From: a virus
Direction: 5' to 3' (one strand)
Virus record (IMG/VR): IMGVR_UViG_3300033141_002573
Location: 44,504 to 108,503 of that record
DNA: 64,000 nt
Shown: one piece after another, positions 1 to 64,000 of the stretch
How positions within the stretch are numbered: position 1 is the first letter of the stretch
How the letters are laid out: every line of letters starts with the position of its first letter
Notes under the pieces: model-generated
Told to the model about the DNA's origin: nothing
What the model saw: only the letters and a program-made list of their open reading frames with translations
Databases searched by the model: none
Program-made: the position numbers and the translations under genes

Positions 1-1043
1 CCGGTACAATAGATTTCGAGGTCGTTCAGGTCGGCCCCGTCCATGTCCCTGACATGAAGACCACTGAATGAGTATTCGCGGGGGGCATGTATTCTACCCT
101 GCCAGGCAAATCCTGCTGTATGCAACTCATCGGGTGCATACAGGCGTATCGTGGAACCCGACCCGATAACCTCCATCTTCGTTCCTAGCCACGATTCGCC
201 TGTGCATGTCGGGTTAAGCACCTTGTGGAGTCTGCTTGCGTCTATCGGGCACTCTGTCCATGTAACATCCTCCGCCCGAACGTGGTCACCTGCTGTCGCC
301 GAGTAATGTCCCCCAGACACCAACGTAACCGTAAGCAACGCAGAAATATTAATAGGCGTATCCGGGGTACAAGTATACTGATATGCCCCTTGTTCGGTGA
401 CAACCCTTACCGTAACAGTCTGCTCCTCCTCCATTACCCACTCGTCCTTCCCGCGCATCTCCTTAGCGTGAGTAACACCAGTCTTCTCCCCTATTGGGTG
501 TTCGCTCACGCTTTCCTCAACGGTAGCATCTACGTCTATAGTCACTTCCCAATCATGAAAAGCGTCATCCAACTCATACCATTCGTCAATTAGCGGAGTT
601 TCATGCCACCCACGTGCGTGTACCATCAACTTCCCATTGTGGATTTCGGGCCATAACTGAGGACCAATACCATAGTTATCAAGATGTAAGTACACACCTG
701 CCCCACCCCCACACCCTGTGTATCCATCTGCCGTGCTACTGCACAGGAACCTCAGCGTCGCGCTCGCACCGAAATGCCCCGGTATCTGTGTCTTCGCTGC
801 CATCGGCCCTTCTCCGTCCTCCCACCTAAGCTCTATGCGTTCACCGTCGCTTGTCCTGAGCACCGGCCTCTCGCCGGTCGGGTCTATCGTCGCCGAGAAC
901 GTGAAAGCCGCCCCGTCCTCCTCGCCCCTCGGCACCCCGATAAGCCACTCCTGCATCCGCCGCTCGCCCGCTGGAGTCCGCGCTGCAATGATAATGCCCG
1001 TCCCCACCACCAGCACAACCAACAACGGCCACGTCTTGTTCAT
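1..1043 (-). CDS. Membrane-anchored phage protein, partial (cut by window edge)
   Basis: An open frame starts at ATG 1043 and runs off the left edge without a stop, giving at least 347 residues. The SD GGAGGA lies 8 bases upstream. Residues 5-21 are hydrophobic after MNKTW, which suggests a signal anchor or secretion signal. The rest is soluble and rich in Gly, Thr and Glu, with a Gly/Cys-rich stretch near residue 105. It follows the tape measure gene by 72 bp on the same strand, where distal tail proteins are usually encoded, but I recognise no tail fold and the N-terminal membrane segment would be unusual for one. Function unknown. Confidence 0.7.
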   Translation of the reverse strand, partial: MNKTWPLLVVLVVGTGIIIAARTPAGERRMQEWLIGVPRGEEDGAAFTFSATIDPTGERPVLRTSDGERIELRWEDGEGPMAAKTQIPGHFGASATLRFLCSSTADGYTGCGGGAGVYLHLDNYGIGPQLWPEIHNGKLMVHARGWHETPLIDEWYELDDAFHDWEVTIDVDATVEESVSEHPIGEKTGVTHAKEMRGKDEWVMEEEQTVTVRVVTEQGAYQYTCTPDTPINISALLTVTLVSGGHYSATAGDHVRAEDVTWTECPIDASRLHKVLNPTCTGESWLGTKMEVIGSGSTIRLYAPDELHTAGFAWQGRIHAPREYSFSGLHVRDMDGADLNDLEIYCT

Positions 1044-1115
1044 TTTTATCTTCCTCCACATACATGTTGTGAAGGAAGTATACCACAACAACTGCTATTA
1101 TTCAAGCACCATGGG

Positions 1116-4100
1116 CTACGGCCTGTGTATTGCCCGTCGCTCCGCACGTCCCTCATTGTCGAGTCGAGTTTTCACCTCAGCCTCGATGCCTTTCTCTGTG
1201 TGGACATCAACATCGATAGCCAAGCGATGTCCAGCCGCTATTGCACCAGCCGCTCCAAGGCCGGTAGCAACTGGTTCCACCCCTCTCGTAACCGTTGTAG
1301 AAAGACCGCGCCTTAACACCCATCCCATCGACCTATAACCAGCTTCCTCCCAGAGCCAATCCTCAATGGTCTTCCTCCCCAACTTCTGGACCACTCCCTT
1401 CGACACAGCCCCTGTAACCACTGTTTCACCAGCCAACCCCAACCCCGCTGTACCTAGAGATCCTGCCAACAAGGCGATGTCCGCCACCAGCTTAGCCTGT
1501 CGGGCGTCTCTCATAGCATCCTCTAATTTCCCGTGCCCAGTACGTACATTGTAAAGTGCAGTAGGGCCTGGTATCCCCGTAAAACTCTCATACGCGTACT
1601 CCCAAATGGGCGGCTGCCTCCAAGGGCCTGTAGGGAAGGTAATCTGTGCCACTTCTTTCTCTAATTCAATATCCCTACGTCTGCGTGCCTCATCTTCCTT
1701 CTCCCATTTTGCATGAAGAACAGCTATTGCACGTTCAGCACTAGCCTCACGTTCCCCTCGTATCTGGGCCATCTCAGCACGAGCCTTTATTGTACGCTGA
1801 CGCTTTGCAGCAGCCCTAAGCATTGCAAGCGTAACCGGATCCAGTTGAGGCGGACGCTTTACAGTCCAAGGAAGTTCCCGAAGATTTACGTTCTTCTCCC
1901 CGGCTGCTATCCTTAACTCTTGTTGAACACGCTCTTGAGCAAAACTAAAAGCATCCTCCGGTCTCATCCCCGATCTGATTCCACCAAGCGCGTATGCTTG
2001 GTATCTAGCAATATCAAAGGCACCTGCCCCCTTCCCAAGGGCCTTCGTAATGGATTCGCCCATCACAGCAGCCCCTCTTTCGGAGGCTCCTTCTATTTCC
2101 TCCCTCATACGACCAGCACCCGTTTCCGCTGCCTTCTCTTGCCCCTCCCAAAAAGCCCTAATGGTATCCTCGTAGCTAGGCGCTGCTCCCATTTTCCCAA
2201 GTTGGGTCTGCAATATCTTTGCGTACTCAGGACTTATCGCTTGCGCAACAGCAATCAGCCCCCCTGTCCCACCGGCAGCGGACCTCTGGCCCTTACCAGT
2301 TGCTGCCTTCCCCGCAGTCTCTATCCTATCACCAACACCCCGTAGGCTCTCACTAAACGCACGTGCGTCTTCGACCATCTTATCCTGGGCATCGTACCAA
2401 TTCTTTCTCCGTTGGTGGGCCTCGTAGAGGTCTTGCACATATTTTCGTACAGCCCTGTCAAACTCCTCATCGCTTACACCTGGACGCTTCCGAATCTGGT
2501 GTTTTACACCCTCTACGATACGACCCAGATCCTCCTTCTTCGTTCCAAATGGGATACCGGGAAACTCCCCCTCAAACATAGGCCATCCGTATTTCCTCAT
2601 CCTCCGCCGTGCGGCAGCAACATCCCCCTTCCACACCTCTCTCCTAGTTAGCCATCCAGCAGCTCTGCCGATAGCAACAAGGACCTCCAATATATGGGCA
2701 GTAAGATGAAGAAGTCTAGGCATCCACTCAAAAAACTTAGCCTTCAACTTCTCCATAATACCAGGTATGCCACCCATGCTTTCAACCCAAGCCAGAATCT
2801 TGTTCCCAATGAAAACAACAGTAGCTGTAAACGCAGCAATTATTGTTGGGAGCCTTTCGGTTATCCACTTTGCCAACTGACCCACGACATCCCATACACG
2901 TTTTATCATATCCGTTAGCGATGCAGCCCATGGCGCAACCTGTCTGGTCCCACCAGGCCCCTTTGGAAGAAATAGATCCCTCAGAGCAACCAGCGGAACC
3001 TTCAAGGGATTGATAACAGCGTAGCGTATCTCGTACACCATACGCGCCCAGAGGTCCTCAATGTCGGCAGTTACAGCCGCCCACGTGTAGGACATGGCCT
3101 CCGCTGCCCCACCTACCCGCGCTTCTATCATGTTCATGATGCCACGCAGGTTCTGTGTCAGATTCTCCGCAAGCGGACTAACACGGGTTCCCGCCTTTAT
3201 CCCAACAGCGCCGTACTTTATGGCCTCTTGAGGTTGGAACCCAAAACTTCTTCGGAGAACCCTAAACTGACCCCTTGCAGCGAGCATGATACCATAGACA
3301 GCATCCTCAAGAGGACGCTTAAACGCAATGGCTAGGTCCTCGGCCACCCTCATAACTTCCCACATGACCCTTCGGTCCCTTATACCCATCACCATTGCCT
3401 TTGTAACACCCTGTCCTATTTCAACCCACGTGAACGGAAGACCCACCGCCTCCTCCATAATACGGCGCATTACCTGGGGGGCAGCCTCCTTGAAAAGCAC
3501 ATCCATTCTTGCCCCAAGGCTCTCCATCTCAGCGGCTGCCTCAACTATGACCTTAGTGAAACGAACGAATAGGCCTATTAGTTGCTTCACCAAACGTATC
3601 ACACGATGAACAGACTCAGTGATAAAGCGCATAATGTTCCGCGCCATGTAGAAGAACGAAACAGCCAACCAATATGCCCCAATAAACATGCTGGACAACT
3701 TACCAATAACAGCCAGTGCCCTCCCTCCAGTTGACACAATTCCCTGAAGGAACTGGGCACCACCAGCGATTATCCCTCCGCCACGAGTACCTGATGCCTT
3801 TGCCTGCTTTGCTATACTACCGAAGAAACCAAGTCTCTTACGAAGTTCCTCGTTGTATTTCTTGTTATCCTTCAACGCTCGGTGATGTATCAGGACCATT
3901 CTCCGCTCGTCCTCACCAATGCGTTGTGTCCGCCTTTGGTTGTCCATCAACGCACGTTGATGGATAGCGGCCATCTTCCGCTCGTCCTCCACAGCGCGTC
4001 GCGTGCGTGCCTCTTCCTCCCTCGAAGCGCGAATCCGTGCTCTTTGTATCATTTCCTCACGAGTACGCACCCGCCTAAATCTCTCGGCCTCCATAGCCTC

Positions 4101-4568
4101 GATGGCCTTCTCTGTTTCCTTGCGTATCTGCAATTCACGCTTGGCAGCCTCGCGGATGGCCCTTACACGAGCACGGTGAACCTCTTCCTCATGGCTACGA
4201 ACACGCCGGAACCTGCGGTTTTCCTCCGCCTTTTGCTCCCTTGCGATACGCTCCTCCAGCTTGTAACGAGCATCGAGGGCCTTTATCCGCTGAGTGTAGA
4301 ACTCCCTCTCCCGCTTCGTCCTTTCGCGGAGAGCCTGACCATGCGCTCTGGTGATCTGCTCCTCCAAACTCCGTACTCTCTTAGCCTTTAACCTCTCAGC
4401 AGCTAAGGCTTCCTTTGCAATCCGCGCAGATGTAGACTTACCACCAGCCCTAGAAGACCTACTACCGCCACCAAGCGCGTTCTCCAATGACTGTAGCGTC
4501 CGCTTAGTTCTACGGCTCAGGTGGATGTCAATCTCGCCCCTAAGGGTTTTGACTGGACCATCAGGCAT
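1116..4568 (-). CDS. Tape measure protein
   Basis: This 1150-residue protein is the longest in the window. Residues 1-240 are highly charged coiled coil made of repeated Arg/Glu-rich units around the phrase RVRSxEEx. Hydrophobic helices follow at about 295-365, then a long helical region, a second amphipathic/hydrophobic stretch and a Gly/Ala-rich segment near the C terminus. This is the usual plan of siphovirus tape measure proteins, which set tail length and are packed inside the tube. I chose ATG 4568 because GGAGG lies 9 bases upstream and it overlaps the preceding gene by 8 bases. An in-frame extension upstream (to 4637) lies inside that gene and lacks support. At about 0.15 nm per residue the tail would be near 170 nm. 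Confidence 0.9.
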   Translation of the reverse strand: MPDGPVKTLRGEIDIHLSRRTKRTLQSLENALGGGSRSSRAGGKSTSARIAKEALAAERLKAKRVRSLEEQITRAHGQALRERTKREREFYTQRIKALDARYKLEERIAREQKAEENRRFRRVRSHEEEVHRARVRAIREAAKRELQIRKETEKAIEAMEAERFRRVRTREEMIQRARIRASREEEARTRRAVEDERKMAAIHQRALMDNQRRTQRIGEDERRMVLIHHRALKDNKKYNEELRKRLGFFGSIAKQAKASGTRGGGIIAGGAQFLQGIVSTGGRALAVIGKLSSMFIGAYWLAVSFFYMARNIMRFITESVHRVIRLVKQLIGLFVRFTKVIVEAAAEMESLGARMDVLFKEAAPQVMRRIMEEAVGLPFTWVEIGQGVTKAMVMGIRDRRVMWEVMRVAEDLAIAFKRPLEDAVYGIMLAARGQFRVLRRSFGFQPQEAIKYGAVGIKAGTRVSPLAENLTQNLRGIMNMIEARVGGAAEAMSYTWAAVTADIEDLWARMVYEIRYAVINPLKVPLVALRDLFLPKGPGGTRQVAPWAASLTDMIKRVWDVVGQLAKWITERLPTIIAAFTATVVFIGNKILAWVESMGGIPGIMEKLKAKFFEWMPRLLHLTAHILEVLVAIGRAAGWLTRREVWKGDVAAARRRMRKYGWPMFEGEFPGIPFGTKKEDLGRIVEGVKHQIRKRPGVSDEEFDRAVRKYVQDLYEAHQRRKNWYDAQDKMVEDARAFSESLRGVGDRIETAGKAATGKGQRSAAGGTGGLIAVAQAISPEYAKILQTQLGKMGAAPSYEDTIRAFWEGQEKAAETGAGRMREEIEGASERGAAVMGESITKALGKGAGAFDIARYQAYALGGIRSGMRPEDAFSFAQERVQQELRIAAGEKNVNLRELPWTVKRPPQLDPVTLAMLRAAAKRQRTIKARAEMAQIRGEREASAERAIAVLHAKWEKEDEARRRRDIELEKEVAQITFPTGPWRQPPIWEYAYESFTGIPGPTALYNVRTGHGKLEDAMRDARQAKLVADIALLAGSLGTAGLGLAGETVVTGAVSKGVVQKLGRKTIEDWLWEEAGYRSMGWVLRRGLSTTVTRGVEPVATGLGAAGAIAAGHRLAIDVDVHTEKGIEAEVKTRLDNEGRAERRAIHRP

Positions 4569-5148
4569 ACCAGACCGCCTCCACAGAACGCCAGGCAACG
4601 TTTTCGAACTCCCTGTCCATCCTACCGTAGGTCTCACTCATAAAGCGACGATGACGCGGGCTTACAAACACCCAGGGAGACCTCTCCCCAATCATGTCCA
4701 TCAACCTTGATTTGCCCTCGTAGGTCCTACTTACATTAAGACTTCCAACATCGATACCTGTAGCCCACCGTATCAACTTACGCCTAGCCCAACCGGTACG
4801 AGGGTTCCATAAGAGAACAGCGTGTGGGGTTATTCCATCATGCTTTCCCCACGGGTAGTGGAAAGGCCGTGGCCCATTCAACGACTCCTCAGGATCCATT
4901 ATCGTTGACGTGTCATCTGTATAGCCCAATACCACACGAACGCCATCGGACTCCTTCACCGTATCGAGGATACGAAAATCCCGCCGCATATCACCCTCGA
5001 ACTCAGGCATCATGCCAACCATTACCCTGTACATCTGGGACCCCAGATCAACAAGTGCAGGGTATAGCTCATCAACAATCCTAGAGGGAGCGGTTGGGAG
5101 TGTCGCTATCCAATGAGCAGTTGGCGCATCCCAAATCAGGTTATCCAT
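4561..5148 (-). CDS. Tail-module protein of unknown function
   Basis: A 195-residue protein between the tail chaperone reading frames and the tape measure. ATG 5148 has GAGGT 5 bases upstream and overlaps the stop of the chaperone frame by 8 bases. The tape measure overlaps its 3' end by 8 bases, so translation is tightly coupled. The sequence is mixed alpha/beta and ends with a basic, Arg-rich tail containing SPRHRRFMSETYGRMDRE. I do not recognise a family. Position suggests a minor tail or tail assembly role. Confidence 0.75.
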   Translation of the reverse strand: MDNLIWDAPTAHWIATLPTAPSRIVDELYPALVDLGSQMYRVMVGMMPEFEGDMRRDFRILDTVKESDGVRVVLGYTDDTSTIMDPEESLNGPRPFHYPWGKHDGITPHAVLLWNPRTGWARRKLIRWATGIDVGSLNVSRTYEGKSRLMDMIGERSPWVFVSPRHRRFMSETYGRMDREFENVAWRSVEAVWYA

Positions 5149-5548
5149 ACTTTGACCTCAGCCCCTTAGCGTCACCTTGCCAGTAGGCATTCCATATTGC
5201 CATCTTCCACCACGGCTGTCGATTCCATGGAATGTCATCTGGGAAAACATGAAGGGCTTGTGCAACCTGTGCCTCCTCGACTCGCCTGGCAACAAAGACA
5301 GCCATCTCCCTGTCGTATAAGGTTGGCCCATTTAACTTAGCATCGTTTGCCTTCTCTTCCGCCTCCAAAAACGCCTTCAGAGCAGCAATATCCAGTTTCC
5401 CGGTCTCGTCCACGAAGTCCGAGTGCCTACGTTTCTGTGCAGGCTCTGGTGGTTCGCTACCCCGAAGGCGTATCTCTACAGTTAACGACAGAAAGTCTAC
5501 ACTGTCTCCTCTGCCAAGCCGGATTCCTGCTGCTCTAGCGATTCCCCC
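5141..5548 (-). CDS. Tail assembly chaperone, -1 frameshift extension (T-like)
   Basis: This frame has no convincing start of its own. It is open from just after two stops near 5556 and overlaps the end of the upstream chaperone in the -1 frame. The string GCG GGG GAA at 5550-5542 allows a GGG-reading tRNA to slip back by one base. A frameshift there would fuse residues 1-169 of the upstream protein to about 135 residues from this frame. The best internal start is GTG 5413 (90 residues). Known biology: lambda gpG/gpGT and most siphoviruses make two chaperones by this mechanism just before the tape measure gene. One extra small gene lies between here and the tape measure. Confidence 0.7.
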   Translation of the reverse strand, partial: GGIARAAGIRLGRGDSVDFLSLTVEIRLRGSEPPEPAQKRRHSDFVDETGKLDIAALKAFLEAEEKANDAKLNGPTLYDREMAVFVARRVEEAQVAQALHVFPDDIPWNRQPWWKMAIWNAYWQGDAKGLRSKYG

Positions 5549-6054
5549 GCTTCATCAACTACCTCTTCACCCTCACCAAGCCACTCCATCGCCTTAAGCA
5601 CAAACCAGGAAAGAAGAGCATAGCTGGTTCGTGGATCCTTGAAGAAGGCAATGTTTTCCGAATCTTCCTTTTTCCATTTCCAAGGCTGAAACTGGGGTGT
5701 ACCATCAGAACTCGCTTGCTCTACAGGGAAACATGCGTCATTGACAACGTGCTGCCTGATCATCTCCTCAACCATCGGCATCAGACGGAACGTTCTAACT
5801 GTTTCCTCAGTAACATCTGCTGCCCCACGCCCGCCTCGAACCTCCGTCTTAACAACATCCTGACGACCAGCACTCATTATGGCGTCCTTCTGGGCACCAC
5901 CAACCTCATTGAACCGAACGAAGTACTTCCCTCCGTCACTGATGTCCACATCCTCCCCTGTGTCTTCGTCGTAGACGGTAAGAGGATAGGGGTCAGAAAC
6001 AGATACAGCAGCACGCCTAGCCATTACTCGCAACAGTTTCAGCTTGTCTGCCAT
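5497..6054 (-). CDS. Tail assembly chaperone (G-like)
   Basis: A 185-residue acidic protein. ATG 6054 follows a clear GGAGGAG 7 bases upstream. The N-terminal half resembles tail chaperones in layout, with a basic start, then a beta-rich region and a long helical C terminus. Its last 17 codons after GCG-GGG-GAA at 5550-5542 are overlapped by a -1 frame that continues to 5141. Position between the tail tube and tape measure genes and the overlapping frame both point to the gpG role: it coats the tape measure during tail assembly and is absent from the virion. The assignment rests mainly on position and frameshift, not on a sequence match. Confidence 0.7.
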   Translation of the reverse strand: MADKLKLLRVMARRAAVSVSDPYPLTVYDEDTGEDVDISDGGKYFVRFNEVGGAQKDAIMSAGRQDVVKTEVRGGRGAADVTEETVRTFRLMPMVEEMIRQHVVNDACFPVEQASSDGTPQFQPWKWKKEDSENIAFFKDPRTSYALLSWFVLKAMEWLGEGEEVVDEAGESLEQQESGLAEETV

Positions 6055-6077
6055 GTCAAGTCTCCTCCTTTTTGATA

Positions 6078-6425
6078 CTAAGACCGCTGACGCTGCATCA
6101 ACTCTGCACGCGCCAATCGCATCCCGTCCACAAGTTGACGCTTGCAGCGATCGTATTCCTTAGTATTGCTAACACCTAGACTGTCATCAGCCAAAGCATT
6201 GATAGCATCGATGACTGTCGATTCAGCCCCATCATCCACGGACAGAACAAAATAACACTTTGGCTTCCCATTCATTAGCAACTCCCCAGGTGCCTTTACT
6301 TGAAAGAGATCCACCCCTGGATAGTCGGAACACATTAGAGTGGTAGCCAGCGTCATGTCATCCGTGGTGAATATCCCAACCTCAAGTTGTTGAACAAGAT
6401 CCGTATGAGCTTCGTTAGCAGCCAT
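6078..6425 (-). CDS. Small tail-module protein
   Basis: A 115-residue protein starting at ATG 6425 with AGAGGA about 10 bases upstream. It lies between the tail tube gene and the tail chaperone gene. The C terminus is basic and helical (RCKRQLVDGMRLARAEL). No family recognised; position implies a tail assembly or minor tail role. Confidence 0.7.
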   Translation of the reverse strand: MAANEAHTDLVQQLEVGIFTTDDMTLATTLMCSDYPGVDLFQVKAPGELLMNGKPKCYFVLSVDDGAESTVIDAINALADDSLGVSNTKEYDRCKRQLVDGMRLARAELMQRQRS

Positions 6426-6457
6426 ATTTGGTCTTCCTCTCTATCAATTTTGTAGTA

Positions 6458-7396
6458 CTACGATAGGGTAACAGGTCCGGTGGTGCCATCATCAGACCCA
6501 AGCCCTATCCACTCAAGAGACTCAGGGATACGACCCTCGTTGGTCCCACCAGGGTCACCTGTATGAGTGGTCCACTGCATTCGATTGACAAGCACGGTAG
6601 CGGTTATACCACCCCTCGACATCACAAACTGAATACTGGCATCGTAATCCGTCGAGAAGTTGTTATCCGCCAGACTTTCGAAAACATCGTAAATGGACGA
6701 GTCAACAAAGTCTCGGCTGAGACTTCCAGTACAACTCTCACCCGCAACGTTGTAAAGCTTCTGGGGGTACTGACCATTCGTTGCAGTGATCCGCAACCCC
6801 TCAGCCGCGTCCTCAACATGCTCATCCAGTCTTACTTCTGCACTCTCTATGTCCACAGTTGAGGACAAACTCCCAACACCCCCAACGTCTATGGTAACTG
6901 CTGTTTCCTTCCACAAATAGGGGCCTACCCTGGTGTGCATACTCACCTCAGGAGTAGCACTACCCGGCCTCTTCCCCAGCAAACTAAGTTCCAGAGTAAC
7001 CGGACCACCCTTTTCAAACGCAATAGCGGCCTCCCTGACCTTCACATCCACAACCGATCGGATACCGCGAACCGGGTCGTACATGTAGACCGACGCAAAC
7101 TTCCCCTGGTTGTAGCTATCCCTATCCTGTATCCAAGACATAAGCGACGACCACAATGTAGCATCAGGAACAAGGGTAATAGGAGCACCACCCTCAAACC
7201 ATACGCCAGAGGAATAGAGGAGATGGAGGTAATCGTTGTAGTCGGCCTGCCTGTACTCCTCCTTGTTGATCTGAAGCTTAAAGTCCAGAGTATCCCTAAA
7301 GGGGACCCAGAGAACATTATCAGACTTCTCCGTTCCCTCTACGTCCTGGATCTGAAATCCAAATGCACAATGCTTTTCAAGGACTGTCCAAGACAC
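6458..7396 (-). CDS. Major tail (tube) protein
   Basis: A 312-residue, beta-rich protein starting at GTG 7396 behind GAGGCGATAAGG. It lies in the canonical slot: after the head-tail connectors and before the chaperones and tape measure. The central VTLELSLLGKRPG resembles the core beta strand of siphovirus tube proteins. It contains few Cys and many Asp and Ser, as is common in tube subunits. Alternative: a baseplate-type protein, less likely given gene order. Confidence 0.7.
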   Translation of the reverse strand: MSWTVLEKHCAFGFQIQDVEGTEKSDNVLWVPFRDTLDFKLQINKEEYRQADYNDYLHLLYSSGVWFEGGAPITLVPDATLWSSLMSWIQDRDSYNQGKFASVYMYDPVRGIRSVVDVKVREAAIAFEKGGPVTLELSLLGKRPGSATPEVSMHTRVGPYLWKETAVTIDVGGVGSLSSTVDIESAEVRLDEHVEDAAEGLRITATNGQYPQKLYNVAGESCTGSLSRDFVDSSIYDVFESLADNNFSTDYDASIQFVMSRGGITATVLVNRMQWTTHTGDPGGTNEGRIPESLEWIGLGSDDGTTGPVTLS

Positions 7397-7435
7397 CCTT
7401 ATCGCCTCACTCAGACAGACTTGTACGGTGGCTTA

Positions 7436-8233
7436 CTATATCCCAGTTATCTTATCGTAGGCACGAACACGTATCCCGTAAACAGCAATGTCAGCCCAGT
7501 CGATGTTATACTGATTTTTCAGCCGCACCAGACCTCCCCTAGCGTTAACACCCTGATGGCCTCCGTAGTGGGCAACATCTGCAAGAGAATCAAGAGCAGT
7601 ACCGCCCAGCGTATGATCCTGAAGAATCATATCTGCAATGGAATCCACTGTGTCCTTAAAGGCCTGCCTGTCATAGTTACTGTCCATAACCTCATAGTAC
7701 CTAACCACAAACCTCCAACGCTCGTCCCACGTAACATTTGTATGTGGCGTTCGCCTTCTATCAAGTTCAATAACACACACCCCAGGAAACCATTTCTCCT
7801 CAGGTTCTGTAAGGCCACTATCAGCAAAGTCCTCCTCCACAACCTGAAGATCAGACACGTAGCTCGGCAAGTCAGCATCCCGATAACGGACGTAAGCACC
7901 ACGCGCCGTGGTGTAGTCATGGTCAAGCGTACCAGCTATCTTAAGGTGGAGATCCGCATCCGACAAACCAGCAATCGTAACATCTTCACTGTACTCAACG
8001 TCATTCGGGGTATCCGTCGCACCGGGTTGAACAATGGTGATGTCGTTTGTAACCCCATAGAATGCCATAGTACCTGGAATGTTTGCAAGCGCCCAGGGAT
8101 GCTCAAACTCACAACCTACCTTTATGGTAGTATCACCAGCACTGGCATCCTCCTTCAACAACACACGCCCCCAAATGAGGTTCCTTATTCCTCTTCCCAT
8201 AGTCACAGGATAGGCGTTCACGGACAAAGACAT
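7436..8233 (-). CDS. Tail completion / neck protein
   Basis: A 265-residue protein. ATG 8233 shares its A with the TGA stop of the upstream gene (TGATG), with AGGTGG about 10 bases upstream. It contains a mixed region with FKDTVDSIADMILQDHTLGG, which resembles the helix of tail-terminator/minor-capsid proteins, followed by a final beta hairpin. Located between a connector candidate and the tube gene, it most likely joins head to tail or caps the tail. Family not certain. Confidence 0.6.
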   Translation of the reverse strand: MSLSVNAYPVTMGRGIRNLIWGRVLLKEDASAGDTTIKVGCEFEHPWALANIPGTMAFYGVTNDITIVQPGATDTPNDVEYSEDVTIAGLSDADLHLKIAGTLDHDYTTARGAYVRYRDADLPSYVSDLQVVEEDFADSGLTEPEEKWFPGVCVIELDRRRTPHTNVTWDERWRFVVRYYEVMDSNYDRQAFKDTVDSIADMILQDHTLGGTALDSLADVAHYGGHQGVNARGGLVRLKNQYNIDWADIAVYGIRVRAYDKITGI

Positions 8234-8814
8234 CAGGAAGATACCACCTTCATTGTTTCAACAACCTCAAAGGTGCGATAACCGGCAATCTGATGCGGCC
8301 ACCGCTCGGTAACCACCTGAAAGAACCTACTGGACCTAACAGTAGCACCAGACTCATAATCCCGAATAAGGGCCACGTCACCATAGAGTGTTAGTGAATC
8401 ATCCCCAACAGACTTAACAAGTGACAACTCCTCTCCGTTAGCATCCTTAATCAGCAGTTGATCGCCAGCCTCGAACCCAATGGTACTGACTACAGGTATC
8501 TCTGTGTCCCCAGCGGACAATGCAGAACTTGCCGTTGTAGCCACAGCGCACCATCTACCATCAAGCACCATGGGCTTCTTTACCTCAATGTAATAGTTGG
8601 GACGCACATCAATACCCCTTGGGAGCAACATCTTCGCAGGATGAGTACTGATACCCATTTCGTCCATCGAGGTTATCATTTCCGAATCGCTCTCGATAAA
8701 CGTGGCGGCAGTATCAACACCCAGCGTATCCTCCAAACTCAACACAGTATGTAAATCGTGCTTAACAGCACGACTGTTTCGGTAGATACGAATAGGATGC
8801 GTTGCCCCAAACAT
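8233..8814 (-). CDS. Head-tail joining protein candidate
   Basis: A 193-residue protein beginning at ATG 8814 directly after the TAG of the upstream gene. The middle is beta-rich with alternating hydrophobic and charged residues (IPVVSTIGFEAGDQLLIKD), similar in feel to stopper/neck proteins that contain a beta barrel. Placed between the adaptor-like gene and the neck gene. SD is weak (GGTGA), so translation is probably coupled. No firm family. Confidence 0.6.
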   Translation of the reverse strand: MFGATHPIRIYRNSRAVKHDLHTVLSLEDTLGVDTAATFIESDSEMITSMDEMGISTHPAKMLLPRGIDVRPNYYIEVKKPMVLDGRWCAVATTASSALSAGDTEIPVVSTIGFEAGDQLLIKDANGEELSLVKSVGDDSLTLYGDVALIRDYESGATVRSSRFFQVVTERWPHQIAGYRTFEVVETMKVVSS

Positions 8815-9576
8815 CTATTCACCAAACTTTCGATAGTAGGCAAGGCGCGTCCCTGGCGTTAGCCCATAAACAGCGGGATGGCTGTGGGAAACCAGAACAT
8901 TTCGGTACTTGGCTATGACACGCTTGATGTCTTCCTTCCACTCCTTAATGGTAGGAGCATACCTACCCTCACGGTACTGACTAAATGTAAGTTCACCAAA
9001 CTGGACCCTCTGGTAACCACCACCCACTCCAGGCTCAGCAACCTGTGCCGCACGGATAACTGAAAGAATGTGAATCGCGACCATCTTAGCCTGGGCATCA
9101 ACAACATCCGCAGGAGGGCTTTCCCATCCCCATGTGAGCGTCAACTCAATGTTCTTGTTACCACGTGCCCATACAGGATAACCACCGTAGTAATCCACAG
9201 GAGTTATCAGACCAGACTCATCCCACACATAATCGGTTAATGTCTGGTCGCTGTCACTTATAGTTATGGAAGTAACATCAAGCAGAGGCACAAAACCCCA
9301 TTGGGCAAGAGAAAGTCGCTCAGTGCCTGGGCCGTCCAGAGCTACATCAACGTTTTCATGGTAGCCAAAGTCCGTCCCTACGGCATCATCGAGACGCATA
9401 CGTGTCGGGGTAAGTTGGCTTGCTATCACACTACTGACATTTTCACCAGTTGTCCATGCCTCCAACGCATCCCCTTCAGCGTCAGGGGCAACTCCAACCA
9501 GAAGCAACCTGACATCATCCGCATCACAATAGGATGCCAGCGAACATGGGTCCTGTTCAGCCCTGCTGATGGACAT
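8815..9576 (-). CDS. Head-tail connector / adaptor candidate
   Basis: A 253-residue protein starting at ATG 9576 behind GGGGGTGAGA. The pattern of an early helix (CDADDVRLLLVG), a central beta region and a late helix (VDAQAKMVAIHILSVIRAA) is the layout of connector proteins of the gp6/gp15 kind. The C-terminal IKEWKEDIKRVIAKYRNV is basic. First structural gene after the glycosyltransferase. Assignment by layout and position. Confidence 0.6.
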   Translation of the reverse strand: MSISRAEQDPCSLASYCDADDVRLLLVGVAPDAEGDALEAWTTGENVSSVIASQLTPTRMRLDDAVGTDFGYHENVDVALDGPGTERLSLAQWGFVPLLDVTSITISDSDQTLTDYVWDESGLITPVDYYGGYPVWARGNKNIELTLTWGWESPPADVVDAQAKMVAIHILSVIRAAQVAEPGVGGGYQRVQFGELTFSQYREGRYAPTIKEWKEDIKRVIAKYRNVLVSHSHPAVYGLTPGTRLAYYRKFGE

Positions 9577-9577
9577 A

Positions 9578-10795
9578 CTATCTCACCCCCAGGGCAATAT
9601 CAAGCACCTCTTCCCTGTCTATCATCTCTAGACACGGAGGATGCTCAATGTCGCACCTCTTTATTTGCCAATCGTTACATGGTGAGCATTTTGCATTAGC
9701 ATTACCTGACACCGTAGTACACCTTGGGAAACCCCTCACACGAAGATCTGGATCCACAGGTCCAAACAACCCAACACAAGGGACGCCCAAAGCATTAGCG
9801 GCGTGAAGAATACCCGAATCCCCCGCTATTACAACATCACACATTTCCAAAACAGCAAACATCTCAGCAACACTTGTTTTCCCCGACAGATTTACACACC
9901 CATCTATGTCCCATAAACCACGGGACCTACCGCCCAGCAGAATTGGAACATAACCAGCCCGGACAACCCCAGCAGCCAACTTCCGTACCCACGATGGCGA
10001 TGGCAAACGCCTCGGAATGCTCCCCTCTACCTGGATACCAACAAATGGCCCATCTCTACCGACTAAAGACCTCGCAGCATTCCGATCCACATCGTCAACC
10101 TCGTAATCAAACTCGTAAGAATCAACCCCACCAAGCCCAAAGCCATGTGCAAAGAGGTCACTACGATGGATATGGTCTCTTCCAGGTGCCGTTTCCACCC
10201 ACCAACCCAAGTCGACAACAAGTCCAAATGGGCCGTTATCATACGCATCAAACCCACCGTAGACAGATGAAATGTAAGGCTTCCCCTTCAGAAGTCTTGT
10301 ATTCTGACGCGAGGTGCTATACGAGATGTCAGCAAACGGAAACCTTGCTTTCAATGTACGCACCGCAGGACACGACAGCAACACATCACCCAGACCCCCA
10401 CTCCGTGTTATCAGCACACGGAGCGGCTCCCCAACCGAGAGCACTTCAGCGGCACTCACCCTATCGAATCCGGTGGCCCGTTTTAATACCCTATGGAGCG
10501 CACCATCGGCCACTACAACAGAACCCGGCGGGAAAGTCCGTATAGCAGGCTGAAGCCAAGGTAGCGAAAGCCTTACAGACTTGTTGCTGGAGCATCGATA
10601 ATAATAGTACCCGAGGCTGCGCTCCTCACAAACGATGGGGCCGGGTTGATTCAGAAGATACTCCAAATCTCCATCGTTTGAAACCTCCGTCCAAACACCG
10701 TCACCCAACATGTAGTCCTGACTAAGGCGACCTTGCCCCATAACCCGATAGCTCTTCGGCCCATGAACAGTTACACAAATGCTATGTCGGCTCAT
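9578..10795 (-). CDS. Glycosyltransferase family 9 (heptosyltransferase-like)
   Basis: A 405-residue protein. From about residue 130 it carries a GT9 fold: RSGGLGDVLLSCPAVR at the N-terminal Rossmann start, and AGDSGILHAANALGVPCVGLFGP as the nucleotide-sugar binding signature near residue 330. A Cys-rich tail (KCSPCNDWQIKRC, then PPC) follows, as seen in ADP-heptose:LPS heptosyltransferases. Residues 1-110 form an extra domain I do not recognise. I chose ATG 10795, which overlaps the upstream gene by 14 bases; TTG 10813 is possible. Finding it inside the capsid-connector operon is odd. It may glycosylate a virion protein or host envelope sugar; the substrate is unknown. Confidence 0.85.
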   Translation of the reverse strand: MSRHSICVTVHGPKSYRVMGQGRLSQDYMLGDGVWTEVSNDGDLEYLLNQPGPIVCEERSLGYYYYRCSSNKSVRLSLPWLQPAIRTFPPGSVVVADGALHRVLKRATGFDRVSAAEVLSVGEPLRVLITRSGGLGDVLLSCPAVRTLKARFPFADISYSTSRQNTRLLKGKPYISSVYGGFDAYDNGPFGLVVDLGWWVETAPGRDHIHRSDLFAHGFGLGGVDSYEFDYEVDDVDRNAARSLVGRDGPFVGIQVEGSIPRRLPSPSWVRKLAAGVVRAGYVPILLGGRSRGLWDIDGCVNLSGKTSVAEMFAVLEMCDVVIAGDSGILHAANALGVPCVGLFGPVDPDLRVRGFPRCTTVSGNANAKCSPCNDWQIKRCDIEHPPCLEMIDREEVLDIALGVR

Positions 10796-11198
10796 CGGAA
10801 GCAGGCTGGGCAAGCCCGTCCAACACGGCCTTCACGTCGGACGGTAGTTCCTCGTCCCCGTTACCGCCTGAACCAGCACCAGAACCCAGCAACTTAGTAA
10901 CCAGTGCCTTAAGCTCAGCTATCTGCTGGGCTTGAGATTCAACCTGCACCCGAACACGGTCCTCGGTGTCGAGGTCCTCAGGCGGCGGCTCCTTGCTAAA
11001 CGGGTTGTAAGGCATGTTATTCCTGTCAAACAGACGAACCTGATTGAGAATTATATCGGCATCCGCATCATCCACCTCACAATACCCATTCCGTTCCCAC
11101 CGATAGACAATAGGGTAACCCTCAGGACTCGTCCTGCCTGTGTTCCAACTCCAAGTACGCGGGCATCCGCGCTCATTTAGAATCATCCATATCTTCAC
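10782..11198 (-). CDS. Small head-module protein with C-terminal coiled coil
   Basis: A 138-residue protein starting at GTG 11198 with AAGGAGGG about 10 bases upstream. The N-terminal half has Trp/Arg-rich strands. The C-terminal half contains a heptad-like helix (ESQAQQIAELKALVTKLL) followed by a Gly/Ser linker and an acidic tail. It sits just after the capsid gene, where head decoration and structural accessory genes are common. Function unknown. Confidence 0.65.
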   Translation of the reverse strand: MKIWMILNERGCPRTWSWNTGRTSPEGYPIVYRWERNGYCEVDDADADIILNQVRLFDRNNMPYNPFSKEPPPEDLDTEDRVRVQVESQAQQIAELKALVTKLLGSGAGSGGNGDEELPSDVKAVLDGLAQPASDEPT

Positions 11199-11233
11199 TA
11201 ACCAGTTCCCTCCTTAAAGTATTGGTTGTTTCA

Positions 11234-11271
11234 GCAGGTGGGACCCAGCCATCCAGCCAAGCCCCACCTGC
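11234..11271 (-). terminator. Hairpin after capsid gene
   Basis: GCAGGTGGG and CCCACCTGC form a perfect 9-bp stem around a 20-base loop between the capsid stop and the next SD. There is no T-run, so it is a partial terminator, an mRNA stabiliser or an RNase site. It would help keep capsid mRNA more abundant than downstream genes. Confidence 0.45.
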
Positions 11272-11303
11272 ACTCCAGCCCCGTATCCAACAACACCCAC
11301 CCG

Positions 11304-12341
11304 CTAACTAGCAGTCGTGGCCGCAAGCGGAAGGATATTGATGCCAACTACAACCCTGTCAACGTTTATGAAGTCATAATCGTACTGACCCCACGCATTG
11401 ATATAGGCAACCTTCCCATCGTCGCGCATACCAACGTAGTTACGCATCTCAGGATTGTGGCCAAGAACCTTGTTCTCAGGAGCAGTCAACAGAACCCTGG
11501 TATAGCCGGTTGTCGAACCGGAAAGGGCATTAAGGCCCTCATAGTCATCCCGGATCTTAGGAACAGGAACAACCGGAATACCACGGAAGCGAGCAACACC
11601 ATCATCGGTGATACTCACGTCACCGAGATTGGTAGCCCTTACAAGCTCCAAGTAGTGACCCCACTCCAGAACCGAGTTCGATGAGCAACTAAACTCCTCA
11701 CCCTTATTCCGCCACTTAGTGGGCATCGCCTTCAGAAGTTCACGGAGCACAGCAGACGACAGCCTAGCACCGTTGAAATCAACAACATGTCCCGCCTGAA
11801 TTGCAGTCTGGAACCAGCCATCAACGGTCGTGAGTGCGCCAGTCCCGTAACCAGCGCGGCCAGGCCCGCCAGCAGCGGCATTCCACGCCTCATCCTCCAG
11901 CGTGTTCCCGATGTAGGTAGCCATCATTTCATCGGCAGTCTGCTGGATATTGTCACGCTCGATGTTCCACCGCTTCAACCTCGTCTGGCTAATAGGCAGA
12001 CGGAAATCATAGGTCTCAGGCGAGAGAATACGCCGGTCGAATGCCGGGGTGACCTCATCGGCCTCATCGATTCGGTCAGTCCCACCAAGACCTACAGCAT
12101 ACTGACCGTCAGCGATGTCCATGTTCGTAATATCCAGTTGAGGACCATCCACAGCCATCACGGTGCAGTTTTTCAGACCCAACGTTTCATCTACAACCAT
12201 CCGAATGAAACGCGAAGTCTGATCGGGAGAAAGCCACTGCGCAGCCGTCAGTGGCGTTGTGGAAGTAAGCGCCTTAGCAACCAGTTCCTCGACGCTACCC
12301 TTTCCAACGCTGTAGGACGCTCCCTTGCTCAGGTCAATCAT
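11304..12341 (-). CDS. Major capsid protein (HK97-fold)
   Basis: A 345-residue protein directly after the protease-scaffold gene, in canonical order. It contains features of HK97-like capsids: an N-terminal arm, a spine-helix-like region around ERDNIQQTADEMMATYIGN, and a P-domain/A-domain C terminus ending in VDRVVVGINILPLA. GAGGTGA lies 9 bases before ATG 12341, so I prefer it to the ATG two codons upstream (12347). The upstream sigma-70 promoter at 14257-14285 probably drives it together with the protease. Subfamily not determined. Confidence 0.85.
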   Translation of the reverse strand: MIDLSKGASYSVGKGSVEELVAKALTSTTPLTAAQWLSPDQTSRFIRMVVDETLGLKNCTVMAVDGPQLDITNMDIADGQYAVGLGGTDRIDEADEVTPAFDRRILSPETYDFRLPISQTRLKRWNIERDNIQQTADEMMATYIGNTLEDEAWNAAAGGPGRAGYGTGALTTVDGWFQTAIQAGHVVDFNGARLSSAVLRELLKAMPTKWRNKGEEFSCSSNSVLEWGHYLELVRATNLGDVSITDDGVARFRGIPVVPVPKIRDDYEGLNALSGSTTGYTRVLLTAPENKVLGHNPEMRNYVGMRDDGKVAYINAWGQYDYDFINVDRVVVGINILPLAATTAS

Positions 12342-12381
12342 CAACATTCACCTCAACGAAGAAGACAGCCACAACGGTTCG

Positions 12382-14196
12382 CTATGCACCCATTGCGCCA
12401 AGCAGACTCATAACCTGGTCGTGGATAGGATGCTCGCTCTCCGCAGCGGCGACCGAATTTGCCTCTCGCGTGTCATTATCACTAATCTGCAAGGAGAAGG
12501 GAGAAGCCTTCTCCAACAGATCAAACTTTTCCGTTTGAACCTTCTGCGTCTTCTGTATCTCCTCTGTAAGTTCCTGCAACTCCTGAACAGCCTTAACAAC
12601 CCGTTCCATGTCACTAACCAAGCCAAGCACCGTCTTGACAACATCAGCATCGCTCTCGTCATCAGTCGACTCTTCCCTACCATCGCCATCCCCATCATCG
12701 CCAGCAGACTTAGCATCACCCTCGGTCGACCCTGCGGCCTCAGCCTTTGCAGTATCCTCTTCCTGGTCACTGGAACTAGCATCTGCCTTCTCTGCGATGA
12801 ACGCCGAAACGGCAGAGGTAAGCCCAGCAACAATATCAGTCAACTTGTCAAGCCGCTCCTCCACAGGAGATGTAGACTTCTCCACCTCGACCTCCTCCTC
12901 ATTCTCAGAAGGAGTATCGGAACCATCCCCACCCTCCGCATCAGACCATTCGTCGGGTTCCGCCTCCTCACCAGTAGAGCCAAGGTTCTCATCTGCAACG
13001 TCCTGGCCCGCATCGGCCTTCGCAGTCAAGAGACCCGTTAGGCCCTTTACAGCCTCGGCAAGCGTCTCAAGTGCTGCCATATCCTCACTTCCCTCTTGAA
13101 CATCCTCTTGCACGATGGCTTCTTCCGTTGTGACTGCCTTCTTTACCTGCTCCAAAAGCTTCCTAGCCCTCTCTTGAAGTTGGCGTGCTTTGGCTTCAGA
13201 AATACGAGTACCATCCTTCAGTTTTATCTGAGAAGCCCTAGAAATGGCGTTACGTATACGGGCCTCATCCAAGTTACCATTCTTGTCTTTGAACGGAAGG
13301 TGGCGGAGAGTACGCGGGACTGTCTTCCCCTCAGCATCCTTTTTGCCTCCAGGCTCCACAAAAAGGAAATAGCTATCAGGCAGATCATTGAAGTACGCCG
13401 TATCACGGGCAGCCTTTTCAACTTCATCATCCTGCTCCCCGTCAACGTCGTCAAGTTCAGCCGCCGCCTTGAAGACAGCATCCGCCCAGTCGTCAGTCCC
13501 CTTTGCAGCAACAATACCAGTATCCTGGTTCACCGCCGCATCCGGCCTAGTAAGCAAAACATGATCCAACTTTAGGGCGTCTATCTCACGAATAGTACCC
13601 TTCCCAAGTGGGTCATGAACAATACGCTTAGCACCTGGCGGGACACGACCAGCAACCGATACCTTCAATGCCCCATCATGGGTCCCAAGCCTGTTGTACA
13701 CCCAGGCAGCAAAGGGCCACTCAGGATAGATGTAGCCCTTCATACACAGTTCTCCATCCTTCACTACCACATCGGTAAACTCCCCCGCCTCAGACAACGG
13801 GTTAATCAGCGCCGCCTCGTGGCTATCAGCCACAGCCAGCACAATTGGTGCCTGCTCAGCCATGGACGCTAGAGCCTTCTCAGTGAACCTGTCATTCTGA
13901 CGATCAATACTGTCAGAAGCAGCAGTAGCAACAATAGGGTACTCATGTGGAGACTCGCCGTCCAATGCTCTAACAGACGCCCCAAACTTGAAATCCCCAA
14001 CCATTCGATAGTCGCCTCCAGCCTTAAGTTCGAATTCCTTCTTTAGCTGTTTTAGAACCGTGGCGATGAGAACCCCCTCATCTATGTCGGGGTTTTCACG
14101 CAGAATCGCATTCAGACGCCTTCTGGCCCACTCCTTCTGCTTCGGAGTAAACCCACGAAACGCGGGAGGCAAGTCTGAGATGGTAGACCAAGGCAA
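12382..14196 (-). CDS. Prohead protease-scaffold fusion with ChaB-like N terminus
   Basis: A 604-residue multidomain protein. Residues 1-50 (W-x-TISDLPPAFRGFTPKQ) match the ChaB domain pattern. Residues 65-235 look like an XkdF/U35-type prohead serine protease, with candidate catalytic His in ADSHEAA and Ser in KVSVAGRVPPG. About 265-350 holds the module with RTLRHLPFKDKNGNLDEARIRNA often found after such proteases. The last 250 residues are acidic, repetitive and helical, as in scaffolds. It would cleave and shape the capsid, then be removed. The start is TTG 14196; no in-frame ATG or GTG lies nearby upstream. Confidence 0.8.
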   Translation of the reverse strand: MPWSTISDLPPAFRGFTPKQKEWARRRLNAILRENPDIDEGVLIATVLKQLKKEFELKAGGDYRMVGDFKFGASVRALDGESPHEYPIVATAASDSIDRQNDRFTEKALASMAEQAPIVLAVADSHEAALINPLSEAGEFTDVVVKDGELCMKGYIYPEWPFAAWVYNRLGTHDGALKVSVAGRVPPGAKRIVHDPLGKGTIREIDALKLDHVLLTRPDAAVNQDTGIVAAKGTDDWADAVFKAAAELDDVDGEQDDEVEKAARDTAYFNDLPDSYFLFVEPGGKKDAEGKTVPRTLRHLPFKDKNGNLDEARIRNAISRASQIKLKDGTRISEAKARQLQERARKLLEQVKKAVTTEEAIVQEDVQEGSEDMAALETLAEAVKGLTGLLTAKADAGQDVADENLGSTGEEAEPDEWSDAEGGDGSDTPSENEEEVEVEKSTSPVEERLDKLTDIVAGLTSAVSAFIAEKADASSSDQEEDTAKAEAAGSTEGDAKSAGDDGDGDGREESTDDESDADVVKTVLGLVSDMERVVKAVQELQELTEEIQKTQKVQTEKFDLLEKASPFSLQISDNDTREANSVAAAESEHPIHDQVMSLLGAMGA

Positions 14197-14256
14197 ACCG
14201 GAAACACATCCCCCATGCTAAGAACTTGTAAGAACATTACTATCCTTATCATGTAC

Positions 14257-14285
14257 ATTGTAACACATATAACACATTATGTCAA
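14257..14285 (-). promoter_or_regulatory. Sigma-70 promoter for protease-capsid block
   Basis: On the minus strand: TTGACA, 17 bases, TACAAT. The -35 is formed by the last codons of the portal gene (TTG ACA TAA). It would start transcription about 55 bases before the protease start. Confidence 0.75.
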
Positions 14286-16166
14286 GGTTACCACCTCCGT
14301 CTCCTCCGAAGCGCCATTATTATCCACCGCAGGTGTAAATGCCTCAGGAAATGCCTTCTGTATGTCATCGGGGTTTGCCACACCCAGATCCTCAAGGATA
14401 GTAGCCATTGTTTGCTGCGCATCTGGAGGAAGAGTCGACGGCTTCTCAGCAACCACAACAGCAGCCTTCTCTGTAGGTACACCCCGTGGCGGCGTCTTCA
14501 TGTTACCAGACACCATCTGCTTCCTACTAGACTCTATGGTCTCCTTAACCTTTTGAGGGCTAACAAATGCAGAAAGTGGCGTGTACCCCTGACCCGCAAT
14601 GTAGAGGATAGGCTCGTCACCACCGGGGAGCCGTGGCATGTGCAACTCCGCCCGTATCTCATTTATCGACGCAGCCCCTCTCGACAGGAGCATATCCCAA
14701 AGTTCCCGCTTCTCCTGAAGATCAAGAAGGTCTGGCACCTCAAGGTCAAGCACCCAATCACGGGTCCCGAACTCCCGCTCAAAGATGTAATTAAACCTTT
14801 GTTCGATAACACGCTGTTCGGGTCTGACAACATACTCAAGGAACCGCCTGTCCATCTCCTGGCTCGTAGCACGATTCAGATCCCTGGTGTTAAACACAAC
14901 AGGCGGAGGCACACGGTATGCTCTTAGCACACCCCTATCGGCATCCTCCCTAAACTGGAGGTAACCACCACTATCACTTAAGTGTTCAGAACTCAAACGC
15001 TCTATCTGGATATCTGTCTCCTCTCCGATCTCAAGGACGAGAACCTGGTTTAGCGCATCAAGCTTGTTCTGCGTCTTTATCCACTCATCAATCGTAGACA
15101 GCACCTTACGGTTGAGACCACCCTCGCCTTTGATGAAAATAGCCAGCCTGGGCACCGTTGCATTGTCAAAGTAAGACAGCATAAACAAACGAGCATTCTG
15201 GGCACCAAGATAGTCCTCAATGGCAGAGATAATAGGTGGCTCCCCATACACAGTATCCCTTGGGGATCTAATAGCAAAGTGCATCATTTCATGCACCGGA
15301 ACCTGTATCTCATCCCCATCCTTTTGTGCCTTCTTCATCCAATCAAAAATGGAACCATACCAGTAGCCATCACGGATGTCAGCCTTGGCAATAAAGGCAC
15401 CCTCCCCATCTTCCGCAGGAATAAACACAGGAAGCCTGGGCATAACAGCCTTACCATCAAGTTGAAAATCCGCAGTATCCCTCCGCACCAACCTAATGGC
15501 CCTAGCGTCCTCGACACCATACTTCACAAACCATTGCTTCCTTGACCCCTTCACCTGAACAAAACCAGGTACGTTCTTCGCAATCCTCATTGTTACAGAT
15601 TTGGCATCCGCCATCTTTGCCAGCCTACCCTGGGCATCACGCATTAACTCCATGTAAGCGTTTCCAGTACAGTAGTAGTCCTGGAACATAGCTGCTAACA
15701 TTTCACTAAAACTATACTCAGGAAGACCAGCCTCGAGCACAGCTACAATCTCGTCCCGCTTCGATTCATCCGGGTGTGGCGAGGACGCCTTCGACGGCGT
15801 TCTTCCTGCCGTGGAAACAGGCCATATCTCCTGCCTTGGCCGAATATGCCACCCCTGCTTAACTACTGCCTCTACAAGAGCGTCAACTGAGGCACGCATG
15901 GTAGCATCCCTCAGGTATAATGCTGTGTAGAAATGGGGAAGTACTGGCGGTTCCACAACCGCGTTCATGTCGTAGTAATCACGCATCCCATCAATAGCAT
16001 CTATCTGCGAACTTACCACTCGCCCCACACTATCGGTCTTGTTTGCCTTCCCCATCCGCCCCATAATGTACAGAAAACGTTGTGCAGCGCTTCCGGTTGG
16101 ATCAGAAATAACAGCAGCCTTAACAAGGTTACCATCCTTGTCCTCAAGATCCATTGTACGGATCAT
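14277..16166 (-). CDS. Portal protein
   Basis: A 629-residue protein immediately after the large terminase, overlapping it by four bases (ATGA). AAGGTGGGG precedes ATG 16166. It has a portal-like plan: an N-terminal clip/stem region, HEMMHFAIRSPRDTVYGEPPI in the middle (similar to the MIHFR.....YG.P motif of HK97/PBSX-type portals), then DLNRATSQEMDRRFLEYVVRPEQ and a Pro/Thr-rich C terminus. It would form the dodecameric DNA gate. I am confident from motif plus gene order. Confidence 0.9.
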   Translation of the reverse strand: MIRTMDLEDKDGNLVKAAVISDPTGSAAQRFLYIMGRMGKANKTDSVGRVVSSQIDAIDGMRDYYDMNAVVEPPVLPHFYTALYLRDATMRASVDALVEAVVKQGWHIRPRQEIWPVSTAGRTPSKASSPHPDESKRDEIVAVLEAGLPEYSFSEMLAAMFQDYYCTGNAYMELMRDAQGRLAKMADAKSVTMRIAKNVPGFVQVKGSRKQWFVKYGVEDARAIRLVRRDTADFQLDGKAVMPRLPVFIPAEDGEGAFIAKADIRDGYWYGSIFDWMKKAQKDGDEIQVPVHEMMHFAIRSPRDTVYGEPPIISAIEDYLGAQNARLFMLSYFDNATVPRLAIFIKGEGGLNRKVLSTIDEWIKTQNKLDALNQVLVLEIGEETDIQIERLSSEHLSDSGGYLQFREDADRGVLRAYRVPPPVVFNTRDLNRATSQEMDRRFLEYVVRPEQRVIEQRFNYIFEREFGTRDWVLDLEVPDLLDLQEKRELWDMLLSRGAASINEIRAELHMPRLPGGDEPILYIAGQGYTPLSAFVSPQKVKETIESSRKQMVSGNMKTPPRGVPTEKAAVVVAEKPSTLPPDAQQTMATILEDLGVANPDDIQKAFPEAFTPAVDNNGASEETEVVTLT

Positions 16167-18145
16167 GCTGACCCCACCTTTCTATGGCGCTCAAACAATT
16201 CTTTTCGCTTCTTAAACCAGCCGCCATCATCACTAGCATCGTAGCCAGTATCAGCCAAACGAAGTCTCCTCCCGAACCACTCGTCGAGAACAGGTGTATT
16301 CTCATCATTGCCAGTGGCCTCCTCATCACCCCCATCGGGTGACGGAAATGCACTTCCAAATACATGCACACGAACCCCGTCTAACTCCCCCATCTGTAAC
16401 TTACTGTAAGCATGAATAGCCGCCATTAATGTGTCATCATGCTCAGCCTCATCAGGGTAACCCTCAAGCTCCTCCTCGAATGGCTGCATTTTCCTTCTCG
16501 TATAACCATCCTGCGCCCAGGGGTACAAAAGCAACCCACTCTCAGCGAGTTCAACAAACCGCTGAATCTCCTCCAACTTCGAGGGGCCAAGCGCACGTTT
16601 GGTTACAGGGATACCCAAACTCTCCTCTATACTTACAGCCGTCCATAGGGCCATTGCATTGCTTTCAAACACAACAAAGTGAGGCCTGTACGCAAGAATC
16701 CATTCCCTTAGCCTCCCAATAAACCGTTTGGGGGAACTCGTCTGAAAGCGAAGGAGATCCAATAGTATTCTGCTTTTCGAACGTTTATCCATACCCCAAA
16801 GTTCGATAACGGTGTAGTCCCTCTTAGCCCCAGGCTTCGAAACCTTACTAGCAGGGTCAATAGAAATAACACGCCTTCCTATTTCAATACCAGCAGCAGC
16901 GTACTGGTCGTAGAGTTGAGTCCCAAGACTAGGAATACCTATACGGCAATCCCACGCAGAGAGAAGAGGCTTAAGTGATCCATCAGGCCTTAACTGCCCA
17001 TCAGCCCTACAGTAATGCTCAAGCAATTCATGAGGAAAGAGCTTCTCCTCTGGCGCTCTCGGTCTGTTTTGACGTGTCCTAGCAAATGCGGTTCTATCTC
17101 CGATGTAGTCCTCAACCACCTTGCGAGGCGTCCAAAACTCAGGCCAAAGAAGATAGTCGCTCAAGTTATCAGGCACAACAACATTATCGACAGTCCATGG
17201 CTTGCTCTCATCTATTCGCTTAGGAGGCCATGGGCAATCGGGCTTGGTATCGTCCACCATCCTATAGACCTTTACGTCCCAGTTGCCCTTCTGCTTGGCA
17301 TCATCGGCAATACGGCTGTGGGCATCCGTAGCATGGTGAATTGTCCCGATGTTGATCCACATTCGCCTATCTGGGTGAAGACGCGAATGGAAGGCAGTGG
17401 TCATCCAATTGTACACCGCAAGTCGTGACGACTCCGTTTTTGAGTTCTCTATAGTGACAACATCATCCGTAACCCCAACATCAAACCTAACACCCTCAAC
17501 AGCACCTCCATAACCAAAAACCTCGACGTTACCGGAACTTTCATCCAGCTTACCGTCTACGCATATCTTATCCGCCCTCCACACCCTTGGTGACCTGACA
17601 TCATGCTGGATGCCAACAAGACCAAGGTATATCTCATTCATAGTAAGATGGAATTGGTGGTTCGCAACATGACGCTCACCCAACGTCTTGGTAGACGTGC
17701 CCAACAAACAGGTGAGATTCGGATCAATGAAGATAAGGTAAAGAGGAAACGCACGAACAAGAATAAGGCTTTTCCCAGTAGACGTGGGCCAGATACGTGA
17801 CATCCGATAAACACCATCGTTCCTGGTAAAAGCCTTATCAAATGGACAAATAGCAGGGGGGAGCGTCCGCATAATGTCATCGCAGACCTCCCCCCAATGG
17901 CGAGGTAGTTCCTTAGGCCAAACCTCTCTGTCTACACGCGATTGTACCGGTAGGTACACATAGTGGAAAAAGTAACGGAACGAAACAGTGGCATTGACCA
18001 CCATGTTCCGTGCGTCAAGCGACAGAGCCTCCCATCTCTCGCGCCCAGCCTTCCCATTGTAAAGAGGAGGCAGGGCAACACGTCTGCCGTCACTGAGCTT
18101 GACAATAGTGCGCTCTGGGTAACGCTCCTCCAACGGTCTCAACAA
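16163..18145 (-). CDS. terL: Terminase large subunit
   Basis: A 660-residue DNA-packaging motor. The ATPase half has WPTSTGKS as Walker A (about 119-126) and FDVGVTDD as Walker B with the catalytic acid (about 221-228). The nuclease half has ISIDPASK near 420, FESNAMA near 500 and HDDTLMAA near 575, the three acidic clusters of the RNase H-like nuclease. The start is TTG 18145 behind GGTAGGTAAG. A sigma-70 promoter lies at 18188-18216. The Walker A is of the variant terminase type (Pro-x-x-x-Gly-Lys-Ser). Confidence 0.92.
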   Translation of the reverse strand: MLRPLEERYPERTIVKLSDGRRVALPPLYNGKAGRERWEALSLDARNMVVNATVSFRYFFHYVYLPVQSRVDREVWPKELPRHWGEVCDDIMRTLPPAICPFDKAFTRNDGVYRMSRIWPTSTGKSLILVRAFPLYLIFIDPNLTCLLGTSTKTLGERHVANHQFHLTMNEIYLGLVGIQHDVRSPRVWRADKICVDGKLDESSGNVEVFGYGGAVEGVRFDVGVTDDVVTIENSKTESSRLAVYNWMTTAFHSRLHPDRRMWINIGTIHHATDAHSRIADDAKQKGNWDVKVYRMVDDTKPDCPWPPKRIDESKPWTVDNVVVPDNLSDYLLWPEFWTPRKVVEDYIGDRTAFARTRQNRPRAPEEKLFPHELLEHYCRADGQLRPDGSLKPLLSAWDCRIGIPSLGTQLYDQYAAAGIEIGRRVISIDPASKVSKPGAKRDYTVIELWGMDKRSKSRILLDLLRFQTSSPKRFIGRLREWILAYRPHFVVFESNAMALWTAVSIEESLGIPVTKRALGPSKLEEIQRFVELAESGLLLYPWAQDGYTRRKMQPFEEELEGYPDEAEHDDTLMAAIHAYSKLQMGELDGVRVHVFGSAFPSPDGGDEEATGNDENTPVLDEWFGRRLRLADTGYDASDDGGWFKKRKELFERHRKVGSA

Positions 18146-18187
18146 GTGACTTACCTACCGGACGATTTTTCACACTTCCTTCTTTGT

Positions 18188-18216
18188 ATGGTAGCATACG
18201 TTACAAATAAAGTCAA
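18188..18216 (-). promoter_or_regulatory. Sigma-70 promoter for terminase-portal
   Basis: On the minus strand: TTGACT, 17 bases, TACCAT, about 40 bases before the large-terminase start. It fills the 110-bp gap after the preceding gene. Confidence 0.65.
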
Positions 18217-18254
18217 ACCCATGGTATTCTACCCACAACTCCGAACCCAAACTA

Positions 18255-18977
18255 TCATTTCTCCCCATCAACAGACTCGAACTCAGCATCTATTACCTCA
18301 ACATCAAACGCTTCCACAGCCCCAACGGGTGCCGCATTAAGCAACCCAGCACTGTGAACGGCGGCGTCCGCTTCTCTCTCCTTCGCAGCCACCTCACGGA
18401 GACGTATCTCCATTTCAGCCTCCCACCGAGCACGAAGTTCAGGCTCTTCAGTCAATGCCCGCATCTCCCTAAGCAACTTCACCTGAAGACCAGGCTCCTT
18501 GGAGGTACGAAGCAAGTGGTCTACAAGACGTATCATAAGGGAACGGTACTCCTCATAAGACCGTTCCCTCCAGTGCATAACGACATCACGGAAGTCCTTC
18601 GTGGACATAGCCTCGAGATCAGCAGGACGTATCCCAAGGAATGTGGCAGCCTCCGCGTAGGTTAGGCCTCTCCCTATCAGGTACGCCGCCTGGAACGCAG
18701 TAGGATCGAGGTTCTTGGGAGGCGCAAGCCCAAATATCTCACCGAACCTCTCCTCGGCCAGCCTTCTTCTCGCATCGTCCTGGTCGAACGGGAGTTCATC
18801 AAGCTGCGCACGAAGGGACTCCATCCGCTCTACCATCTCAGCCGACTGCTTCAACTTCTCCTTTACCCAGTCCGCGTCTGCCACAGACGGAGGTGTCCTG
18901 TCGTCTATAACATCGTTGGACGCCGCTGACATACCTGCAATAAGTTCCAGCGCTTTCTGCTTCTCATCGTTTCCCAA
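18255..18977 (-). CDS. Terminase small subunit candidate
   Basis: A 240-residue, strongly helical acidic protein immediately upstream of the large terminase. Residues 95-125 (AAYLIGRGLTYAEAATFLGI) form a helix-turn-helix (HTH) typical of small terminases. The flanks are long coiled-coil helices (RARWEAEMEIRLREVAAKERE), which often mediate ring assembly. The start is TTG 18977 and overlaps the upstream gene by 14 bases. The role would be recognition of packaging sites. The gene upstream also encodes an HTH, so the assignment is not certain. Confidence 0.6.
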   Translation of the reverse strand: MGNDEKQKALELIAGMSAASNDVIDDRTPPSVADADWVKEKLKQSAEMVERMESLRAQLDELPFDQDDARRRLAEERFGEIFGLAPPKNLDPTAFQAAYLIGRGLTYAEAATFLGIRPADLEAMSTKDFRDVVMHWRERSYEEYRSLMIRLVDHLLRTSKEPGLQVKLLREMRALTEEPELRARWEAEMEIRLREVAAKEREADAAVHSAGLLNAAPVGAVEAFDVEVIDAEFESVDGEK

Positions 18978-19575
18978 GGTTCTTAACCCCCTGGCGTGCC
19001 GCTTCTAGTTTAACAGCATCAGGCCCCAATGCCACCCATGCCCACACAGTCTTCCACGGTAGACCCCTCCATGCCTTGGGCCTTATCAAACGTCTCACAC
19101 GGAACCACAGTTTCATCCGCAAGACATCCTCGTAGGGCACGAAGAAGTCAGACATGGAATTGACATATCGCCTGCCACGGATGGCACCTATACGAACCAA
19201 GTGCTTGACACTCCTATCGGATATACCCAACCACCGAATCACATCCTCAGAACTACACCACCTCGCCACTTCCCAAAGTTCCGCAATATGAAAACGTCCA
19301 TTGTGCATGTGAAACGCAGCACGATACTCAGGTGCTGTTTCCATCTTACGAAGCAGTTTAGTGTGGCTAATCCCAAGGATGCGGGCAGCGTCTTTACTAC
19401 TTACCCATGGCGAGCCGCCCTTCACCCACTTCACCAGGATACCGTATGCTATCTCGGCCCCAGCAACTGTCCCGGTGAAAGCAGCGGGGCGTCTGGACCA
19501 ATGAAACGTTCGGTTCTTCGAATACCCTTTATCCAAAACGTTACAATGTTCCTTAACGTATGGTTGATCGCCCAT
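18964..19575 (-). CDS. HTH DNA-binding protein
   Basis: A 203-residue basic protein containing two HTH-like segments: SSKDAARILGISHTKLLRKM (about 59-78) and SEDVIRWLGISDRSVKHLVR (about 108-127), both of excisionase/MerR type. The C terminus is rich in Trp and Arg. The start at ATG 19575 gives a 127-bp overlap with the upstream gene, which is long, and its SD is weak. A later start inside the overlap is possible. Could be a transcription regulator or a packaging-site binding partner of the terminase. Confidence 0.6.
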   Translation of the reverse strand: MGDQPYVKEHCNVLDKGYSKNRTFHWSRRPAAFTGTVAGAEIAYGILVKWVKGGSPWVSSKDAARILGISHTKLLRKMETAPEYRAAFHMHNGRFHIAELWEVARWCSSEDVIRWLGISDRSVKHLVRIGAIRGRRYVNSMSDFFVPYEDVLRMKLWFRVRRLIRPKAWRGLPWKTVWAWVALGPDAVKLEAARQGVKNLGKR

Positions 19576-20186
19576 TCCACATTCACATTCTTTTTTCTGA
19601 CTATCTCCAGTTCAGTACCAATGTAGCCCTCCGTTGCTATCCTGTTCCATGTGCCACTAAGTCTCACCGCCACCACGTTCGCTCCGGCAAGTATCAGAGA
19701 GCAATATCTCCACCACTGAACCCTGGGAGGTCCGTTCAACAAACAAACGTCTTTTCCCTCCAACTGCTCATACGGAACTGGAGGCTTTCTCCCCGGAACC
19801 CCAAGGGTCGTGGAATCAACCCCCACAATAACGTTCTCAGGAAGGTCTGGCACAATGTGCCTCCCCGCGCATGGCACAACGACATTCTTAACCACACCAC
19901 TCAGAAACTCAACCCATGGCTTTGCCTCACTGTAACTATAATACCACAAACCCGACAAAAATGTCCAGTCGACCTTCACCGACGCTAGAAAGTGTCCGAC
20001 GCTCCCCTTTTTTATCTTAGCGTCGACATCTATCCCGAACAACTGTTCCCTTTTCACCTGCTTGTTTCTATTCCACGCATATGGGCACTTGTCTACGATG
20101 CCAATGTACCCTCCAAACTGTGTCTCGACTACCTTCCTTGCCCGACGGGTACATGCACCTACTATTATCTGAGGAAGCTGAAGCAT
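19449..20186 (-). CDS. Unrecognised protein, possible nucleotide/TGT-like fold
   Basis: A 245-residue protein starting at ATG 20186, whose A is shared with the upstream TAA (TAATG), behind GGGAGGG. The segments NVIVGVDSTTLGVPG, VCLLNGPPRVQWWRYCS and GANVVAVRLSGTWNRIATEGY suggest an alpha/beta fold. They vaguely recall phage proteins related to tRNA-guanine transglycosylases, but the match is by eye and weak. No firm function. Confidence 0.55.
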   Translation of the reverse strand: MLQLPQIIVGACTRRARKVVETQFGGYIGIVDKCPYAWNRNKQVKREQLFGIDVDAKIKKGSVGHFLASVKVDWTFLSGLWYYSYSEAKPWVEFLSGVVKNVVVPCAGRHIVPDLPENVIVGVDSTTLGVPGRKPPVPYEQLEGKDVCLLNGPPRVQWWRYCSLILAGANVVAVRLSGTWNRIATEGYIGTELEIVRKKNVNVEWAINHTLRNIVTFWIKGIRRTERFIGPDAPLLSPGQLLGPR

Positions 20187-20503
20187 TAGGGTCCCTCCCG
20201 AATAGCCTCATCGACCTTCAACCCCTCCCTAATCCCAAGTTCCCTCCCCAATGTAAACATGGCAAGAAGCCACTGGCTTGCTATGCTTTGACCCAGAAAT
20301 GGGTGGGCGGCTATCCCCGCTACCAGCATACCTCCAAGGATTTCACAGAGTTGGTTTCTCTCAGGCCAGAAATCTATTACGGCCTTATCCAGCGCCTCCC
20401 CGATCATCCTTGTCGTATGATCGGTTACCTTTTCCACGTTCTCCTGAACGCGAGCGGACCATATCTTCCTTACCATAACATCAAAGTCGTCCCTCGTTAT
20501 CAC
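20186..20503 (-). CDS. Small helical protein
   Basis: A 105-residue protein starting at GTG 20503 behind GGGAGG with 8-base spacing. Mostly helical, with the hydrophobic stretch ILGGMLVAGIAAHPFLG near the middle. Sits between the methyltransferase stop (20505) and the next gene. Not recognised. Confidence 0.6.
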   Translation of the reverse strand: MITRDDFDVMVRKIWSARVQENVEKVTDHTTRMIGEALDKAVIDFWPERNQLCEILGGMLVAGIAAHPFLGQSIASQWLLAMFTLGRELGIREGLKVDEAIREGP

Positions 20504-20504
20504 G

Positions 20505-21221
20505 CTACCAACCTCCCATTTCGTGTTCTATCCTCAGAGCGGCCATCTTACAGTATTGCTCATCCCTCTCAATCCCGATACACCTCCTCCCCATGCGGTA
20601 GCAAGCCACCAATGTGGTTCCACTCCCCAGGAATGGATCCAGAACCATATTCCCAGGGTCTGACCACGCTCTAAGCACGGTGGATGGTAGCCACACAGGG
20701 AAGGCAGCAGGGTGATCCTTCCCTGCTGTATCACCCTCACTACTATCCCATACCCCCCTTCTGGTGAGTTTCCTGTCCCTAAACACCTCCTTGGAGTTGG
20801 GTGGTTTCCTGAACGTCCAAATATACTCCCACTCAGCCGCAGGCACAGAGAGGTTAATACCAGATGGACCTAGAGTGATGGTAGAGAACTTCTTCTTCCA
20901 TATCCGCCTACTGTGCATTACCCACCCCGTCATCCTGAATGCGCGATTGTACAACTCGGCCATTGTCCTCCAATACTTTGAGGTCTCCCCGAAGTTCACC
21001 ACGAAGAAGGCCCCAGGGCGGAACTTGGGTATGCTTACTGCCCCAACCATACTAATCAGCAACAGTAACCCATTCCATTCCAACCCACTTTCGTACTCCT
21101 TCCCCAGGGCGTAGGGAGGTGACGTAACCCCCAGATCAAACTCAACGTCCAACTGGGGTATTACCTCGAGGCAGTCACCACAGTAGATGCTCAAGCCCTG
21201 CTTCTCCCAGTAGGGTTCCAT
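20505..21221 (-). CDS. DNA methyltransferase (N4-cytosine/N6-adenine type, SPPY)
   Basis: A 238-residue beta-class methyltransferase. Motif IV is TSPPYALG near residue 34; SPPY is commonest in N4-cytosine enzymes. The AdoMet-binding motif I is LDPFLGSGTTLVACYRMGRR near 195. The N terminus MEPYWEKQGLSIYCGDCLEV is shared with two other methyltransferases in this window. ATG 21221 has no SD. Instead a strong promoter places the predicted transcript start at that ATG, so the mRNA is probably leaderless. An in-frame extension to 21527 crosses the promoter and is unlikely. It heads the leftward operon. Confidence 0.88.
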   Translation of the reverse strand: MEPYWEKQGLSIYCGDCLEVIPQLDVEFDLGVTSPPYALGKEYESGLEWNGLLLLISMVGAVSIPKFRPGAFFVVNFGETSKYWRTMAELYNRAFRMTGWVMHSRRIWKKKFSTITLGPSGINLSVPAAEWEYIWTFRKPPNSKEVFRDRKLTRRGVWDSSEGDTAGKDHPAAFPVWLPSTVLRAWSDPGNMVLDPFLGSGTTLVACYRMGRRCIGIERDEQYCKMAALRIEHEMGGW

Positions 21222-21228
21222 GGTAAGG

Positions 21229-21257
21229 AGTATAGCAAGTGGCACGTTCAATGTCAA
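21229..21257 (-). promoter_or_regulatory. Sigma-70 promoter giving a leaderless methyltransferase mRNA
   Basis: On the minus strand: TTGACA, 17 bases, TATACT, then CCTTACC and the ATG at 21221. The usual start site, 7 bases after the -10, coincides with the A of ATG. Confidence 0.8.
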
Positions 21258-21497
21258 CCTATCCCATGCGCTGCCAGGAGCATCCGTAGAGGAAGCGGAG
21301 GCAAATGTGGGGGAAAACGCCTGGGGGAGTGGGGCAGATGTGGGGGTAGAACGGGAGAAAGACGGGAGCGCCTGTGGAATACAGAAGGTAACGAAATGGT
21401 GAGAGGCCTGTGTCGAGATAGGGAGGGTATGTGACAAAATGGTGAAAGCCCCGTGTCCGCGCACGCGGGATAGGGTGGGGAGGGGTCTATTACCGGG

Positions 21498-21513
21498 TCG
21501 AACGAATGTTCGA
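21498..21513. promoter_or_regulatory. Operator-like palindrome
   Basis: TCGAAC-GAAT-GTTCGA is a perfect 6-bp inverted repeat in the divergent control region between the leftward methyltransferase and the rightward regulator. Suits a dimeric repressor. Confidence 0.4.
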
Positions 21514-21549
21514 CTAATCATATACATATTACGCCCTAGTTGCCCGAAC

Positions 21550-21576
21550 GTCCGCTATACGGAAGCTATAGCGGAC
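21550..21576. promoter_or_regulatory. Operator-like palindrome
   Basis: GTCCGCTATA and TATAGCGGAC form a perfect 10-bp inverted repeat with a 7-base centre. It lies in the 700-bp non-coding divergent region, which otherwise shows only promoters, a second small palindrome and purine-rich sequence. Confidence 0.5.
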
Positions 21577-21689
21577 AAGCAATAAGGATACAAAGATTAG
21601 TATGTTTCTTGCTTATACCCCTCCCTCCTCTTTCACATTTCCTTCAAGAAAACTCTCCCTTTCCGTACTCGAACTGTGAGCAAAACTAG

Positions 21690-21718
21690 AGGACAAAAGC
21701 CTCGCTTTGTGGTATACT
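21690..21718 (+). promoter_or_regulatory. Rightward sigma-70 promoter
   Basis: AGGACA, 17 bases, TATACT, preceded by TTTGTGG. The TGTGGTAT context also occurs at the promoter at 52060-52088. It would drive the regulator gene from about 21725, giving a leader of about 200 bases that contains one E element. Confidence 0.5.
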
Positions 21719-21798
21719 GCTACCGTAGAAGCAAGCAAGCACACACCTCAAGCGCAAGCTGCAAGCGCAGGGAAGGGAGGACAGAGGGCAAGCGACAC

Positions 21799-21828
21799 TT
21801 TCCTATTCCGAACCCTCGCAGGTAGAAT
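21799..21828 (+). promoter_or_regulatory. E element, copy 1
   Basis: TTTCCT, 18 bases ending TCGCAGG, TAGAAT, followed 4 bases later by GGAAGGGAGG. First member of the 16-copy leader family; lies in the leader of the HTH regulator gene. Confidence 0.75.
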
Positions 21829-21932
21829 CGACGGAAGGGAGGGAAGGTGGACAGTCAAGGCAGTCAAGCAGGTAGACAGAAGGTCCTTCGCTCAAGTAAG
21901 CAAGCAAGCAACGGAAGGAAGGTCAAAGGTCA

Positions 21933-22826
21933 ATGTCCTCAATCACCACAATCGAGCGGTCAACAATAAGGCGAATCGTAGTGTCCTCAATCTATACGGT
22001 CAACGGAGGTGAAGCACCTCAAGACATTATCGAGGAGGTAGAAGGGGACATTTTGGCAGACTTGGCAGAAGCGGATATTACCCTTGACCGGGCACAATTA
22101 ATAAGGGTATACGCCAAGGTCAACGACAGAGAGAGGGTCGAGCAGTACATAAGGGACACTCGACGCGGAATGGTTCGGAAACAGATTTCTGACGCAACCA
22201 GGAACCTGCTTCGCTATCGAGCTATCGAAAGGGCGAGGTTCTGTATAGTCACCGTTGCGGTTCCTGTAGACCTCAAGCAACGAATAACGGTAAACAGCTT
22301 GCTGCAAATGGTAAGAAGTGGCCGGGCTTTCGTAGACCCGGCTTCATACAGCGACACAACAACAAGGCTCGAGGAATTGGCAAGCCTTTCCGCTATACCG
22401 GGGGTCTCAATCAAGATAGAAAAGGGGAAGGAGGTTAATCCCCTCCTTAGTGCGGTCAAGAAGCTAGCATTGCGTTCCGCGAAGTGGCACCTCAAGTTCC
22501 GACAGGCAGAACCCCTCTGGTCACTAGAGGAGGAACACAAGGACAAGATTCCCCTCTGCCGAATCGAAGAGGAGGCAGAGGAGAGAATCGGAAACAAGGA
22601 CTTCACGGCAAAGGTGGAGGAGGTGCTCAATAGGTTCGCGGAGAAGGAGGGGAAGGGAGAAGGGTACAAGGGAAAGCTTGCCAAGACACTTTGGCTTCGG
22701 ATGGACGGGCTTACCGAAGGCGAGGTAGCGAACAGACTCAAGGTGACAGAGAGAAGCGTGAGGACTTATGTCAAGGACCTCAAGAAGGCATTTGGGGAGG
22801 AAGTGGGACTCAACGCGGTAGGATAG
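21933..22826 (+). CDS. HTH regulator, possible sigma-like factor
   Basis: A 297-residue protein. The C terminus (about 250-290) is LAKTLWLRMDGLTEGEVANRLKVTERSVRTYVKDLKKAF. The segment LTEGEVANRLKVTERSVRTY is a helix-turn-helix of the sigma region 4/LuxR kind. The rest is helical and charged with no clear sigma region 2. It is the first gene of the rightward module, its leader carries an E element, and a strong terminator follows it. These facts make it the best candidate regulator of the E-linked genes, but that is inference. It could also be a replication initiator. The start ATG 21933 follows AAAGGT. Confidence 0.65.
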   Translation: MSSITTIERSTIRRIVVSSIYTVNGGEAPQDIIEEVEGDILADLAEADITLDRAQLIRVYAKVNDRERVEQYIRDTRRGMVRKQISDATRNLLRYRAIERARFCIVTVAVPVDLKQRITVNSLLQMVRSGRAFVDPASYSDTTTRLEELASLSAIPGVSIKIEKGKEVNPLLSAVKKLALRSAKWHLKFRQAEPLWSLEEEHKDKIPLCRIEEEAEERIGNKDFTAKVEEVLNRFAEKEGKGEGYKGKLAKTLWLRMDGLTEGEVANRLKVTERSVRTYVKDLKKAFGEEVGLNAVG

Positions 22827-22843
22827 AGCAAGCGTAAAGAAAC

Positions 22844-22876
22844 AAACCCCTTGCAGGTTCAACCTGCAAGGGGTTT
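22844..22876 (+). terminator. Strong intrinsic terminator
   Basis: AAACCCCTTGCAGGTT and AACCTGCAAGGGGTTT form a perfect 16-bp stem with a one-base centre (effective loop 3-5), followed by TCTTTT. It isolates the regulator gene from the repeats and accessory genes downstream. Confidence 0.9.
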
Positions 22877-22887
22877 TCTTTTCGACT

Positions 22888-23092
22888 TGGGTTGGGGGTA
22901 GGGGTTGGGGTTGGGGGTAGGGGTAGGGGTAGGGGTAGGGGTAGGGGTAGGGGTAGGGGTAGGGGTTGGGGTAGGGGTTGGGGTAGGGGTTGGGGTAGGG
23001 GTAGGGGTTGGGGTAGGGGTAGGGGTAGGGGTAGGGGTAGGGGTTGGGGTTGGGGTTGGGGGTAGGGGTAGGGGTAGGGGTAGGGGTAGGGG
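22888..23092. repeat. Telomere-like TTGGGG/TAGGGG tandem array
   Basis: About 205 bp of near-uninterrupted hexamers, GGGGTA with interspersed GGGGTT, roughly 34 units. The plus strand is G-rich and could fold into many four-layer G-quadruplexes; the minus strand is C-rich. There is no gene. Open frames here only encode Gly-Val or Pro-Tyr repeats. Confidence 0.95.
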
Positions 23093-23143
23093 ACCTTCCC
23101 CTTCCCCTTGGACTTGGGTTGGGGAACCCCTTCCCCTCCAACC

Positions 23144-23173
23144 CTTTTACCTGCGACAAGGAGAAATAGGAAA
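23144..23173 (-). promoter_or_regulatory. E element, copy 2 (inverted)
   Basis: On the minus strand: TTTCCT, 18 bases ending GTCGCAGG, TAAAAG. It points leftward into the C-rich strand of the telomere-like array, where no gene exists. Confidence 0.6.
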
Positions 23174-23261
23174 GTCCTTCCCCTTCCCCTTGGACTTGGG
23201 TTGGGGTAGGGGGTTGGGGACCTTCCCCTTCCCCTTGGCCCTTGGCCCTTGGCCTTCAACC

Positions 23262-23291
23262 CTTTTACCTGCGACAAGGAGAAATAGGAAA
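23262..23291 (-). promoter_or_regulatory. E element, copy 3 (inverted)
   Basis: Same sequence as copy 2 on the minus strand. With copy 4 it forms a near-perfect inverted repeat of about 24 bp separated by about 40 bp. Confidence 0.6.
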
Positions 23292-23300
23292 GTCTATAAT
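23271..23300 (+). promoter_or_regulatory. Possible rightward promoter
   Basis: GCGACA, 18 bases, TATAAT. The -10 is perfect and the -35 matches at four of six; it overlaps the inverted E copy 3. It would feed the first accessory gene. Confidence 0.4.
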
Positions 23301-23333
23301 CAATTAATAGCACCTCGAAAAGTTCTCCAACAC

Positions 23334-23363
23334 TTTCCTATTTCTCCTTGTCGCAAGTAGTAT
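23334..23363 (+). promoter_or_regulatory. E element, copy 4
   Basis: TTTCCT, 18 bases ending GTCGCAAG, TAGTAT, then GGAAGGGAA. Leader of the gene at 23415. Confidence 0.75.
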
Positions 23364-23414
23364 CAACGGAAGGGAAAAGACTGCAAGCAGTCAAACAGAA
23401 GGGAGAAACAGAAC

Positions 23415-23741
23415 ATGTCAAGGTCAATCTGTAAGCTGTATGCCGAAGTAGAACCTGAGTACAAGGAGGAGGTGCTGCAAATCGCCTCAATCGCGGAAAA
23501 TGCAATAGCAGGAATTGACGAGTGCTTGCTAAACGAAGGAGAAAGAGTCACCGTCTACGGTTCCGACCAAGGGCCTTCGGTGATTACAGAACTAGGGGAA
23601 GAGGTTGGAACCAATGATAGCGAACTTGCTACATGGTATTCTGACCTCCTTGAAGAGGAGGTGAACCTGCTGCTACCGAAAGGGTTTGTAGCATACTACG
23701 AAGACAATTCCCTTTGGGTAGAGCACCTTGAGGAGGGGTAG
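23415..23741 (+). CDS. Small acidic accessory protein
   Basis: A 108-residue protein, strongly acidic, with GAAGGGAG 9 bases before ATG 23415. Preceded by E copy 4. The C terminus (LPKGFVAYYEDNSLWVEHLEE) resembles that of the 27682 protein (LPEGGYVFWHDNELHWELFEEE), so the two are probably distant paralogues. No known family. Confidence 0.7.
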   Translation: MSRSICKLYAEVEPEYKEEVLQIASIAENAIAGIDECLLNEGERVTVYGSDQGPSVITELGEEVGTNDSELATWYSDLLEEEVNLLLPKGFVAYYEDNSLWVEHLEEG

Positions 23742-23771
23742 TTTCCTATTCTTCCTTATCGCAGGTAGTAA
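23742..23771 (+). promoter_or_regulatory. E element, copy 5
   Basis: TTTCCT, 18 bases ending ATCGCAGG, TAGTAA, starting immediately after the stop of the upstream gene. Followed directly by R hairpin copy A, unlike most E copies. Confidence 0.75.
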
Positions 23772-23772
23772 A

Positions 23773-23828
23773 GGTGACCGGGTGAAGGGTTCCGAACAAG
23801 GAACCCTTCGCCGGGTGTATCCTATACG
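23773..23828 (+). repeat. R hairpin element, copy A
   Basis: CCGGGTG, hairpin AAGGGTTCC-GAACAA-GGAACCCTT, then CGCCGGGTGTATCCTAT, followed by an SD. Inner stem 9 bp; the two CCGG blocks can also pair. Confidence 0.7.
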
Positions 23829-23845
23829 GAAGGGAGAAGAGGGAA

Positions 23846-24022
23846 ATGTGGAAAAGGAAACCTACAGCAAGGGGAATAACAGAGGGTCGAATCATGTGGT
23901 GGGGAAAAGAGAAGGTGGAGGTCGTTCGCTGTTATGGTGCAACGACCTGTGTAAAGTGCGTAAAACTGATATACGTTCCTACCAAGGACCTCGACTTTCC
24001 TGTCGTTGAACCTCGCAAGTAG
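23846..24022 (+). CDS. Small basic CxxC protein
   Basis: A 58-residue basic protein starting at ATG 23846 behind GGAAGGGAG. It contains TTCVKC, a possible half zinc site, and a Trp pair. Its last nine codons are E element copy 6: the TAG of the element is this gene's stop codon. Not recognised. Confidence 0.65.
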   Translation: MWKRKPTARGITEGRIMWWGKEKVEVVRCYGATTCVKCVKLIYVPTKDLDFPVVEPRK

Positions 24023-24025
24023 TAT
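23996..24025 (+). promoter_or_regulatory. E element, copy 6 (inside coding 3' end)
   Basis: TTTCCT, 18 bases ending CTCGCAAG, TAGTAT, then 4 bases and GAAGGGAG. It is translated as the C terminus of the upstream gene. Confidence 0.75.
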
Positions 24026-24046
24026 ATATGAAGGGAGAGAAAACTC

Positions 24047-24301
24047 ATGGAAATAATAGACAAGAGGACAGGTCTTTCAATGAAAGACCTGCATATTCTC
24101 CTCTATCAGGTTCACAGGTTGTCGGAGGCACTACATGAAGCCTGCAAAGAACTTGCCCAATTGAAGTCTATCCGAGAAAACCCGGAGGGCCTAGATACTG
24201 ACGGGCTTCGGGTGAAGACAACTATGGTTGAAAGGGCGGTTCTCCAAAGGGTGGACAGAAACAGGGTTCGGCGGTCTATCCCTTGGGAGGGCGAATACTG
24301 A
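24047..24301 (+). CDS. Small helical accessory protein
   Basis: An 84-residue protein, ATG 24047 behind GAAGGGAG. Helical N terminus (HILLYQVHRLSEALHEACKELAQL), basic C terminus. Downstream of E copy 6. Not recognised. Confidence 0.7.
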   Translation: MEIIDKRTGLSMKDLHILLYQVHRLSEALHEACKELAQLKSIRENPEGLDTDGLRVKTTMVERAVLQRVDRNRVRRSIPWEGEY

Positions 24302-24335
24302 AACGGTGTGGAGGTTGTGCTTCTCAAATCACACG

Positions 24336-24390
24336 TATGATGACCGGGTGAAGGGTTCCGAACAAGGAACCCTTCGCCGGGTGTATCATA
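24336..24390 (+). repeat. R hairpin element, copy B
   Basis: Outer arms TATGAT and ATCATA; the CCGGGTG and CGCCGGGTG blocks; inner hairpin AAGGGTTCC-GAACAA-GGAACCCTT. The outer arms differ from copy C but keep pairing. Confidence 0.75.
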
Positions 24391-24408
24391 ACACAAGGAG
24401 GTCAGCAC

Positions 24409-24438
24409 TTTCCTATTCCACCACGTCGCAGGTAGTAA
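24409..24438 (+). promoter_or_regulatory. E element, copy 7
   Basis: TTTCCT, 18 bases ending GTCGCAGG, TAGTAA, then 4 bases and GAAGGGAG. It follows R copy B by 18 bases and serves the gene at 24472. Confidence 0.75.
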
Positions 24439-24471
24439 AGGTGAAGGGAGAACAAAAAGGAGGGAAAAGAA

Positions 24472-24945
24472 ATGAAAGCAGTGCTGTGGTACGCAAGCAG
24501 ATGGGGTTACGAAATACGTGTCGTGGACATGGACACGGGAGAGGAGCTTGACCACTATCAAGCAGGCAACCACAAGCTTGATTCTGGACAACAAGCAGCG
24601 CGAGGAAGTCGGTGGGCCATGTCCTTAAGAGACATAGTGAAGGATGCGCGGGAAACCGCGCAGGACATGGCAGACGAGTGGGGGGTCCCACACGAAAATA
24701 TCCTCCTTGACGAGGAATGCGAGGAGGACACTACAGAGGTCGACGGGTTCGTAGAAAGCCTCCGCAATGAATGGTGCCTCGATGATGCGGGCATTGAGGC
24801 TACCCTTGATGAAATGGGATTAGTTGCACTCTATAGGTGCAATAATCCCCTTCATCGAGGCTTGTTTGCGCGAAACAGGAATGACCCGTCAAAGCTGACC
24901 TGCGGGTGTTCTGTGGAGAGTGGGGAACTTGTAGCATATGAGTGA
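24472..24945 (+). CDS. Accessory protein of unknown function
   Basis: A 157-residue acidic protein; AAGGAGG 11 bases before ATG 24472. Begins with a beta hairpin (VLWYASRWGYEIRVVDM), then helices. The C terminus carries C-x-N-P and CGC, a possible metal site. Not recognised. Confidence 0.7.
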   Translation: MKAVLWYASRWGYEIRVVDMDTGEELDHYQAGNHKLDSGQQAARGSRWAMSLRDIVKDARETAQDMADEWGVPHENILLDEECEEDTTEVDGFVESLRNEWCLDDAGIEATLDEMGLVALYRCNNPLHRGLFARNRNDPSKLTCGCSVESGELVAYE

Positions 24946-24956
24946 AGGGAGAGGTT

Positions 24957-25232
24957 ATGATGAGCGAAATAGCAGACTACGTTGAGCGGCTGGCGAGGGA
25001 AATCGCCAGTGACCAGAAGGTTCCTCCGTGGGGAGAGGTGGGTGTGTGGGGAAGAGAGGAGGAAAATCCGGCCCTTGTTATTCTGGAGGAGGCTGAAGCG
25101 CCTCCGACCACTACGGAACTGGAAGGGGAGGCATATGCAGCATTGCTTCTCTCTAAGCTGAATGCGTTCCTCCCTCCAGCGCTTTGTGCATACTGGAGAA
25201 ATGGACTCTTGATGGTGAAGGACATTAGCTAA
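24957..25232 (+). CDS. Small acidic accessory protein
   Basis: A 91-residue protein. GAAGGGAGAGG sits 3-9 bases before the ATG pair at 24957/24960, so an upstream in-frame ATG (24942) overlapping the SD is rejected. Acidic, with a C-terminal hydrophobic helix. Overlaps no neighbour. Not recognised. Confidence 0.7.
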   Translation: MMSEIADYVERLAREIASDQKVPPWGEVGVWGREEENPALVILEEAEAPPTTTELEGEAYAALLLSKLNAFLPPALCAYWRNGLLMVKDIS

Positions 25233-25257
25233 CTACTCCCTCCCTCCCTTCCACCGG

Positions 25258-25313
25258 TCATGATGACCGGGTAAAGGGCCTTTTCCCGAGGCCCTTTGCC
25301 GGGTGTATCATGA
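25258..25313 (+). repeat. R hairpin element, copy C
   Basis: Outer arms TCATGAT and ATCATGA (7 bp, perfect), CCGGGT and GCCGGGTGT blocks, inner hairpin AAAGGGCCT-TTTCCCG-AGGCCCTTT. Inner and outer stem sequences differ from copy B yet remain paired: compensatory change. Confidence 0.8.
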
Positions 25314-25323
25314 AGTGAACCAG

Positions 25324-25353
25324 TTTCCTATTTTCTACCCTCGCAGGTAGAGC
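25324..25353 (+). promoter_or_regulatory. E element, copy 8
   Basis: TTTCCT, 18 bases ending CTCGCAGG, TAGAGC, then 4 bases and GAAGGGAGG. Follows R copy C by 10 bases. Confidence 0.75.
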
Positions 25354-25372
25354 AGATGAAGGGAGGTGACAT

Positions 25373-25609
25373 ATGAGCATACCCAATATTTCTGAAGCGG
25401 CGCAGGATTACCGTGATAGCCTCCGCAAGGAGGGGCGGCTCTATGCTTCATTCGGCCCGGTGCCGGAGGAAGCGGTTCCGACTCTGCTGGAGATGCTAGA
25501 AGACCCGCTCCAGTGGGCATTTGTTCAAGGCGTCTACCTAGAAAGCGATAGCTTGCCCGATGAGTTGGAGGCCGCCTGCAAACGTGCCTTCGGACCCCTA
25601 CCATACTGA
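25373..25609 (+). CDS. Small accessory protein
   Basis: A 78-residue acidic helical protein, ATG 25373 behind GAAGGGAGG. Contains PTLLEMLEDPLQWAFVQG. Not recognised. Confidence 0.7.
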   Translation: MSIPNISEAAQDYRDSLRKEGRLYASFGPVPEEAVPTLLEMLEDPLQWAFVQGVYLESDSLPDELEAACKRAFGPLPY

Positions 25610-25624
25610 TTGGGAGGTGCTATC

Positions 25625-25795
25625 ATGAAGTGCGAGGTGTGCCGTAAGCGACCCGCAACAGCAGTCATGAGGTACACATACACCGTACCTGATGACTGTC
25701 CCGACCTGCTGGTATGCGATGAATGTGCAACGTTCATTCAAGAACGAGAGGGGGACTGCATGGCAAGGTTCGACCTTGCAGACAACAATAAGTAA
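25625..25795 (+). CDS. Zinc-ribbon-like small protein
   Basis: A 56-residue protein with CEVC near the N terminus and CDEC about 30 residues later, a four-Cys zinc ribbon. GGGAGG lies 7 bases before ATG 25625; an earlier in-frame start overlaps the SD. Probably binds nucleic acid or protein; role unknown. Confidence 0.7.
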   Translation: MKCEVCRKRPATAVMRYTYTVPDDCPDLLVCDECATFIQEREGDCMARFDLADNNK

Positions 25796-25812
25796 AGGGA
25801 GGTTGAACGTAG

Positions 25813-25842
25813 TTTCCTGTCAGGTCACGTCGCAGGTAGAGT
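25813..25842 (+). promoter_or_regulatory. E element, copy 9
   Basis: TTTCCT, 18 bases ending GTCGCAGG, TAGAGT, then 4 bases and GGAGGGAGG. Confidence 0.75.
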
Positions 25843-25863
25843 ATACGGAGGGAGGTGTTCATA

Positions 25864-26085
25864 ATGAGAACCTTACTTCGCGACGTGGAGGGTCCCACAA
25901 AAATTGCCGTTGTTGAGGTCGACAACTGGTATCATGTCGAACTCAACTGGGAGAATGAAGGCACTCACGTCAGTCAATGCCGCCTTGCCCGAACCGCAGG
26001 AGGTGCCTTGGACCTGGCCGCGCACCTTGCAGCAGTGAGGCTGGGCAAGGGAAGGTGGGCCGTAGCAGCCTTCATCACACCGTAG
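25864..26085 (+). CDS. Small accessory protein
   Basis: A 73-residue protein starting at ATG 25864 behind GGAGGGAGG. Compact alpha/beta pattern with an Ala-rich helix (AGGALDLAAHLAAVRLG). A degenerate E-like end (GCAAGTAG at 26085-26092) follows its stop. Not recognised. Confidence 0.7.
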   Translation: MRTLLRDVEGPTKIAVVEVDNWYHVELNWENEGTHVSQCRLARTAGGALDLAAHLAAVRLGKGRWAVAAFITP

Positions 26086-26116
26086 CAAGTAGAGAGAAAC
26101 TGAAGGGAGGCCACAA

Positions 26117-26380
26117 ATGGCACTGACACCAAATGAAATGATGGGGGTACTCGACGGGGCAAGGATAGTAAAGCATGACCCCGACCACGACGTGTTGTTT
26201 ATCTGGCACGGAGGGCACGGGGTCAGTGGCTTTATCTGCGATGAGAACGGTGAGTGGGTGGAGGCAGTTTACTACAACACAGGAGACTTTGGGCAAAGGG
26301 ATGCGTCGGAGGAGGACGTTATCAGTAGCATTGAAGAACGTATATCCCATCTTGATGACCCCGAGTTTTGGGAAATGTAG
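26117..26380 (+). CDS. Small acidic accessory protein
   Basis: An 87-residue protein, ATG 26117 behind GAAGGGAGG. The phrase DVLFIWHGGHGVSGFICDENGE recalls the 29547 gene (VVYDEWHGTIWVWYGGRNIYNLN), so these may be distant paralogues. Not recognised. Confidence 0.7.
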   Translation: MALTPNEMMGVLDGARIVKHDPDHDVLFIWHGGHGVSGFICDENGEWVEAVYYNTGDFGQRDASEEDVISSIEERISHLDDPEFWEM

Positions 26381-26382
26381 AG

Positions 26383-26412
26383 TTTCCTATTCCGGGGCTT
26401 CGCAAGTAGTAT
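26383..26412 (+). promoter_or_regulatory. E element, copy 10
   Basis: TTTCCT, 18 bases ending TTCGCAAG, TAGTAT, then 4 bases and GAAGGGAA. Begins 2 bases after the upstream stop. Confidence 0.75.
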
Positions 26413-26443
26413 AGGTGAAGGGAACCGTAAGGAGGGAGAAACA

Positions 26444-26878
26444 ATGAAAAGGCGCACGGACCTGAAGCCCCAGGACATCCTGAAAACCAGAATCAAAAAG
26501 GGCAGAATGTTCCTGGGGCCACCTTACGCAGGATGCTTCGGGGGAATGATGCCGTGTATTCTGCACAGCCGTCGAAGCGGGCTTTACCTTGTGGGGTTGG
26601 AAATGTTTGTGACAGAACTAGCGCCACGGCTATGGTACTGGGAGGGTAAACGAATCTACTTCATGGACGAAACGGCGCGTAAGCGCCGTGACCGTCGCAG
26701 GGCAGTATGGGTGTTCAAGACCGCGAAACCAGCAAAGAAAAGGTTCCTTGCAATGTGTGAGGAAGTGGAGGAGTACAACCGCCGCGCCCGTGAAAAAGCA
26801 CGGGAGGCGATGAAGAAACTTGAATCTGACGACCCGTCCGTCCGCATTGAGGGCGCATTGGCGCTCAACGACCTCTGA
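26444..26878 (+). CDS. Basic accessory protein
   Basis: A 144-residue basic protein, ATG 26444 behind AAGGAGGGAG. It has a Gly/Pro-rich core (FLGPPYAGCFGGMMPC) and a long basic helix (EEYNRRAREKAREAMKKLE). May bind nucleic acid. Not recognised. Confidence 0.7.
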   Translation: MKRRTDLKPQDILKTRIKKGRMFLGPPYAGCFGGMMPCILHSRRSGLYLVGLEMFVTELAPRLWYWEGKRIYFMDETARKRRDRRRAVWVFKTAKPAKKRFLAMCEEVEEYNRRAREKAREAMKKLESDDPSVRIEGALALNDL

Positions 26879-26891
26879 GGGAGGGAGTACC

Positions 26892-27125
26892 ATGAGTTAT
26901 GACGAACCCGAATATGAGCGGGTGTGGAGGGCGGGGGACATTCAGGTATCAAGGCATGTTCACGGAACAGGAACCTGGAACAGCCCTCCGCCTTACGTCG
27001 CCTGGTACGGCACGTATGCAACAGGGGCACAAACAGCAAAGGAAGCCTTGTGCTGGTTAGCAAGCATGGCTGCATTGGTGTGCTACAGGCTGACTGACAA
27101 CGGGAAAGGAGGCGCAACGTGTTAA
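26892..27125 (+). CDS. Small accessory protein
   Basis: A 77-residue protein, ATG 26892 behind GAGGGAGGGAG. An upstream in-frame ATG lies inside the previous gene and is rejected. Trp/Tyr-rich strand region then a helix. Overlaps the next gene by 7 bases (GTGTTAA). Confidence 0.7.
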   Translation: MSYDEPEYERVWRAGDIQVSRHVHGTGTWNSPPPYVAWYGTYATGAQTAKEALCWLASMAALVCYRLTDNGKGGATC

Positions 27126-27319
27126 AGCATACGTACTACAGCAGGCGTCGTCCGTTCTGGTTGGGGGCCGGCAGTAGAATGTTGGAGGACCTTCCGCCTG
27201 ACGGCAAGATAGAGTACATAGAGGCGCATTGTCTACCCGATGGCGTACTGGGAGGGGTCCGAACAAGTCATCCCCTAAGTGACGCTCTAGTCACAAGTTG
27301 GGACCTTGAGGAGGTGTGA
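27119..27319 (+). CDS. Small accessory protein
   Basis: A 66-residue protein starting at GTG 27119 behind AAAGGAGG. Its end, GAGGAGGTGTGA, begins the block that is duplicated at 27613. Not recognised. Confidence 0.7.
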   Translation: MLKHTYYSRRRPFWLGAGSRMLEDLPPDGKIEYIEAHCLPDGVLGGVRTSHPLSDALVTSWDLEEV

Positions 27320-27324
27320 ATGAT

Positions 27325-27354
27325 TTTCCTGTTCAACAGCCTCGCAAGTAGGGA
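27325..27354 (+). promoter_or_regulatory. E element, copy 11
   Basis: TTTCCT, 18 bases ending CTCGCAAG, TAGGGA, then 4 bases and GAAAGGGG. Spacer identical to copy 12. Confidence 0.75.
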
Positions 27355-27376
27355 ATGTGAAAGGGGACTAGGTAGT

Positions 27377-27625
27377 ATGCCCAAGTTTGCAACCTTTGAT
27401 GAGGCCAAGGAAACACTCAAAGCGTGGGACATTGGGGTGGCTATAGCCTTACACACAGGAGGACCACTCCCCAGCGAGGAAGACCGCGCTAAGGCTGCCG
27501 CAGCACAAGCCGACATAGCCGACGCTTGGGTCGTGAGGGAGAGAGTCCGCATACTGTCACGCTCGCCGTTGCGCTCTGAAAGTGAAAAGGCACTACTTCG
27601 CCGAATCCTCGGCGAGGAGGTGTGA
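27377..27625 (+). CDS. Small helical accessory protein
   Basis: An 82-residue protein. ATG 27377 is chosen; the frame is open from an ATG at 27320, but that would translate the E element. Helical throughout (PSEEDRAKAAAAQADIADAW). Ends in EEV-stop, like the upstream gene, as part of a duplicated block. Confidence 0.65.
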   Translation: MPKFATFDEAKETLKAWDIGVAIALHTGGPLPSEEDRAKAAAAQADIADAWVVRERVRILSRSPLRSESEKALLRRILGEEV

Positions 27626-27630
27626 ATGAT

Positions 27631-27660
27631 TTTCCTGTTCAACAGCCTCGCAAGTAGAGA
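27631..27660 (+). promoter_or_regulatory. E element, copy 12
   Basis: TTTCCT, 18 bases ending CTCGCAAG, TAGAGA, then 4 bases and GAAAGGAGG. About 55 bp around it nearly duplicate the region around copy 11. Confidence 0.75.
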
Positions 27661-27681
27661 ATATGAAAGGAGGCCTTGACA

Positions 27682-28077
27682 ATGACAGACAATGACGTTG
27701 AAAACGCTTTGAAGGAACTGGCAACCACGGTTGCAGATGGTTGCCGAAGACAGTATGCGTCCCCCTATAATGCAGAGGAGGTCGACCCTGATTATGTGAG
27801 GGACAATAACCTAGACCCGAAGGGTACGGCCTACGCGCTCATTGCCTTCGGGTCTAATTGTGGACCCCCGGCAGACGAAATGATAGCGGAGGAAATAGGA
27901 CTCTCTCCTGACGAGTACTACGAGGGAGGTTATCAAGACTGGAACTTCGGAGACGAGTTAGAACGCCTGGTATACGAACGTCTACCTGAGGGAGGTTATG
28001 TATTCTGGCACGACAACGAACTACACTGGGAACTTTTCGAGGAGGAGAGTGACAACAACACGGAAGCGGTAGAGTAA
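27682..28077 (+). CDS. Acidic accessory protein
   Basis: A 131-residue acidic protein; AAAGGAGG 9 bases before ATG 27682. The C-terminal beta hairpin LPEGGYVFWHDNELHWELFEE parallels the end of the 23415 protein. Candidate anti-restriction-like acidic protein only by composition; no motif. Confidence 0.7.
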   Translation: MTDNDVENALKELATTVADGCRRQYASPYNAEEVDPDYVRDNNLDPKGTAYALIAFGSNCGPPADEMIAEEIGLSPDEYYEGGYQDWNFGDELERLVYERLPEGGYVFWHDNELHWELFEEESDNNTEAVE

Positions 28078-28079
28078 AC

Positions 28080-28109
28080 TTTCCTATGTCAGGACCTCGC
28101 AGCCAGTAC
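28080..28109 (+). promoter_or_regulatory. E element, copy 13 (variant)
   Basis: TTTCCT, 18 bases ending CTCGCAGC, CAGTAC: the TAG is changed to CAG. Then 4 bases and GGAG. Confidence 0.6.
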
Positions 28110-28126
28110 AAAAGGAGATGACAGGA

Positions 28127-28642
28127 ATGAAACCAGTACCCTTGTCTGAATGGCGGTTGGGGTACTCAACCGCCAGGTCAATTGCGGAGGCCTTGTGGGG
28201 GCGCGGGGGAACCAGCAGCGAAAAATGCAACCGCAAAGGGGCATTCTACTTCCTATGCTCCGGGCACGGTGGGTATGTGATAGACAGCAATGCCCTCACT
28301 CAACAAGAACGGAAACAGGTGAATGACCTGCTGGCCGATGAATACGTCTACCTTTTCGTACAAGACAGAGAGGGCGTTCCTACAGTCATCGGCGTACGTC
28401 ATCCGTACAGCACGAGACCCGTAGGTGTGCGATACCCCGTGAGGTGGGGAGAACCTCGCATTGTCGAACATCCAATAGTGATTGCAGAGGAGGACTGTGA
28501 TTGGGCAGTAGTGGAACTATTCACGGGGGTCAGGTCGGAGTGGGCAACGAAGAAGGATGAAGAGAACATCGCCCTAGCTATACAACGCCGACAGGATACC
28601 GTGAATGCGCTCAAACATTACCGAGAGGAGATAGCACAATGA
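28127..28642 (+). CDS. Accessory protein of unknown function
   Basis: A 171-residue protein; AAAGGAG 9 bases before ATG 28127, preferred over the in-frame ATG at 28118. Contains FYFLCSGHGGYVIDSNALT, reminiscent of small phage proteins with a Cys-x-Gly-His-Gly-Gly core. Ends with ATGA overlapping the next gene. Confidence 0.7.
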   Translation: MKPVPLSEWRLGYSTARSIAEALWGRGGTSSEKCNRKGAFYFLCSGHGGYVIDSNALTQQERKQVNDLLADEYVYLFVQDREGVPTVIGVRHPYSTRPVGVRYPVRWGEPRIVEHPIVIAEEDCDWAVVELFTGVRSEWATKKDEENIALAIQRRQDTVNALKHYREEIAQ

Positions 28643-28884
28643 CCTGGGCAGAGTTTGTTGAATACTGGGCAAAGTACATCGGGAGAGTTTCCGTAGAGGA
28701 CGAGGGAGCGTTCCGAAGAAACGCGACACAGGCGTTGCACAACGCGAAAGAAGGGAAGAAACAGGTGTTGATTCCTGAGTACCCTGGGGGAATCAAGCCG
28801 GGGAAGTATGATACCGTTACACTCCTGAGGCAGCACAAGGACAACCCGGAGGCGATAGCGTTCATTGCAGACATGTTGGAATGA
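28639..28884 (+). CDS. Small accessory protein
   Basis: An 81-residue protein, ATGA-coupled to the gene upstream, with GAGGAG before ATG 28639. The start MTWAEFVEYW resembles MTWVEKLAPDY at 29756, perhaps by chance. Helical and charged. Not recognised. Confidence 0.7.
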   Translation: MTWAEFVEYWAKYIGRVSVEDEGAFRRNATQALHNAKEGKKQVLIPEYPGGIKPGKYDTVTLLRQHKDNPEAIAFIADMLE

Positions 28885-28885
28885 G

Positions 28886-28915
28886 TTTCCTGTTTCATCC
28901 CATCGCAAGTAGTAC
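28886..28915 (+). promoter_or_regulatory. E element, copy 14
   Basis: TTTCCT, 18 bases ending ATCGCAAG, TAGTAC, then 4 bases and GAAAGGAGG. Starts right after the TGA upstream. Confidence 0.75.
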
Positions 28916-28936
28916 AAGTGAAAGGAGGTGATGCAA

Positions 28937-29560
28937 ATGGGAAACCTCGATGACATGGTTGAGGTTGCCCCTTACTACTCAGTGAGAGTTAGCTGGGCGG
29001 AAGTAGCCGCGTACCTAAGGGCACACGGGATTCCTGCGGAGGTCAAGGTGTGGAGACCCCGTTCGGCCTCCGGGGGCTTTGCGTACGACCCACGTGTCAC
29101 GGTTGTGGTGCCTCCGATTGATGCTGAAACTGCCAAGAAAGCATACATAGACTACATGCACGACAAGAAGGAGCACAGCCGAGTCATCCTTGATGGACTC
29201 TCGTTGGAGGAAATAACAGCATGGGAGGTAAAGCACTGGGGCCTGGAATACATGGGGTGGTATGGAGTATTCAGTCACGCCGTAGCAGTAGACAAGGCTC
29301 ACTATGGGGTCATAGCATACTACCTGGGAGGTGAAATATGGGAGCGGTACAGGGCAATGCTTGTGGACCGTAACGGGAGGAGGCGGCCTGAAGGCGCTGC
29401 ATGGGCATTCAATGATGACCTAACTGGGCTCTCACAAACATGGTACTCGCAAAAACCGGGAAGTGACTGGACAGGTCTCCCCAAGAGTCTTGCAAACAGT
29501 GCATTTTCCGCTGCGGGCGTCTCGCAGGTAAGAGAGGAGGGGAAATATGAATCTGGCTAA
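28937..29560 (+). CDS. Accessory protein of unknown function
   Basis: A 207-residue protein; AAAGGAGG 8 bases before ATG 28937, so earlier in-frame GTG/ATG codons are less likely. Contains VSWAEVAAYLRAHGIPAEVKVW and long aromatic stretches. E copy 15 lies within its 3' coding end. Not recognised. Confidence 0.7.
   Translation: MGNLDDMVEVAPYYSVRVSWAEVAAYLRAHGIPAEVKVWRPRSASGGFAYDPRVTVVVPPIDAETAKKAYIDYMHDKKEHSRVILDGLSLEEITAWEVKHWGLEYMGWYGVFSHAVAVDKAHYGVIAYYLGGEIWERYRAMLVDRNGRRRPEGAAWAFNDDLTGLSQTWYSQKPGSDWTGLPKSLANSAFSAAGVSQVREEGKYESG
29515..29544 (+). promoter_or_regulatory. E element, copy 15 (variant, inside coding end)
   Basis: TTTCCG, 18 bases ending CTCGCAGG, TAAGAG, then GAGGGG. One base off in TTTCCT and TAA in place of TAG, which keeps the host reading frame open. 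Confidence 0.55.
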
Positions 29561-29759
29561 GTTGGACGGTGCCATGATGGTGGTGTACGATGAGTGGCAC
29601 GGAACAATATGGGTGTGGTACGGAGGCCGAAACATTTACAACCTGAATCAGAAAGGAGAGGTGCTGAAAGGCGTGACGTTGAATGAAGAGGACTCAAGCG
29701 ACGGAGAAAGTGTCGCCTCGTTTGTGTACAACATGATAAAGGAGAATGAACAAACATGA
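29547..29759 (+). CDS. Small accessory protein
   Basis: A 70-residue protein, ATG 29547 behind GAGGAGGGG, overlapping the upstream gene by 14 bases. Trp-rich strands (HGTIWVWYGG). Possible distant paralogue of 26117. Confidence 0.7.
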   Translation: MNLAKLDGAMMVVYDEWHGTIWVWYGGRNIYNLNQKGEVLKGVTLNEEDSSDGESVASFVYNMIKENEQT

Positions 29760-30097
29760 CCTGGGTGGAAAAACTGGCACCAGACTACCTGAGGACCTCC
29801 CCCAAGATGACGGCGATTCTCGGAGCATTGACGGGGGAAAGGTGGACAGAACCTCGAATGATTAGGATATACATCACTTCAGACAGATTCGCGCTGGGGG
29901 AACATGAGGGTGAGGTGGGCGCAAACTACTTCATCGGGGCAGCAAGTGACCTGGAGCGCAACATCAATGGGGTGTGCAACGCAGTAGGGCTAACTCCCAC
30001 CGAACGGGTGGAGTTTGCGCGAACAGCAATGAAGCACATTGAGGCGCATGGGAACATAGACATTAACTACGCCTTCGGCATTGACAGCATCGAATAA
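29756..30097 (+). CDS. Accessory protein of unknown function
   Basis: A 113-residue protein, ATGA-coupled to the upstream gene; GGAG 12 bases before. Alpha/beta pattern with IRIYITSDRFALG. Not recognised. Confidence 0.7.
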   Translation: MTWVEKLAPDYLRTSPKMTAILGALTGERWTEPRMIRIYITSDRFALGEHEGEVGANYFIGAASDLERNINGVCNAVGLTPTERVEFARTAMKHIEAHGNIDINYAFGIDSIE

Positions 30098-30111
30098 GGG
30101 AGGGAACCCGA

Positions 30112-30300
30112 ATGGGTGACGCAGCAAGCATAGTGCTCCTAACAGCGGGGGGTGGTTTCCTACTCATCCTCATGATATGTGGCGTGATTGCCGCCATACT
30201 GAATGGGTGGTATGGGCATACGAAGGCAAGGCGTCGAGGACGAGTAGAATGGGGTCGGACGGCACAACTGCTCACCACCAAGACAAAACGGCGTAAGTGA
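30112..30300 (+). CDS. Small single-pass membrane protein
   Basis: A 62-residue protein, ATG 30112 behind GGGAGGG. Residues 5-32 form one membrane helix (IVLLTAGGGFLLILMICGVI); the C terminus is very basic and should be cytoplasmic. Unknown role. Confidence 0.75.
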   Translation: MGDAASIVLLTAGGGFLLILMICGVIAAILNGWYGHTKARRRGRVEWGRTAQLLTTKTKRRK

Positions 30301-30322
30301 AAGTAGTGAAGGAGGGGTACAT

Positions 30323-31858
30323 ATGTACGTAGAAAGCGAGCAGGAACATCTAAACCGCCTTAGGGAAATCTCCCGTATGGCTATGGAGGATGACAACCTC
30401 AAGGTTCTGAGAGGGCGGGTGTTGATTCCCTCAAGTGGGTACACAATTAATGGGACACACATTCATGAGTGGAGAAAAGCCTTGGAGCGTCGCATGGGAA
30501 TCACAGGACATATCAAAACTCGGCTCCAACCTCATGTCAAGGGCGAAATAACGTGGTTGAAAGAGTCTCTGTGCTACAGTAGGGCTAACTACCAGGCACT
30601 CAGAATAGGACTCGCTACCACACCTAAAGACGGAAAACTCGTGCCGATACCTCTCCACCAACTCGTTAAGGAGGCAGAGGAGTACGAAAGCTTTCAGAAT
30701 GAAAGTCATGCACGGGAAATAGCACGCATCTACCGGCGCATAGAAGTACAGAACCATCAGACCAGGGGTCTGCTGTATGCCCACATTCCCTGTAGTGAGG
30801 AGCGAAGCACACGCGGCTATGTACCCTTCTGGGAGAAGCATGGAACACTTGTCCTTAGTCCTGCTATCCGTGCGGAACCTGTAGGGCCTGGGAAGGCTGA
30901 GGTGCAGGTCACAGTACTATCGGGCGAGACAGTTATCGACACGTTCATTACATCGGCAAGGCCACAGGTTTCAAACCCCACCGCACGTGAAGAGCGCTTC
31001 TATTGCTCAGATGGAAGCGTAGTGTACCTGCGCCCTCCCAACCTGCGCCAGTACCTGGCCTTGATTGATAAAGCAACCTACAACCCGTCATCGAGTAAGT
31101 ATTACACAGTTGAAACGGGCAACATAAGCTCATTGAGGAAAGCCCTAACAGGCACAGGCAAGGTGGCCGCCTCCAAGAATGAGCACCACATTCTTGGAAA
31201 CGTGCTGATAGAAATCCGTGAAGACAAACTGTCCATCACTGGTACGGACAACCACACCTTGATAAGGTCACACCAGATTCCGATACAGGGGTACGAAAAC
31301 GATGAAGAACTTCTGGTTCCAGGACCATTCGCAGTAGCAGTCGGAGAGAAAACGGTCGATGGGGAACCCATATCCATCGGCGTTGGGCCGGATTCTCTGC
31401 GCGTCATACAAGGAGAACTAGACATCGCAACCCCGTTAGCCAAAGGGATATACCCCAACATCGAAAAACTAATAGCTTACAGGTGGAGGAAGACAACATC
31501 TCTGGGACCTGCTCCTGCGTTGAGAAATGCCATTAGAAAAACAAAGAATCACGTGGAACCATACGCACTCCGCAAGATACACCTGGTTCCCCAAGAGGGA
31601 ATATGGGTGCTCACGGTTCACAAGGGTGGGAGGAACGGAGAAGATTATGTCGTTCCGCTACCCGACAGCAAGGCCAGTGATGATGATGAGATAGTGGCCC
31701 TTAGCAGAGACCATCTCATGCAAGTAGCACAAATGACCCAGGAGCATGTGGTGATGCACTACATGCCCAGTACACTTCCCTTGTCGTTCAATGTCCCAGA
31801 GTGGGATACGTGCCTCGTAAGTCCAATGCTAGTAACCATCGGAGGTGAAGCACAATGA
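30323..31858 (+). CDS. Sliding-clamp-like protein with extra N-terminal domain
   Basis: A 511-residue protein, ATG 30323 behind AAGGAGGGG. From about residue 265 it resembles a DnaN-type beta clamp. LRKALTGTGKVAASKNEHHI begins the first clamp-like segment, LSITGTDNHTLIRSHQIPI matches the clamp strand pattern (LxLxATDxxxxxxxxIP), LLVPGPFAVAVGE follows, and the end VPEWDTCLVSPMLV recalls the clamp C terminus (LxMPM). Residues 1-260 are unrelated and unrecognised. It could hold a phage polymerase on DNA or act in late transcription. A second clamp-like gene is at 38408. Confidence is moderate: motif-level match only. Confidence 0.65.
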   Translation: MYVESEQEHLNRLREISRMAMEDDNLKVLRGRVLIPSSGYTINGTHIHEWRKALERRMGITGHIKTRLQPHVKGEITWLKESLCYSRANYQALRIGLATTPKDGKLVPIPLHQLVKEAEEYESFQNESHAREIARIYRRIEVQNHQTRGLLYAHIPCSEERSTRGYVPFWEKHGTLVLSPAIRAEPVGPGKAEVQVTVLSGETVIDTFITSARPQVSNPTAREERFYCSDGSVVYLRPPNLRQYLALIDKATYNPSSSKYYTVETGNISSLRKALTGTGKVAASKNEHHILGNVLIEIREDKLSITGTDNHTLIRSHQIPIQGYENDEELLVPGPFAVAVGEKTVDGEPISIGVGPDSLRVIQGELDIATPLAKGIYPNIEKLIAYRWRKTTSLGPAPALRNAIRKTKNHVEPYALRKIHLVPQEGIWVLTVHKGGRNGEDYVVPLPDSKASDDDEIVALSRDHLMQVAQMTQEHVVMHYMPSTLPLSFNVPEWDTCLVSPMLVTIGGEAQ

Positions 31859-32190
31859 CGCCGAAAGTCATATTCTGGTTCAGTCGACGGACGGACCAGA
31901 CCGGGCCGCGTTCGACATGCGACAGCACGGTCCAGGCAATTGTCAAAGCCGTAAGTCGGGCGCTGGAGATTCCAGCAACCATTCACATCGACCAGGGAAA
32001 CCCAGGCGATTATGTTGACCTCAGCGTAGAGGTGCCGACCGATGACACGCTCGAACGTTTTCTCGATGCGTTGTCGGCTGGCGGACTTACCAGCATAGAC
32101 TACGACAGCATTGATAGCGCCGATGGTGGCGCTATCAAGGACAAAGACCTGTCGGCACGCCTGGAGTCCTACGGAGTAACCGTGTGGTAG
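31855..32190 (+). CDS. Small accessory protein
   Basis: A 111-residue acidic protein, ATGA-coupled to the clamp-like gene; GGAGG 10 bases before ATG 31855. Alpha/beta layout. May partner the clamp-like protein; not recognised. Confidence 0.7.
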   Translation: MTPKVIFWFSRRTDQTGPRSTCDSTVQAIVKAVSRALEIPATIHIDQGNPGDYVDLSVEVPTDDTLERFLDALSAGGLTSIDYDSIDSADGGAIKDKDLSARLESYGVTVW

Positions 32191-32220
32191 ATTCCTATTA
32201 TGGTTCCTCGCAGGTAGACA
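32191..32220 (+). promoter_or_regulatory. E element, copy 16
   Basis: ATTCCT (one mismatch), 18 bases ending CTCGCAGG, TAGACA, then 4 bases and GAAAGGAG. The last clear member of the family; none is seen after 32.2 kb. Confidence 0.65.
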
Positions 32221-32240
32221 TGGTGAAAGGAGATAGGAGC

Positions 32241-32402
32241 ATGGAACTGATAGTTGCCGCAAGAAAGGCGTTGGACACCTATCAAAGGCGGGCGGCAAAC
32301 GCCAAGGCGCGATGGAACCACGAGCAGTACCGTATCGCAACGATAATGGCCGACCGCGCTGCCAGGCTTCTGGCTGCGTTAGAAAAGGAGACAGAAAAGT
32401 GA
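32241..32402 (+). CDS. Small helical accessory protein
   Basis: A 53-residue, mostly helical, basic protein; ATG 32241 behind AAAGGAGATAGG. The in-frame start upstream overlaps E copy 16 and is rejected. Overlaps the next start (GTGA). Confidence 0.65.
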   Translation: MELIVAARKALDTYQRRAANAKARWNHEQYRIATIMADRAARLLAALEKETEK

Positions 32403-32623
32403 ACGGGACAGACAAAGCAATAAACAAGACAATTAGCCTATTCTACAATCTTCAAAAGCAGACCGCTGGAATTGACAACAAGGGGTTGCGGAGGGACTTC
32501 CGCGACGACCTTGCTGAACTCACCGCTAAGATTAAGAATCTCGGCTACTGGCTTGAGTCCCACGACCCAGTTGTCCGGGCTTTGGCGTCAGACGCACTTC
32601 GGGCATTGGGGATAAAGACATAG
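32399..32623 (+). CDS. Small helical accessory protein
   Basis: A 74-residue helical protein starting at GTG 32399 behind AAAAGGAG, overlapping the upstream stop (GTGA). Not recognised. Confidence 0.6.
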   Translation: MNGTDKAINKTISLFYNLQKQTAGIDNKGLRRDFRDDLAELTAKIKNLGYWLESHDPVVRALASDALRALGIKT

Positions 32624-32685
32624 AAACGGGTAACCGACCCTAACCTGCTACCGCAGCGGTATCCCGGAGAATAGGAGACGAGAAA

Positions 32686-32943
32686 ATGACAAAGCAAGAA
32701 TGCGAAGCGGTACGCCAGACATTCTGTATCCTAGAGCGTCTACGTGACGTAGCAGGCAACGCAAGCGCAGAGGCGTATGACACCGATGACATGACCACAT
32801 TCTCAAGGCTGGTTGGTGACGTTGACATGTACACCGATGCGCTATACGTGCTAGGTCGGCTCCTAGCACGTGAGGGAGCCGCCCGGTGGCGGGACTTCAA
32901 ATATGAACTTACACCAACAGCCGAAAGCGGCGGCGGGAGGTGA
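32686..32943 (+). CDS. Small accessory protein
   Basis: An 85-residue helical protein, ATG 32686 behind ATAGGAG. A small TACCG-CAG-CGGTA hairpin sits in its leader near 32650. Not recognised. Confidence 0.7.
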   Translation: MTKQECEAVRQTFCILERLRDVAGNASAEAYDTDDMTTFSRLVGDVDMYTDALYVLGRLLAREGAARWRDFKYELTPTAESGGGR

Positions 32944-32949
32944 AATAAC

Positions 32950-33279
32950 GTGAATATAGTGCATGAAGACGATGGGGCAAGGGCGCTTTCCCTTGCCCGA
33001 ATTGATGAATGGGCAGGCTCCAGACTTACACCATCTGAACACAGCGAACGGCGCATTCTCCTCTGTCGCCTTGGTGCCGCAGGCAGACTGGTGGCGGGGA
33101 AGAAGTGGAGCGTCCGGCGATACCCAGGGGCAGGTGAGTACTCCTCGCGCACGATATTCTTGGACACAGAAAAAGATGGGCGCGAGGTGGTGACCTGGGA
33201 AGGTTGGACCCGGAACTGGAAGCAGGACTGGGCGCAAATACAAAAAGGGGAAATCGAAGGAACCTCATTCAGAACCTGA
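32950..33279 (+). CDS. Accessory protein of unknown function
   Basis: A 109-residue protein starting at GTG 32950 behind GGGAGG. Contains SEHSERRILLCRLGAAGRLV and a Trp-rich C terminus. Not recognised. Confidence 0.7.
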   Translation: MNIVHEDDGARALSLARIDEWAGSRLTPSEHSERRILLCRLGAAGRLVAGKKWSVRRYPGAGEYSSRTIFLDTEKDGREVVTWEGWTRNWKQDWAQIQKGEIEGTSFRT

Positions 33280-33292
33280 GGAGGTGGAACAC

Positions 33293-33598
33293 GTGCGAAG
33301 GGTTACAGTCACAGGGGAAGGAACAAGCGTAGAGGTGGTTCTCCTTACGCCAGAGGAGAACCCTTATGGCGATGACTGGAGTTACATTTATGTTCATCCT
33401 ATGAGTGGAAAACTCACAGACTTCCCCGGCATGGGGTGGGCTGACCCGAAGGGAGACGACTCTCACAAGCGGCTTATGCGCCTGGTACGGCGCATAAACG
33501 CAGCGTGGGACTCGGCCACCACACCGGGGTTCATCGCCCTGCTCGCGGCGCAATGGATAGGGAATCTCGAAGTGGGTGAGTGGGAGCGACGGGCGTAG
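33293..33598 (+). CDS. Accessory protein of unknown function
   Basis: A 101-residue protein. GTG 33293 has GAGGAGG 8 bases upstream, preferred to GTG 33284 which lies within the SD. Beta-rich start, then a helical region with two Trp. Not recognised. Confidence 0.65.
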   Translation: MRRVTVTGEGTSVEVVLLTPEENPYGDDWSYIYVHPMSGKLTDFPGMGWADPKGDDSHKRLMRLVRRINAAWDSATTPGFIALLAAQWIGNLEVGEWERRA

Positions 33599-33684
33599 GC
33601 CACATGGTAGACGGTAACCACATTCCCTACAACTGCAATGAGCAACATATCCGCCCTGTTCTACAGCGAAAGGAGATGTGAAAC

Positions 33685-33879
33685 ATGGTCCTTCACTTGG
33701 TCCTCGAACTATGGGACGGTGGTACAATAGTACAAGGTGTCACAGACAGCATCAATATAGAAGACGAGGAGGAGGCATTCAAGGTTTTCAACGAACACGC
33801 CAGAACGTTCACCAGAATTAGACCGTCCCATCGTCAACTCTCCGACGAGAGCAAACCCGACGCAAAAGGTCTGGGGTAA
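33685..33879 (+). CDS. Small acidic protein, paralogue of 39474 gene
   Basis: A 64-residue protein; AAAGGAG precedes ATG 33685. Its first 40 residues (LELWDGG, VTDS, IEDEEEAFKVFNE) align with the 39474 protein (LKIWDNG, VTDS, IEDEEQAFAVFDE). Duplicated family, function unknown. Confidence 0.7.
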   Translation: MVLHLVLELWDGGTIVQGVTDSINIEDEEEAFKVFNEHARTFTRIRPSHRQLSDESKPDAKGLG

Positions 33880-33924
33880 ATGCCAAGAGCACCAGCAAAA
33901 ATACGAGCGGAGGTGCAATGAAAC

Positions 33925-34362
33925 ATGCACGAAATAGATGAGGGCGACATCCTCGTCATAGACAAGGAAGAGGAAGAAGTCTTGAAGGTGTACCAGACGC
34001 ACAGAAATAACGAGGGAGAGGTTATCGGCTATCTCGTCGAGCTAACACACGGGGAATGGTATATCTTCGGAACGCAGGAGGCGGCGGGGCAAGCGGCCCG
34101 TGACTACTGGAGGGAATTGGCAGAGAATGACCCTGAGGAGTTCCGTTGCATTGTCGGCGACGAGAGCCTTGTTAAGTGGGCACTCGGCCAGTACGCCGGT
34201 CCCGGTAGCACAAAGGTTAACAGTTTGGAGGCGTGGCTCGACCTGTGGCTGGATACGCCAGAGGAGTGCTGGGCATCGTACGACCGCTTCGAGTGGGAGG
34301 CTGTCCATACCAACGTAGAAGACAGCATTAAGCAGAACGTGGTAGCATACCGCTGGAACTAG
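33925..34362 (+). CDS. Accessory protein of unknown function
   Basis: A 145-residue acidic protein, ATG 33925; GGAGG lies 13 bases upstream, a little far. Starts with a beta barrel-like segment (EGDILVIDKEEEEVLKVY), then helices with several Trp. Not recognised. Confidence 0.7.
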   Translation: MHEIDEGDILVIDKEEEEVLKVYQTHRNNEGEVIGYLVELTHGEWYIFGTQEAAGQAARDYWRELAENDPEEFRCIVGDESLVKWALGQYAGPGSTKVNSLEAWLDLWLDTPEECWASYDRFEWEAVHTNVEDSIKQNVVAYRWN

Positions 34363-34383
34363 CCCCAGAGAGGAGATCCTATA

Positions 34384-34716
34384 ATGTTATGTCGCAAGTA
34401 TACAGGAAGGGGAGGCCCTATTCACTACGGAGGATGGCGCATTGTGGGCAGTCTCGATCCTCTCACAACCCGGCGGGGAATGCCAACTGAGCACCTGTAT
34501 CGATGCCCCGATACAGGTCATTGGGCACACTGGCATGACGGGGGCGCTGTACGCGCACATTGCACGCCTGTGGCGTACAGGCACGGGGATACATGGCACG
34601 ACGCAGACACAGGCGAGGCCCTCAGCAGGGAAGACGCCGTGGGCTACAGGAACAAGGAGAGTGATGAGACCATCAGCCTTAATGAGGCGCTTGTCGAGGC
34701 CCACAGACTGAAGTAA
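34384..34716 (+). CDS. Accessory protein of unknown function
   Basis: A 110-residue His/Trp-rich protein, ATG 34384 behind GAGGAG. Residues HLYRCPDTGHWAHWHDGGAV and a later H-C pair could bind metal. Not recognised. Confidence 0.7.
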   Translation: MLCRKYTGRGGPIHYGGWRIVGSLDPLTTRRGMPTEHLYRCPDTGHWAHWHDGGAVRAHCTPVAYRHGDTWHDADTGEALSREDAVGYRNKESDETISLNEALVEAHRLK

Positions 34717-34768
34717 AGTTCTAAACAGTCGGACCAGCTCCACAACCGAACAAGCAGGAGGCAACAAC

Positions 34769-35023
34769 ATGAAAGTTACTGGGTTGCGGAAATGGGGGCG
34801 GCGAGGGTGGGAATGGACCATCCGCTGGGCCGAACCGTGGGCTAACGGTATGGAACGGAGCTACCGCACTAACGACCACGGCGATGGCCTTTGGGTGTGG
34901 AACACACAGCGAGGCGAGTGGCGACAGACCATTGGCACGTGTCAGTTTGCCCTACCGGGCAACCGCGAGACTGCCCGAAGGACCATTCGTAGATACTTCC
35001 TTAGGCCGTCTAATCCGCAATAG
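34769..35023 (+). CDS. Small basic Trp-rich protein
   Basis: An 84-residue basic protein, ATG 34769 behind AGGAGG. Eight Trp residues and an Arg-rich end (RETARRTIRRYFLR). Not recognised. Confidence 0.7.
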   Translation: MKVTGLRKWGRRGWEWTIRWAEPWANGMERSYRTNDHGDGLWVWNTQRGEWRQTIGTCQFALPGNRETARRTIRRYFLRPSNPQ

Positions 35024-35048
35024 ATAGTCGGAAGGAGGGTGTGCAGCA

Positions 35049-35255
35049 ATGAAGTACCAAGTGGCGCATACAGTGGATGGATTGGGTGGGCGCTATCCGG
35101 GCGGCGGAATCGTGGATACAGAGGTAGATAGCCTAGCCAAGGCCCGCCGGTTGGCCGCCAGGCTAACGGCGGTGGGGCAATGCGGCTACATAGTACGTGT
35201 GGCCGATGGCGCAATCGAAATGCCCGATGGCTCGTGGTTCGTTCCGAAGCAATAG
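35049..35255 (+). CDS. Small accessory protein
   Basis: A 68-residue protein, ATG 35049 behind AAGGAGGG. Its TAG lies in the left arm of R hairpin copy D. Compact alpha/beta pattern. Not recognised. Confidence 0.7.
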   Translation: MKYQVAHTVDGLGGRYPGGGIVDTEVDSLAKARRLAARLTAVGQCGYIVRVADGAIEMPDGSWFVPKQ

Positions 35256-35308
35256 GTAGCCGGGTCCTGCCCTCGCATTGACGAGGGTGGGGGCCGGGCG
35301 TATCCTAT
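35252..35308 (+). repeat. R hairpin element, copy D
   Basis: Outer arms ATAGG and CCTAT, blocks CCGGGT and GCCGGGCGTAT, inner stem CCCTCG and CGAGGG. Followed by CGGGAGG and the GTG of the next gene. Confidence 0.75.
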
Positions 35309-35325
35309 GACGGGAGGTGAAAGCC

Positions 35326-35550
35326 GTGAGCAACCTCACAGTGGTGCGCAGTCTGGCAAACTGGCGCAGGCGTATAATCGGCTGCGCCAGGGAGCACAAC
35401 CCTCAAGCCGTAGAGGACGCCCTGGGGATTGTCAGCGCCTTCAGCGGTGGTGGCAACACGGTTGCCTGTCTAAATGACCTCGGAATAGAGGCCGACCGCC
35501 GGGGGCTGTCGGACGCCGCCTGGCGCGTGATTAGCCAGGCCGCCAAGTGA
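35326..35550 (+). CDS. Small accessory protein
   Basis: A 74-residue basic helical protein starting at GTG 35326, 8 bases after GGGAGG and just after R copy D. An earlier in-frame GTG (35317) overlaps the SD. Not recognised. Confidence 0.65.
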   Translation: MSNLTVVRSLANWRRRIIGCAREHNPQAVEDALGIVSAFSGGGNTVACLNDLGIEADRRGLSDAAWRVISQAAK

Positions 35551-35632
35551 CGCCAACCAAGGCCCTCTGCGAGGGCAGGACCAGCCGTACCCTAAGTAAA
35601 GGTGAGCGTATTCTACAGGGAGGACAAGACGG

Positions 35633-35770
35633 ATGACACAATGGAATCCCGAGGATGCAATGGCAGTACTCTCCGAGACGATTGAGATACTCTCGGAGGC
35701 AGGGGTCCCGATCAACCCCCTGACAGTCCGCGCCTATCTCTCTGAGCGCGAGGGAGGCGAGCAGACATGA
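35633..35770 (+). CDS. Very small acidic protein
   Basis: A 45-residue protein (MTQWNPEDAMAVLSETIEIL...), ATG 35633 behind GGGAGGA. Amphipathic helix. Ends in ATGA, coupling it to the next gene. Not recognised, but the SD and overlap support translation. Confidence 0.65.
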   Translation: MTQWNPEDAMAVLSETIEILSEAGVPINPLTVRAYLSEREGGEQT

Positions 35771-35964
35771 GTTTGACACGCGACGAAACGAGGGCCTTAG
35801 ACATCGCACGTAGGTTGCTCGAAGCACGAGCCGACCGCCTCATGGAGCAGTGCGATAATGCCGACCCCGCTGCCGACATCAGCAGGCTGCTTGAGGAGGC
35901 CGACGAATACCAGGCGGCTGCTGATACCATCACCGACCTCCGCCTGCTCAACAAGCGGCACTAA
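35767..35964 (+). CDS. Small helical acidic protein
   Basis: A 65-residue helical protein (LDIARRLLEARADRLMEQ), ATG 35767 behind GGGAGGCGAG, ATGA-coupled. Not recognised. Confidence 0.7.
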   Translation: MSLTRDETRALDIARRLLEARADRLMEQCDNADPAADISRLLEEADEYQAAADTITDLRLLNKRH

Positions 35965-35970
35965 TCAGGC

Positions 35971-36024
35971 ATAGGTGGCCGGGTCCTGCTCTCGGCCCCC
36001 GAGGGTAGGGCCGGGTGTATCCTA
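35971..36024 (+). repeat. R hairpin element, copy E
   Basis: Outer TAGG and CCTA, blocks CCGGGT and GCCGGGTGTAT, inner CTCGG-CCC-CCGAG. Followed by AGACAGGGAGG and ATG 36045. Confidence 0.75.
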
Positions 36025-36044
36025 AGACAGGGAGGTGCAAGGCA

Positions 36045-36221
36045 ATGAGTTATGACGAGCAACTGGCAGCCTGGCAACGGGAGAATCACTGTGACACCTG
36101 TCGCTTCGGGGACCTAGAGTCCTTTGAACGCGGTGAACCCTGTTGCCTGAAGATGCGCCGCGAGTTCGACGCGCAGGGAATGTGCCTGTCGCATGAGGAC
36201 AGTCCAGACAAGAGGGGATAG
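36045..36221 (+). CDS. Small Cys-rich protein
   Basis: A 58-residue protein with CDTC, a CC pair and a final C, likely zinc-binding. GGGAGG lies 8 bases before ATG 36045. The TAG stop lies at the start of R copy F. Confidence 0.7.
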   Translation: MSYDEQLAAWQRENHCDTCRFGDLESFERGEPCCLKMRREFDAQGMCLSHEDSPDKRG

Positions 36222-36251
36222 GTCGCCGGGTCCGGGGCCGGCCTTATCCTA
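36219..36251 (+). repeat. R hairpin element, copy F (short)
   Basis: Outer TAGG and CCTA with CGCCGGGTCCGG and GGCCGG between; the inner hairpin is reduced. Shortest member at about 33 bases; leader of the 36282 gene. Confidence 0.6.
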
Positions 36252-36281
36252 AGACGAACATGGAGAAAGGAGGATAGTTCA

Positions 36282-36608
36282 ATGGCAGGAGTTGAAAGGC
36301 TCACCGACTGGATGGAGAGATATGATAACTCCACGTCCTTGGAGGCACTACACAGTCAAGGAGACTTGACGCGGGAGGTCAAGGGTATTGTTGCCGAACT
36401 AGCATACCACGGCGACCGTCTCCCCCCATACGTGTGGATCTGTCGCGACCGACGCACCCGCCAAGAGGATGAAGACGCCAAGGAGGCCTTGGAATACCTG
36501 GCTGAGGTTTTCAGGCATGTTGCCAACTGGGCAACTGCACGGGCTGATGAGGCGGCATCGGCTGCACAGTCGCAACCCATCGGCAACGATCCGCCCATTA
36601 TCGTATAA
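36282..36608 (+). CDS. Helical accessory protein
   Basis: A 108-residue acidic helical protein, ATG 36282 behind AAAGGAGG. Not recognised. Confidence 0.7.
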   Translation: MAGVERLTDWMERYDNSTSLEALHSQGDLTREVKGIVAELAYHGDRLPPYVWICRDRRTRQEDEDAKEALEYLAEVFRHVANWATARADEAASAAQSQPIGNDPPIIV

Positions 36609-36623
36609 AAGGAGATGAGAGAG

Positions 36624-36884
36624 ATGCAGACAGAACAACTACTCGCAGAAGCCCAGGCCGCAGTCGAAGCGGAAAGGAGGGCAGTGGGACAACTCTGTCG
36701 TGCTCAACGTGCGCTGGAGCTAACACCCCGATTCGACAGAGGGTCGGGTCGTGAGCGTATCCGCAAGCGAATCGAGGCAGAGCAGGCACTCGCAGCGGCT
36801 GAGAGGGATGTGGAGTCTGCCGAGAAACGAGCGGACCAACTGCTTCAAGAACTCGAGGCATTAATCAGTCCAGTAGGGAGATGA
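36624..36884 (+). CDS. Small coiled-coil protein
   Basis: An 86-residue protein that is nearly all coiled coil (EAERRAVGQLCRAQRAL and AAAERDVESAEKRADQLLQ). AAAGGAG lies 9 bases before ATG 36624; the ATG at 36615 overlaps the SD. Unknown role. Confidence 0.65.
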   Translation: MQTEQLLAEAQAAVEAERRAVGQLCRAQRALELTPRFDRGSGRERIRKRIEAEQALAAAERDVESAEKRADQLLQELEALISPVGR

Positions 36885-36885
36885 G

Positions 36886-37167
36886 GTGAAAGAAGTGATA
36901 GTCAAGTCAATGCCTGTTAGGTTGCGGAACGACTATAGCGACGCCTTCGCAGACTATTTGAAAGAAGGCTTCACATTGCAACAGGCCACGCGCAGAATGG
37001 GGCTACGACTTCTGCGCCAGAAAAAACTAGAGACGTACAGAATAGCATTTCTCCAAGTGGGAAATGTCAGATACGGCATGACTTTGTGGGAAGACGCTTG
37101 GGAGGAGGGGTATCCAGTAGCAGACAAGTTAACTGAAAATGACAAGTTGCGTCTGCTAGTAAGTTGA
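36886..37167 (+). CDS. Small accessory protein, possible HTH
   Basis: A 93-residue basic protein starting at GTG 36886 or, with better SD spacing, GTG 36895. Residues FTLQQATRRMGLRLLRQKKL have an HTH-like pattern. Not recognised. Confidence 0.65.
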   Translation: MKEVIVKSMPVRLRNDYSDAFADYLKEGFTLQQATRRMGLRLLRQKKLETYRIAFLQVGNVRYGMTLWEDAWEEGYPVADKLTENDKLRLLVS

Positions 37168-37249
37168 AACATAGAAAAGTGTACTGTAGAAAGGAGGCCA
37201 AAGCACAACAACATCCCTAACCTACCGCCTGATTAAGGAGGAAAAAGAA

Positions 37250-37915
37250 ACGTCAAGCGAAAACGGAATACACACCGAACCGAACCTCCAACCCGTGTAC
37301 AACCTAACGAAAATAGACAACGAGACCATTAACACAATGGTGCTGGCTGTGGCCGCCGAGTTCGAACAACTAGATTTGATGCGGTCGCCCGTTGTTGTCA
37401 AGGCGGCATGGAACAACCGTTATCTCCACGGTAATTTCTATCACTCAACGTGGGTAAACAAAGCCTATCTCCAAGGCAAACGCAACTGGGGAAAGGTAAG
37501 ACCCGAAAAGCACGTGCTCGTAGATGGGTACGTAGAGATATTCATGGGACTGGCTAACCGACGTATATCGAAAACATTCCCCTCACGGGATACAGCACAG
37601 AAACAAATCGATACCTTCGCGTTGGAGCAAGCACCCGCTATCCTTGCAGTGCTTGCTCACGAACTACAACACGCCGAGGACCACCAAGGAGGGAAAGCAT
37701 TCAGGAGGACCGACCTCAGCGGTCGGAGACTACCCTGGGCACAACGCCCACAAGAGATACGGGCAGAGGCCACAGTATCCCGAATGTTCGGGCGTCCTAC
37801 GACACAATGGAGCAACCAATCCTATGTAGTGCCTTCTACCTTACAAGATGTGTGCATTGACCTGGCAGTAGCTATCAGTGACCACCTGATGGAAAGAGCA
37901 AGCATCACATTATAA
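37250..37915 (+). CDS. HExxH metallopeptidase-like protein
   Basis: The conserved core is AVLAHELQHAEDH, an HExxH zinc site, with a downstream acidic helix (QEIRAEATVSRMF) that could give the third ligand; this is gluzincin/minigluzincin-like. The only canonical start is GTG 37295 (206 residues), which has no SD. The good SD AAGGAGG at 37235-37241 is followed at 8 bases by in-frame ACG 37250, giving 221 residues. I list the ACG start as possible but unproven. It may process host or phage proteins. Confidence 0.6.
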   Translation, partial: TSSENGIHTEPNLQPVYNLTKIDNETINTMVLAVAAEFEQLDLMRSPVVVKAAWNNRYLHGNFYHSTWVNKAYLQGKRNWGKVRPEKHVLVDGYVEIFMGLANRRISKTFPSRDTAQKQIDTFALEQAPAILAVLAHELQHAEDHQGGKAFRRTDLSGRRLPWAQRPQEIRAEATVSRMFGRPTTQWSNQSYVVPSTLQDVCIDLAVAISDHLMERASITL

Positions 37916-37929
37916 GAGAAGGGATAACA

Positions 37930-38145
37930 ATGGACTGGACACCCCACGAGGTAGTACTCATCGGCCCCACAGGCAGACCAAGCAAGCGGCTGCACCTGGT
38001 AGCTGGACCCAAAGAACACACACTATGTGGAAGGGAAGTCTGGCGCTATCGGGAACCGTTGCCAAACGACCCCACAGAACTCTGTGAGGCGTGCAAACGA
38101 GCAGAGGTAACCCTTGCCCGTGGGTTAGCAACCGTTGGGAGGTGA
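37930..38145 (+). CDS. Small zinc-finger-like protein
   Basis: A 71-residue protein of a kind common in phages: LHLVAGPKEHTLCGRE followed by CEACKR, giving His-His-Cys...CxxC ligands. ATG 37930 with a weak SD (GAGAAGGG). Unknown role. Confidence 0.7.
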   Translation: MDWTPHEVVLIGPTGRPSKRLHLVAGPKEHTLCGREVWRYREPLPNDPTELCEACKRAEVTLARGLATVGR

Positions 38146-38151
38146 AACAGA

Positions 38152-38406
38152 ATGACACTCGAAGAGCAAGTGCGCATACTGGCTGTTATCACAACGCGAG
38201 ACGAGACCGGTAGACACTTCCTGGAAAGGCATCGAGGCGATGACATAGCAAAACTGGAGGCTGCCGGGCTGGTGGCGATCAACCGCCCCGTACATAGTGC
38301 AACGGGCATACCGTACTCACCAGAGTACTATACCATCGAGGTCACAGAGGAGGGGCAGGCACTTGTGGACGCACACCCTGATCTATGGCCGAAGGAGTGC
38401 GAATAG
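38152..38406 (+). CDS. Small winged-helix-like protein
   Basis: An 84-residue protein; GGGAGG 8 bases before ATG 38152. The pattern of helix, then IAKLEAAGLVAINRPV, then a beta wing (YYTIEVTEEGQALV) resembles winged-helix transcription factors. Possibly a regulator. Confidence 0.6.
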   Translation: MTLEEQVRILAVITTRDETGRHFLERHRGDDIAKLEAAGLVAINRPVHSATGIPYSPEYYTIEVTEEGQALVDAHPDLWPKECE

Positions 38407-38407
38407 G

Positions 38408-39268
38408 ATGACAGCAGGACCCCCGCGAAGCGGCCAGATAGGACCACAGGCATCTAGGGCGTTAATGCTGGCAGCACGGTTCGCCAGCGACGATAAAACA
38501 CGCCCCATCATCACCGCCGTTATGTGGCGAGGAGGACATACAAAGGACACTATCATAGCAACAGACACCTACAGAGCATATCGGTGCGAGGTAACACGCG
38601 ACAATGAATGGCTGTTACCCACACCTGGGGAATGTTGGCTGTTGCCTGCGCAAACAATCGAGCAGGTTACGAATACCGAGCGGCGTCGTTTGAATCCCTT
38701 ACTAACGGTCACACACCCATGCCCTAACCATTCGGACAGCGAATACCATGTTGCAATACGGTGTGATGTGGCTAACACCAAACAAAGAACAAAGGATGCC
38801 GTGGGAGAAGTGATAACTGGGGTCTACCCTCACGTTGAGGATGGGCGAATCATTCCAGACTACAACAAAGAGCAGGAGTTCCTTGGATGGTCCGGCGAGG
38901 TGCCAGTTAAAGGGCTGTATAACGTTCTACCTCATCTGCGTGACGTAAACGAGTCCCACAGTATTAAGTTCAGCTTTGACAATGAAAAGGTAAGCCTACA
39001 AGCAGAGAAAAAATATACTACAGAGGATGTAACTGTCGAGGCTAACGTAAAGGTAGCAACAGGCAACGGAAGGAAAACAGAGGTGGAACTAAATGGCTAT
39101 TACATCTCAGACATTGTGGAACTTCTGTATGAACAAAACTCAACAGGGATGCTCCAAGTACAGGTGCCTCAACCTGAATATACACTCCCCGTTCGGATGG
39201 ACGGGGAGTGGGGAACGTATGTAGTGATGGGAATGGCAGCAGAAAAGGTAAGGAGGCAAGACAGATGA
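38408..39268 (+). CDS. Second sliding-clamp-like protein
   Basis: A 286-residue protein, ATG 38408 with AAGGAG 10 bases upstream. Features of a beta clamp: ASRALMLAARFASDDKTRPI with AVMWRGG...IIATDTYRAYRCEV matching the first domain, a central EVPVKGLYNVLPHL, and a C-terminal VRMDGEWGTYVVMGM in place of the LxMPMR end. Shorter than a typical three-domain clamp (about 370 residues). It is only weakly similar to the 30323 protein, so it may be a divergent copy or partner. Assignment by motif pattern. Confidence 0.6.
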   Translation: MTAGPPRSGQIGPQASRALMLAARFASDDKTRPIITAVMWRGGHTKDTIIATDTYRAYRCEVTRDNEWLLPTPGECWLLPAQTIEQVTNTERRRLNPLLTVTHPCPNHSDSEYHVAIRCDVANTKQRTKDAVGEVITGVYPHVEDGRIIPDYNKEQEFLGWSGEVPVKGLYNVLPHLRDVNESHSIKFSFDNEKVSLQAEKKYTTEDVTVEANVKVATGNGRKTEVELNGYYISDIVELLYEQNSTGMLQVQVPQPEYTLPVRMDGEWGTYVVMGMAAEKVRRQDR

Positions 39269-39459
39269 AAGGGGAACGAATGTACATAACACCCCTCGGC
39301 AGATCAACTCGCAAAGAGCGTCTGTGCGCCTTCTGTGGAAGGCGTATCCCCACAGGAACCAAGGGGGTCTGGCACATCATGGAGGGGAGGTATAAAAACG
39401 AGCGCGTATGCGCTCGATGTGCCGAGCACGCAGAGAACGTAGGAATAGGTCGAGCATAA
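39265..39459 (+). CDS. Zinc-ribbon-like small protein
   Basis: A 64-residue basic protein with CAFC and CARC about 30 residues apart, a zinc ribbon. ATGA-coupled to the clamp-like gene; AAGGAGG before ATG 39265. Confidence 0.7.
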   Translation: MKGERMYITPLGRSTRKERLCAFCGRRIPTGTKGVWHIMEGRYKNERVCARCAEHAENVGIGRA

Positions 39460-39473
39460 TGGGAGGGATGAAG

Positions 39474-39641
39474 ATGGTCATTAGCCTGACTCTCAAAATA
39501 TGGGACAATGGAATAATAGCATCGGAGGTCACAGACAGTCGCGAGATAGAGGATGAAGAGCAAGCCTTTGCAGTCTTCGATGAAGTAGCTAATGCCTTCA
39601 TAAAGGCTGCACGGGCGCATTCAGCACGCAAGGAGGGATAG
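39474..39641 (+). CDS. Small acidic protein, paralogue of 33685 gene
   Basis: A 55-residue protein; GGGAGGG 7 bases before ATG 39474, preferred over ATGs at 39459 and 39468. Aligns along 40 residues with the 33685 protein. Unknown function. Confidence 0.65.
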   Translation: MVISLTLKIWDNGIIASEVTDSREIEDEEQAFAVFDEVANAFIKAARAHSARKEG

Positions 39642-39643
39642 CG

Positions 39644-39940
39644 ATGACTACTAACGCCCCGACATACGAGGGAGCGTTAGCAGCACCCGTGAAGGATCGC
39701 GGCTGGAGGTACGCCGACGCGTACTCTAGCGTAGGAGCACTCGCTCAAAGTCTAGCCGAACGGGGGGCATTGAGACCAGTAGCTGTGTATGGATGGATAT
39801 TGCGCCACTACGGAGAGGACTGGCTGTCCGTGGTGGAGGAACTGCACGGCAAGGGGAGGAAGGAGGCGAACGCGCTATTGCTGACTGCCCTGCTACACGA
39901 TGTTGACCTCAAGGAGGCAGAGAGCATAGTGGAGCACTAA
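39644..39940 (+). CDS. Accessory protein of unknown function
   Basis: A 98-residue helical protein, ATG 39644 behind AAGGAGGG. Contains the helical stretch VGALAQSLAERGALRPVAVY and a Leu-rich C terminus. Not recognised. Confidence 0.7.
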   Translation: MTTNAPTYEGALAAPVKDRGWRYADAYSSVGALAQSLAERGALRPVAVYGWILRHYGEDWLSVVEELHGKGRKEANALLLTALLHDVDLKEAESIVEH

Positions 39941-39977
39941 AACTGAAACTGATTTTACAATTCAAGGAGGTGCAACG

Positions 39978-40346
39978 ATGGGGCAGTACTTCATGCTAGT
40001 AAATCACACGCGCAAGGAGTTTGTCTCACCTTGGGAGGTGGGAGCAGGAGCTAAACTCATCGAGTGGTGTACAGGAGCGCAAGCAGGCCTGCTTCCGTAC
40101 CTCCTGCGCAGGAGCGACGGAACAGGAGGAGGCGACGTCGAACCGAAAGATTGTGAGTTTGCAGGTAGGTGGGCAGGAGACCAAGTAGAACTAGTAGGCG
40201 ACTACGATTCCAGCAAGGGCTACAAACGGGCATTAAGTGAGTACAAAAACATTTCGTGTCCGCTGGCAAAGGAGTACAACCAGTTTATGGGTCCGGGGTG
40301 GGGAGTATCCTACATAGACGTTTCGGAAACAGAAAGGAATGATTAA
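39978..40346 (+). CDS. Conserved phage hypothetical protein
   Basis: A 122-residue protein, ATG 39978 behind AAGGAGG. The opening GQYFMLVNHTRKEFVSPWEVG and GAKLIEWC match a small protein family widespread in phages and their hosts (GQYxxPVNLxxxEYLxPHxFGxGxKLxE). Biochemical role unknown. Confidence 0.75.
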   Translation: MGQYFMLVNHTRKEFVSPWEVGAGAKLIEWCTGAQAGLLPYLLRRSDGTGGGDVEPKDCEFAGRWAGDQVELVGDYDSSKGYKRALSEYKNISCPLAKEYNQFMGPGWGVSYIDVSETERND

Positions 40347-40347
40347 C

Positions 40348-40704
40348 ATGACAAAACAGACAGTCCGCGAGGAAGACGGCCTCCACGAAGAGTGGTATAA
40401 GGAGGCAAAGGAAATCAAAGACATCCCAGGGCTTACGACATTTGCCGAGAAAATGCTCGACAGCTACGAGCACGACTATGGCACGGTATGTCATGCAGTT
40501 GCTGCATTGGCAACTGCCGCAGCGAACGTAGGAGCACACACGCAAGGCCTTACAGGTTTCCAGGCCCAAGTAGTGACGTGGGGCTTCATCAGGGAGTTCG
40601 GGGCATTCATGGGTGCTGGTAGAGGACCAATGAGTCTCGTGATGTACGAGCATATGCTATACCCACAGTACGAAAAACTGGTATTGGCTACAAGAACAGG
40701 CTAA
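40348..40704 (+). CDS. Conserved phage protein, apparently frameshifted
   Basis: A 118-residue reading frame from ATG 40348 behind AAAGGAATG. It stops at 40704. The +1 frame from about 40680 is open to TGA 40837 and encodes a plausible continuation (YWLQEQAKDYLVRHK then VPFGYTVEKTKKG). That resembles the C terminus of a phage protein family ending AHWxSIxxGNVPFGYxV, and the first frame ends MLYPQYEKL, as that family does before the same tail. So one gene seems split by an indel, a sequencing error or a +1 programmed shift. Function unknown. Confidence 0.65.
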   Translation: MTKQTVREEDGLHEEWYKEAKEIKDIPGLTTFAEKMLDSYEHDYGTVCHAVAALATAAANVGAHTQGLTGFQAQVVTWGFIREFGAFMGAGRGPMSLVMYEHMLYPQYEKLVLATRTG

Positions 40705-40837
40705 GGACTACTTGGTACGCCACAAGGACGCCAACGATGAAGTACGCGCACACTGGCAGTCTATCGTGGATGGTAATGTGCCATTCGGTTACACTGTAGA
40801 AAAGACCAAGAAAGGAAGTGAGACTGTTGAGGATTGA
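40705..40837 (+). pseudogene. Out-of-frame continuation of the 40348 gene
   Basis: Encodes about 45 residues in the +1 frame relative to 40348-40704, with no start codon or SD of its own. See that entry. Its end overlaps the probable TTG start of the next gene. Confidence 0.55.
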
Positions 40838-41591
40838 TGGGAAATGCGCCAGCGTCGTACGTTATGGCAGCGAGGTCGCGATCCAGATTCGGGCCAGTAA
40901 AGAAACCAGGGCTGGTATCTTACAAGGCAAGGAGGTGGTACTGTACCCGGCCCACGAGGACCCTGTAACAGAGTACCTACGGGAGTTGCGGGAGGAGTTG
41001 GAAGCCTGCGGGAAACTTGGTACACACAAAGCCTTCGACTGCGAAACGCACATCCGCACGGACGACGACGGATGGACGGTTTACGGACTCACTGAATTGG
41101 CACCAGGCCCCGACCCCCTTGCCGCCGCCCGCGCTCTCCGCGCCAAGTTGGAGCCGGAGCAGAAGAAGCCCGTGGCGGAGGTGGGCGCTGTTGAGAGGAG
41201 GGTGGCAATGAACGAAAAACTAAGCCATGAACTGGCGACGGAGGCCGAGTTTATCCGCAACGGGGGCGAGGCACCTACTGCGGGGCAGGTTGAGACCTGG
41301 GCGGCGAGGGCGGAAGTATTGGAGGCGGCTTTAGCCGACGCTTCTGCCGTAAGGGACAGAGTCCGAGAGCAAGTCCGCCAAGCCCGCGAGAGCGTTGCTC
41401 TATTGGAGGATTACGTTGAGAAATGCGAGCGACTTGCACAGAAACAGGAGGCAGAGGGTTGGCCTCAGTACGCTATAGACCTGCGGGACACAAAGGCAAA
41501 GTACGAAGTCCGGCTAGAGCAAGCCCAAAGGGAAGTTGCGAGGCTGTGTAAGCTTCTCGGAGAAGAGGGTGGCAATGATGGTGAACCTTGA
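40827..41591 (+). CDS. Coiled-coil accessory protein
   Basis: A 254-residue protein if started at TTG 40827 (AAAGGA about 10 bases upstream; GTG 40818 is possible). Residues 1-120 are alpha/beta; from about 128 on it is one long coiled coil (AARAEVLEAALADASAVRD...). An internal ATG at 41208 has a perfect SD (GAGGAGG, 6 bases), so the coiled-coil half may also be made alone. Function unknown. Confidence 0.65.
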   Translation: MRIDGKCASVVRYGSEVAIQIRASKETRAGILQGKEVVLYPAHEDPVTEYLRELREELEACGKLGTHKAFDCETHIRTDDDGWTVYGLTELAPGPDPLAAARALRAKLEPEQKKPVAEVGAVERRVAMNEKLSHELATEAEFIRNGGEAPTAGQVETWAARAEVLEAALADASAVRDRVREQVRQARESVALLEDYVEKCERLAQKQEAEGWPQYAIDLRDTKAKYEVRLEQAQREVARLCKLLGEEGGNDGEP

Positions 41592-41647
41592 GTGTCGCGA
41601 ATCAGGCCGTGCCCCGTGCAAAAGCATGGTAAGAGAGGTGTCGTAGA

Positions 41648-41848
41648 ATGATTGGTACTATTGCTAGTAAGAAGGTGGCCCAAGGCCTCAGAGTTTCATA
41701 CATTTCGGTGGCTACTCAACCAGACCCACCACCGGACCGTTACTACCTTACAGTCCGAGTAGAACCGTCCACCTGGAAGCGTTTTGATAAAGGCGACACC
41801 GTGGAACTTGTTCTGGTGGAGAAAAATGAGAACGGGGCCGATAACTAA
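41648..41848 (+). CDS. Small accessory protein
   Basis: A 66-residue beta-rich protein, ATG 41648 behind AGAGAGGTGTCG. A hairpin (41831-41862) spans its last codons and stop. Not recognised. Confidence 0.65.
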   Translation: MIGTIASKKVAQGLRVSYISVATQPDPPPDRYYLTVRVEPSTWKRFDKGDTVELVLVEKNENGADN

Positions 41849-41862
41849 GGCACGTCCCCGTT
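41831..41862 (+). terminator. Possible weak terminator
   Basis: AACGGGG and CCCCGTT form a 7-bp stem over an 18-base loop, followed by TT and then a second hairpin TACGGA-CCA-TCCGTA with AAAA. A weak candidate. Confidence 0.35.
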
Positions 41863-41932
41863 TTACGGACCATCCGTACAAAACTGAAAGGAAAATGTAC
41901 ATAACTCGGATGTAGAAAAGGAGAAATAACAA

Positions 41933-42307
41933 ATGGGAATGGAACCCATGGAACGGCTCAGCAGGGAAAGTGAACGAAGATTTTCCCAAGCTTTACAAAT
42001 ACTAAACGCAACCGTCCGCTCGGTGGACGACACACCACGTGCATACGTGGCCCTCGCTAAGGCCAAACTATGCGATGCTGCCATTGCTGGTATGAACCTT
42101 GACACAATCCAAAAGGCCATAGAGAAAAGACTCATCAAGCAAATTAGAGAATGGAATACCGCACAGTCCAAACGCCCTGCAATAAGAAATCGCCACCATC
42201 CCAATCCAACGGGACACCACGGCTACTACTCGGAGGATGAAGCCCTAAGGGCAATACAGCACGAAAGGAGAATAATAGGTATCCTGTCGAAACCCACAAA
42301 GAGTTAA
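41933..42307 (+). CDS. Basic helical accessory protein
   Basis: A 124-residue basic protein, ATG 41933 behind AAAAGGAG. Helical, with a His/Asn/Pro-rich segment (RNRHHPNPTGHHGYY). Not recognised. Confidence 0.7.
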   Translation: MGMEPMERLSRESERRFSQALQILNATVRSVDDTPRAYVALAKAKLCDAAIAGMNLDTIQKAIEKRLIKQIREWNTAQSKRPAIRNRHHPNPTGHHGYYSEDEALRAIQHERRIIGILSKPTKS

Positions 42308-42347
42308 CGCCCGTTACTGCTTGACTTAGAGAATCAGAGGTGATATT

Positions 42348-42731
42348 GTGGACGCAGCAACGTACCTGATGTTAACAGTCCATGGGGTGCTAACCAGCGA
42401 GGAGGCCGTCCAGCAGTTCGTAAACGCCCAAGGCGACCCGGTGCTCTGGCTCTCCAACCCAACGTTTGATCTCCTCCCATCTATCATGGAGGATCTGGGA
42501 ATGGGGCCAGGAATAGACCAGGCGGAACTCCAAACTGAACTGGAGGGCATCATCATGACTGCAATGGAAATAGCAGCGGGGATGTGGCCGAATGTCCAGA
42601 AGCAAACACCAAAAACATGTCCCCTCTGCGGGGGGGAGGGGACAGTTTCCCCCGTGTTCAACTACGAAAATCTCTCTTACTCTCTTGAGTGTGTAAAATG
42701 TGGAGCTCGAATCGCAGAGGAGGTGGAATAG
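42348..42731 (+). CDS. Accessory protein with C-terminal zinc ribbon
   Basis: A 127-residue protein starting at GTG 42348 behind AGAGGTGA. The C terminus has CPLCGGEG and CVKCG about 27 residues apart, a typical zinc ribbon. N-terminal helical region acidic. Unknown role. Confidence 0.7.
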   Translation: MDAATYLMLTVHGVLTSEEAVQQFVNAQGDPVLWLSNPTFDLLPSIMEDLGMGPGIDQAELQTELEGIIMTAMEIAAGMWPNVQKQTPKTCPLCGGEGTVSPVFNYENLSYSLECVKCGARIAEEVE

Positions 42732-42862
42732 TGATCATCTGCATCGCAGCGGGGATAGTCATCGTACTCTTGGTAGTGGCTGCCACGCTGTCCACTAAGG
42801 ACATCAACAAGACCATAGAGCGTGCGGCCATTGCCAGTATCTTCTTCATCGACGAAGGTTGA
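42731..42862 (+). CDS. Very small membrane protein
   Basis: A 43-residue protein starting at GTG 42731 behind GAGGAGG. One N-terminal membrane helix (MIICIAAGIVIVLLVVAA) and an amphipathic tail. Sits between the zinc-ribbon protein and the ComM-like ATPase. Confidence 0.65.
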   Translation: MIICIAAGIVIVLLVVAATLSTKDINKTIERAAIASIFFIDEG

Positions 42863-42867
42863 TGCCA

Positions 42868-44388
42868 ATGAACCCGATAGAAACAACCGTAATCCAAACA
42901 CGAGGAGGACAGGCAGACATACGAAAGTTTGTACTGGACTGGTTCACTAGTGCAAACATGCACTTTGAAATAGCAGGTGTCAGGACCTCTGATGTAAATG
43001 CAACGGTTGCCAGAATAGATAGCCCGCTTGGCTCATGGGGTGATAACCCACTCGCAAGCATAAACGCCGTGGGCTATTTCAGCCCGTCGGAGGATGCACG
43101 TCTTACTCCAACAGCAGACCTTGGGATAATGGCAGCCCTGCTCATAACAGGGTGCGAGTACCCCGATGGCTGGGACAACCTCGCCTTCTGCGGGGAAATA
43201 GGCCCTGGCGGAGAAGTGCTCCCGGTCAACGCTGCGTTCGCCGTTGGAGCAGCAGCCGCCCAAGCAGACCTAACGCTCGTCTGCCCCGGTGAATCTGCAC
43301 CTTACGCTGCGTACGCCGGGGCACGCACCATAGCAGTTGACAACCAGTATGAGCTTATGGCAGTGCTTATGGGGACACACAGGGAACTAACTCCGCCTGC
43401 GGACAACATAGAAACAGCCCCAGGCGTGGGCATTGACATGACTCATGTAAAAGGCCAACCCATGGCGCGTCGCGCCGTAGAGTTGGCAGTAGCCGGAGGG
43501 CACAACATGCTCATGGTTGGCCCACCTGGTGAGGGGAAATCACTCATCGCCAAGTGTATCCCAACCATCGCACCTCCACTTACCGAGACGGAACGCATAG
43601 AGTCCACAATAATCCATCAGGCACATGGAGATATTCTACCTGGTCAGATAATAGAACAGATGCCACTACGCTCTGTGGATCCTACGGTCACAAAACCCGC
43701 ACTCATTGGTGGAGGGCATGAGACCCCTTATCCTGGTGAGGTGTCTCTGGCGCACAATGGGGTTCTGTATACAGACGAGATACTCCAGTTCACACGGAGT
43801 GTCCTCGACGCCCTTAGAACTCCGCTTCAAGACAAGAAGGTTTCTATCAGCCGTGTCGGATGGAAAATAGAATGGCCTGCAAACTTCATGCTCGTAGCAG
43901 CAGCAAACCCGTGTCCATGCGGTTACTGGGGCCACCCACATATTCAATGTACCTGCTCCCCCGTCGCCAGGCGTAACTACATCGCCAAACTAACTGGTCC
44001 GGTCATGGACCGCATAGACATAAAGGTCAACGTCGCTCCACTCGGAGATAAGAAGTTTGACAACACACCATCGGAATCCTCAGATGCCGTTAGGGAACGT
44101 GTCATCGAGGCAAGGGCCATGCAAGAGCGACGCTATAACGGAACAGACATCAAGCACAATGCAGACCTCGGCCCTGGGACAATGCACTTCGTTCAGCTAA
44201 CAGAGGATGCCGAAGACAAACTGCGAGAAATAGCAAACACCAGGTATCTCTCAACGCGCATGACAGACAAGTTGGCTGTAGTGGCACGAACCATTGCTGA
44301 TGTAGCACACAGGAAACATACCCATAAACAGCACGTGATGGAGGCGGCACAGTACCTGGACATAAAACTTCCAACAAACAAAGAATAA
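42868..44388 (+). CDS. ComM/YifB-family AAA+ ATPase (Mg-chelatase-like)
   Basis: A 506-residue protein. The N-terminal part (about 25-165) resembles the Lon-like S16 domain of ComM, with GWGD and LTPTADLGIMAALLITG, then FCGEIGPGGEVLPV. The AAA+ core has Walker A GPPGEGKS (about 216), Walker B VLYTDEI (about 298), and the ComM hallmark NPCPCGYWGH with more Cys, then GPVMDRIDI. A C-terminal helical domain (YLSTRMTDKLAVVARTIADV) matches the ComM lid. Known biology: bacterial ComM is a hexameric branch-migration helicase used in natural transformation. A phage copy next to a recombinase suggests a role in recombination or replication. ATG 42868 has AAGG 9 bases upstream. Confidence 0.88.
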   Translation: MNPIETTVIQTRGGQADIRKFVLDWFTSANMHFEIAGVRTSDVNATVARIDSPLGSWGDNPLASINAVGYFSPSEDARLTPTADLGIMAALLITGCEYPDGWDNLAFCGEIGPGGEVLPVNAAFAVGAAAAQADLTLVCPGESAPYAAYAGARTIAVDNQYELMAVLMGTHRELTPPADNIETAPGVGIDMTHVKGQPMARRAVELAVAGGHNMLMVGPPGEGKSLIAKCIPTIAPPLTETERIESTIIHQAHGDILPGQIIEQMPLRSVDPTVTKPALIGGGHETPYPGEVSLAHNGVLYTDEILQFTRSVLDALRTPLQDKKVSISRVGWKIEWPANFMLVAAANPCPCGYWGHPHIQCTCSPVARRNYIAKLTGPVMDRIDIKVNVAPLGDKKFDNTPSESSDAVRERVIEARAMQERRYNGTDIKHNADLGPGTMHFVQLTEDAEDKLREIANTRYLSTRMTDKLAVVARTIADVAHRKHTHKQHVMEAAQYLDIKLPTNKE

Positions 44389-44411
44389 TATTACAAAGGG
44401 GTGACAAAACT

Positions 44412-45245
44412 ATGGATTTGCTCAACGCATTCGTTATATCCGCAAAGGGAAGAGGCTTATCTGAGACAACTGTAGAGCTTTACTCTACAGTTGTTCAACA
44501 GATGACAGAGGTAGTGGGGAGTCTTCCTCCATCTCTTGAGGATATTGAGAGGTACATATCCGAGCAAATGAAGGTCAACAGCCCCACAACGGTCAACACA
44601 AAACTCCAAGTGGTAAAGTCCTTCTGTGGGTGGGCTAAGCGTGCGGGCATAACAGAGTGTGCAGACCCTGCCGATTTACCAACCGTGATACATGGTAGCC
44701 CGAAGCCCAAGATAGTACCGTCATCCGAAGAAATCGCAATTCTCGAAAGCCACCTCAGACCGAAACACAAGGCCAGCCTTCGCCTGATGTCCGACGCAGG
44801 ACTCCGTGTTGGTGAGGTTGTCGGACTCCACCCTCACAACGTACACATCGAGTCGCGAGTGATCATGGTGAAAGGGAAGGGAAAGAAAGAACGGGTGGCA
44901 CCTATCACAACAGACGAACTGATAGATGCCATTGAACCGTTTGTCAAGGAGAACAATGAGTGGCTGATACCGGGAAGGGGAGGCCAACAAATGACAGTAG
45001 GTGCAATCCAGAAGGCAATAACGAGGGCCTGCACGCGGGCTGGGATCAGACACCTAACCCCTCACTCGTTCAGGCACGCATTCGCTGCGCGTGCCGTAGA
45101 AACAGGAGTACACACCAAGGCCGTTCAGGAAGCATTGGGACACAGTAGTCTTTCAACCACAGAGGTGTATCTCTCATCACTCGAAAGACCGAGCAGAATT
45201 GCCAATGCCTTCCGATCATTCCACCGAGACGAAAAAGGGGGTTAG
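44412..45245 (+). CDS. Tyrosine recombinase / integrase (XerC/D-like)
   Basis: A 277-residue protein with an N-terminal SAM-like core-binding domain (about 1-85) and a catalytic domain with R132 (AGLRVGE), K near 155 (KGKGKKER), H218-x-x-R221 (HSFRHAF), H244 (GHSS) and nucleophile Y253 (EVYLS). All the usual catalytic residues are present. It could integrate the phage or resolve multimers. A perfect 12-bp inverted repeat lies inside its 5' coding region. No tRNA or obvious attachment core was seen in the 156 bp downstream. Confidence 0.9.
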   Translation: MDLLNAFVISAKGRGLSETTVELYSTVVQQMTEVVGSLPPSLEDIERYISEQMKVNSPTTVNTKLQVVKSFCGWAKRAGITECADPADLPTVIHGSPKPKIVPSSEEIAILESHLRPKHKASLRLMSDAGLRVGEVVGLHPHNVHIESRVIMVKGKGKKERVAPITTDELIDAIEPFVKENNEWLIPGRGGQQMTVGAIQKAITRACTRAGIRHLTPHSFRHAFAARAVETGVHTKAVQEALGHSSLSTTEVYLSSLERPSRIANAFRSFHRDEKGG

Positions 45246-45401
45246 ACAGCCAAAGGAAATAGGCCAGGGCGTCCAATTTTCCTACCGTCCTGCGATTTCT
45301 TGGGACCCCCATAGGGTTCAGCCCACAAAAATAATCCCCGTCGCTGTATGGGCTTCTATTTCGCCCGGCGTGAACTTTCTGTGAACACTGGAGGACACGA
45401 G

Positions 45402-45869
45402 ATGAAAAAGCAACCGCGTCCCGATTGGGAGGTAGTAGGCACACACAAATCGGGTGCGCTTCTCGTAACGAGAATAGGGGGAAACAAATCCCCCCACAAG
45501 TGTTGCCCGTCATGCGTCACGGAATATGGACTTCGTGGTCCACTCCATGGGTGGCTCGTTGAGGGGGATAGGTGCCTGTGGTGCCCAGACTGTGGACGAA
45601 CATTCCCCGTAGTCCATAGCCCCGGTGAAGATGGGGTTGAACTGGTAGCCCACCCCCATGGAAAGTGGCACGTTATCGAACGCAACGACGGAAGATTCAT
45701 AGTATCCCACTGCGGGAAGTATATCCGCCGCGACAATGCTCGTACCAAGCCGTGGGGGGAAGTAGAGACACAGGACATCTGTGCCAAATGCGCCGGGCAT
45801 ATCACCAAGAAGTACGGCCAGAGGTCCGCATCCAAACGAGAAAGCGAGGCCAGGGATGGAAATGGGTAA
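45402..45869 (+). CDS. Zinc-binding accessory protein
   Basis: A 155-residue protein, ATG 45402 behind GGAGGA. Two likely zinc sites: CCPSC with CLWCPDC (about 34-63), and H-C with CAKCAGH near the C terminus. Overlaps the helicase gene by 8 bases, so it may work with it. Not recognised. Confidence 0.7.
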   Translation: MKKQPRPDWEVVGTHKSGALLVTRIGGNKSPHKCCPSCVTEYGLRGPLHGWLVEGDRCLWCPDCGRTFPVVHSPGEDGVELVAHPHGKWHVIERNDGRFIVSHCGKYIRRDNARTKPWGEVETQDICAKCAGHITKKYGQRSASKRESEARDGNG

Positions 45870-47307
45870 TGCCGTTCGTATCGTGGCGGACGGCCCAACT
45901 GCACGTGTGGTGGGCAAACTGCCCCGCGACATCGCACACGACCTCTACATGTCAATGAGCTTCGAGCACGCACGGGCAATATGGCATCCAAGCACTCTGA
46001 AACCATGGGATGACGGAAGGATAGGTGTGTTCAAGGAGAAATCAGGAAGATTCCCTACAGGCTGCATACCTCGTGTAAGTCATTATCTCACCCATTTCGG
46101 GATACCATACACGGTGGATAGGCGTCTGCCACCGAAAACAGCCGACATCAAGTTCACAGGAAAACTTCGCAAGTATCAAACACAGATGCTTATGGCAGCC
46201 CTAACCCACCCATACGGTATCCTAAAGGCTGTTCCCCGAAGTGGGAAGACGGTCGTAGCTGCCGCATGTATCGCGGCACGCGGCGTCGTGCCCGCAATGT
46301 TTATGGTCAACTCAATTGACCTGTGCCACCAAGCAGTTAGCGAACTGAAAAAGTGGCTCGACTGTCCAGTAGGACTTATAGGTGACGGGATATATGAACC
46401 TGAGGATGTCACGGTTGTCAGTATTCAGTCGGCGTTCGGGTCGCTGGTAAAGACAGGAAAAGCTAAGCCGGTGAAGTGGCGCGACCCTCAACTACGAAAG
46501 GAAAAACCGCTACCTCGGCACAGAGATGCTGTTGACCTGATACAGCGCACAAGACTCAGAGTGCTGGATGAGGTTCATCACTCCCGCTCCCCTTCGCATC
46601 AAGCTACCCTGAAGGCCATGGAGTCCTGCTGCTACAGCATCGGCCTATCCGCAACACCTTGGAGCGAGGAAAATGATGGTATCCTGATAGAGGCGGCGGC
46701 AGGCCCAGTGGTGTACACGACAACGTACTCCGACATGATAGCGGAGGGATGGCTTGTCGAACCGATAATCGAAATGGTTGACATCCCCCCCAAGAAGTAC
46801 GCCGCAAGAGAAACATGGGCACATATCTACTCGGACTACATCGTCAACGGAGATTTCAGGAACCAGCAGATAGTGGACTTCTCCCACCGAATGATGGATG
46901 AGGACCACACAACGCTGATATTCGTCAGCAAGATAAACCATGGCATAGCCCTCGCAGATGCGATAGACGGGGCAGTATGGGTACACGGAAAGGTCTCAGG
47001 CACAGAGCGCCACAGAATATGGGAGAAGTTCAGAGAGAAAGAGATAAAGGTTGTCGTATCCACCGTTGGAAAGGAAGGACTCGACATCCCAACACTAGAC
47101 GCGGTAGTAATGGCATGTGGAGGAAGAAGTGCCATTGCAGCACTCCAAGCCATGCCGAGGGTCCTGACCTGTGCCCCAGGAAAGGACCACGCACACGTTC
47201 TCGACTTCTATGACAATGCCAAGTACCTACGAGAGCACAGCGAGCGACGACTTTCCTTGTATAGAACAGAACCGATGTTCAAGATAAAGTTCAAGGAGAG
47301 GGTATGA
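45862..47307 (+). CDS. Superfamily 2 DNA helicase
   Basis: A 481-residue helicase: motif Ia region after Walker A PRSGKTVVA (about 129), motif II DEVH (LRVLDEVHHS, about 238), motif III GLSATPW, a helicase C domain with TLIFVSKINHG and VVVSTVGKEGLDIPTLD, and motif VI-like QAMPRVL. Layout of T4 UvsW/phage-type helicases, used in replication restart and recombination. Start ATG 45862 (or 45856). Located next to recombinase and ComM-like genes. Confidence 0.88.
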   Translation: MGNAVRIVADGPTARVVGKLPRDIAHDLYMSMSFEHARAIWHPSTLKPWDDGRIGVFKEKSGRFPTGCIPRVSHYLTHFGIPYTVDRRLPPKTADIKFTGKLRKYQTQMLMAALTHPYGILKAVPRSGKTVVAAACIAARGVVPAMFMVNSIDLCHQAVSELKKWLDCPVGLIGDGIYEPEDVTVVSIQSAFGSLVKTGKAKPVKWRDPQLRKEKPLPRHRDAVDLIQRTRLRVLDEVHHSRSPSHQATLKAMESCCYSIGLSATPWSEENDGILIEAAAGPVVYTTTYSDMIAEGWLVEPIIEMVDIPPKKYAARETWAHIYSDYIVNGDFRNQQIVDFSHRMMDEDHTTLIFVSKINHGIALADAIDGAVWVHGKVSGTERHRIWEKFREKEIKVVVSTVGKEGLDIPTLDAVVMACGGRSAIAALQAMPRVLTCAPGKDHAHVLDFYDNAKYLREHSERRLSLYRTEPMFKIKFKERV

Positions 47308-47739
47308 TTGTTGGCGGAACCACTAAAAGGTGCTACCCCCATGTGGACACCAAAGAAACTAAGCAGGTTGTTCGACCAACTCTACCAGGAAAGCTACGGC
47401 ACACTACGAACAACGAAACGGACAAAACGAGAATGGCAACTGCGATATGTTGGCATAAACAATCTCCTGAAATCGTTGGGAGAACCCGAAGACGTAGCGG
47501 TGTTGTTCAAGTGGTGGTTTGCCATCCACAGGAAAAACACAGAGATACAAGTAAACCAGCCAAGCGGACTGTTTCCGTTCTTACCAGCGTTCAGGACATG
47601 GTTGAAGACAAACAGGTCGATGATAGACAGAATGGGTGCCGATAGGGTCATAAACATTCTCAGAGACGCAACGGAACTGGACAGTCAAACGACCAATGAA
47701 ACAACCAACTCTCTCTCAAAGCCGTTGTCAGAGAAATAG
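47308..47739 (+). CDS. Small basic protein downstream of helicase
   Basis: A 143-residue basic protein starting at TTG 47308 behind AAGGAGAGGG; ATG 47341 is a possible later start. Helical with KRTKREWQLRYVGINNLL. It directly precedes the repeat region proposed as origin, so a replication accessory role is possible. Not recognised. Confidence 0.65.
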   Translation: MLAEPLKGATPMWTPKKLSRLFDQLYQESYGTLRTTKRTKREWQLRYVGINNLLKSLGEPEDVAVLFKWWFAIHRKNTEIQVNQPSGLFPFLPAFRTWLKTNRSMIDRMGADRVINILRDATELDSQTTNETTNSLSKPLSEK

Positions 47740-47758
47740 AAATCAGACGTTCTCTCCT

Positions 47759-48179
47759 GAGGTAGCGGCGAAGCCGCTGCCTCGCGAAGCCTCGCAGAGG
47801 CTTCGCCAGTACGACTACTGTAGTATGTCTATTTGTTGTCTTATTTCTTACAGAACTTTGAACTCCTGTCGTTAAGGCCTTCGGCCTTAACAGTAAGGCC
47901 TTTAACTGCTTTAAGACATAAGGCCTATGGTGTTAAGCTGATCGACGGAGTCGCCCTTTAAGCCCTTTGCTTATTGTCCCTTGGGCGGGTTAAGCCCATT
48001 GGACCTGGGACCCTTCGACCCTTGGGCGGGTTAAGCCCTCCGCCTAGTAGTCACAGGGCAAAGGGCTTAAAGGGGGTAGGGTCCAATGGGCGGTAGGGCG
48101 AAGGGCTTAAAGGGGGTAGGGCCTAATGCGCCCTTTAAGCCCTTAAGCCCCTTAAGCCGAACGCGCGCGTGCGCGCGCG
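47759..48179. repeat. Palindrome-rich non-coding region
   Basis: No gene. Hairpins at 47759-47783 (11 bp, one GT pair), 47784-47806 (10 bp perfect) and 47871-47891 (9 bp). A 17-bp inverted repeat pairs 47954-47970 with 48058-48074. A 12-bp one pairs 47994-48005 with 48080-48091, in pseudoknot order. Direct repeats: a 20-mer at 47978 and 48019, and a 21-mer at 48061 and 48101. It ends in alternating CGCGCGCGTGCGCGCGCG (48162-48179), which could form Z-DNA. Confidence 0.85.
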
Positions 48180-48489
48180 ATCCTTAATATATAGTGGGTC
48201 TTAAATCAGTGTGTTATATCATTGAACATTCTGTTACAACGCAACCTACAAACATGACATAACATTATGGGTGTGGGTTGTGTGTAGGCCAACCTACCCA
48301 GGTGTCTAAGTTTACCTGGGAAAAGTTAGACAGGTAGGTAGGTTAACCTGGGTCCGTGTCTAAGTTTACCTGGGAAAAGTTAGACAGGTAGGTAGGTTAA
48401 CCTGGGTCCGTGTCTGGAAAAGTTAGACAGGTAGGTAGGTTAACCTGGGTCCGTGTCTAAGTTTACCCGCCAAAACCTAGACAGGCGGG
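48180..48489. other. Candidate replication origin: AT-rich segment plus iterons
   Basis: An AT-rich stretch (about 48180-48280, including TTAATATATAG) precedes four directly repeated units: 48302-48355 and 48356-48409 (54 bp, identical), 48410-48452 (11 bases missing) and 48453-48489 (diverged). Each full unit holds GTCTAA and TTAGAC as an inverted pair plus GGTAGGTAGGTTAACC. This matches the iteron-plus-unwinding-element plan of origins. No gene lies here. Confidence 0.6.
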
Positions 48490-48512
48490 ATAATAGCAAA
48501 GGAGGTAGTGCT

Positions 48513-49193
48513 GTGAAGAAGAGTGAGATAGTAGCAAACGTGGAGGCTGCATTGGCTGGTTTGGGGGTAGAGGATTCGGCAAATCTGGCGAAGTTGCTGG
48601 TCCGTAACCGTATCTGTGCATGTGACTGTGATTCCTGTCGTAAGGAACGTGCATCGTTTACGTTGACTGCGGATGCAAGAGAGGTGGTGAAATCATGGAG
48701 GGACCACAACTCAGGCAAGACGGTTGTTCTCGAAGTGGATGGTGCTTGGGTTTGGGTAGACAATGTTTCCGTGCGCCAGGACAGCACTAAAGGAATGGCG
48801 TCTGTTCTCATTGACTACTCGTTTGCCATATCGAGTAGGGGTCTAGGTGTATTCGGAGAGAACTCGCTGAAACTTTCGTATAATGGGGCTTGGCTTTCGG
48901 GTGCCTACCCTCATCAGGAGCGACAGGTAGCTGTTGTGGATCCTAATGACGTTCGTGAATTGCCGGACCAGGTGTTGGTGCTTTGTCCGTTGTGTGGTCG
49001 CATAGGGTCATCGTGGGAGAAGACAGAAGATGGGAACTTCAAGCCTCACTGTATTCTTCGGATAGACGGAGAAGAGATGACAATATGCAACTCGTGTCGT
49101 GGTGAGTTCAAGCCCGGTGATGCTGTGCTCCTACCGGCACCGTCGTCTATCTCCGCAGGTAGTGATCCGTGGGTTGCAAATGGGGGCGAATAA
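48513..49193 (+). CDS. Zinc-ribbon protein next to the iterons
   Basis: A 226-residue protein starting at GTG 48513 behind AAAGGAGG. N-terminal Cys cluster (CACDCDSC) and a C-terminal zinc ribbon (CPLCGRIG...CNSCRGE). An in-frame start at 48453 would translate iteron sequence and is rejected. First gene after the candidate origin, so an iteron-binding role should be considered, without sequence proof. Confidence 0.7.
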   Translation: MKKSEIVANVEAALAGLGVEDSANLAKLLVRNRICACDCDSCRKERASFTLTADAREVVKSWRDHNSGKTVVLEVDGAWVWVDNVSVRQDSTKGMASVLIDYSFAISSRGLGVFGENSLKLSYNGAWLSGAYPHQERQVAVVDPNDVRELPDQVLVLCPLCGRIGSSWEKTEDGNFKPHCILRIDGEEMTICNSCRGEFKPGDAVLLPAPSSISAGSDPWVANGGE

Positions 49194-49264
49194 TGCTCCA
49201 TAGGCTTGACAGGATTTGCGATATGAGTTAAACTTGCAGGCCGGTAGAGGTACGGGCTGCGAGA

Positions 49265-49945
49265 ATGAAAACATTCGAGGAGATACTTTTGGATGAGGAA
49301 GCCGACCGCTGCCGACGCTGCTTGGCTGGAGAACTGGTTGACTGTGACGGTGGCCGAATAGTTCTGGACAAAAGGGCTACCGAGTGGTACGGGACCACCA
49401 AGCTACGTTGGGTGCCGTGTCCACATTGGGGGGAACTTAAAGCCAGAAGGCGCAGGGCACAGGCGGACACCATTATGGGAAGTGGCCTTCCTACCAGTTG
49501 GGCACACAAGCCACCTCCCAATCTATCTTCGGTGTGTGCTAAGGAAAATCTGGGTTTGGTGTGCCCCCAAGAACTGGACGCCGCGCTCATTATGCGTGTG
49601 ACCGAAACATGTCAGGCGGCTGTTTACTCGCGTCTTTTGGAGGGCCGCAACGCTCATTATGTTTTCTGTCCAGGCATTGCATTTGACACCATGGATGAGA
49701 TTCGTACGCTTATGTCCGATGGTGCATTTCTCTGTTTGGATAGATGGGATGGTGGAGGACACCCCCCGTCCCTCATCTCTGAGTTATCGGCTTTGTTAGA
49801 GTCCAGACTGACGGATGGTCTTCCAACGATAGTTGGTTTGTTGAGGCCATTCAACGATGTTGTAGCACGAGTTCCTGATGAGGAGCCTGTCATTGGGCTT
49901 CTTTCAACAATACCACGAGAGGTGATAAATCATGGGATACCTTGA
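49265..49945 (+). CDS. Possible helicase-loader-like protein
   Basis: A 226-residue protein, ATG 49265 with a weak SD. N-terminal CRRC and C-x-H ligands (zinc). The C-terminal LCLDRWDGGGHPPSLISELSALLESRLTDGLPTIV resembles the Walker B to sensor region of DnaC/IstB-type loaders (DDLG...LLxxLIxxRxxxxxPTI). No Walker A is visible, so ATP binding is doubtful. The genome has a DnaB-like helicase at 59854 that would need a loader. Low to moderate confidence. Confidence 0.5.
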   Translation: MKTFEEILLDEEADRCRRCLAGELVDCDGGRIVLDKRATEWYGTTKLRWVPCPHWGELKARRRRAQADTIMGSGLPTSWAHKPPPNLSSVCAKENLGLVCPQELDAALIMRVTETCQAAVYSRLLEGRNAHYVFCPGIAFDTMDEIRTLMSDGAFLCLDRWDGGGHPPSLISELSALLESRLTDGLPTIVGLLRPFNDVVARVPDEEPVIGLLSTIPREVINHGIP

Positions 49946-50054
49946 CATCATTGTGTTACTGATGTTGGGGCAGTTGGGGGTGCTAGTATTTATCGGGTGG
50001 TGGGTTGCAAAGCGGCTGCTCCAGTCCCGTAATGCACAGATCGGGAGGCGGTAG
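49932..50054 (+). CDS. Very small membrane protein
   Basis: A 40-residue protein, ATG 49932 behind AGAGGTGA, overlapping the upstream gene by 14 bases. One membrane helix (IIVLLMLGQLGVLVFIGWWV) with a basic tail. Confidence 0.65.
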   Translation: MGYLDIIVLLMLGQLGVLVFIGWWVAKRLLQSRNAQIGRR

Positions 50055-50056
50055 GC

Positions 50057-50410
50057 TTGCGTCCTGCTGTACGCCGTGGTGCTACGTTTCGTTACCTGAC
50101 GGGTTGCGGGTATATCTACGTTACCATCAATGAGAACGAGAACGGCGAGCCATGTGAGGTTTTCGTTCGGCTTGGAAAGGCAGGTGGCTGCGCAAGTTGT
50201 CAAACGAGCGCACTGGGAAAAACAATAGCCCGTGCGCTCCAGGCAGGTGTTAAGGCTGAGGTCATCGTTTCTGACCTGAAAGGCATGTCCTGTGGGCGGC
50301 CAGCAGGCATAGGCGATGATCTCATCCTGTCCTGCCCCGATGCTATCGCGAGGGCGCTGTCTGAATACATTCCATTACAGACGCCCCTCGACGAGAAAGG
50401 CACTGGGTGA
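50057..50410 (+). CDS. Stand-alone TSCPD-domain protein
   Basis: A 117-residue protein starting at TTG 50057 behind GGGAGGCGG. It matches the TSCPD domain found at the C terminus of B12-dependent ribonucleotide reductases: TGCGYIYVTINENENGEP, RLGKAGGCASCQTSAL, and the final LSCPDAIARALSEY. Paired Cys residues suggest metal binding. Stand-alone copies occur in phages; the role is unknown. No reductase gene is seen in this window. Confidence 0.85.
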   Translation: MRPAVRRGATFRYLTGCGYIYVTINENENGEPCEVFVRLGKAGGCASCQTSALGKTIARALQAGVKAEVIVSDLKGMSCGRPAGIGDDLILSCPDAIARALSEYIPLQTPLDEKGTG

Positions 50411-50419
50411 TAGTTATTT

Positions 50420-51826
50420 ATGGGCACATCCGTGGTTGATTGCGCCGAATACCGGGGAATCGGTATGCGGGGGGTGCGTAATCTCGACAATACTGAACTC
50501 CTGGCGTTGTCAAGGGAGTTTCCATCATTTCGGAGACTTGCGTCTCATCTCCGTTGCGATAGAACTGCCTTGAAGACACTCTTCGCAGAACGAAATATCC
50601 CCGATCCTACTCCGCCCTTAAGAGAAGAACCGGAGCCATTGGAGCTACCTGTTGGGGATGAGTGGGCTGTCGATTGGGAAAGTCGTGCCAAGGGACTTGA
50701 GGCCTATAACAAGCAACTGAAAAAACAACTTGATAAACTCCGGCAAGGCTACGCCATTATGGCCGGAATAATCCGCTCCGAAGTTAAGACGTTCCCCCCT
50801 GTTGTTCCCCGTTACAAACTACCCAAACACAGATCGGTTGATGAGGAACTAGTTATGATCCACATCTCCGATTCCCATATCGGAGAATGGGTGCTCCCCG
50901 AACACACAGCAGGTTTGGAGCAGTATGATCGGGATGTTTTCCTGGAACGGAAGCAGCGTTTGATGGAGGGGATAGATAGCATTGTAAATGGTCATGTACG
51001 AGAAACCTATCCCATAAAGCATTGTCTCGTACATTTTTATGGTGACATTGCTACCCATGAAAACATATACAAGGGCCAGGCATTCCGTATTGATATGCCA
51101 CTTGTTGAGCAGATAATTTGGGGTGCCCATGAGATGGCCGATCTTGTTCGTTACCTTGCAGGAATGTTCGAAACTGTTACAGTTTTTGAACAGGAAGGGA
51201 ACCATGGGGCGACGATGGGGACCACATTGAATACTGACTGGCTTTTGTACTATACTATGAACTGCGTGCTGTCTAGCCAACCAAATGTTAGCACTGTTTT
51301 GTCTGACTCCCCATACCTCGCATACTTCATTGATGAGTCTGTAAAGGCACCAGATGGTAAACCTCTACTTGATTATTCAGAGGGTGGCGATAGGTGGAAC
51401 GCGATAATGGCACATGGGCACCAGGTGCGTCGGTATCACGGTACACCTTACTATGGGCTAGACAGGTTTGTCGGTCGTCTAACCAACATCTTCCGCATCG
51501 TGTGGGATTCTGCCAGGTGTGGGCATCACCATGAGCCTGGTGAGGGTTCGGGTTGGGAACTTGTGCCGTCATGGTTGACAGGGACAGACTACACAGTTGG
51601 GAGGCTTACCTTGGCATCTCGACCCCAACAACTTATCAATGGATTCCACCCACGGAAGCATGAGACATGGAAGTACAAGATTGATCTTGCTGATAGGCCT
51701 CACTTGGATGATCCTGAGGACGGGGGGAATGTCTTGACACCTCACAACAAGATGAACGATCTCATTGCGTTGCGCGGTGCCGAAGCTCCGTCAGAAGGTA
51801 CATCTTGTCGTAAAGGAGGCAAGTAG
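50420..51826 (+). CDS. Calcineurin-like metallophosphoesterase
   Basis: A 468-residue protein. The metal-binding signature is complete: ISDSHIGE (D-x-H), FYGDIATHE (GD), EGNHGAT (GNH), AHGH and CGHHHE. It resembles phage proteins related to the SbcD nuclease subunit. Residues 15-115 form an extra N-terminal region with an HTH-like start (FPSFRRLASHLRCDRTALKT) and a coiled coil. The start ATG 50420 has poor SD; ATG 50465 is an alternative. Probably a DNA-processing nuclease. Confidence 0.8.
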   Translation: MGTSVVDCAEYRGIGMRGVRNLDNTELLALSREFPSFRRLASHLRCDRTALKTLFAERNIPDPTPPLREEPEPLELPVGDEWAVDWESRAKGLEAYNKQLKKQLDKLRQGYAIMAGIIRSEVKTFPPVVPRYKLPKHRSVDEELVMIHISDSHIGEWVLPEHTAGLEQYDRDVFLERKQRLMEGIDSIVNGHVRETYPIKHCLVHFYGDIATHENIYKGQAFRIDMPLVEQIIWGAHEMADLVRYLAGMFETVTVFEQEGNHGATMGTTLNTDWLLYYTMNCVLSSQPNVSTVLSDSPYLAYFIDESVKAPDGKPLLDYSEGGDRWNAIMAHGHQVRRYHGTPYYGLDRFVGRLTNIFRIVWDSARCGHHHEPGEGSGWELVPSWLTGTDYTVGRLTLASRPQQLINGFHPRKHETWKYKIDLADRPHLDDPEDGGNVLTPHNKMNDLIALRGAEAPSEGTSCRKGGK

Positions 51827-51827
51827 A

Positions 51828-52052
51828 ATGTGGTTTCGAGGCTCCGACGAGGAGCGTATTCAGAAGATATTTACGATGGTCGTGGTATTTATACTGATAG
51901 TGGTTTTCTGTCTCATGGCCGCAGTGAACCACGTGGAAGGTAGCAACAGTTCTCCCCCGTTCCCTTCTGATAGCTCTGGTTCCGTCTCCGTTGCTACCCC
52001 TATACACGAATGCGTCGACCGCACCTTACAAATTTCCTATCAGCAGATGTGA
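51828..52052 (+). CDS. Small membrane protein
   Basis: A 74-residue protein, ATG 51828 behind GGAGG. N-terminal cytoplasmic DEER segment, one membrane helix (MVVVFILIVVFCLMAAV), then a Ser/Pro-rich outside tail. Could be an accessory lysis or superinfection protein. Not recognised. Confidence 0.65.
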   Translation: MWFRGSDEERIQKIFTMVVVFILIVVFCLMAAVNHVEGSNSSPPFPSDSSGSVSVATPIHECVDRTLQISYQQM

Positions 52053-52059
52053 TTTCCCC

Positions 52060-52088
52060 TTGACTCCCCAGGCGATGTGTGGTATTCT
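52060..52088 (+). promoter_or_regulatory. Sigma-70 promoter for the methyltransferase region
   Basis: TTGACT, 17 bases, TATTCT, with TGTGTGG before the -10. It would give a leader of about 75 bases for the gene at 52171. The 118-bp gap holds nothing else. Confidence 0.7.
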
Positions 52089-52170
52089 TCTGTTATGCTG
52101 TGCGGTATCCACTAGAGGTCCTCCGTCTTAAATAATAAGCAAGCAAATGCCATCGAGGTAGGATCATCCA

Positions 52171-53892
52171 ATGCAACGTGTTTTGCAAGGAGACAGTGCT
52201 GTTATCCTCCGAGAGTTTGACGATAACTACTTCCATGCCATCGTTACTGATCCCCCCCACGCCTTAGGCAAAAAGCAGAAACGGGGAACTGCTCCTGGTG
52301 AAGGCAAAGCGAGTGGATTCATGTCTGCTGATTGGGATAAGCATCTTCCCCCACAGGCTATTTTTGATGAATGCTACCGAGTGCTGAAGCCGGGTGGACA
52401 CATCTGGATTATTGCGAACGAGCGATGGGCGACCTGCTTCGGCTTGGGAATGCGGCTACGCAATGCGGGCTTTCTGATAGACGATTCGCAGATAGTAGCC
52501 TGGCTGTCCCTTACCGGAATGCCCAAATCCCATGACATCAGCAAGCAGGCTGACAAGCAGGCTTTTCGGCGTTGGCTTGAGTACGTGGGGCGTGAGACCG
52601 TCAAGTGCCCCAACCACCACGCGGAGAATGACGAGAACGGGAAGCCTAAGCGGTGCGCGGCGTGCGCGAAGGTCTTCGCCGAGGGGAAGATAACCCAGGA
52701 GGAGAGACGCAAGGCAGAGAGCGCAGCGGTGAATGGGAAGTTCGACGTGACCGCCTGGGGTAGACCCGCACACGGCGCACGGGGTATCACATATAGCACA
52801 GAGGCTTTCGGCGCAAACCCCGACCGCAGCGCAGGCACCGCCCTCCTCTCCTTCATCATCTCGTCCCACTGGCCTTCCTCTCCCGCCGAGCAGCGGGCGC
52901 AGTGGGAGGCCGTCGTGGGCGAAGTGCCGGAGGGATGGGATACGAGTAGGCCGCCAGGGGTGAGGGTGCAGGTGGCTGAGAAAACTGTATCTGGATACCC
53001 CGACGGGAAGGGGGTTGCGCATTACAAAAATCGGAGGAAGTCGGAGGGAAGCCAAGTCTGGACAGAAGGTACTGTGTCCATTACGCGGCCTTCTACCCCC
53101 ATCGCCGCCGAGTGGGATGGCTGGCGCGGTTCGATTACGCCCTTCCGCCCCCTTGTTTCACTCATTCTCCATGCGCAGAAACCGTGGAAAGGCTCTTATC
53201 TACGATGTGCGGAGGAGCACGGAACCGGGAGCATAAACGTGGATGGTGGTAAGATTCCGTTCGGCGAAGGTGGTGAGTACACCGTCAACGTACTGGCAGA
53301 ATGGAGTGGCTTGGGCCAACTCAAGCGTCCTGACTATGAGGCCCGTGAGGAGACTGTTGGCCGCGTCCCAGGCAATATCCTCACGTACGCTGATCTGCTA
53401 GGTGAGCTTACCCACCAAGCCGACCTCGACATGTGGGCCAAGCGCTTCGGTCTTCCAACTCCAAGTGCAGAACTGCTGGAGACGGGAATTGTGTATTGTC
53501 CGAAACCGAGCAGGAGGGAAAAGCAAGCAGGACTGGATGCGAACGAGGGGGTGGCAGTCTACAACAGAAAGTGCCGTAAGTGCGGTAAGTGGGAGAGGTC
53601 TCAGGGACTCGATGCCGAACGCTACACGTGTCGATGTGCTTCACCTGAATGGATAGAGCCGAAAGGGAATGTACATCCTACCTGCAAGCCTGTTGCTCTT
53701 TCTGCGTTTTTGATTGGTATTTCTACCAAGGAGGGTGATAACGTACTCGACCCCTTTGTGGGGTCGGGTACGACGCTTGTTGCTGCAAAGATGTTAGGAC
53801 GCAATGGTGTAGGCATCGAACTATCTGAGGAGTACGCTGAGATAGCAAGGGCGCGTTTGAGTGTTACAAATAAGATCCAGGAGTTTAGCTAA
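52171..53892 (+). CDS. DNA methyltransferase with DPPH motif and long insert
   Basis: A 573-residue beta-class methyltransferase. Motif IV reads TDPPHALG: His replaces the usual Tyr/Phe/Trp of DPPY, near residue 28. Motif I is LDPFVGSGTTLVAAKMLGR near 530. Between them lies a large region with Cys ligands (CPNHH...CAAC; and CRKCGKW...CRCAS near 475-500), likely zinc sites. Much longer than the three other methyltransferases here. SD TAGGAT precedes ATG 52171. Target base and whether the enzyme is active are open because of the His. Confidence 0.85.
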   Translation: MQRVLQGDSAVILREFDDNYFHAIVTDPPHALGKKQKRGTAPGEGKASGFMSADWDKHLPPQAIFDECYRVLKPGGHIWIIANERWATCFGLGMRLRNAGFLIDDSQIVAWLSLTGMPKSHDISKQADKQAFRRWLEYVGRETVKCPNHHAENDENGKPKRCAACAKVFAEGKITQEERRKAESAAVNGKFDVTAWGRPAHGARGITYSTEAFGANPDRSAGTALLSFIISSHWPSSPAEQRAQWEAVVGEVPEGWDTSRPPGVRVQVAEKTVSGYPDGKGVAHYKNRRKSEGSQVWTEGTVSITRPSTPIAAEWDGWRGSITPFRPLVSLILHAQKPWKGSYLRCAEEHGTGSINVDGGKIPFGEGGEYTVNVLAEWSGLGQLKRPDYEAREETVGRVPGNILTYADLLGELTHQADLDMWAKRFGLPTPSAELLETGIVYCPKPSRREKQAGLDANEGVAVYNRKCRKCGKWERSQGLDAERYTCRCASPEWIEPKGNVHPTCKPVALSAFLIGISTKEGDNVLDPFVGSGTTLVAAKMLGRNGVGIELSEEYAEIARARLSVTNKIQEFS

Positions 53893-53913
53893 CGAACGGA
53901 TGGTGAAGACAAC

Positions 53914-54099
53914 GTGTGTAAGTTGGGTAAGCAAGACCTCCACCAGAAAATATTGATCCTGGGGGATATGCACTATGGGGATAAAGCAGCACCTGATAGG
54001 TACAGACAATGGCTTGCTGATAACCCCGATGTGAAACGTGTGGTTGTGGGTGATGTGATACAAAAGGCAGTTCGAATGTACAGCGAGAGAGGTCGATAA
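53914..54099 (+). CDS. Truncated metallophosphoesterase-like protein
   Basis: A 61-residue protein starting at GTG 53914, SD weak. ILGDMHYGDKAAPDR and VVVGDVI look like the first two motifs (D-x-H and GD) of a calcineurin-like phosphoesterase, after which the frame ends. The remaining motifs are absent, so it is a remnant or a different small protein. Confidence 0.5.
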   Translation: MCKLGKQDLHQKILILGDMHYGDKAAPDRYRQWLADNPDVKRVVVGDVIQKAVRMYSERGR

Positions 54100-54101
54100 C
54101 A

Positions 54102-54665
54102 GTGATATTACCTGAGGCCGAACATTGGAAACGGATTGAAACAGATGGAGAGAAACGGGTTGCTGTTGGGCATAGGCTTCGTGGGACTAAAACAGTTAAG
54201 CTTGCTGTGTATCGGCTTCTGCGACATGGGTATGAAGAGTGGATAGATGAGGGGAACTACACCTATGGCTGGGCGCTAGAGAAACTTGGGCCTGGACCGG
54301 AGGGACAGGAGCGTATTTATGTTACAGGCCCAATAGAGGGAAACTCAGAGGCTATTGTGGAACGTAACATCATAGGCATAGAGAGTGCTTACCGAAGACT
54401 TGTTGCGGTTGGGCACTGGCCTTACTGCCCCTACATCGGACTATCTCCAGATATGGTGTTCTATGAGTCCCCTGACAGGCGGAATATGCGTATTCAACTA
54501 GGGATGGTGTGGATGGATCTATGCCATTCTATTTTGCTACTCCCAGGGTACAAGGACAGTAAGTACACAATGGACGAGCATGACAGAGCAAAAGAACTTG
54601 GGTTGAATGTATACTACTCCATCGAGGATATTCCTGAGGTTGAAAGAAGAGGAGATAGCGCGTAA
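54102..54665 (+). CDS. Nucleoside 2-deoxyribosyltransferase-like (DUF4406-type) protein
   Basis: A 187-residue protein starting at GTG 54102 behind GAGAGAGG. The C-terminal 115 residues match the DUF4406/deoxyribosyltransferase pattern: IYVTGPIEG, then IESAYRRLVAVGHWPYCPYIG, WMDLCHSILLLPGY and MDEHDRAKELGLNVYY. It may act on modified nucleotides. The N-terminal 70 residues are basic and unrecognised. Confidence 0.75.
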   Translation: MILPEAEHWKRIETDGEKRVAVGHRLRGTKTVKLAVYRLLRHGYEEWIDEGNYTYGWALEKLGPGPEGQERIYVTGPIEGNSEAIVERNIIGIESAYRRLVAVGHWPYCPYIGLSPDMVFYESPDRRNMRIQLGMVWMDLCHSILLLPGYKDSKYTMDEHDRAKELGLNVYYSIEDIPEVERRGDSA

Positions 54666-54666
54666 G

Positions 54667-55407
54667 GTGCAGTTGACCTTAGGTGGGAAGAGTCCTGTTG
54701 ACCGAAGCATTGCAATCATTCGTGAGTTTGAACCGCCAGAGGGTTATTATCTTGCATTCAGCGGCGGCAAGGATAGCGTGGTGCTGTATGACCTAACAGT
54801 TCGGGCTAAGGTACGCTTCGATGCCCATTATAATATGACTACAGTTGACCCGCCGGAACTAACACGGTTCATTAAACGTGAGTACCCTGATGTGTCTTGG
54901 GAAGTGCCTTCGTTGAACTTTTTTCAGATGGTCCTTGTACGAGGAACCTTGCCAACACGGAGAATGCGCTGGTGTTGTCGGGCATTCAAGGAAGTAGGGG
55001 GAGTGGGACGAGTTGTGCTGGTGGGTTTGCGTGCCCAAGAGAGCAGAAGTCGGGCTAAACGACCCGTTGTGGCAGCATGTACAAAATCGCACAAGTGGTT
55101 TGTATCGCCTATTCGTGACTGGACATCGGCTGACGTGTGGGAATACATTCATAACCAGGGCTTGGCCTATTGCAGTCTGTACGACGAGGGTTTCGACCGC
55201 TTGGGTTGTGTTATCTGCCCATTCCAGAGTAGGGCACAACGCGACGCAAGCATGGTGCGATGGCCGACATTCTGGCGGCTCTTGGAGCAGACTGCCCATA
55301 AACTCTGGCATTTGCGCCCACGTATTCAAGAACGGTTTCCAACACCTGAGAGTTACTGGGACTGGTGGTTATCAGGTCATGCGTCAAATGGTGGGAGCAG
55401 TCCGTAA
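54667..55407 (+). CDS. PAPS-reductase-family PP-loop protein
   Basis: A 246-residue protein. LAFSGGKDSVV is the PP-loop (SGGxDS) of the PAPS reductase/adenine nucleotide hydrolase family. RWCCRAFKE and RLGCVICPFQS give Cys residues often seen in the phage branch, as does IRDWTSADVWEYI. GTG 54667 begins the segment QLTLGGKSPVDRSIA that is typical of the family's start; an upstream in-frame ATG at 54607 lies in the previous gene. Known relatives are used in sulfur or nucleic-acid modification; here the role may be DNA modification or defence evasion. Confidence 0.82.
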   Translation: MQLTLGGKSPVDRSIAIIREFEPPEGYYLAFSGGKDSVVLYDLTVRAKVRFDAHYNMTTVDPPELTRFIKREYPDVSWEVPSLNFFQMVLVRGTLPTRRMRWCCRAFKEVGGVGRVVLVGLRAQESRSRAKRPVVAACTKSHKWFVSPIRDWTSADVWEYIHNQGLAYCSLYDEGFDRLGCVICPFQSRAQRDASMVRWPTFWRLLEQTAHKLWHLRPRIQERFPTPESYWDWWLSGHASNGGSSP

Positions 55408-55485
55408 GCGTGTTTTGATGTCGGGTAAAATATGGGTGATGTGGCCCGATGGGCTTTTTACTCAACGGAGGGAAAGGAGTAGGTT

Positions 55486-55716
55486 GTGTCGGAAAACAGA
55501 TTCGAACGCTACGAGCACCACGGGAGGATCGTTGCGGTAGCCAAAGACCTCAAGGGTAGAGAAAAGGAGCACTGTCTGTGTTTCTCCTGCAAGAAGTTTT
55601 CGCCTAACCCCAACCCTGGTGATAACTGCCCTATAGCGCAAGCGCTGTTCGAGTTCGACTGTAAGTACGGGCTGGTTACACCAGTTTGGGAATGTCCAGA
55701 GTTCGAGGAACGCTAA
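55486..55716 (+). CDS. Small Cys-rich protein
   Basis: A 76-residue protein starting at GTG 55486 behind AAAGGAG. Conserved-looking CLCFSCKKFSPN...CPIAQALFEFDC...WECPEF, a zinc-binding small protein type common in phages. Function unknown. Confidence 0.7.
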   Translation: MSENRFERYEHHGRIVAVAKDLKGREKEHCLCFSCKKFSPNPNPGDNCPIAQALFEFDCKYGLVTPVWECPEFEER

Positions 55717-55814
55717 CACACGCGGAGGGGTGTGGTCTGGCGGCAGACCGTATGGTCTGGAATTAGACTGGAATTAGGCCAGGATTAGACTTCTACACGA
55801 AAGGAGGTGTCTTA

Positions 55815-56117
55815 ATGTTTGACTGGTCGCAGTTCCCTGATTTGGTTGCGGAGGCAGGAGTAATTGTTGTTGGTGTCGGTGTCGGTGTAGCCGCAGGCCT
55901 CCAGGTTATCAAGGAGGCCATTGGACTGTTCGGTGTTACAGTTCCCGCCGAGGTTATGTCCATAGTGTCGGCGGTACTGTCAAGTGGTACGACAGCCTGG
56001 ATTCTTATCCAGTCGGGGACACCGTGGCTCTTGGCGGTACTAGCGGCGCTGGCTGCGCTCTACGCGCCGAAGGCGGCGCACGATGGCATGGGGCGGCTTA
56101 AGGGCAAGGGCGTATAA
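55815..56117 (+). CDS. Holin candidate
   Basis: A 100-residue protein, ATG 55815 behind AAAGGAGG. Two membrane segments (about 15-45, Gly/Val/Ala-rich, and 63-87, WILIQSGTPWLLAVLAALAAL) and a short basic tail, as in class II holins. It lies upstream of the endolysin gene, which supports a role in lysis timing. The 98-bp gap upstream contains a GGTCTG-GCGG-CAGACC hairpin. Confidence 0.65.
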   Translation: MFDWSQFPDLVAEAGVIVVGVGVGVAAGLQVIKEAIGLFGVTVPAEVMSIVSAVLSSGTTAWILIQSGTPWLLAVLAALAALYAPKAAHDGMGRLKGKGV

Positions 56118-56227
56118 ACGCGCTCTAAGCTAGGGGGGATCGGCGCATGAGGCAAACGCCCCCATGAGGGTGCGGGAAATGCCGTGGTGGGGCCTGAGGG
56201 CAGCCGTACAAGGAGCAAGAGATACCA

Positions 56228-56653
56228 GTGAGTCAATACGTCATCAGCGGCGGTCTCTTGATGGAGCGTCACGTCATGCACTTTCTTACCGAAGCGGAAG
56301 AACACCATATAAAGCGAACTGTCCCGTGGGAGAGTCTGGACGTGGGCGTACGCGAACTCGTTCGCCTTTACAACACCATAGACGGGCTTGCCACGGTCCA
56401 GTCTTGCGCAGGACACGTTACGCCGCACTCTGACGGTTTTTCCATTGATTGTGCCCACATCACGCTCCGTGTAGCGGAACGCTGGTGGCCCAAGATTGTT
56501 GGAGTTTTCTTCGAAGCCGGTGTGCGGGACATTACCCTTCGCCAATTCAACGATGGTAGCTTCTGGGTATCAGCAGAAGTAGACCCCGGGGAGAAGCATC
56601 TGCTGTACACGGCAGTTCGTGCGTTAACCGATGGTCACGTACCCCGCGACTAA
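56228..56653 (+). CDS. Accessory protein between holin and endolysin
   Basis: A 141-residue protein starting at GTG 56228 behind AAGGAG (13 bases; ATG 56264 is an alternative). Contains a Cys-x-Gly-His and an aromatic beta region. The start segment is nearly duplicated at about 56673-56711. Not recognised. Confidence 0.65.
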   Translation: MSQYVISGGLLMERHVMHFLTEAEEHHIKRTVPWESLDVGVRELVRLYNTIDGLATVQSCAGHVTPHSDGFSIDCAHITLRVAERWWPKIVGVFFEAGVRDITLRQFNDGSFWVSAEVDPGEKHLLYTAVRALTDGHVPRD

Positions 56654-56784
56654 AGTCGAGGGCTTCCTGAGCACGATACTGGTGAGTCAGCATGTCATCA
56701 CGGGCGATGGCGCGGTAGTGCTGGGGTCTTGCAATGACTGACTACGCCGGAACCAAGGCAGCTTGAACTGGTAGGAGGCAGCGA

Positions 56785-57519
56785 ATGAACATCCCCGTGA
56801 CGGGCACCAACGCGGACGCCGCGAGGATAGCGCGAGCGGCGGCATACGCCCATGAGCGTGACGGTCTCTCGTATATAACCATCAACGGGGAGACCTTCGA
56901 CCTGCTCGAACGCGGCTGGTGCAGTAGGTTCGTGCGCAAGGTTTGTGCTGCTGTCACAGGCATCGAGTGGCCGCCGTGGGCGGGACGGTTTGCCGTCTGG
57001 ACGGAGCGCAACCTGACGCAGCAGGGGTTCTCGGTAGACGAACCTGAGCCTGGCGACCTCGTGTGTTTCAATGCGGTGACCTACCATAAGTTCGGACGCC
57101 ACGCGGTCTGGGGTTGGCCTGCCTGGAAAGTGAAGGCGAACGGTGCTGTTGGACATATCGGCATCTTCCTCGGTGACGGCCTCTTCGCCGAAAACACTAG
57201 CAGTTCACGGGGACCCGGCACCGTCATCAGCGACCTCTCCCGCATGGCCTCCCGCATCAGCGGATACTACCGGCCCCTGCGGTCGGCGCAGAAGCCCTTC
57301 CGCGTTGAGTACGTGGGCACCTACCTTCGCGAGGAGGACGCCGAGCTACGCGATGGTCACACATGGGTTCGGCTCGGTGCGGTACTGCGCATCGAGGACT
57401 ACCTGACTTCGCTGCCTGAGCCGCCGGTCGGGAGGCACATGGTGTGGCGGCCTGAGTTGAGGAAGACCTTCGTGAAGGTCGGGCACGTAGAGACCGTGGA
57501 AGGGAAGAAAGAGGAATGA
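56785..57519 (+). CDS. Endolysin, NlpC/P60- or CHAP-like
   Basis: A 244-residue protein, ATG 56785 behind AGGAGG. C46 in RGWCSRFVRKV, H124 in GHIGIFLGDG and N137 in FAENTS form a cysteine-peptidase triad in the NlpC/P60-CHAP order, with EPGDLVCF before the His as in those families. The C-terminal 75 residues (VEYVGTYLREEDAELRDGHT...) look like a cell-wall-binding beta domain. It would cut peptidoglycan at lysis. Confidence 0.82.
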   Translation: MNIPVTGTNADAARIARAAAYAHERDGLSYITINGETFDLLERGWCSRFVRKVCAAVTGIEWPPWAGRFAVWTERNLTQQGFSVDEPEPGDLVCFNAVTYHKFGRHAVWGWPAWKVKANGAVGHIGIFLGDGLFAENTSSSRGPGTVISDLSRMASRISGYYRPLRSAQKPFRVEYVGTYLREEDAELRDGHTWVRLGAVLRIEDYLTSLPEPPVGRHMVWRPELRKTFVKVGHVETVEGKKEE

Positions 57520-57875
57520 GAGACAAATCTTGGGTGGTGGTTGACCTGGACGGAACGCTTGCCGAGTACGACCACTGGCGAGGGCCGCAACACTTTGGTG
57601 AACCACTGCCTGGCGCAAGCGAGTTTATGCACCGCCTGAGCGATCGTTTTCAGATTGCTATCTGGACGACTCGCGGAGACATTGTGGCAGTTAAGGCATG
57701 GCTTGATGCGCACAATATACCGTACGATAGCATCAATGATACAGCCCACAATCCCGAGGGCTGCGGTAACAAGCCAATAGGTGTAGCCTATCTCGACGAC
57801 CGGGCCGTGCGCTTCGATGGCGACTACGATGCAGCATATCAGGCCATCTGTGAACTAGACGAGCGAGGCGTTTAG
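57516..57875 (+). CDS. HAD-superfamily phosphatase
   Basis: A 119-residue protein, ATGA-coupled to the endolysin gene, with AAGAAAGAGG before ATG 57516. VVDLDGTLAEYD is HAD motif I, IAIWTTRGD motif II, and KPIGVAYLDDRAVRFDGD holds the motif III/IV acids. Similar phage proteins act as 5' nucleotidases or polynucleotide phosphatases. Substrate unknown. Confidence 0.8.
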   Translation: MRDKSWVVVDLDGTLAEYDHWRGPQHFGEPLPGASEFMHRLSDRFQIAIWTTRGDIVAVKAWLDAHNIPYDSINDTAHNPEGCGNKPIGVAYLDDRAVRFDGDYDAAYQAICELDERGV

Positions 57876-57993
57876 AACATCCGCCGACTGCGAACTCGTG
57901 ACAAAGCACCTGCGGGAGCAGCGGAAGCTGTACCTCTGGCCGCGAGCCTGGGGGGCGCCACGCTCAGACATGTAACGCCGAATCTCATGGACG

Positions 57994-58029
57994 GGCGATT
58001 CTCCATTTCTGGAACTGTGGAGAATCGCC
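57994..58029 (+). promoter_or_regulatory. Hairpin before methyltransferase SD
   Basis: GGCGATTCTCCA and TGGAGAATCGCC form a perfect 12-bp stem with a 12-base loop, ending 2 bases before AGAGGAG. A likely translation control, processing or partial termination site. Confidence 0.55.
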
Positions 58030-58043
58030 AAAGAGGAGAAGCA

Positions 58044-58778
58044 ATGAAACCGTACTGGCGGGATGAGGCCCACGGGCTTGAGATATACCACGGGGACTGC
58101 CTCGAGGTCATGCCGCAGTTTGAGCGGGAGTTCGAGGTTGTCTTCACCGACCCTCCCTATGGGATAGAATATAATGGGGGCACGGGCAACAAAAAGAAGC
58201 GCGAGCCGCTTGCTGGCGATGCTCGCGATGTCTACGGGGAGTTTCTGCCGTTGCTACCCGTTGGGAGAGACGCCGCTGCGTACATCTGGTTCACTGACAA
58301 GAAGGTGCGAGTAGTTTATGCCGCCGCCGAAGACAACGGATGGACGGTACGGGCGCTTATCATTTGGAATAAGATGCAGGCGCATTACGGTGCGTTCATG
58401 GCGCAGTACATGCAGAAACATGAGCCTTGCCTCTACCTCGTGCGTGGCACCCCGCCGTGGTATGGCCCAACCAATGAGGTCACTGTCTGGGATGTAAAGC
58501 AGCCGACACGCAGTGACCATCCGACACAGAAGCCTATTGCCTTAGCGGTGCGGGCAGTGCAGAACAGTAGCGCAGAGGGCGATGCTGTCCTCGACCCGTT
58601 CCTTGGCAGCGGCACCACTCTCGTCGCCTGCTATCGCCTCGGACGGCGCGGCGTTGGGATAGAAATCTCCGAGGAGTACTGTGAACTATCCGCCAAGCGC
58701 CTTGAGCGAGAGATAGCGCAAGGTCGCCTGTTTGAACCCGCAGAGATAGGCAAGCTGAAACAGGAGGTGTTGTTATGA
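58044..58778 (+). CDS. DNA adenine/cytosine methyltransferase (DPPY)
   Basis: A 244-residue beta-class methyltransferase. Motif IV TDPPYGIEY near residue 35, motif I LDPFLGSGTTLVACYRLGRR near 195. The N terminus MKPYWRDEAHGLEIYHGDCL and the C-terminal AKRLEREIAQG are shared with the 20505 and 59060 genes. GAGGAG lies 6 bases before ATG 58044; an in-frame upstream ATG (57987) would translate the hairpin. Confidence 0.88.
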   Translation: MKPYWRDEAHGLEIYHGDCLEVMPQFEREFEVVFTDPPYGIEYNGGTGNKKKREPLAGDARDVYGEFLPLLPVGRDAAAYIWFTDKKVRVVYAAAEDNGWTVRALIIWNKMQAHYGAFMAQYMQKHEPCLYLVRGTPPWYGPTNEVTVWDVKQPTRSDHPTQKPIALAVRAVQNSSAEGDAVLDPFLGSGTTLVACYRLGRRGVGIEISEEYCELSAKRLEREIAQGRLFEPAEIGKLKQEVLL

Positions 58779-58987
58779 AAGTGCTCGATGATATTCACCG
58801 TTGGGTGGGAAGTCGGACGGGTCGTCGTATTGAGCGTGTCTACAAGCTCATAGTGGCAGGCAAGGCCGTGTCGTTCATCGCCCGTCGTGCTGACTGGTCA
58901 AAACACCGTACAGGGTGCGCTGAAGCTGCTCTTCGTGCTTACGACTTTGCTCGCGAGCAAGGACTCGAAGAGCAGGACCATTCTTGA
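58775..58987 (+). CDS. Small basic protein
   Basis: A 70-residue basic protein, ATGA-coupled to the methyltransferase; CAGGAGG before ATG 58775. HTH-like pattern (LIVAGKAVSFIARRADWS). Possibly a regulator of the adjacent genes. Confidence 0.65.
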   Translation: MKVLDDIHRWVGSRTGRRIERVYKLIVAGKAVSFIARRADWSKHRTGCAEAALRAYDFAREQGLEEQDHS

Positions 58988-59059
58988 ACGGAACTTTAGT
59001 GCCAGTGGAGTGTCACTCTGTAGACACAACACATATTGCGAAACAGTAGGTAACACGGA

Positions 59060-59818
59060 ATGATGCCTTACTGGAAAGACGAAAAGCATGACATCAGTAT
59101 CTACCATGGTGATTGTCTTGAGGTAATACAGGAGTTGGACCAAACCTTTGACGTGTGCGTGGCGGATCCTCCGTACAATATAGGTTTTTCCTATGCGCAA
59201 TACGATGATAGTCTACCTCATGACGTATACCTCTCTCAACAGCTTGAGTTGGCCCGACTTGTAGGTGGGCTGCTTTCCAATGGGGGAAGTTTCTGGTATC
59301 TCAACTACCCAGAGTTTGCCGCACGATTCTGGTCCGCAGTAGATAAGGCGGTCCCAACACTTACATGTACCGAATGGGTTACGTGGGTTTACCATCCTCA
59401 CACCGGTGGCAGACCACTCAGAAAGGCATCACGTGTTTGGCTGTGGTTCTCGCGAGGCACTCCACGTTCTACGTCTTTCTATGGTACTTATCGGAATCCA
59501 AATGATAAGCGGATAATGCGGAAGATAGCAGCAGGGAAGTTGCCTATTGATATAGACTGGTGGCTTGACGAGCAGGTGAAGAACGTCTCCTCTGAAAAGA
59601 CAAGTTTTCCATGCCAGGTTCCGACCGATCAAGTTCGGAAGATTCTGTATGGTGTCCACGCAGAGAAAGTCCTCGACCCATATCTTGGGAGTGGCACAAC
59701 GTTGCTGGCGTGCTTACGGAATGGTTGCAGTGGTGTTGGTATCGAGCTTGACGAGCAGTACTGTGAATTGGCAGCCAGCAGGTTGGAGCATGAAATAGCG
59801 CATGGTTCGCTATGGTAA
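59060..59818 (+). CDS. DNA methyltransferase (DPPY), paralogue
   Basis: A 252-residue protein, ATG 59060 (or 59063). Motif IV ADPPYNIGF near residue 36, motif I LDPYLGSGTTLLACLRNG near 215. Start MPYWKDEKHDISIYHGDCLE and end ASRLEHEIAHGSLW match the other small methyltransferases. Fourth methyltransferase in the window. Confidence 0.88.
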   Translation: MMPYWKDEKHDISIYHGDCLEVIQELDQTFDVCVADPPYNIGFSYAQYDDSLPHDVYLSQQLELARLVGGLLSNGGSFWYLNYPEFAARFWSAVDKAVPTLTCTEWVTWVYHPHTGGRPLRKASRVWLWFSRGTPRSTSFYGTYRNPNDKRIMRKIAAGKLPIDIDWWLDEQVKNVSSEKTSFPCQVPTDQVRKILYGVHAEKVLDPYLGSGTTLLACLRNGCSGVGIELDEQYCELAASRLEHEIAHGSLW

Positions 59819-59853
59819 TGGAAAACGCATATTCCATTGTTTGGAGTTAGATT

Positions 59854-61248
59854 GTGGCTGATATACGTCTACAGGCACTTAGGTATTGTGTTTCCATCGT
59901 CGCAGAGGATAACACAGAGTGCATCGAACGCGCTCTTGCGTTGGGGTTAAAGCCTAAGCACCTTTACGCATGGCGTTCTCGTGCTCTTTCTCCAACACCG
60001 GAATCGAATCTGTGCCAGGCTGCCCTTGAGCACTTTAACGCTACAGGCGATATTCCTACGCTTGTTATAGTAAAGGATTGGGTCCTCAAGGGTGCAGCGA
60101 GGTCTGGAGTTTCCGAGGCCGCTGTTGAAGCCACACTTGGTGTTCTTGAGGCATTGCCACTTCTGCGTCAGGTCCCGTCCGAGGTTTCAACGGTTGTTCA
60201 GACACTTATTGACGACTACAGACGGAACAAACTAACAGAGGAACTAACTGCGGTAGCAGATGGGTTGGTTCGGAGTGTTCCTATCTCAGAACTTACCCAG
60301 AGACTACACTCTATTGCAGATGGGGTCGACGACGTTGGAACAGACAATGATGGTGTCCACAGTGTTGCAGATAGTTGGAAGGAACGGTGGGAGCAATACG
60401 TAGCCGTCGAGCAGAACCCAAGACAAGCCAGGGGTGTGATGCTAGGGTGGCTTGCGTATGATAGGCTAAGCAATGGGGTACGTCCTGGCGAGCTTTTGGT
60501 GGTTGCGGGTAATAGTTCTGTTGGGAAATCTGCATTCCAGTTGAGGTCTGCGCTCAACGCCTGGAAGTTGGACAACAGAAATGTTATGGTGGTGAACAAG
60601 GAGATGTCCAATCGAGTTCAGCATCAGAGAATGGAAGCCATGGAGTTATCGGAACTGATGGGTGAACAGGTCAGCGTCGAGCGTCTCATGGCTGGAATTG
60701 AAATGGGTAAATTGGATAGTGCTAGTAGGGATGCTTACTACAGGCTTCTTGAGTCCTACGCTGATAGGACAAACCAGTTTTGGTTTGTCTCCCCCGATGC
60801 GTACGACACACTTGGGGACTTGGAAAGTATCGTAGGAAGGTATAAGCGCCGTTTTGGGCTTGATCTTCTATGCGCTGACAGTTTGAATCTACAGAGAGCA
60901 CCAGGGACCAGAGGGATGGTGGGTGAGGAACTTGTTGGTGCTGGAGCGCAGTTCCTTAAGGACATGGCAGCCAGGCACAATATCGCCATCATAACAGATT
61001 GCCAGTCCCCAAAGGCATGTGCCAGTAAGGAGGTAGTGTCAAAGGAGGATGCTGTGGGGTATTCCCAGCGTATCATACACGCGGCTGACGACATCATACG
61101 GCTCTACCCCCGTGAGGGACCCTGGTTGGATGCTCAGGTCCTAAAGTGCCGTAGCGCTCAGTCAGATTATACGTTTACGCTGTACTTCGAGCCGTCGAGT
61201 ATGCGTCTTGAATACTCCAACGGGCCTGAATCTGCCGGAGAACTTTAA
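59854..61248 (+). CDS. Replicative helicase, DnaB-like
   Basis: A 464-residue protein starting at GTG 59854 behind TTGGAG. The C-terminal RecA-like ATPase has Walker A GNSSVGKS (about 215), MVVNKEMSNRVQHQRMEA (DnaB motif H1a, where bacterial DnaB has SLEM), Walker B LDLLCADSLNLQ, and the arginine-finger region ending VLKCRSAQSD. The N-terminal 180 residues are helical, as in DnaB. It would unwind the phage fork. Confidence 0.85.
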   Translation: MADIRLQALRYCVSIVAEDNTECIERALALGLKPKHLYAWRSRALSPTPESNLCQAALEHFNATGDIPTLVIVKDWVLKGAARSGVSEAAVEATLGVLEALPLLRQVPSEVSTVVQTLIDDYRRNKLTEELTAVADGLVRSVPISELTQRLHSIADGVDDVGTDNDGVHSVADSWKERWEQYVAVEQNPRQARGVMLGWLAYDRLSNGVRPGELLVVAGNSSVGKSAFQLRSALNAWKLDNRNVMVVNKEMSNRVQHQRMEAMELSELMGEQVSVERLMAGIEMGKLDSASRDAYYRLLESYADRTNQFWFVSPDAYDTLGDLESIVGRYKRRFGLDLLCADSLNLQRAPGTRGMVGEELVGAGAQFLKDMAARHNIAIITDCQSPKACASKEVVSKEDAVGYSQRIIHAADDIIRLYPREGPWLDAQVLKCRSAQSDYTFTLYFEPSSMRLEYSNGPESAGEL

Positions 61249-61255
61249 TTTCTGC

Positions 61256-61284
61256 TTGACTTATTTCGGGATATGTGGTAGTGT
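61256..61284 (+). promoter_or_regulatory. Possible sigma-70 promoter
   Basis: TTGACT, 17 bases ending ATATGTGG, TAGTGT. The -35 and the TGTGG context match the 52060 promoter, but the -10 is weak. Serves the primase-like gene. Confidence 0.5.
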
Positions 61285-61323
61285 ATCCCCACTAGCAACC
61301 AACCACACCCATGGAAAACCTAT

Positions 61324-61800
61324 ATGCTTCAGTTCCGACATCACATAGAGATCCCCGAAAGTTTTACCCAACGTCCCATTCTTGATGTTGCAAGAGAGAT
61401 AGGCCTAGAACCTGCCCACGACTCAGGCCCGTGGTACACCTGCCTCTGTCCCGTTCACGGGGACACCACACCCTCGCTTCGTATCAACCTGGAAGGCTAC
61501 TGGTGGTGTTTTGGATGTGCTCATGGGGGAGATGCCCTTGAGTTAGTCTGGTGGATCAAGAAACATAGGGTTGATGGATTTACGCGAGTGGATGCCTACC
61601 TTGAGGTGGTTGATGATGTGGTTGATGGGGGTGCTAACGGTATCCTTGATAGATTGGCGGATGTTGGTGAGGGTGTGGACTTTGGCCCGCTAAGTCTCGC
61701 GGAGTTTGCAAGGTCTATTCGCGGTGCTCCCACCGAAACGGAACTGCGGTGGCTTGATGCCATCTGTCTACGAGGTGGAGTGTCACCGGCGAAGCTATAA
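61324..61800 (+). CDS. CHC2 zinc-finger primase-like protein
   Basis: A 158-residue protein with the DnaG N-terminal zinc finger: CLCPVHGDTTPSLRIN then WWCFGCAHGGDALELV (CxxH...CxxC), residues 37-82. The catalytic TOPRIM domain is absent, and the rest is acidic and helical. So it is either a primase recognition subunit working with another catalytic part, or a regulator. There is no SD before ATG 61324; the leader is CA-rich. Confidence 0.82.
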   Translation: MLQFRHHIEIPESFTQRPILDVAREIGLEPAHDSGPWYTCLCPVHGDTTPSLRINLEGYWWCFGCAHGGDALELVWWIKKHRVDGFTRVDAYLEVVDDVVDGGANGILDRLADVGEGVDFGPLSLAEFARSIRGAPTETELRWLDAICLRGGVSPAKL

Positions 61801-61847
61801 CCTGTTGTCGGGAAAATGGAGGAATGTCCGAGAGAGGAGATCACACC

Positions 61848-62030
61848 ATGTCTGACTACCAGTTTCACGCTATCGTTGGCTTGATTTGGCTTGTTATTCT
61901 TTGGGTTATCCCTGTGGTTAATGATGACCGTGGTGATGGGAGTTTGGGATGGGGGCCTGTTTTTGGCTTCATCCTCTCTATTGTTATGTGTGTTAGCCAT
62001 TTTCTGGCAGCCATTGGCAGTGTGCCGTAA
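61848..62030 (+). CDS. Small membrane protein
   Basis: A 60-residue protein; AGAGGAG 9 bases before ATG 61848. Two membrane helices (AIVGLIWLVILWVIPVV and VFGFILSIVMCVSHFLAAI). Possible accessory lysis or exclusion protein. Confidence 0.65.
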   Translation: MSDYQFHAIVGLIWLVILWVIPVVNDDRGDGSLGWGPVFGFILSIVMCVSHFLAAIGSVP

Positions 62031-62067
62031 GCGGTTCAGTGTAAATGCCTAAGAGAGGAGGCCGTGA

Positions 62068-62262
62068 ATGGACGATTCTGCTACGGCGTACTTAATAGTA
62101 TCAATGTTGTTAGGAGGGGCTGCGGGAAGCCTTGGCTTTGCAGCAACTACGGAAGAGGAACTCGGCTGGCGGATGTATCTTGGGGCGTTGTGTGGTACAA
62201 GTGTTGTTGCGGCTATTCAGTTAATTGCAAGGAGTATAGTGTTGCTGCTTGCAACCTCGTGA
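62068..62262 (+). CDS. Small membrane protein
   Basis: A 64-residue protein; GAGGAGG precedes ATG 62068. Two membrane segments separated by TTEEELGWRM. Not recognised. Confidence 0.65.
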   Translation: MDDSATAYLIVSMLLGGAAGSLGFAATTEEELGWRMYLGALCGTSVVAAIQLIARSIVLLLATS

Positions 62263-62291
62263 GAATCTAACGGGCTAAAGGAGGCCATGCC

Positions 62292-62729
62292 ATGCACAAA
62301 CCCACGCTCGCGATGCTGTTAGTCCTGGCGGGAACGGTCTGTGCTATCGCACAGGAGCAGGAGACCGTCTACACGGTTGGGGTAGACAGCGAGAGCATTG
62401 CCGAGGCCGCCGAGGTCTTGGAGAAGTATGTAGACGGGCCACTAGGCAGGTACTACACGGCGGCGGTCAGGCGGCAGGTCATCATCGGCAAGGGGGAGGT
62501 AGTACTGCTATCCATAGGGATGGTATTATGCCTCGCGTTTATATTTAGGGTTGCGAGAGGTATCCCCGCAGAGGCCCATGACGAGGTAGATACGATAGAC
62601 GTGGCGATAATAACGTTTGGCGCGCTGGTAGTATTAGCAAATCTAGGACTGCTATTACTCGATGCCCTACCACGGTGTGCTACCCCAGAGTTCTATGCTG
62701 CTAGAGACATCCTGCAAAGCTTGCATTGA
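62292..62729 (+). CDS. Membrane protein with signal peptide
   Basis: A 145-residue protein, ATG 62292 behind AAAGGAGG. Residues 1-20 are a signal peptide-like segment (LAMLLVLAGTVCAIA), then an acidic outside region, and two membrane helices near 70-90 and 108-125. Part of a run of four small membrane proteins. Confidence 0.7.
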   Translation: MHKPTLAMLLVLAGTVCAIAQEQETVYTVGVDSESIAEAAEVLEKYVDGPLGRYYTAAVRRQVIIGKGEVVLLSIGMVLCLAFIFRVARGIPAEAHDEVDTIDVAIITFGALVVLANLGLLLLDALPRCATPEFYAARDILQSLH

Positions 62730-62740
62730 GGAGGCAACAC

Positions 62741-62893
62741 ATGTTCAACGACGATGACTTTGACAAGCAGTTCCAGAGGGCGCAGAAGCTCGTGTTGGCC
62801 GGTTTCATCACGTATCTCGTGGTTGGAATAGCAGGGTTGGGGTTTGCCGGGTGGGTTATCTACGTCCTGCTCAAGCATTTCGGCATTGTCTAA
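62741..62893 (+). CDS. Very small membrane protein
   Basis: A 50-residue protein, ATG 62741 behind GAGGAGG. Acidic start (MFNDDDFDKQFQ), then a membrane helix (FITYLVVGIAGLGFAGWVIY). Confidence 0.65.
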   Translation: MFNDDDFDKQFQRAQKLVLAGFITYLVVGIAGLGFAGWVIYVLLKHFGIV

Positions 62894-62905
62894 GGAGGCA
62901 GCCTC

Positions 62906-63568
62906 ATGTTTCGCAGTCTATCGGATGCACTTACCGCAGCAGCTATCGTGCTCGTGCTGGCAGCCCTGCTTGTTGTGGCGCTCCCGCGCAGGGGGTGCGC
63001 CGCCGAGCGTTACTGGCGTTTGGAGGCAATTTACACCATCAGAAACGGCGGAGACTGTTTCAGCGTGGCGCAGAGGCTCAGGCAGGTCTACGGTGCGCCA
63101 CGGCCCGGCCTCGACACCTGGCTTGTCGCGCAGGAGATAGCCTACCTATCCGGCGTCTCAGCACACGACCTGCTGCACAAGGGCGACAAGCTAACGGTGC
63201 CTGTCTACCGCCGAAGCCACCGATGGTTCTCCGGCGATGTGCGGAACTGGCACGTAGCGGTCATGGCAGGCAGAACTTATCGCGTGTCACCTGCCCTGTT
63301 GCTTGCAATACGAACGCATGAGAACCCACTTCCCTCGCGGGACTGGTACGCCTACGGGGTCAAAGCCGTGAAGGGCACCGACCTGCGGACGCAGGCATGG
63401 TGGGCCGCACGGATTGTGAAACGTATAGCAGGGCACCAAGGCTGGTCGCCCATGCAACCGACGCGGGAGTGCGTCGTGCGGCTGGGGAGAGCATATGCCG
63501 AAGGGTCGGAGTCGTGGGGGCCTTGCGTCTGGGCACACTATCGGAAGGCGAAAGGGTGGATCAAGTGA
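62906..63568 (+). CDS. Transglycosylase-like membrane-anchored protein
   Basis: A 220-residue protein, ATG 62906 behind AAGGAGG. N-terminal signal anchor (ALTAAAIVLVLAALLVVAL). Residues 75-100 resemble a LysM-type binding repeat (SGVSAHDLLHKGDKLTVPVY). The segment VSPALLLAIRTHENPLPSRD resembles the catalytic Glu region of lytic transglycosylases. It could be a second lysis enzyme or a virion-entry enzyme. Confidence 0.65.
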   Translation: MFRSLSDALTAAAIVLVLAALLVVALPRRGCAAERYWRLEAIYTIRNGGDCFSVAQRLRQVYGAPRPGLDTWLVAQEIAYLSGVSAHDLLHKGDKLTVPVYRRSHRWFSGDVRNWHVAVMAGRTYRVSPALLLAIRTHENPLPSRDWYAYGVKAVKGTDLRTQAWWAARIVKRIAGHQGWSPMQPTRECVVRLGRAYAEGSESWGPCVWAHYRKAKGWIK

Positions 63569-63759
63569 GGAAACCAAGGGTGAAAGTCCCTGATAAGCCT
63601 GCGCCTGACTGCCGACGTTGTAATTACAGTCTTCCATGCCCTATCGGCAGAGGACGCACCCGCTGGTGGTGCCGTGTCCGCGACGAGTGGGTAACAGACC
63701 TGCCCAATGGGACTAAGCAGGCACGATGGTGTAGCTACTATAAGTACATCAACGACTGA
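63565..63759 (+). CDS. Zinc-binding small protein, tandem paralogue 1
   Basis: A 64-residue basic protein starting at GTG 63565, GTGA-coupled to the upstream gene. DCRRCNYS, then WWC, then KQARWCSYY: four likely Cys ligands. Closely related to the next gene. Unknown function. Confidence 0.7.
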   Translation: MRKPRVKVPDKPAPDCRRCNYSLPCPIGRGRTRWWCRVRDEWVTDLPNGTKQARWCSYYKYIND

Positions 63760-63775
63760 GCAGGCAGGCGAATGG

Positions 63776-63988
63776 ATGGGTCAAATGATGAAACCGGTAC
63801 TAAAAGCTTCTGATAGACCTACGCCTGATTGCCGCCGTTGCAAGTATAGTTTCCTAGAATCTGTTGGGAAATATACGGGGAATGTTAGGCGATGGATATG
63901 CAAGCGTTCAGGGATGTGGATAACCGATATGCGTAACGGTGTAAAACAGGCACGATGGTGTAGCTACTACGAGGACACAGGTAAGTAA
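63776..63988 (+). CDS. Zinc-binding small protein, tandem paralogue 2
   Basis: A 70-residue protein, ATG 63776. DCRRCKYS, WIC and KQARWCSYY align with the preceding gene, including the segment MWITDMRNGVKQARWCSYY. A recent tandem duplication. SD is poor; ATG 63785 or 63788 may be the true start. Confidence 0.65.
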   Translation: MGQMMKPVLKASDRPTPDCRRCKYSFLESVGKYTGNVRRWICKRSGMWITDMRNGVKQARWCSYYEDTGK

Positions 63989-64000
63989 GCAGAGGGTTGG

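Follow-up and report, generated by a model that had tools for sequence, protein, structure and literature searches.

Element E, a bipartite sequence that recurs through a single 10-kb block of a phage genome, is likely to serve as a promoter peculiar to the phage, with a copy leading off every small transcription unit of that block. On the best reading its specificity would be non-sigma-A, as the first-pass annotation had supposed, with host RNA polymerase working together with a phage factor; that E is a promoter, where its RNA starts, what factor reads it and in which order events follow are all inferred. The source is IMG/VR contig IMGVR_UViG_3300033141_002573 (108,503 bases), a tailed-phage record with terminase, portal, head-tail and tail genes, from a bacterial virus that is previously unsampled. 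Its DNA polymerase matches are too broad and distant to indicate a host. An integrase gene (44412-45245) suggests that the phage is temperate. The window analyzed is a stretch of 64,000 nucleotides, bases 44504-108503 of the record; coordinates are window positions unless marked "record", and the remainder of the record was read too.

A motif scan with TTTCCT-N11-TCGCARGTAG, allowing at most two mismatches, found 16 places (14 on the plus and 2 on the minus strand), the very count given at first pass, against a chance expectation of 0.09 and a maximum of 2 in 100 shuffles. These numbers already refute the reading of E as a chance or low-complexity artefact, which retains next to no probability. 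The 108.5-kb record has 13 exact instances of TTTCCT...TCGCARG, all with an 11-base gap, and gaps of any other size from 5 to 19 bases do not occur in it; the spacing is as invariant as had been claimed. TCGCARGTAG occurs 12 times in the record, always within an E element. Moreover, a position-weight scan over the full 108-kb record shows no E copy beyond 21.8-32.2 kb, which bears out the confinement noted earlier. The 16 copies are unequal in quality, although their number stands: 12 strong plus-strand copies score 47-58 bits each and the minus-strand copies 28 and 36 bits, while 28080 is degenerate and 29505 doubtful, and the latter may be a chance match (Table 1); the scan brought up no further site over its threshold. 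The TAG box likewise holds in the strong plus copies, but both minus copies end in TAA.

Table 1. Copies of E and associated features (window positions)
Feature	Position	Strand	Remarks
Sigma-70-type promoter-like site	21690..21718	+	AGGACA-17-TATACT with TG; consensus match only
E copy 1	21797..21841	+	Upstream of HTH gene; tract 91 nt from start codon, not SD
First block gene	21933..22826	+	297 aa, C-terminal HTH; candidate factor for E
Intrinsic terminator	22844..22876	+	Behind HTH gene; reads on both strands
Minus E copy	23147..23175	-	TAA variant; inverted near-duplicate of 23334
Minus E copy	23265..23293	-	TAA variant; inverted near-duplicate of 23334
E copy (23334)	23332..23376	+	First past terminator; tract 38 nt from start, not SD
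About 23 mostly small genes	23415..32402	+	Groups headed by E; includes beta-clamp-like 30323-31858
E copy (23742)	23740..23777	+	RNA hairpin H directly after, replacing purine tract
E copy (23996)	23994..24038	+	Overlaps end of gene 23846-24022
E copy (24409)	24407..24451	+	Tract not SD; separate SD nearer start
E copy	25322..25366	+	
E copy	25811..25855	+	
Possible further degenerate E copy	~26066-26106		CAGCCT-N11-TAGCAAGTAG...CTGAAGGGAGG; upstream of gene 26117
E copy (26383)	26381..26425	+	Tract not SD
E copy (27325)	27323..27367	+	Shares 57 nt (upstream flank counted) with copy 27631 at 96% identity
E copy (27631)	27629..27673	+	Shares 57 nt (upstream flank counted) with copy 27325 at 96% identity
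Degenerate E copy (28080)	28078..28120	+	TCGCAGC-CAG; 18 bits
E copy	28884..28928	+	Highest score of all copies
Doubtful E copy (29505)	29503..29545	+	TTTCCG...TAA; inside gene 28937-29560; below scan threshold
Last E copy	32189..32233	+	ATTCCT variant

The core boxes recognized at first pass belong to a longer unit of about 45 nt, A-N-TTTCCTRTY-N6-Y-N-TCGCARGTAG-N6-Y-GRARGGR, with an information content of about 46 bits (the sum of the alignment column values). An A lies invariably two bases 5′ of TTTCCT, position 8 is T and position 9 is Y; six free bases follow, then Y, one free base and TCGCARGTAG. Downstream of TAG come six partly purine-rich bases and then, at fixed spacing, Y, G and RARGGR. 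With this G set as +1, TTTCCT occupies -34 to -29 and TCGCARGTAG -17 to -8, which would be the geometry of a normal promoter with a Y/R step at -1/+1. The TAG hexamer agrees with TATAAT at only 2-5 of six positions, and none of the neighboring offsets tested offers a consistently better -10 box than TAGNNN in the E copies; E is therefore not a sigma-A promoter. The TAG hexamer, raised at first pass as a possible -10, is accordingly not a sigma-A -10 box. The purine tract is SD-like and serves as the SD in many copies. At E 21799, 23334, 24409 and 26383, where an SD of its own lies nearer the start codon, the tract is nevertheless kept at an unchanged distance from TAG, which argues that it is part of E itself. 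Transcripts had been expected to start at the SD; the tract belongs to the element, however, and is the SD of the gene in only some copies. At E 23742 the hairpin takes the place of the tract, and the bases before the hairpin position are kept.

The placement of E follows the organization of the genes, which were re-called by hand before intergenic gaps were measured. Within the block E is present in all 12 gaps that reach 49 nt, as compared with one of 13 shorter gaps or overlaps (the one at 24022-24047), and E thus heads almost every gene group of the block, each group comprising one to six genes. Genes lacking E mostly follow the preceding gene closely, suggestive of tight coupling, and all plus copies have the orientation of the downstream gene. 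No annotated-phage homologues were found for the three block proteins tested, nor a Pfam or PHROG function for the small block genes tested. The HTH gene that opens the block (21933-22826) has a sigma-70-like site on its 5′ side and a perfect intrinsic terminator on its 3′ side. Since the region holds 13 sigma-70-like sites as against 8.9 (sd 3.4) in shuffles, with no clear enrichment, the promoter call at 21690-21718 is a weak one. The strong terminator ends the HTH gene, so transcription of the gene after it must begin afresh, and E 23334 sits at that point. The two minus copies, which aim at no clear gene, are situated between the GGGGTAGGGGTTGGGG array and E 23334; RNA begun there would enter the array heading left, in the direction of the terminator, which is readable on the minus strand too.

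Two copies also raise the question of whether E could be a recombination or cassette boundary, spread by homologous exchange between genes and with little regulatory role. The gene between copies 27325 and 27631 (27377-27625) looks like an insertion flanked by direct repeats. However, the six-base interior of E is almost random while both boxes are unchanged, a pattern that calls for selection acting on the boxes, and the orientation of E is tied to that of the downstream genes; as an account of E we find this most improbable.

Another possibility is that E works as an RNA leader, in which TTTCCT would pair with the AGGRRG tract and mask the ribosome site until a protein or a ribosome opens it. 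The cores of both sequences can pair in all aligned copies, if G-U is counted, and the alignment fold of 11 sequences has seven pairs joining TTTCCT to the purine tract. Such pairing is nonetheless possible for any pyrimidine box and purine tract, and covariation does not favor it: a two-sided change occurs in the outermost pair only, and that pair is broken in 4 of the 11 sequences. Folds of single copies have energies near those of shuffles unless hairpin H is part of the fold; in four copies the tract that would pair is not the ribosome site; and the invariance of the box TCGCARGTAG, which would lie in the loop, would call for an explanation of its own. A leader of this kind is accordingly quite improbable. 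In contrast, in a second leader family of the same genome, H, five copies fold with z of -3 to -8.5 and 10 of 20 pairs show two-sided changes by the method used for E. Thus, E has the behavior of a DNA element, H that of an RNA element. Of the hallmarks of structured leaders and riboswitches, a covarying fold and an Rfam match, E has neither, whereas H has the covariation; the copies of E share no RNA structure with supporting covariation, and the window gave no Rfam match. An RNA switch was on these grounds rejected as the main reading of E. Hairpins H were also considered as terminators, and this was dropped as they are without a U tract and one lies between E and the SD. In all strong plus copies TTT...TAG of E is in a single frame, FP[IV]...R[RK]*, and only E 23996 overlaps the end of a called gene. 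A leader peptide was discarded as a rule, since some copies have in-frame stops immediately before them and synonymous change is lacking.

A promoter is suggested by the fixed spacing of the boxes, by the Y and then G at a fixed distance, by the position of E at the head of gene groups, and by the lack of both a sigma-A -10 box and a common RNA structure. The same features speak for the earlier proposal of a non-standard promoter, whereas neither a sigma region 2 nor an RNA polymerase beta′ domain was detected in the record. Alternatively, E may be mainly an operator, either a site for a phage repressor (stoperator-like) or an activator site over otherwise weak promoters, the conserved letters then being contacts of the regulator rather than of sigma. 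A temperate phage, as the integrase gene suggests, would suit such an arrangement, as would an HTH protein encoded by the first gene of the block with E on its 5′ side, and temperate phages are known to have asymmetric, orientation-biased repeated sites. Yet the copies have no consistent sigma-A -10 at any tested offset, the element is some 45 nt long, is laid out like a promoter and takes in the presumed start region, and it is found in one block only, while a general repressor would be expected to act elsewhere in the genome too. We therefore hold an operator to be unlikely.

If E is a promoter, TTTCCTRTY would be its -35 box (about -34 to -26) and TCGCARGTAG its -10 region (about -17 to -8); the RNA would begin at the conserved G following Y, and the purine tract GRARGGR would form the 5′ end of the transcript. 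Because the copies look unreadable by the standard machinery of the host, the virus probably supplies a recognition factor of its own, and host RNA polymerase may read E with the help of a phage-supplied divergent sigma or sigma-appropriating activator. As a whole, the HTH protein has a weak match to the sigma70-ECF superfamily (E-value 0.0015; bit score 18.2, cut-off 42.9). Its N-terminal 240 residues, searched separately, matched nothing, and its C-terminal 57 residues matched Mga, HTH_11, sigma region 4 and GerE alike. A second candidate is a 92-aa protein whose gene (record 15115-15393) follows that of the DNA polymerase; it has a weak likeness to SigH region 4 (E-value 2e-5; bit score 24, cut-off 212). 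Single-sequence structure predictions of both candidates were uninformative (pLDDT 37 for the HTH protein), because relatives are lacking. A search with PF00940, for a T7-type RNA polymerase, gave no match, but neither did it give one in the control genomes. The factor for E could be the HTH protein, the 92-aa protein, or neither. Possibly, although we think it rather doubtful, E is the promoter of an undescribed sigma family with the 297-aa protein as its specificity subunit, alone or as half of a split pair with the 92-aa protein, and E itself an unusually long -35/-10/initial-transcribed element. As to the order of events, a host-type promoter at 21690 may first drive the HTH gene as a unit closed by the terminator at 22844-22876. 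Next, the E units would be switched on by the HTH protein or by some other product made early (the 92-aa region-4-like protein, for instance), which would also activate the HTH gene through E 21799.

Relatives of the phage were sought by its HTH protein, clamp, portal, capsid and terminase, and only one contig (L014, 19 kb) emerged, with terminase and capsid about 63-64% identical and synteny with the window phage across the structural genes. E is absent from the corresponding block of L014, which has its own repeated hairpin leaders on the 5′ side of genes. A profile search of related phages and host genomes had been recommended at first pass; over IMG/VR and 84,980 GTDB genomes, the E pattern gave only isolated matches at chance level. 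Among these, two IMG/VR contigs (L009 and L010) agree with each other in the DNA surrounding one exact match and have no similarity to the window, and a GTDB match (L020) lies inside an ORF; all were set aside. The block of L014 without E and the chance-level matches make E seem specific to a narrow lineage. E offers a clean regulon, open to testing, in a phage lineage for which a single relative is known: with a dozen copies, the recognition sequence is fixed almost to the single base, and a candidate factor is encoded at the head of the block. If our reading is right, the promoter specificity is unlike that of the phage promoter classes compared here, and sequence alone can expose the expression programme of a phage.

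Elements of this kind are already known, both as bipartite promoters read with a phage sigma and as repeated promoter-bearing elements, and E differs from each of those compared. The ESAS repeats of cluster K mycobacteriophages, 46-47 bp intergenic putative promoters, carry SigA-like -35/-10 hexamers and an imperfect 17-bp inverted repeat (PMC3203893, PMC11373665). Like them, E recurs on the 5′ side of several genes, with most copies in the same orientation, and has an SD-adjacent part. In contrast, E lacks an inverted repeat, its conserved columns being asymmetric, and has no SigA-like boxes, so it is not an ESAS. The class I intergenic repeats of halovirus HF2, 58 bp long and made of several blocks, have been shown to carry promoters (PMC8707807). 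They resemble E in being restricted to one part of the genome, and differ in that HF2 is an archaeal virus with TATA-box promoters and no sigma. The layout of T4 middle promoters, a MotA box combined with a strict TATAAT-like sigma-70 -10 (PMC2988021), is also similar, since a phage box stands in for the -35, its distance to the -10 being almost constant; E, however, has no good sigma-70 -10 at a fixed distance and, lacking a strict -10, is not a promoter of the MotA type. A proven analogue that favors a promoter is found in phage 7-11, in which eight late promoters of the form GTAAtg-(16)-aCTA precede late genes and are read with the phage sigma SaPh711_gp47 (PMC8948821). Such sigma factors can be very divergent, phi32_gp36 and gp47 of 7-11 being 15% identical (PMC8948821). 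Unlike the 7-11 promoters, E (TTTCCTRT-N9-TCGCARGTAG) is much longer and stands before small non-structural genes. Like them, it has the trait of the phage-sigma class, two conserved boxes at fixed spacing that are unlike host sigma-70 and are repeated within one phage. Host RNA polymerase with a phage sigma reads the promoters of 7-11, and we propose the same for E, which in its working appears most like this class, with the defining phage sigma here only a candidate.

Alongside E, the ~45-nt bipartite promoter-like element, the window carries another family of leaders, termed H. It has five copies, each folding as RNA into a long hairpin in which a G.G mismatch is conserved. Pair covariation is strong (10 of the 20 pairs); H is a genuine structured RNA, and a search of the window returned no Rfam match for it. 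Its location relative to E varies, the hairpin lying upstream of E, downstream of E or alone in front of genes.

Coordinates of the features discussed
Feature	Position	Strand	Remark
G-rich array	window 22887-23110		telomere-like, GGGGTAGGGGTTGGGG, ~12-nt steps
H hairpins (n=5)	window 23770-23826, 24336-24392, 25258-25315, 35250-35310, 35970-36026
Repeat-flanked gene	window 27377-27625		repeats within 27308-27670
Beta-clamp-like protein	window 30323-31858		511 aa
Mg-chelatase/ComM-like protein	window 42859-44388
DNA polymerase A	record (L011, the phage itself) 12537-15134
Region-4-like protein	record (L011) 15115-15393		92 aa; immediately 3' of DNA polymerase A
Hairpin leaders of the relative L014	L014 1-5300	minus	two families, A and B

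The G-rich array lies between two leftward E copies and a terminator that can be read from either strand. Elsewhere, two 57-nt direct repeats, 96% alike and composed of E plus the end of the preceding gene, flank a single gene, an arrangement that looks as if the gene had been inserted via recombination between leaders.

The E block also encodes the DNA polymerase beta-clamp-like protein, whose long N-terminal part is without matches, and the Mg-chelatase/ComM-like protein of the phage has relatives (identity up to ~44%) in unannotated human gut phages. DNA polymerase A carries both a uracil-DNA-glycosylase domain and a 3'-5' exonuclease as fusions. The likeness of its small neighbor is confined to sigma region 4 (SigH-like, E-value 2e-5), and this protein may be a transcription co-factor.

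The relative L014 has no E; on the minus strand of its positions 1-5300, repeated hairpin leaders of family A (five copies) and family B (about four) lie between stop codon and Shine-Dalgarno site. The habit of using hairpin leaders seems common to the phage lineage.
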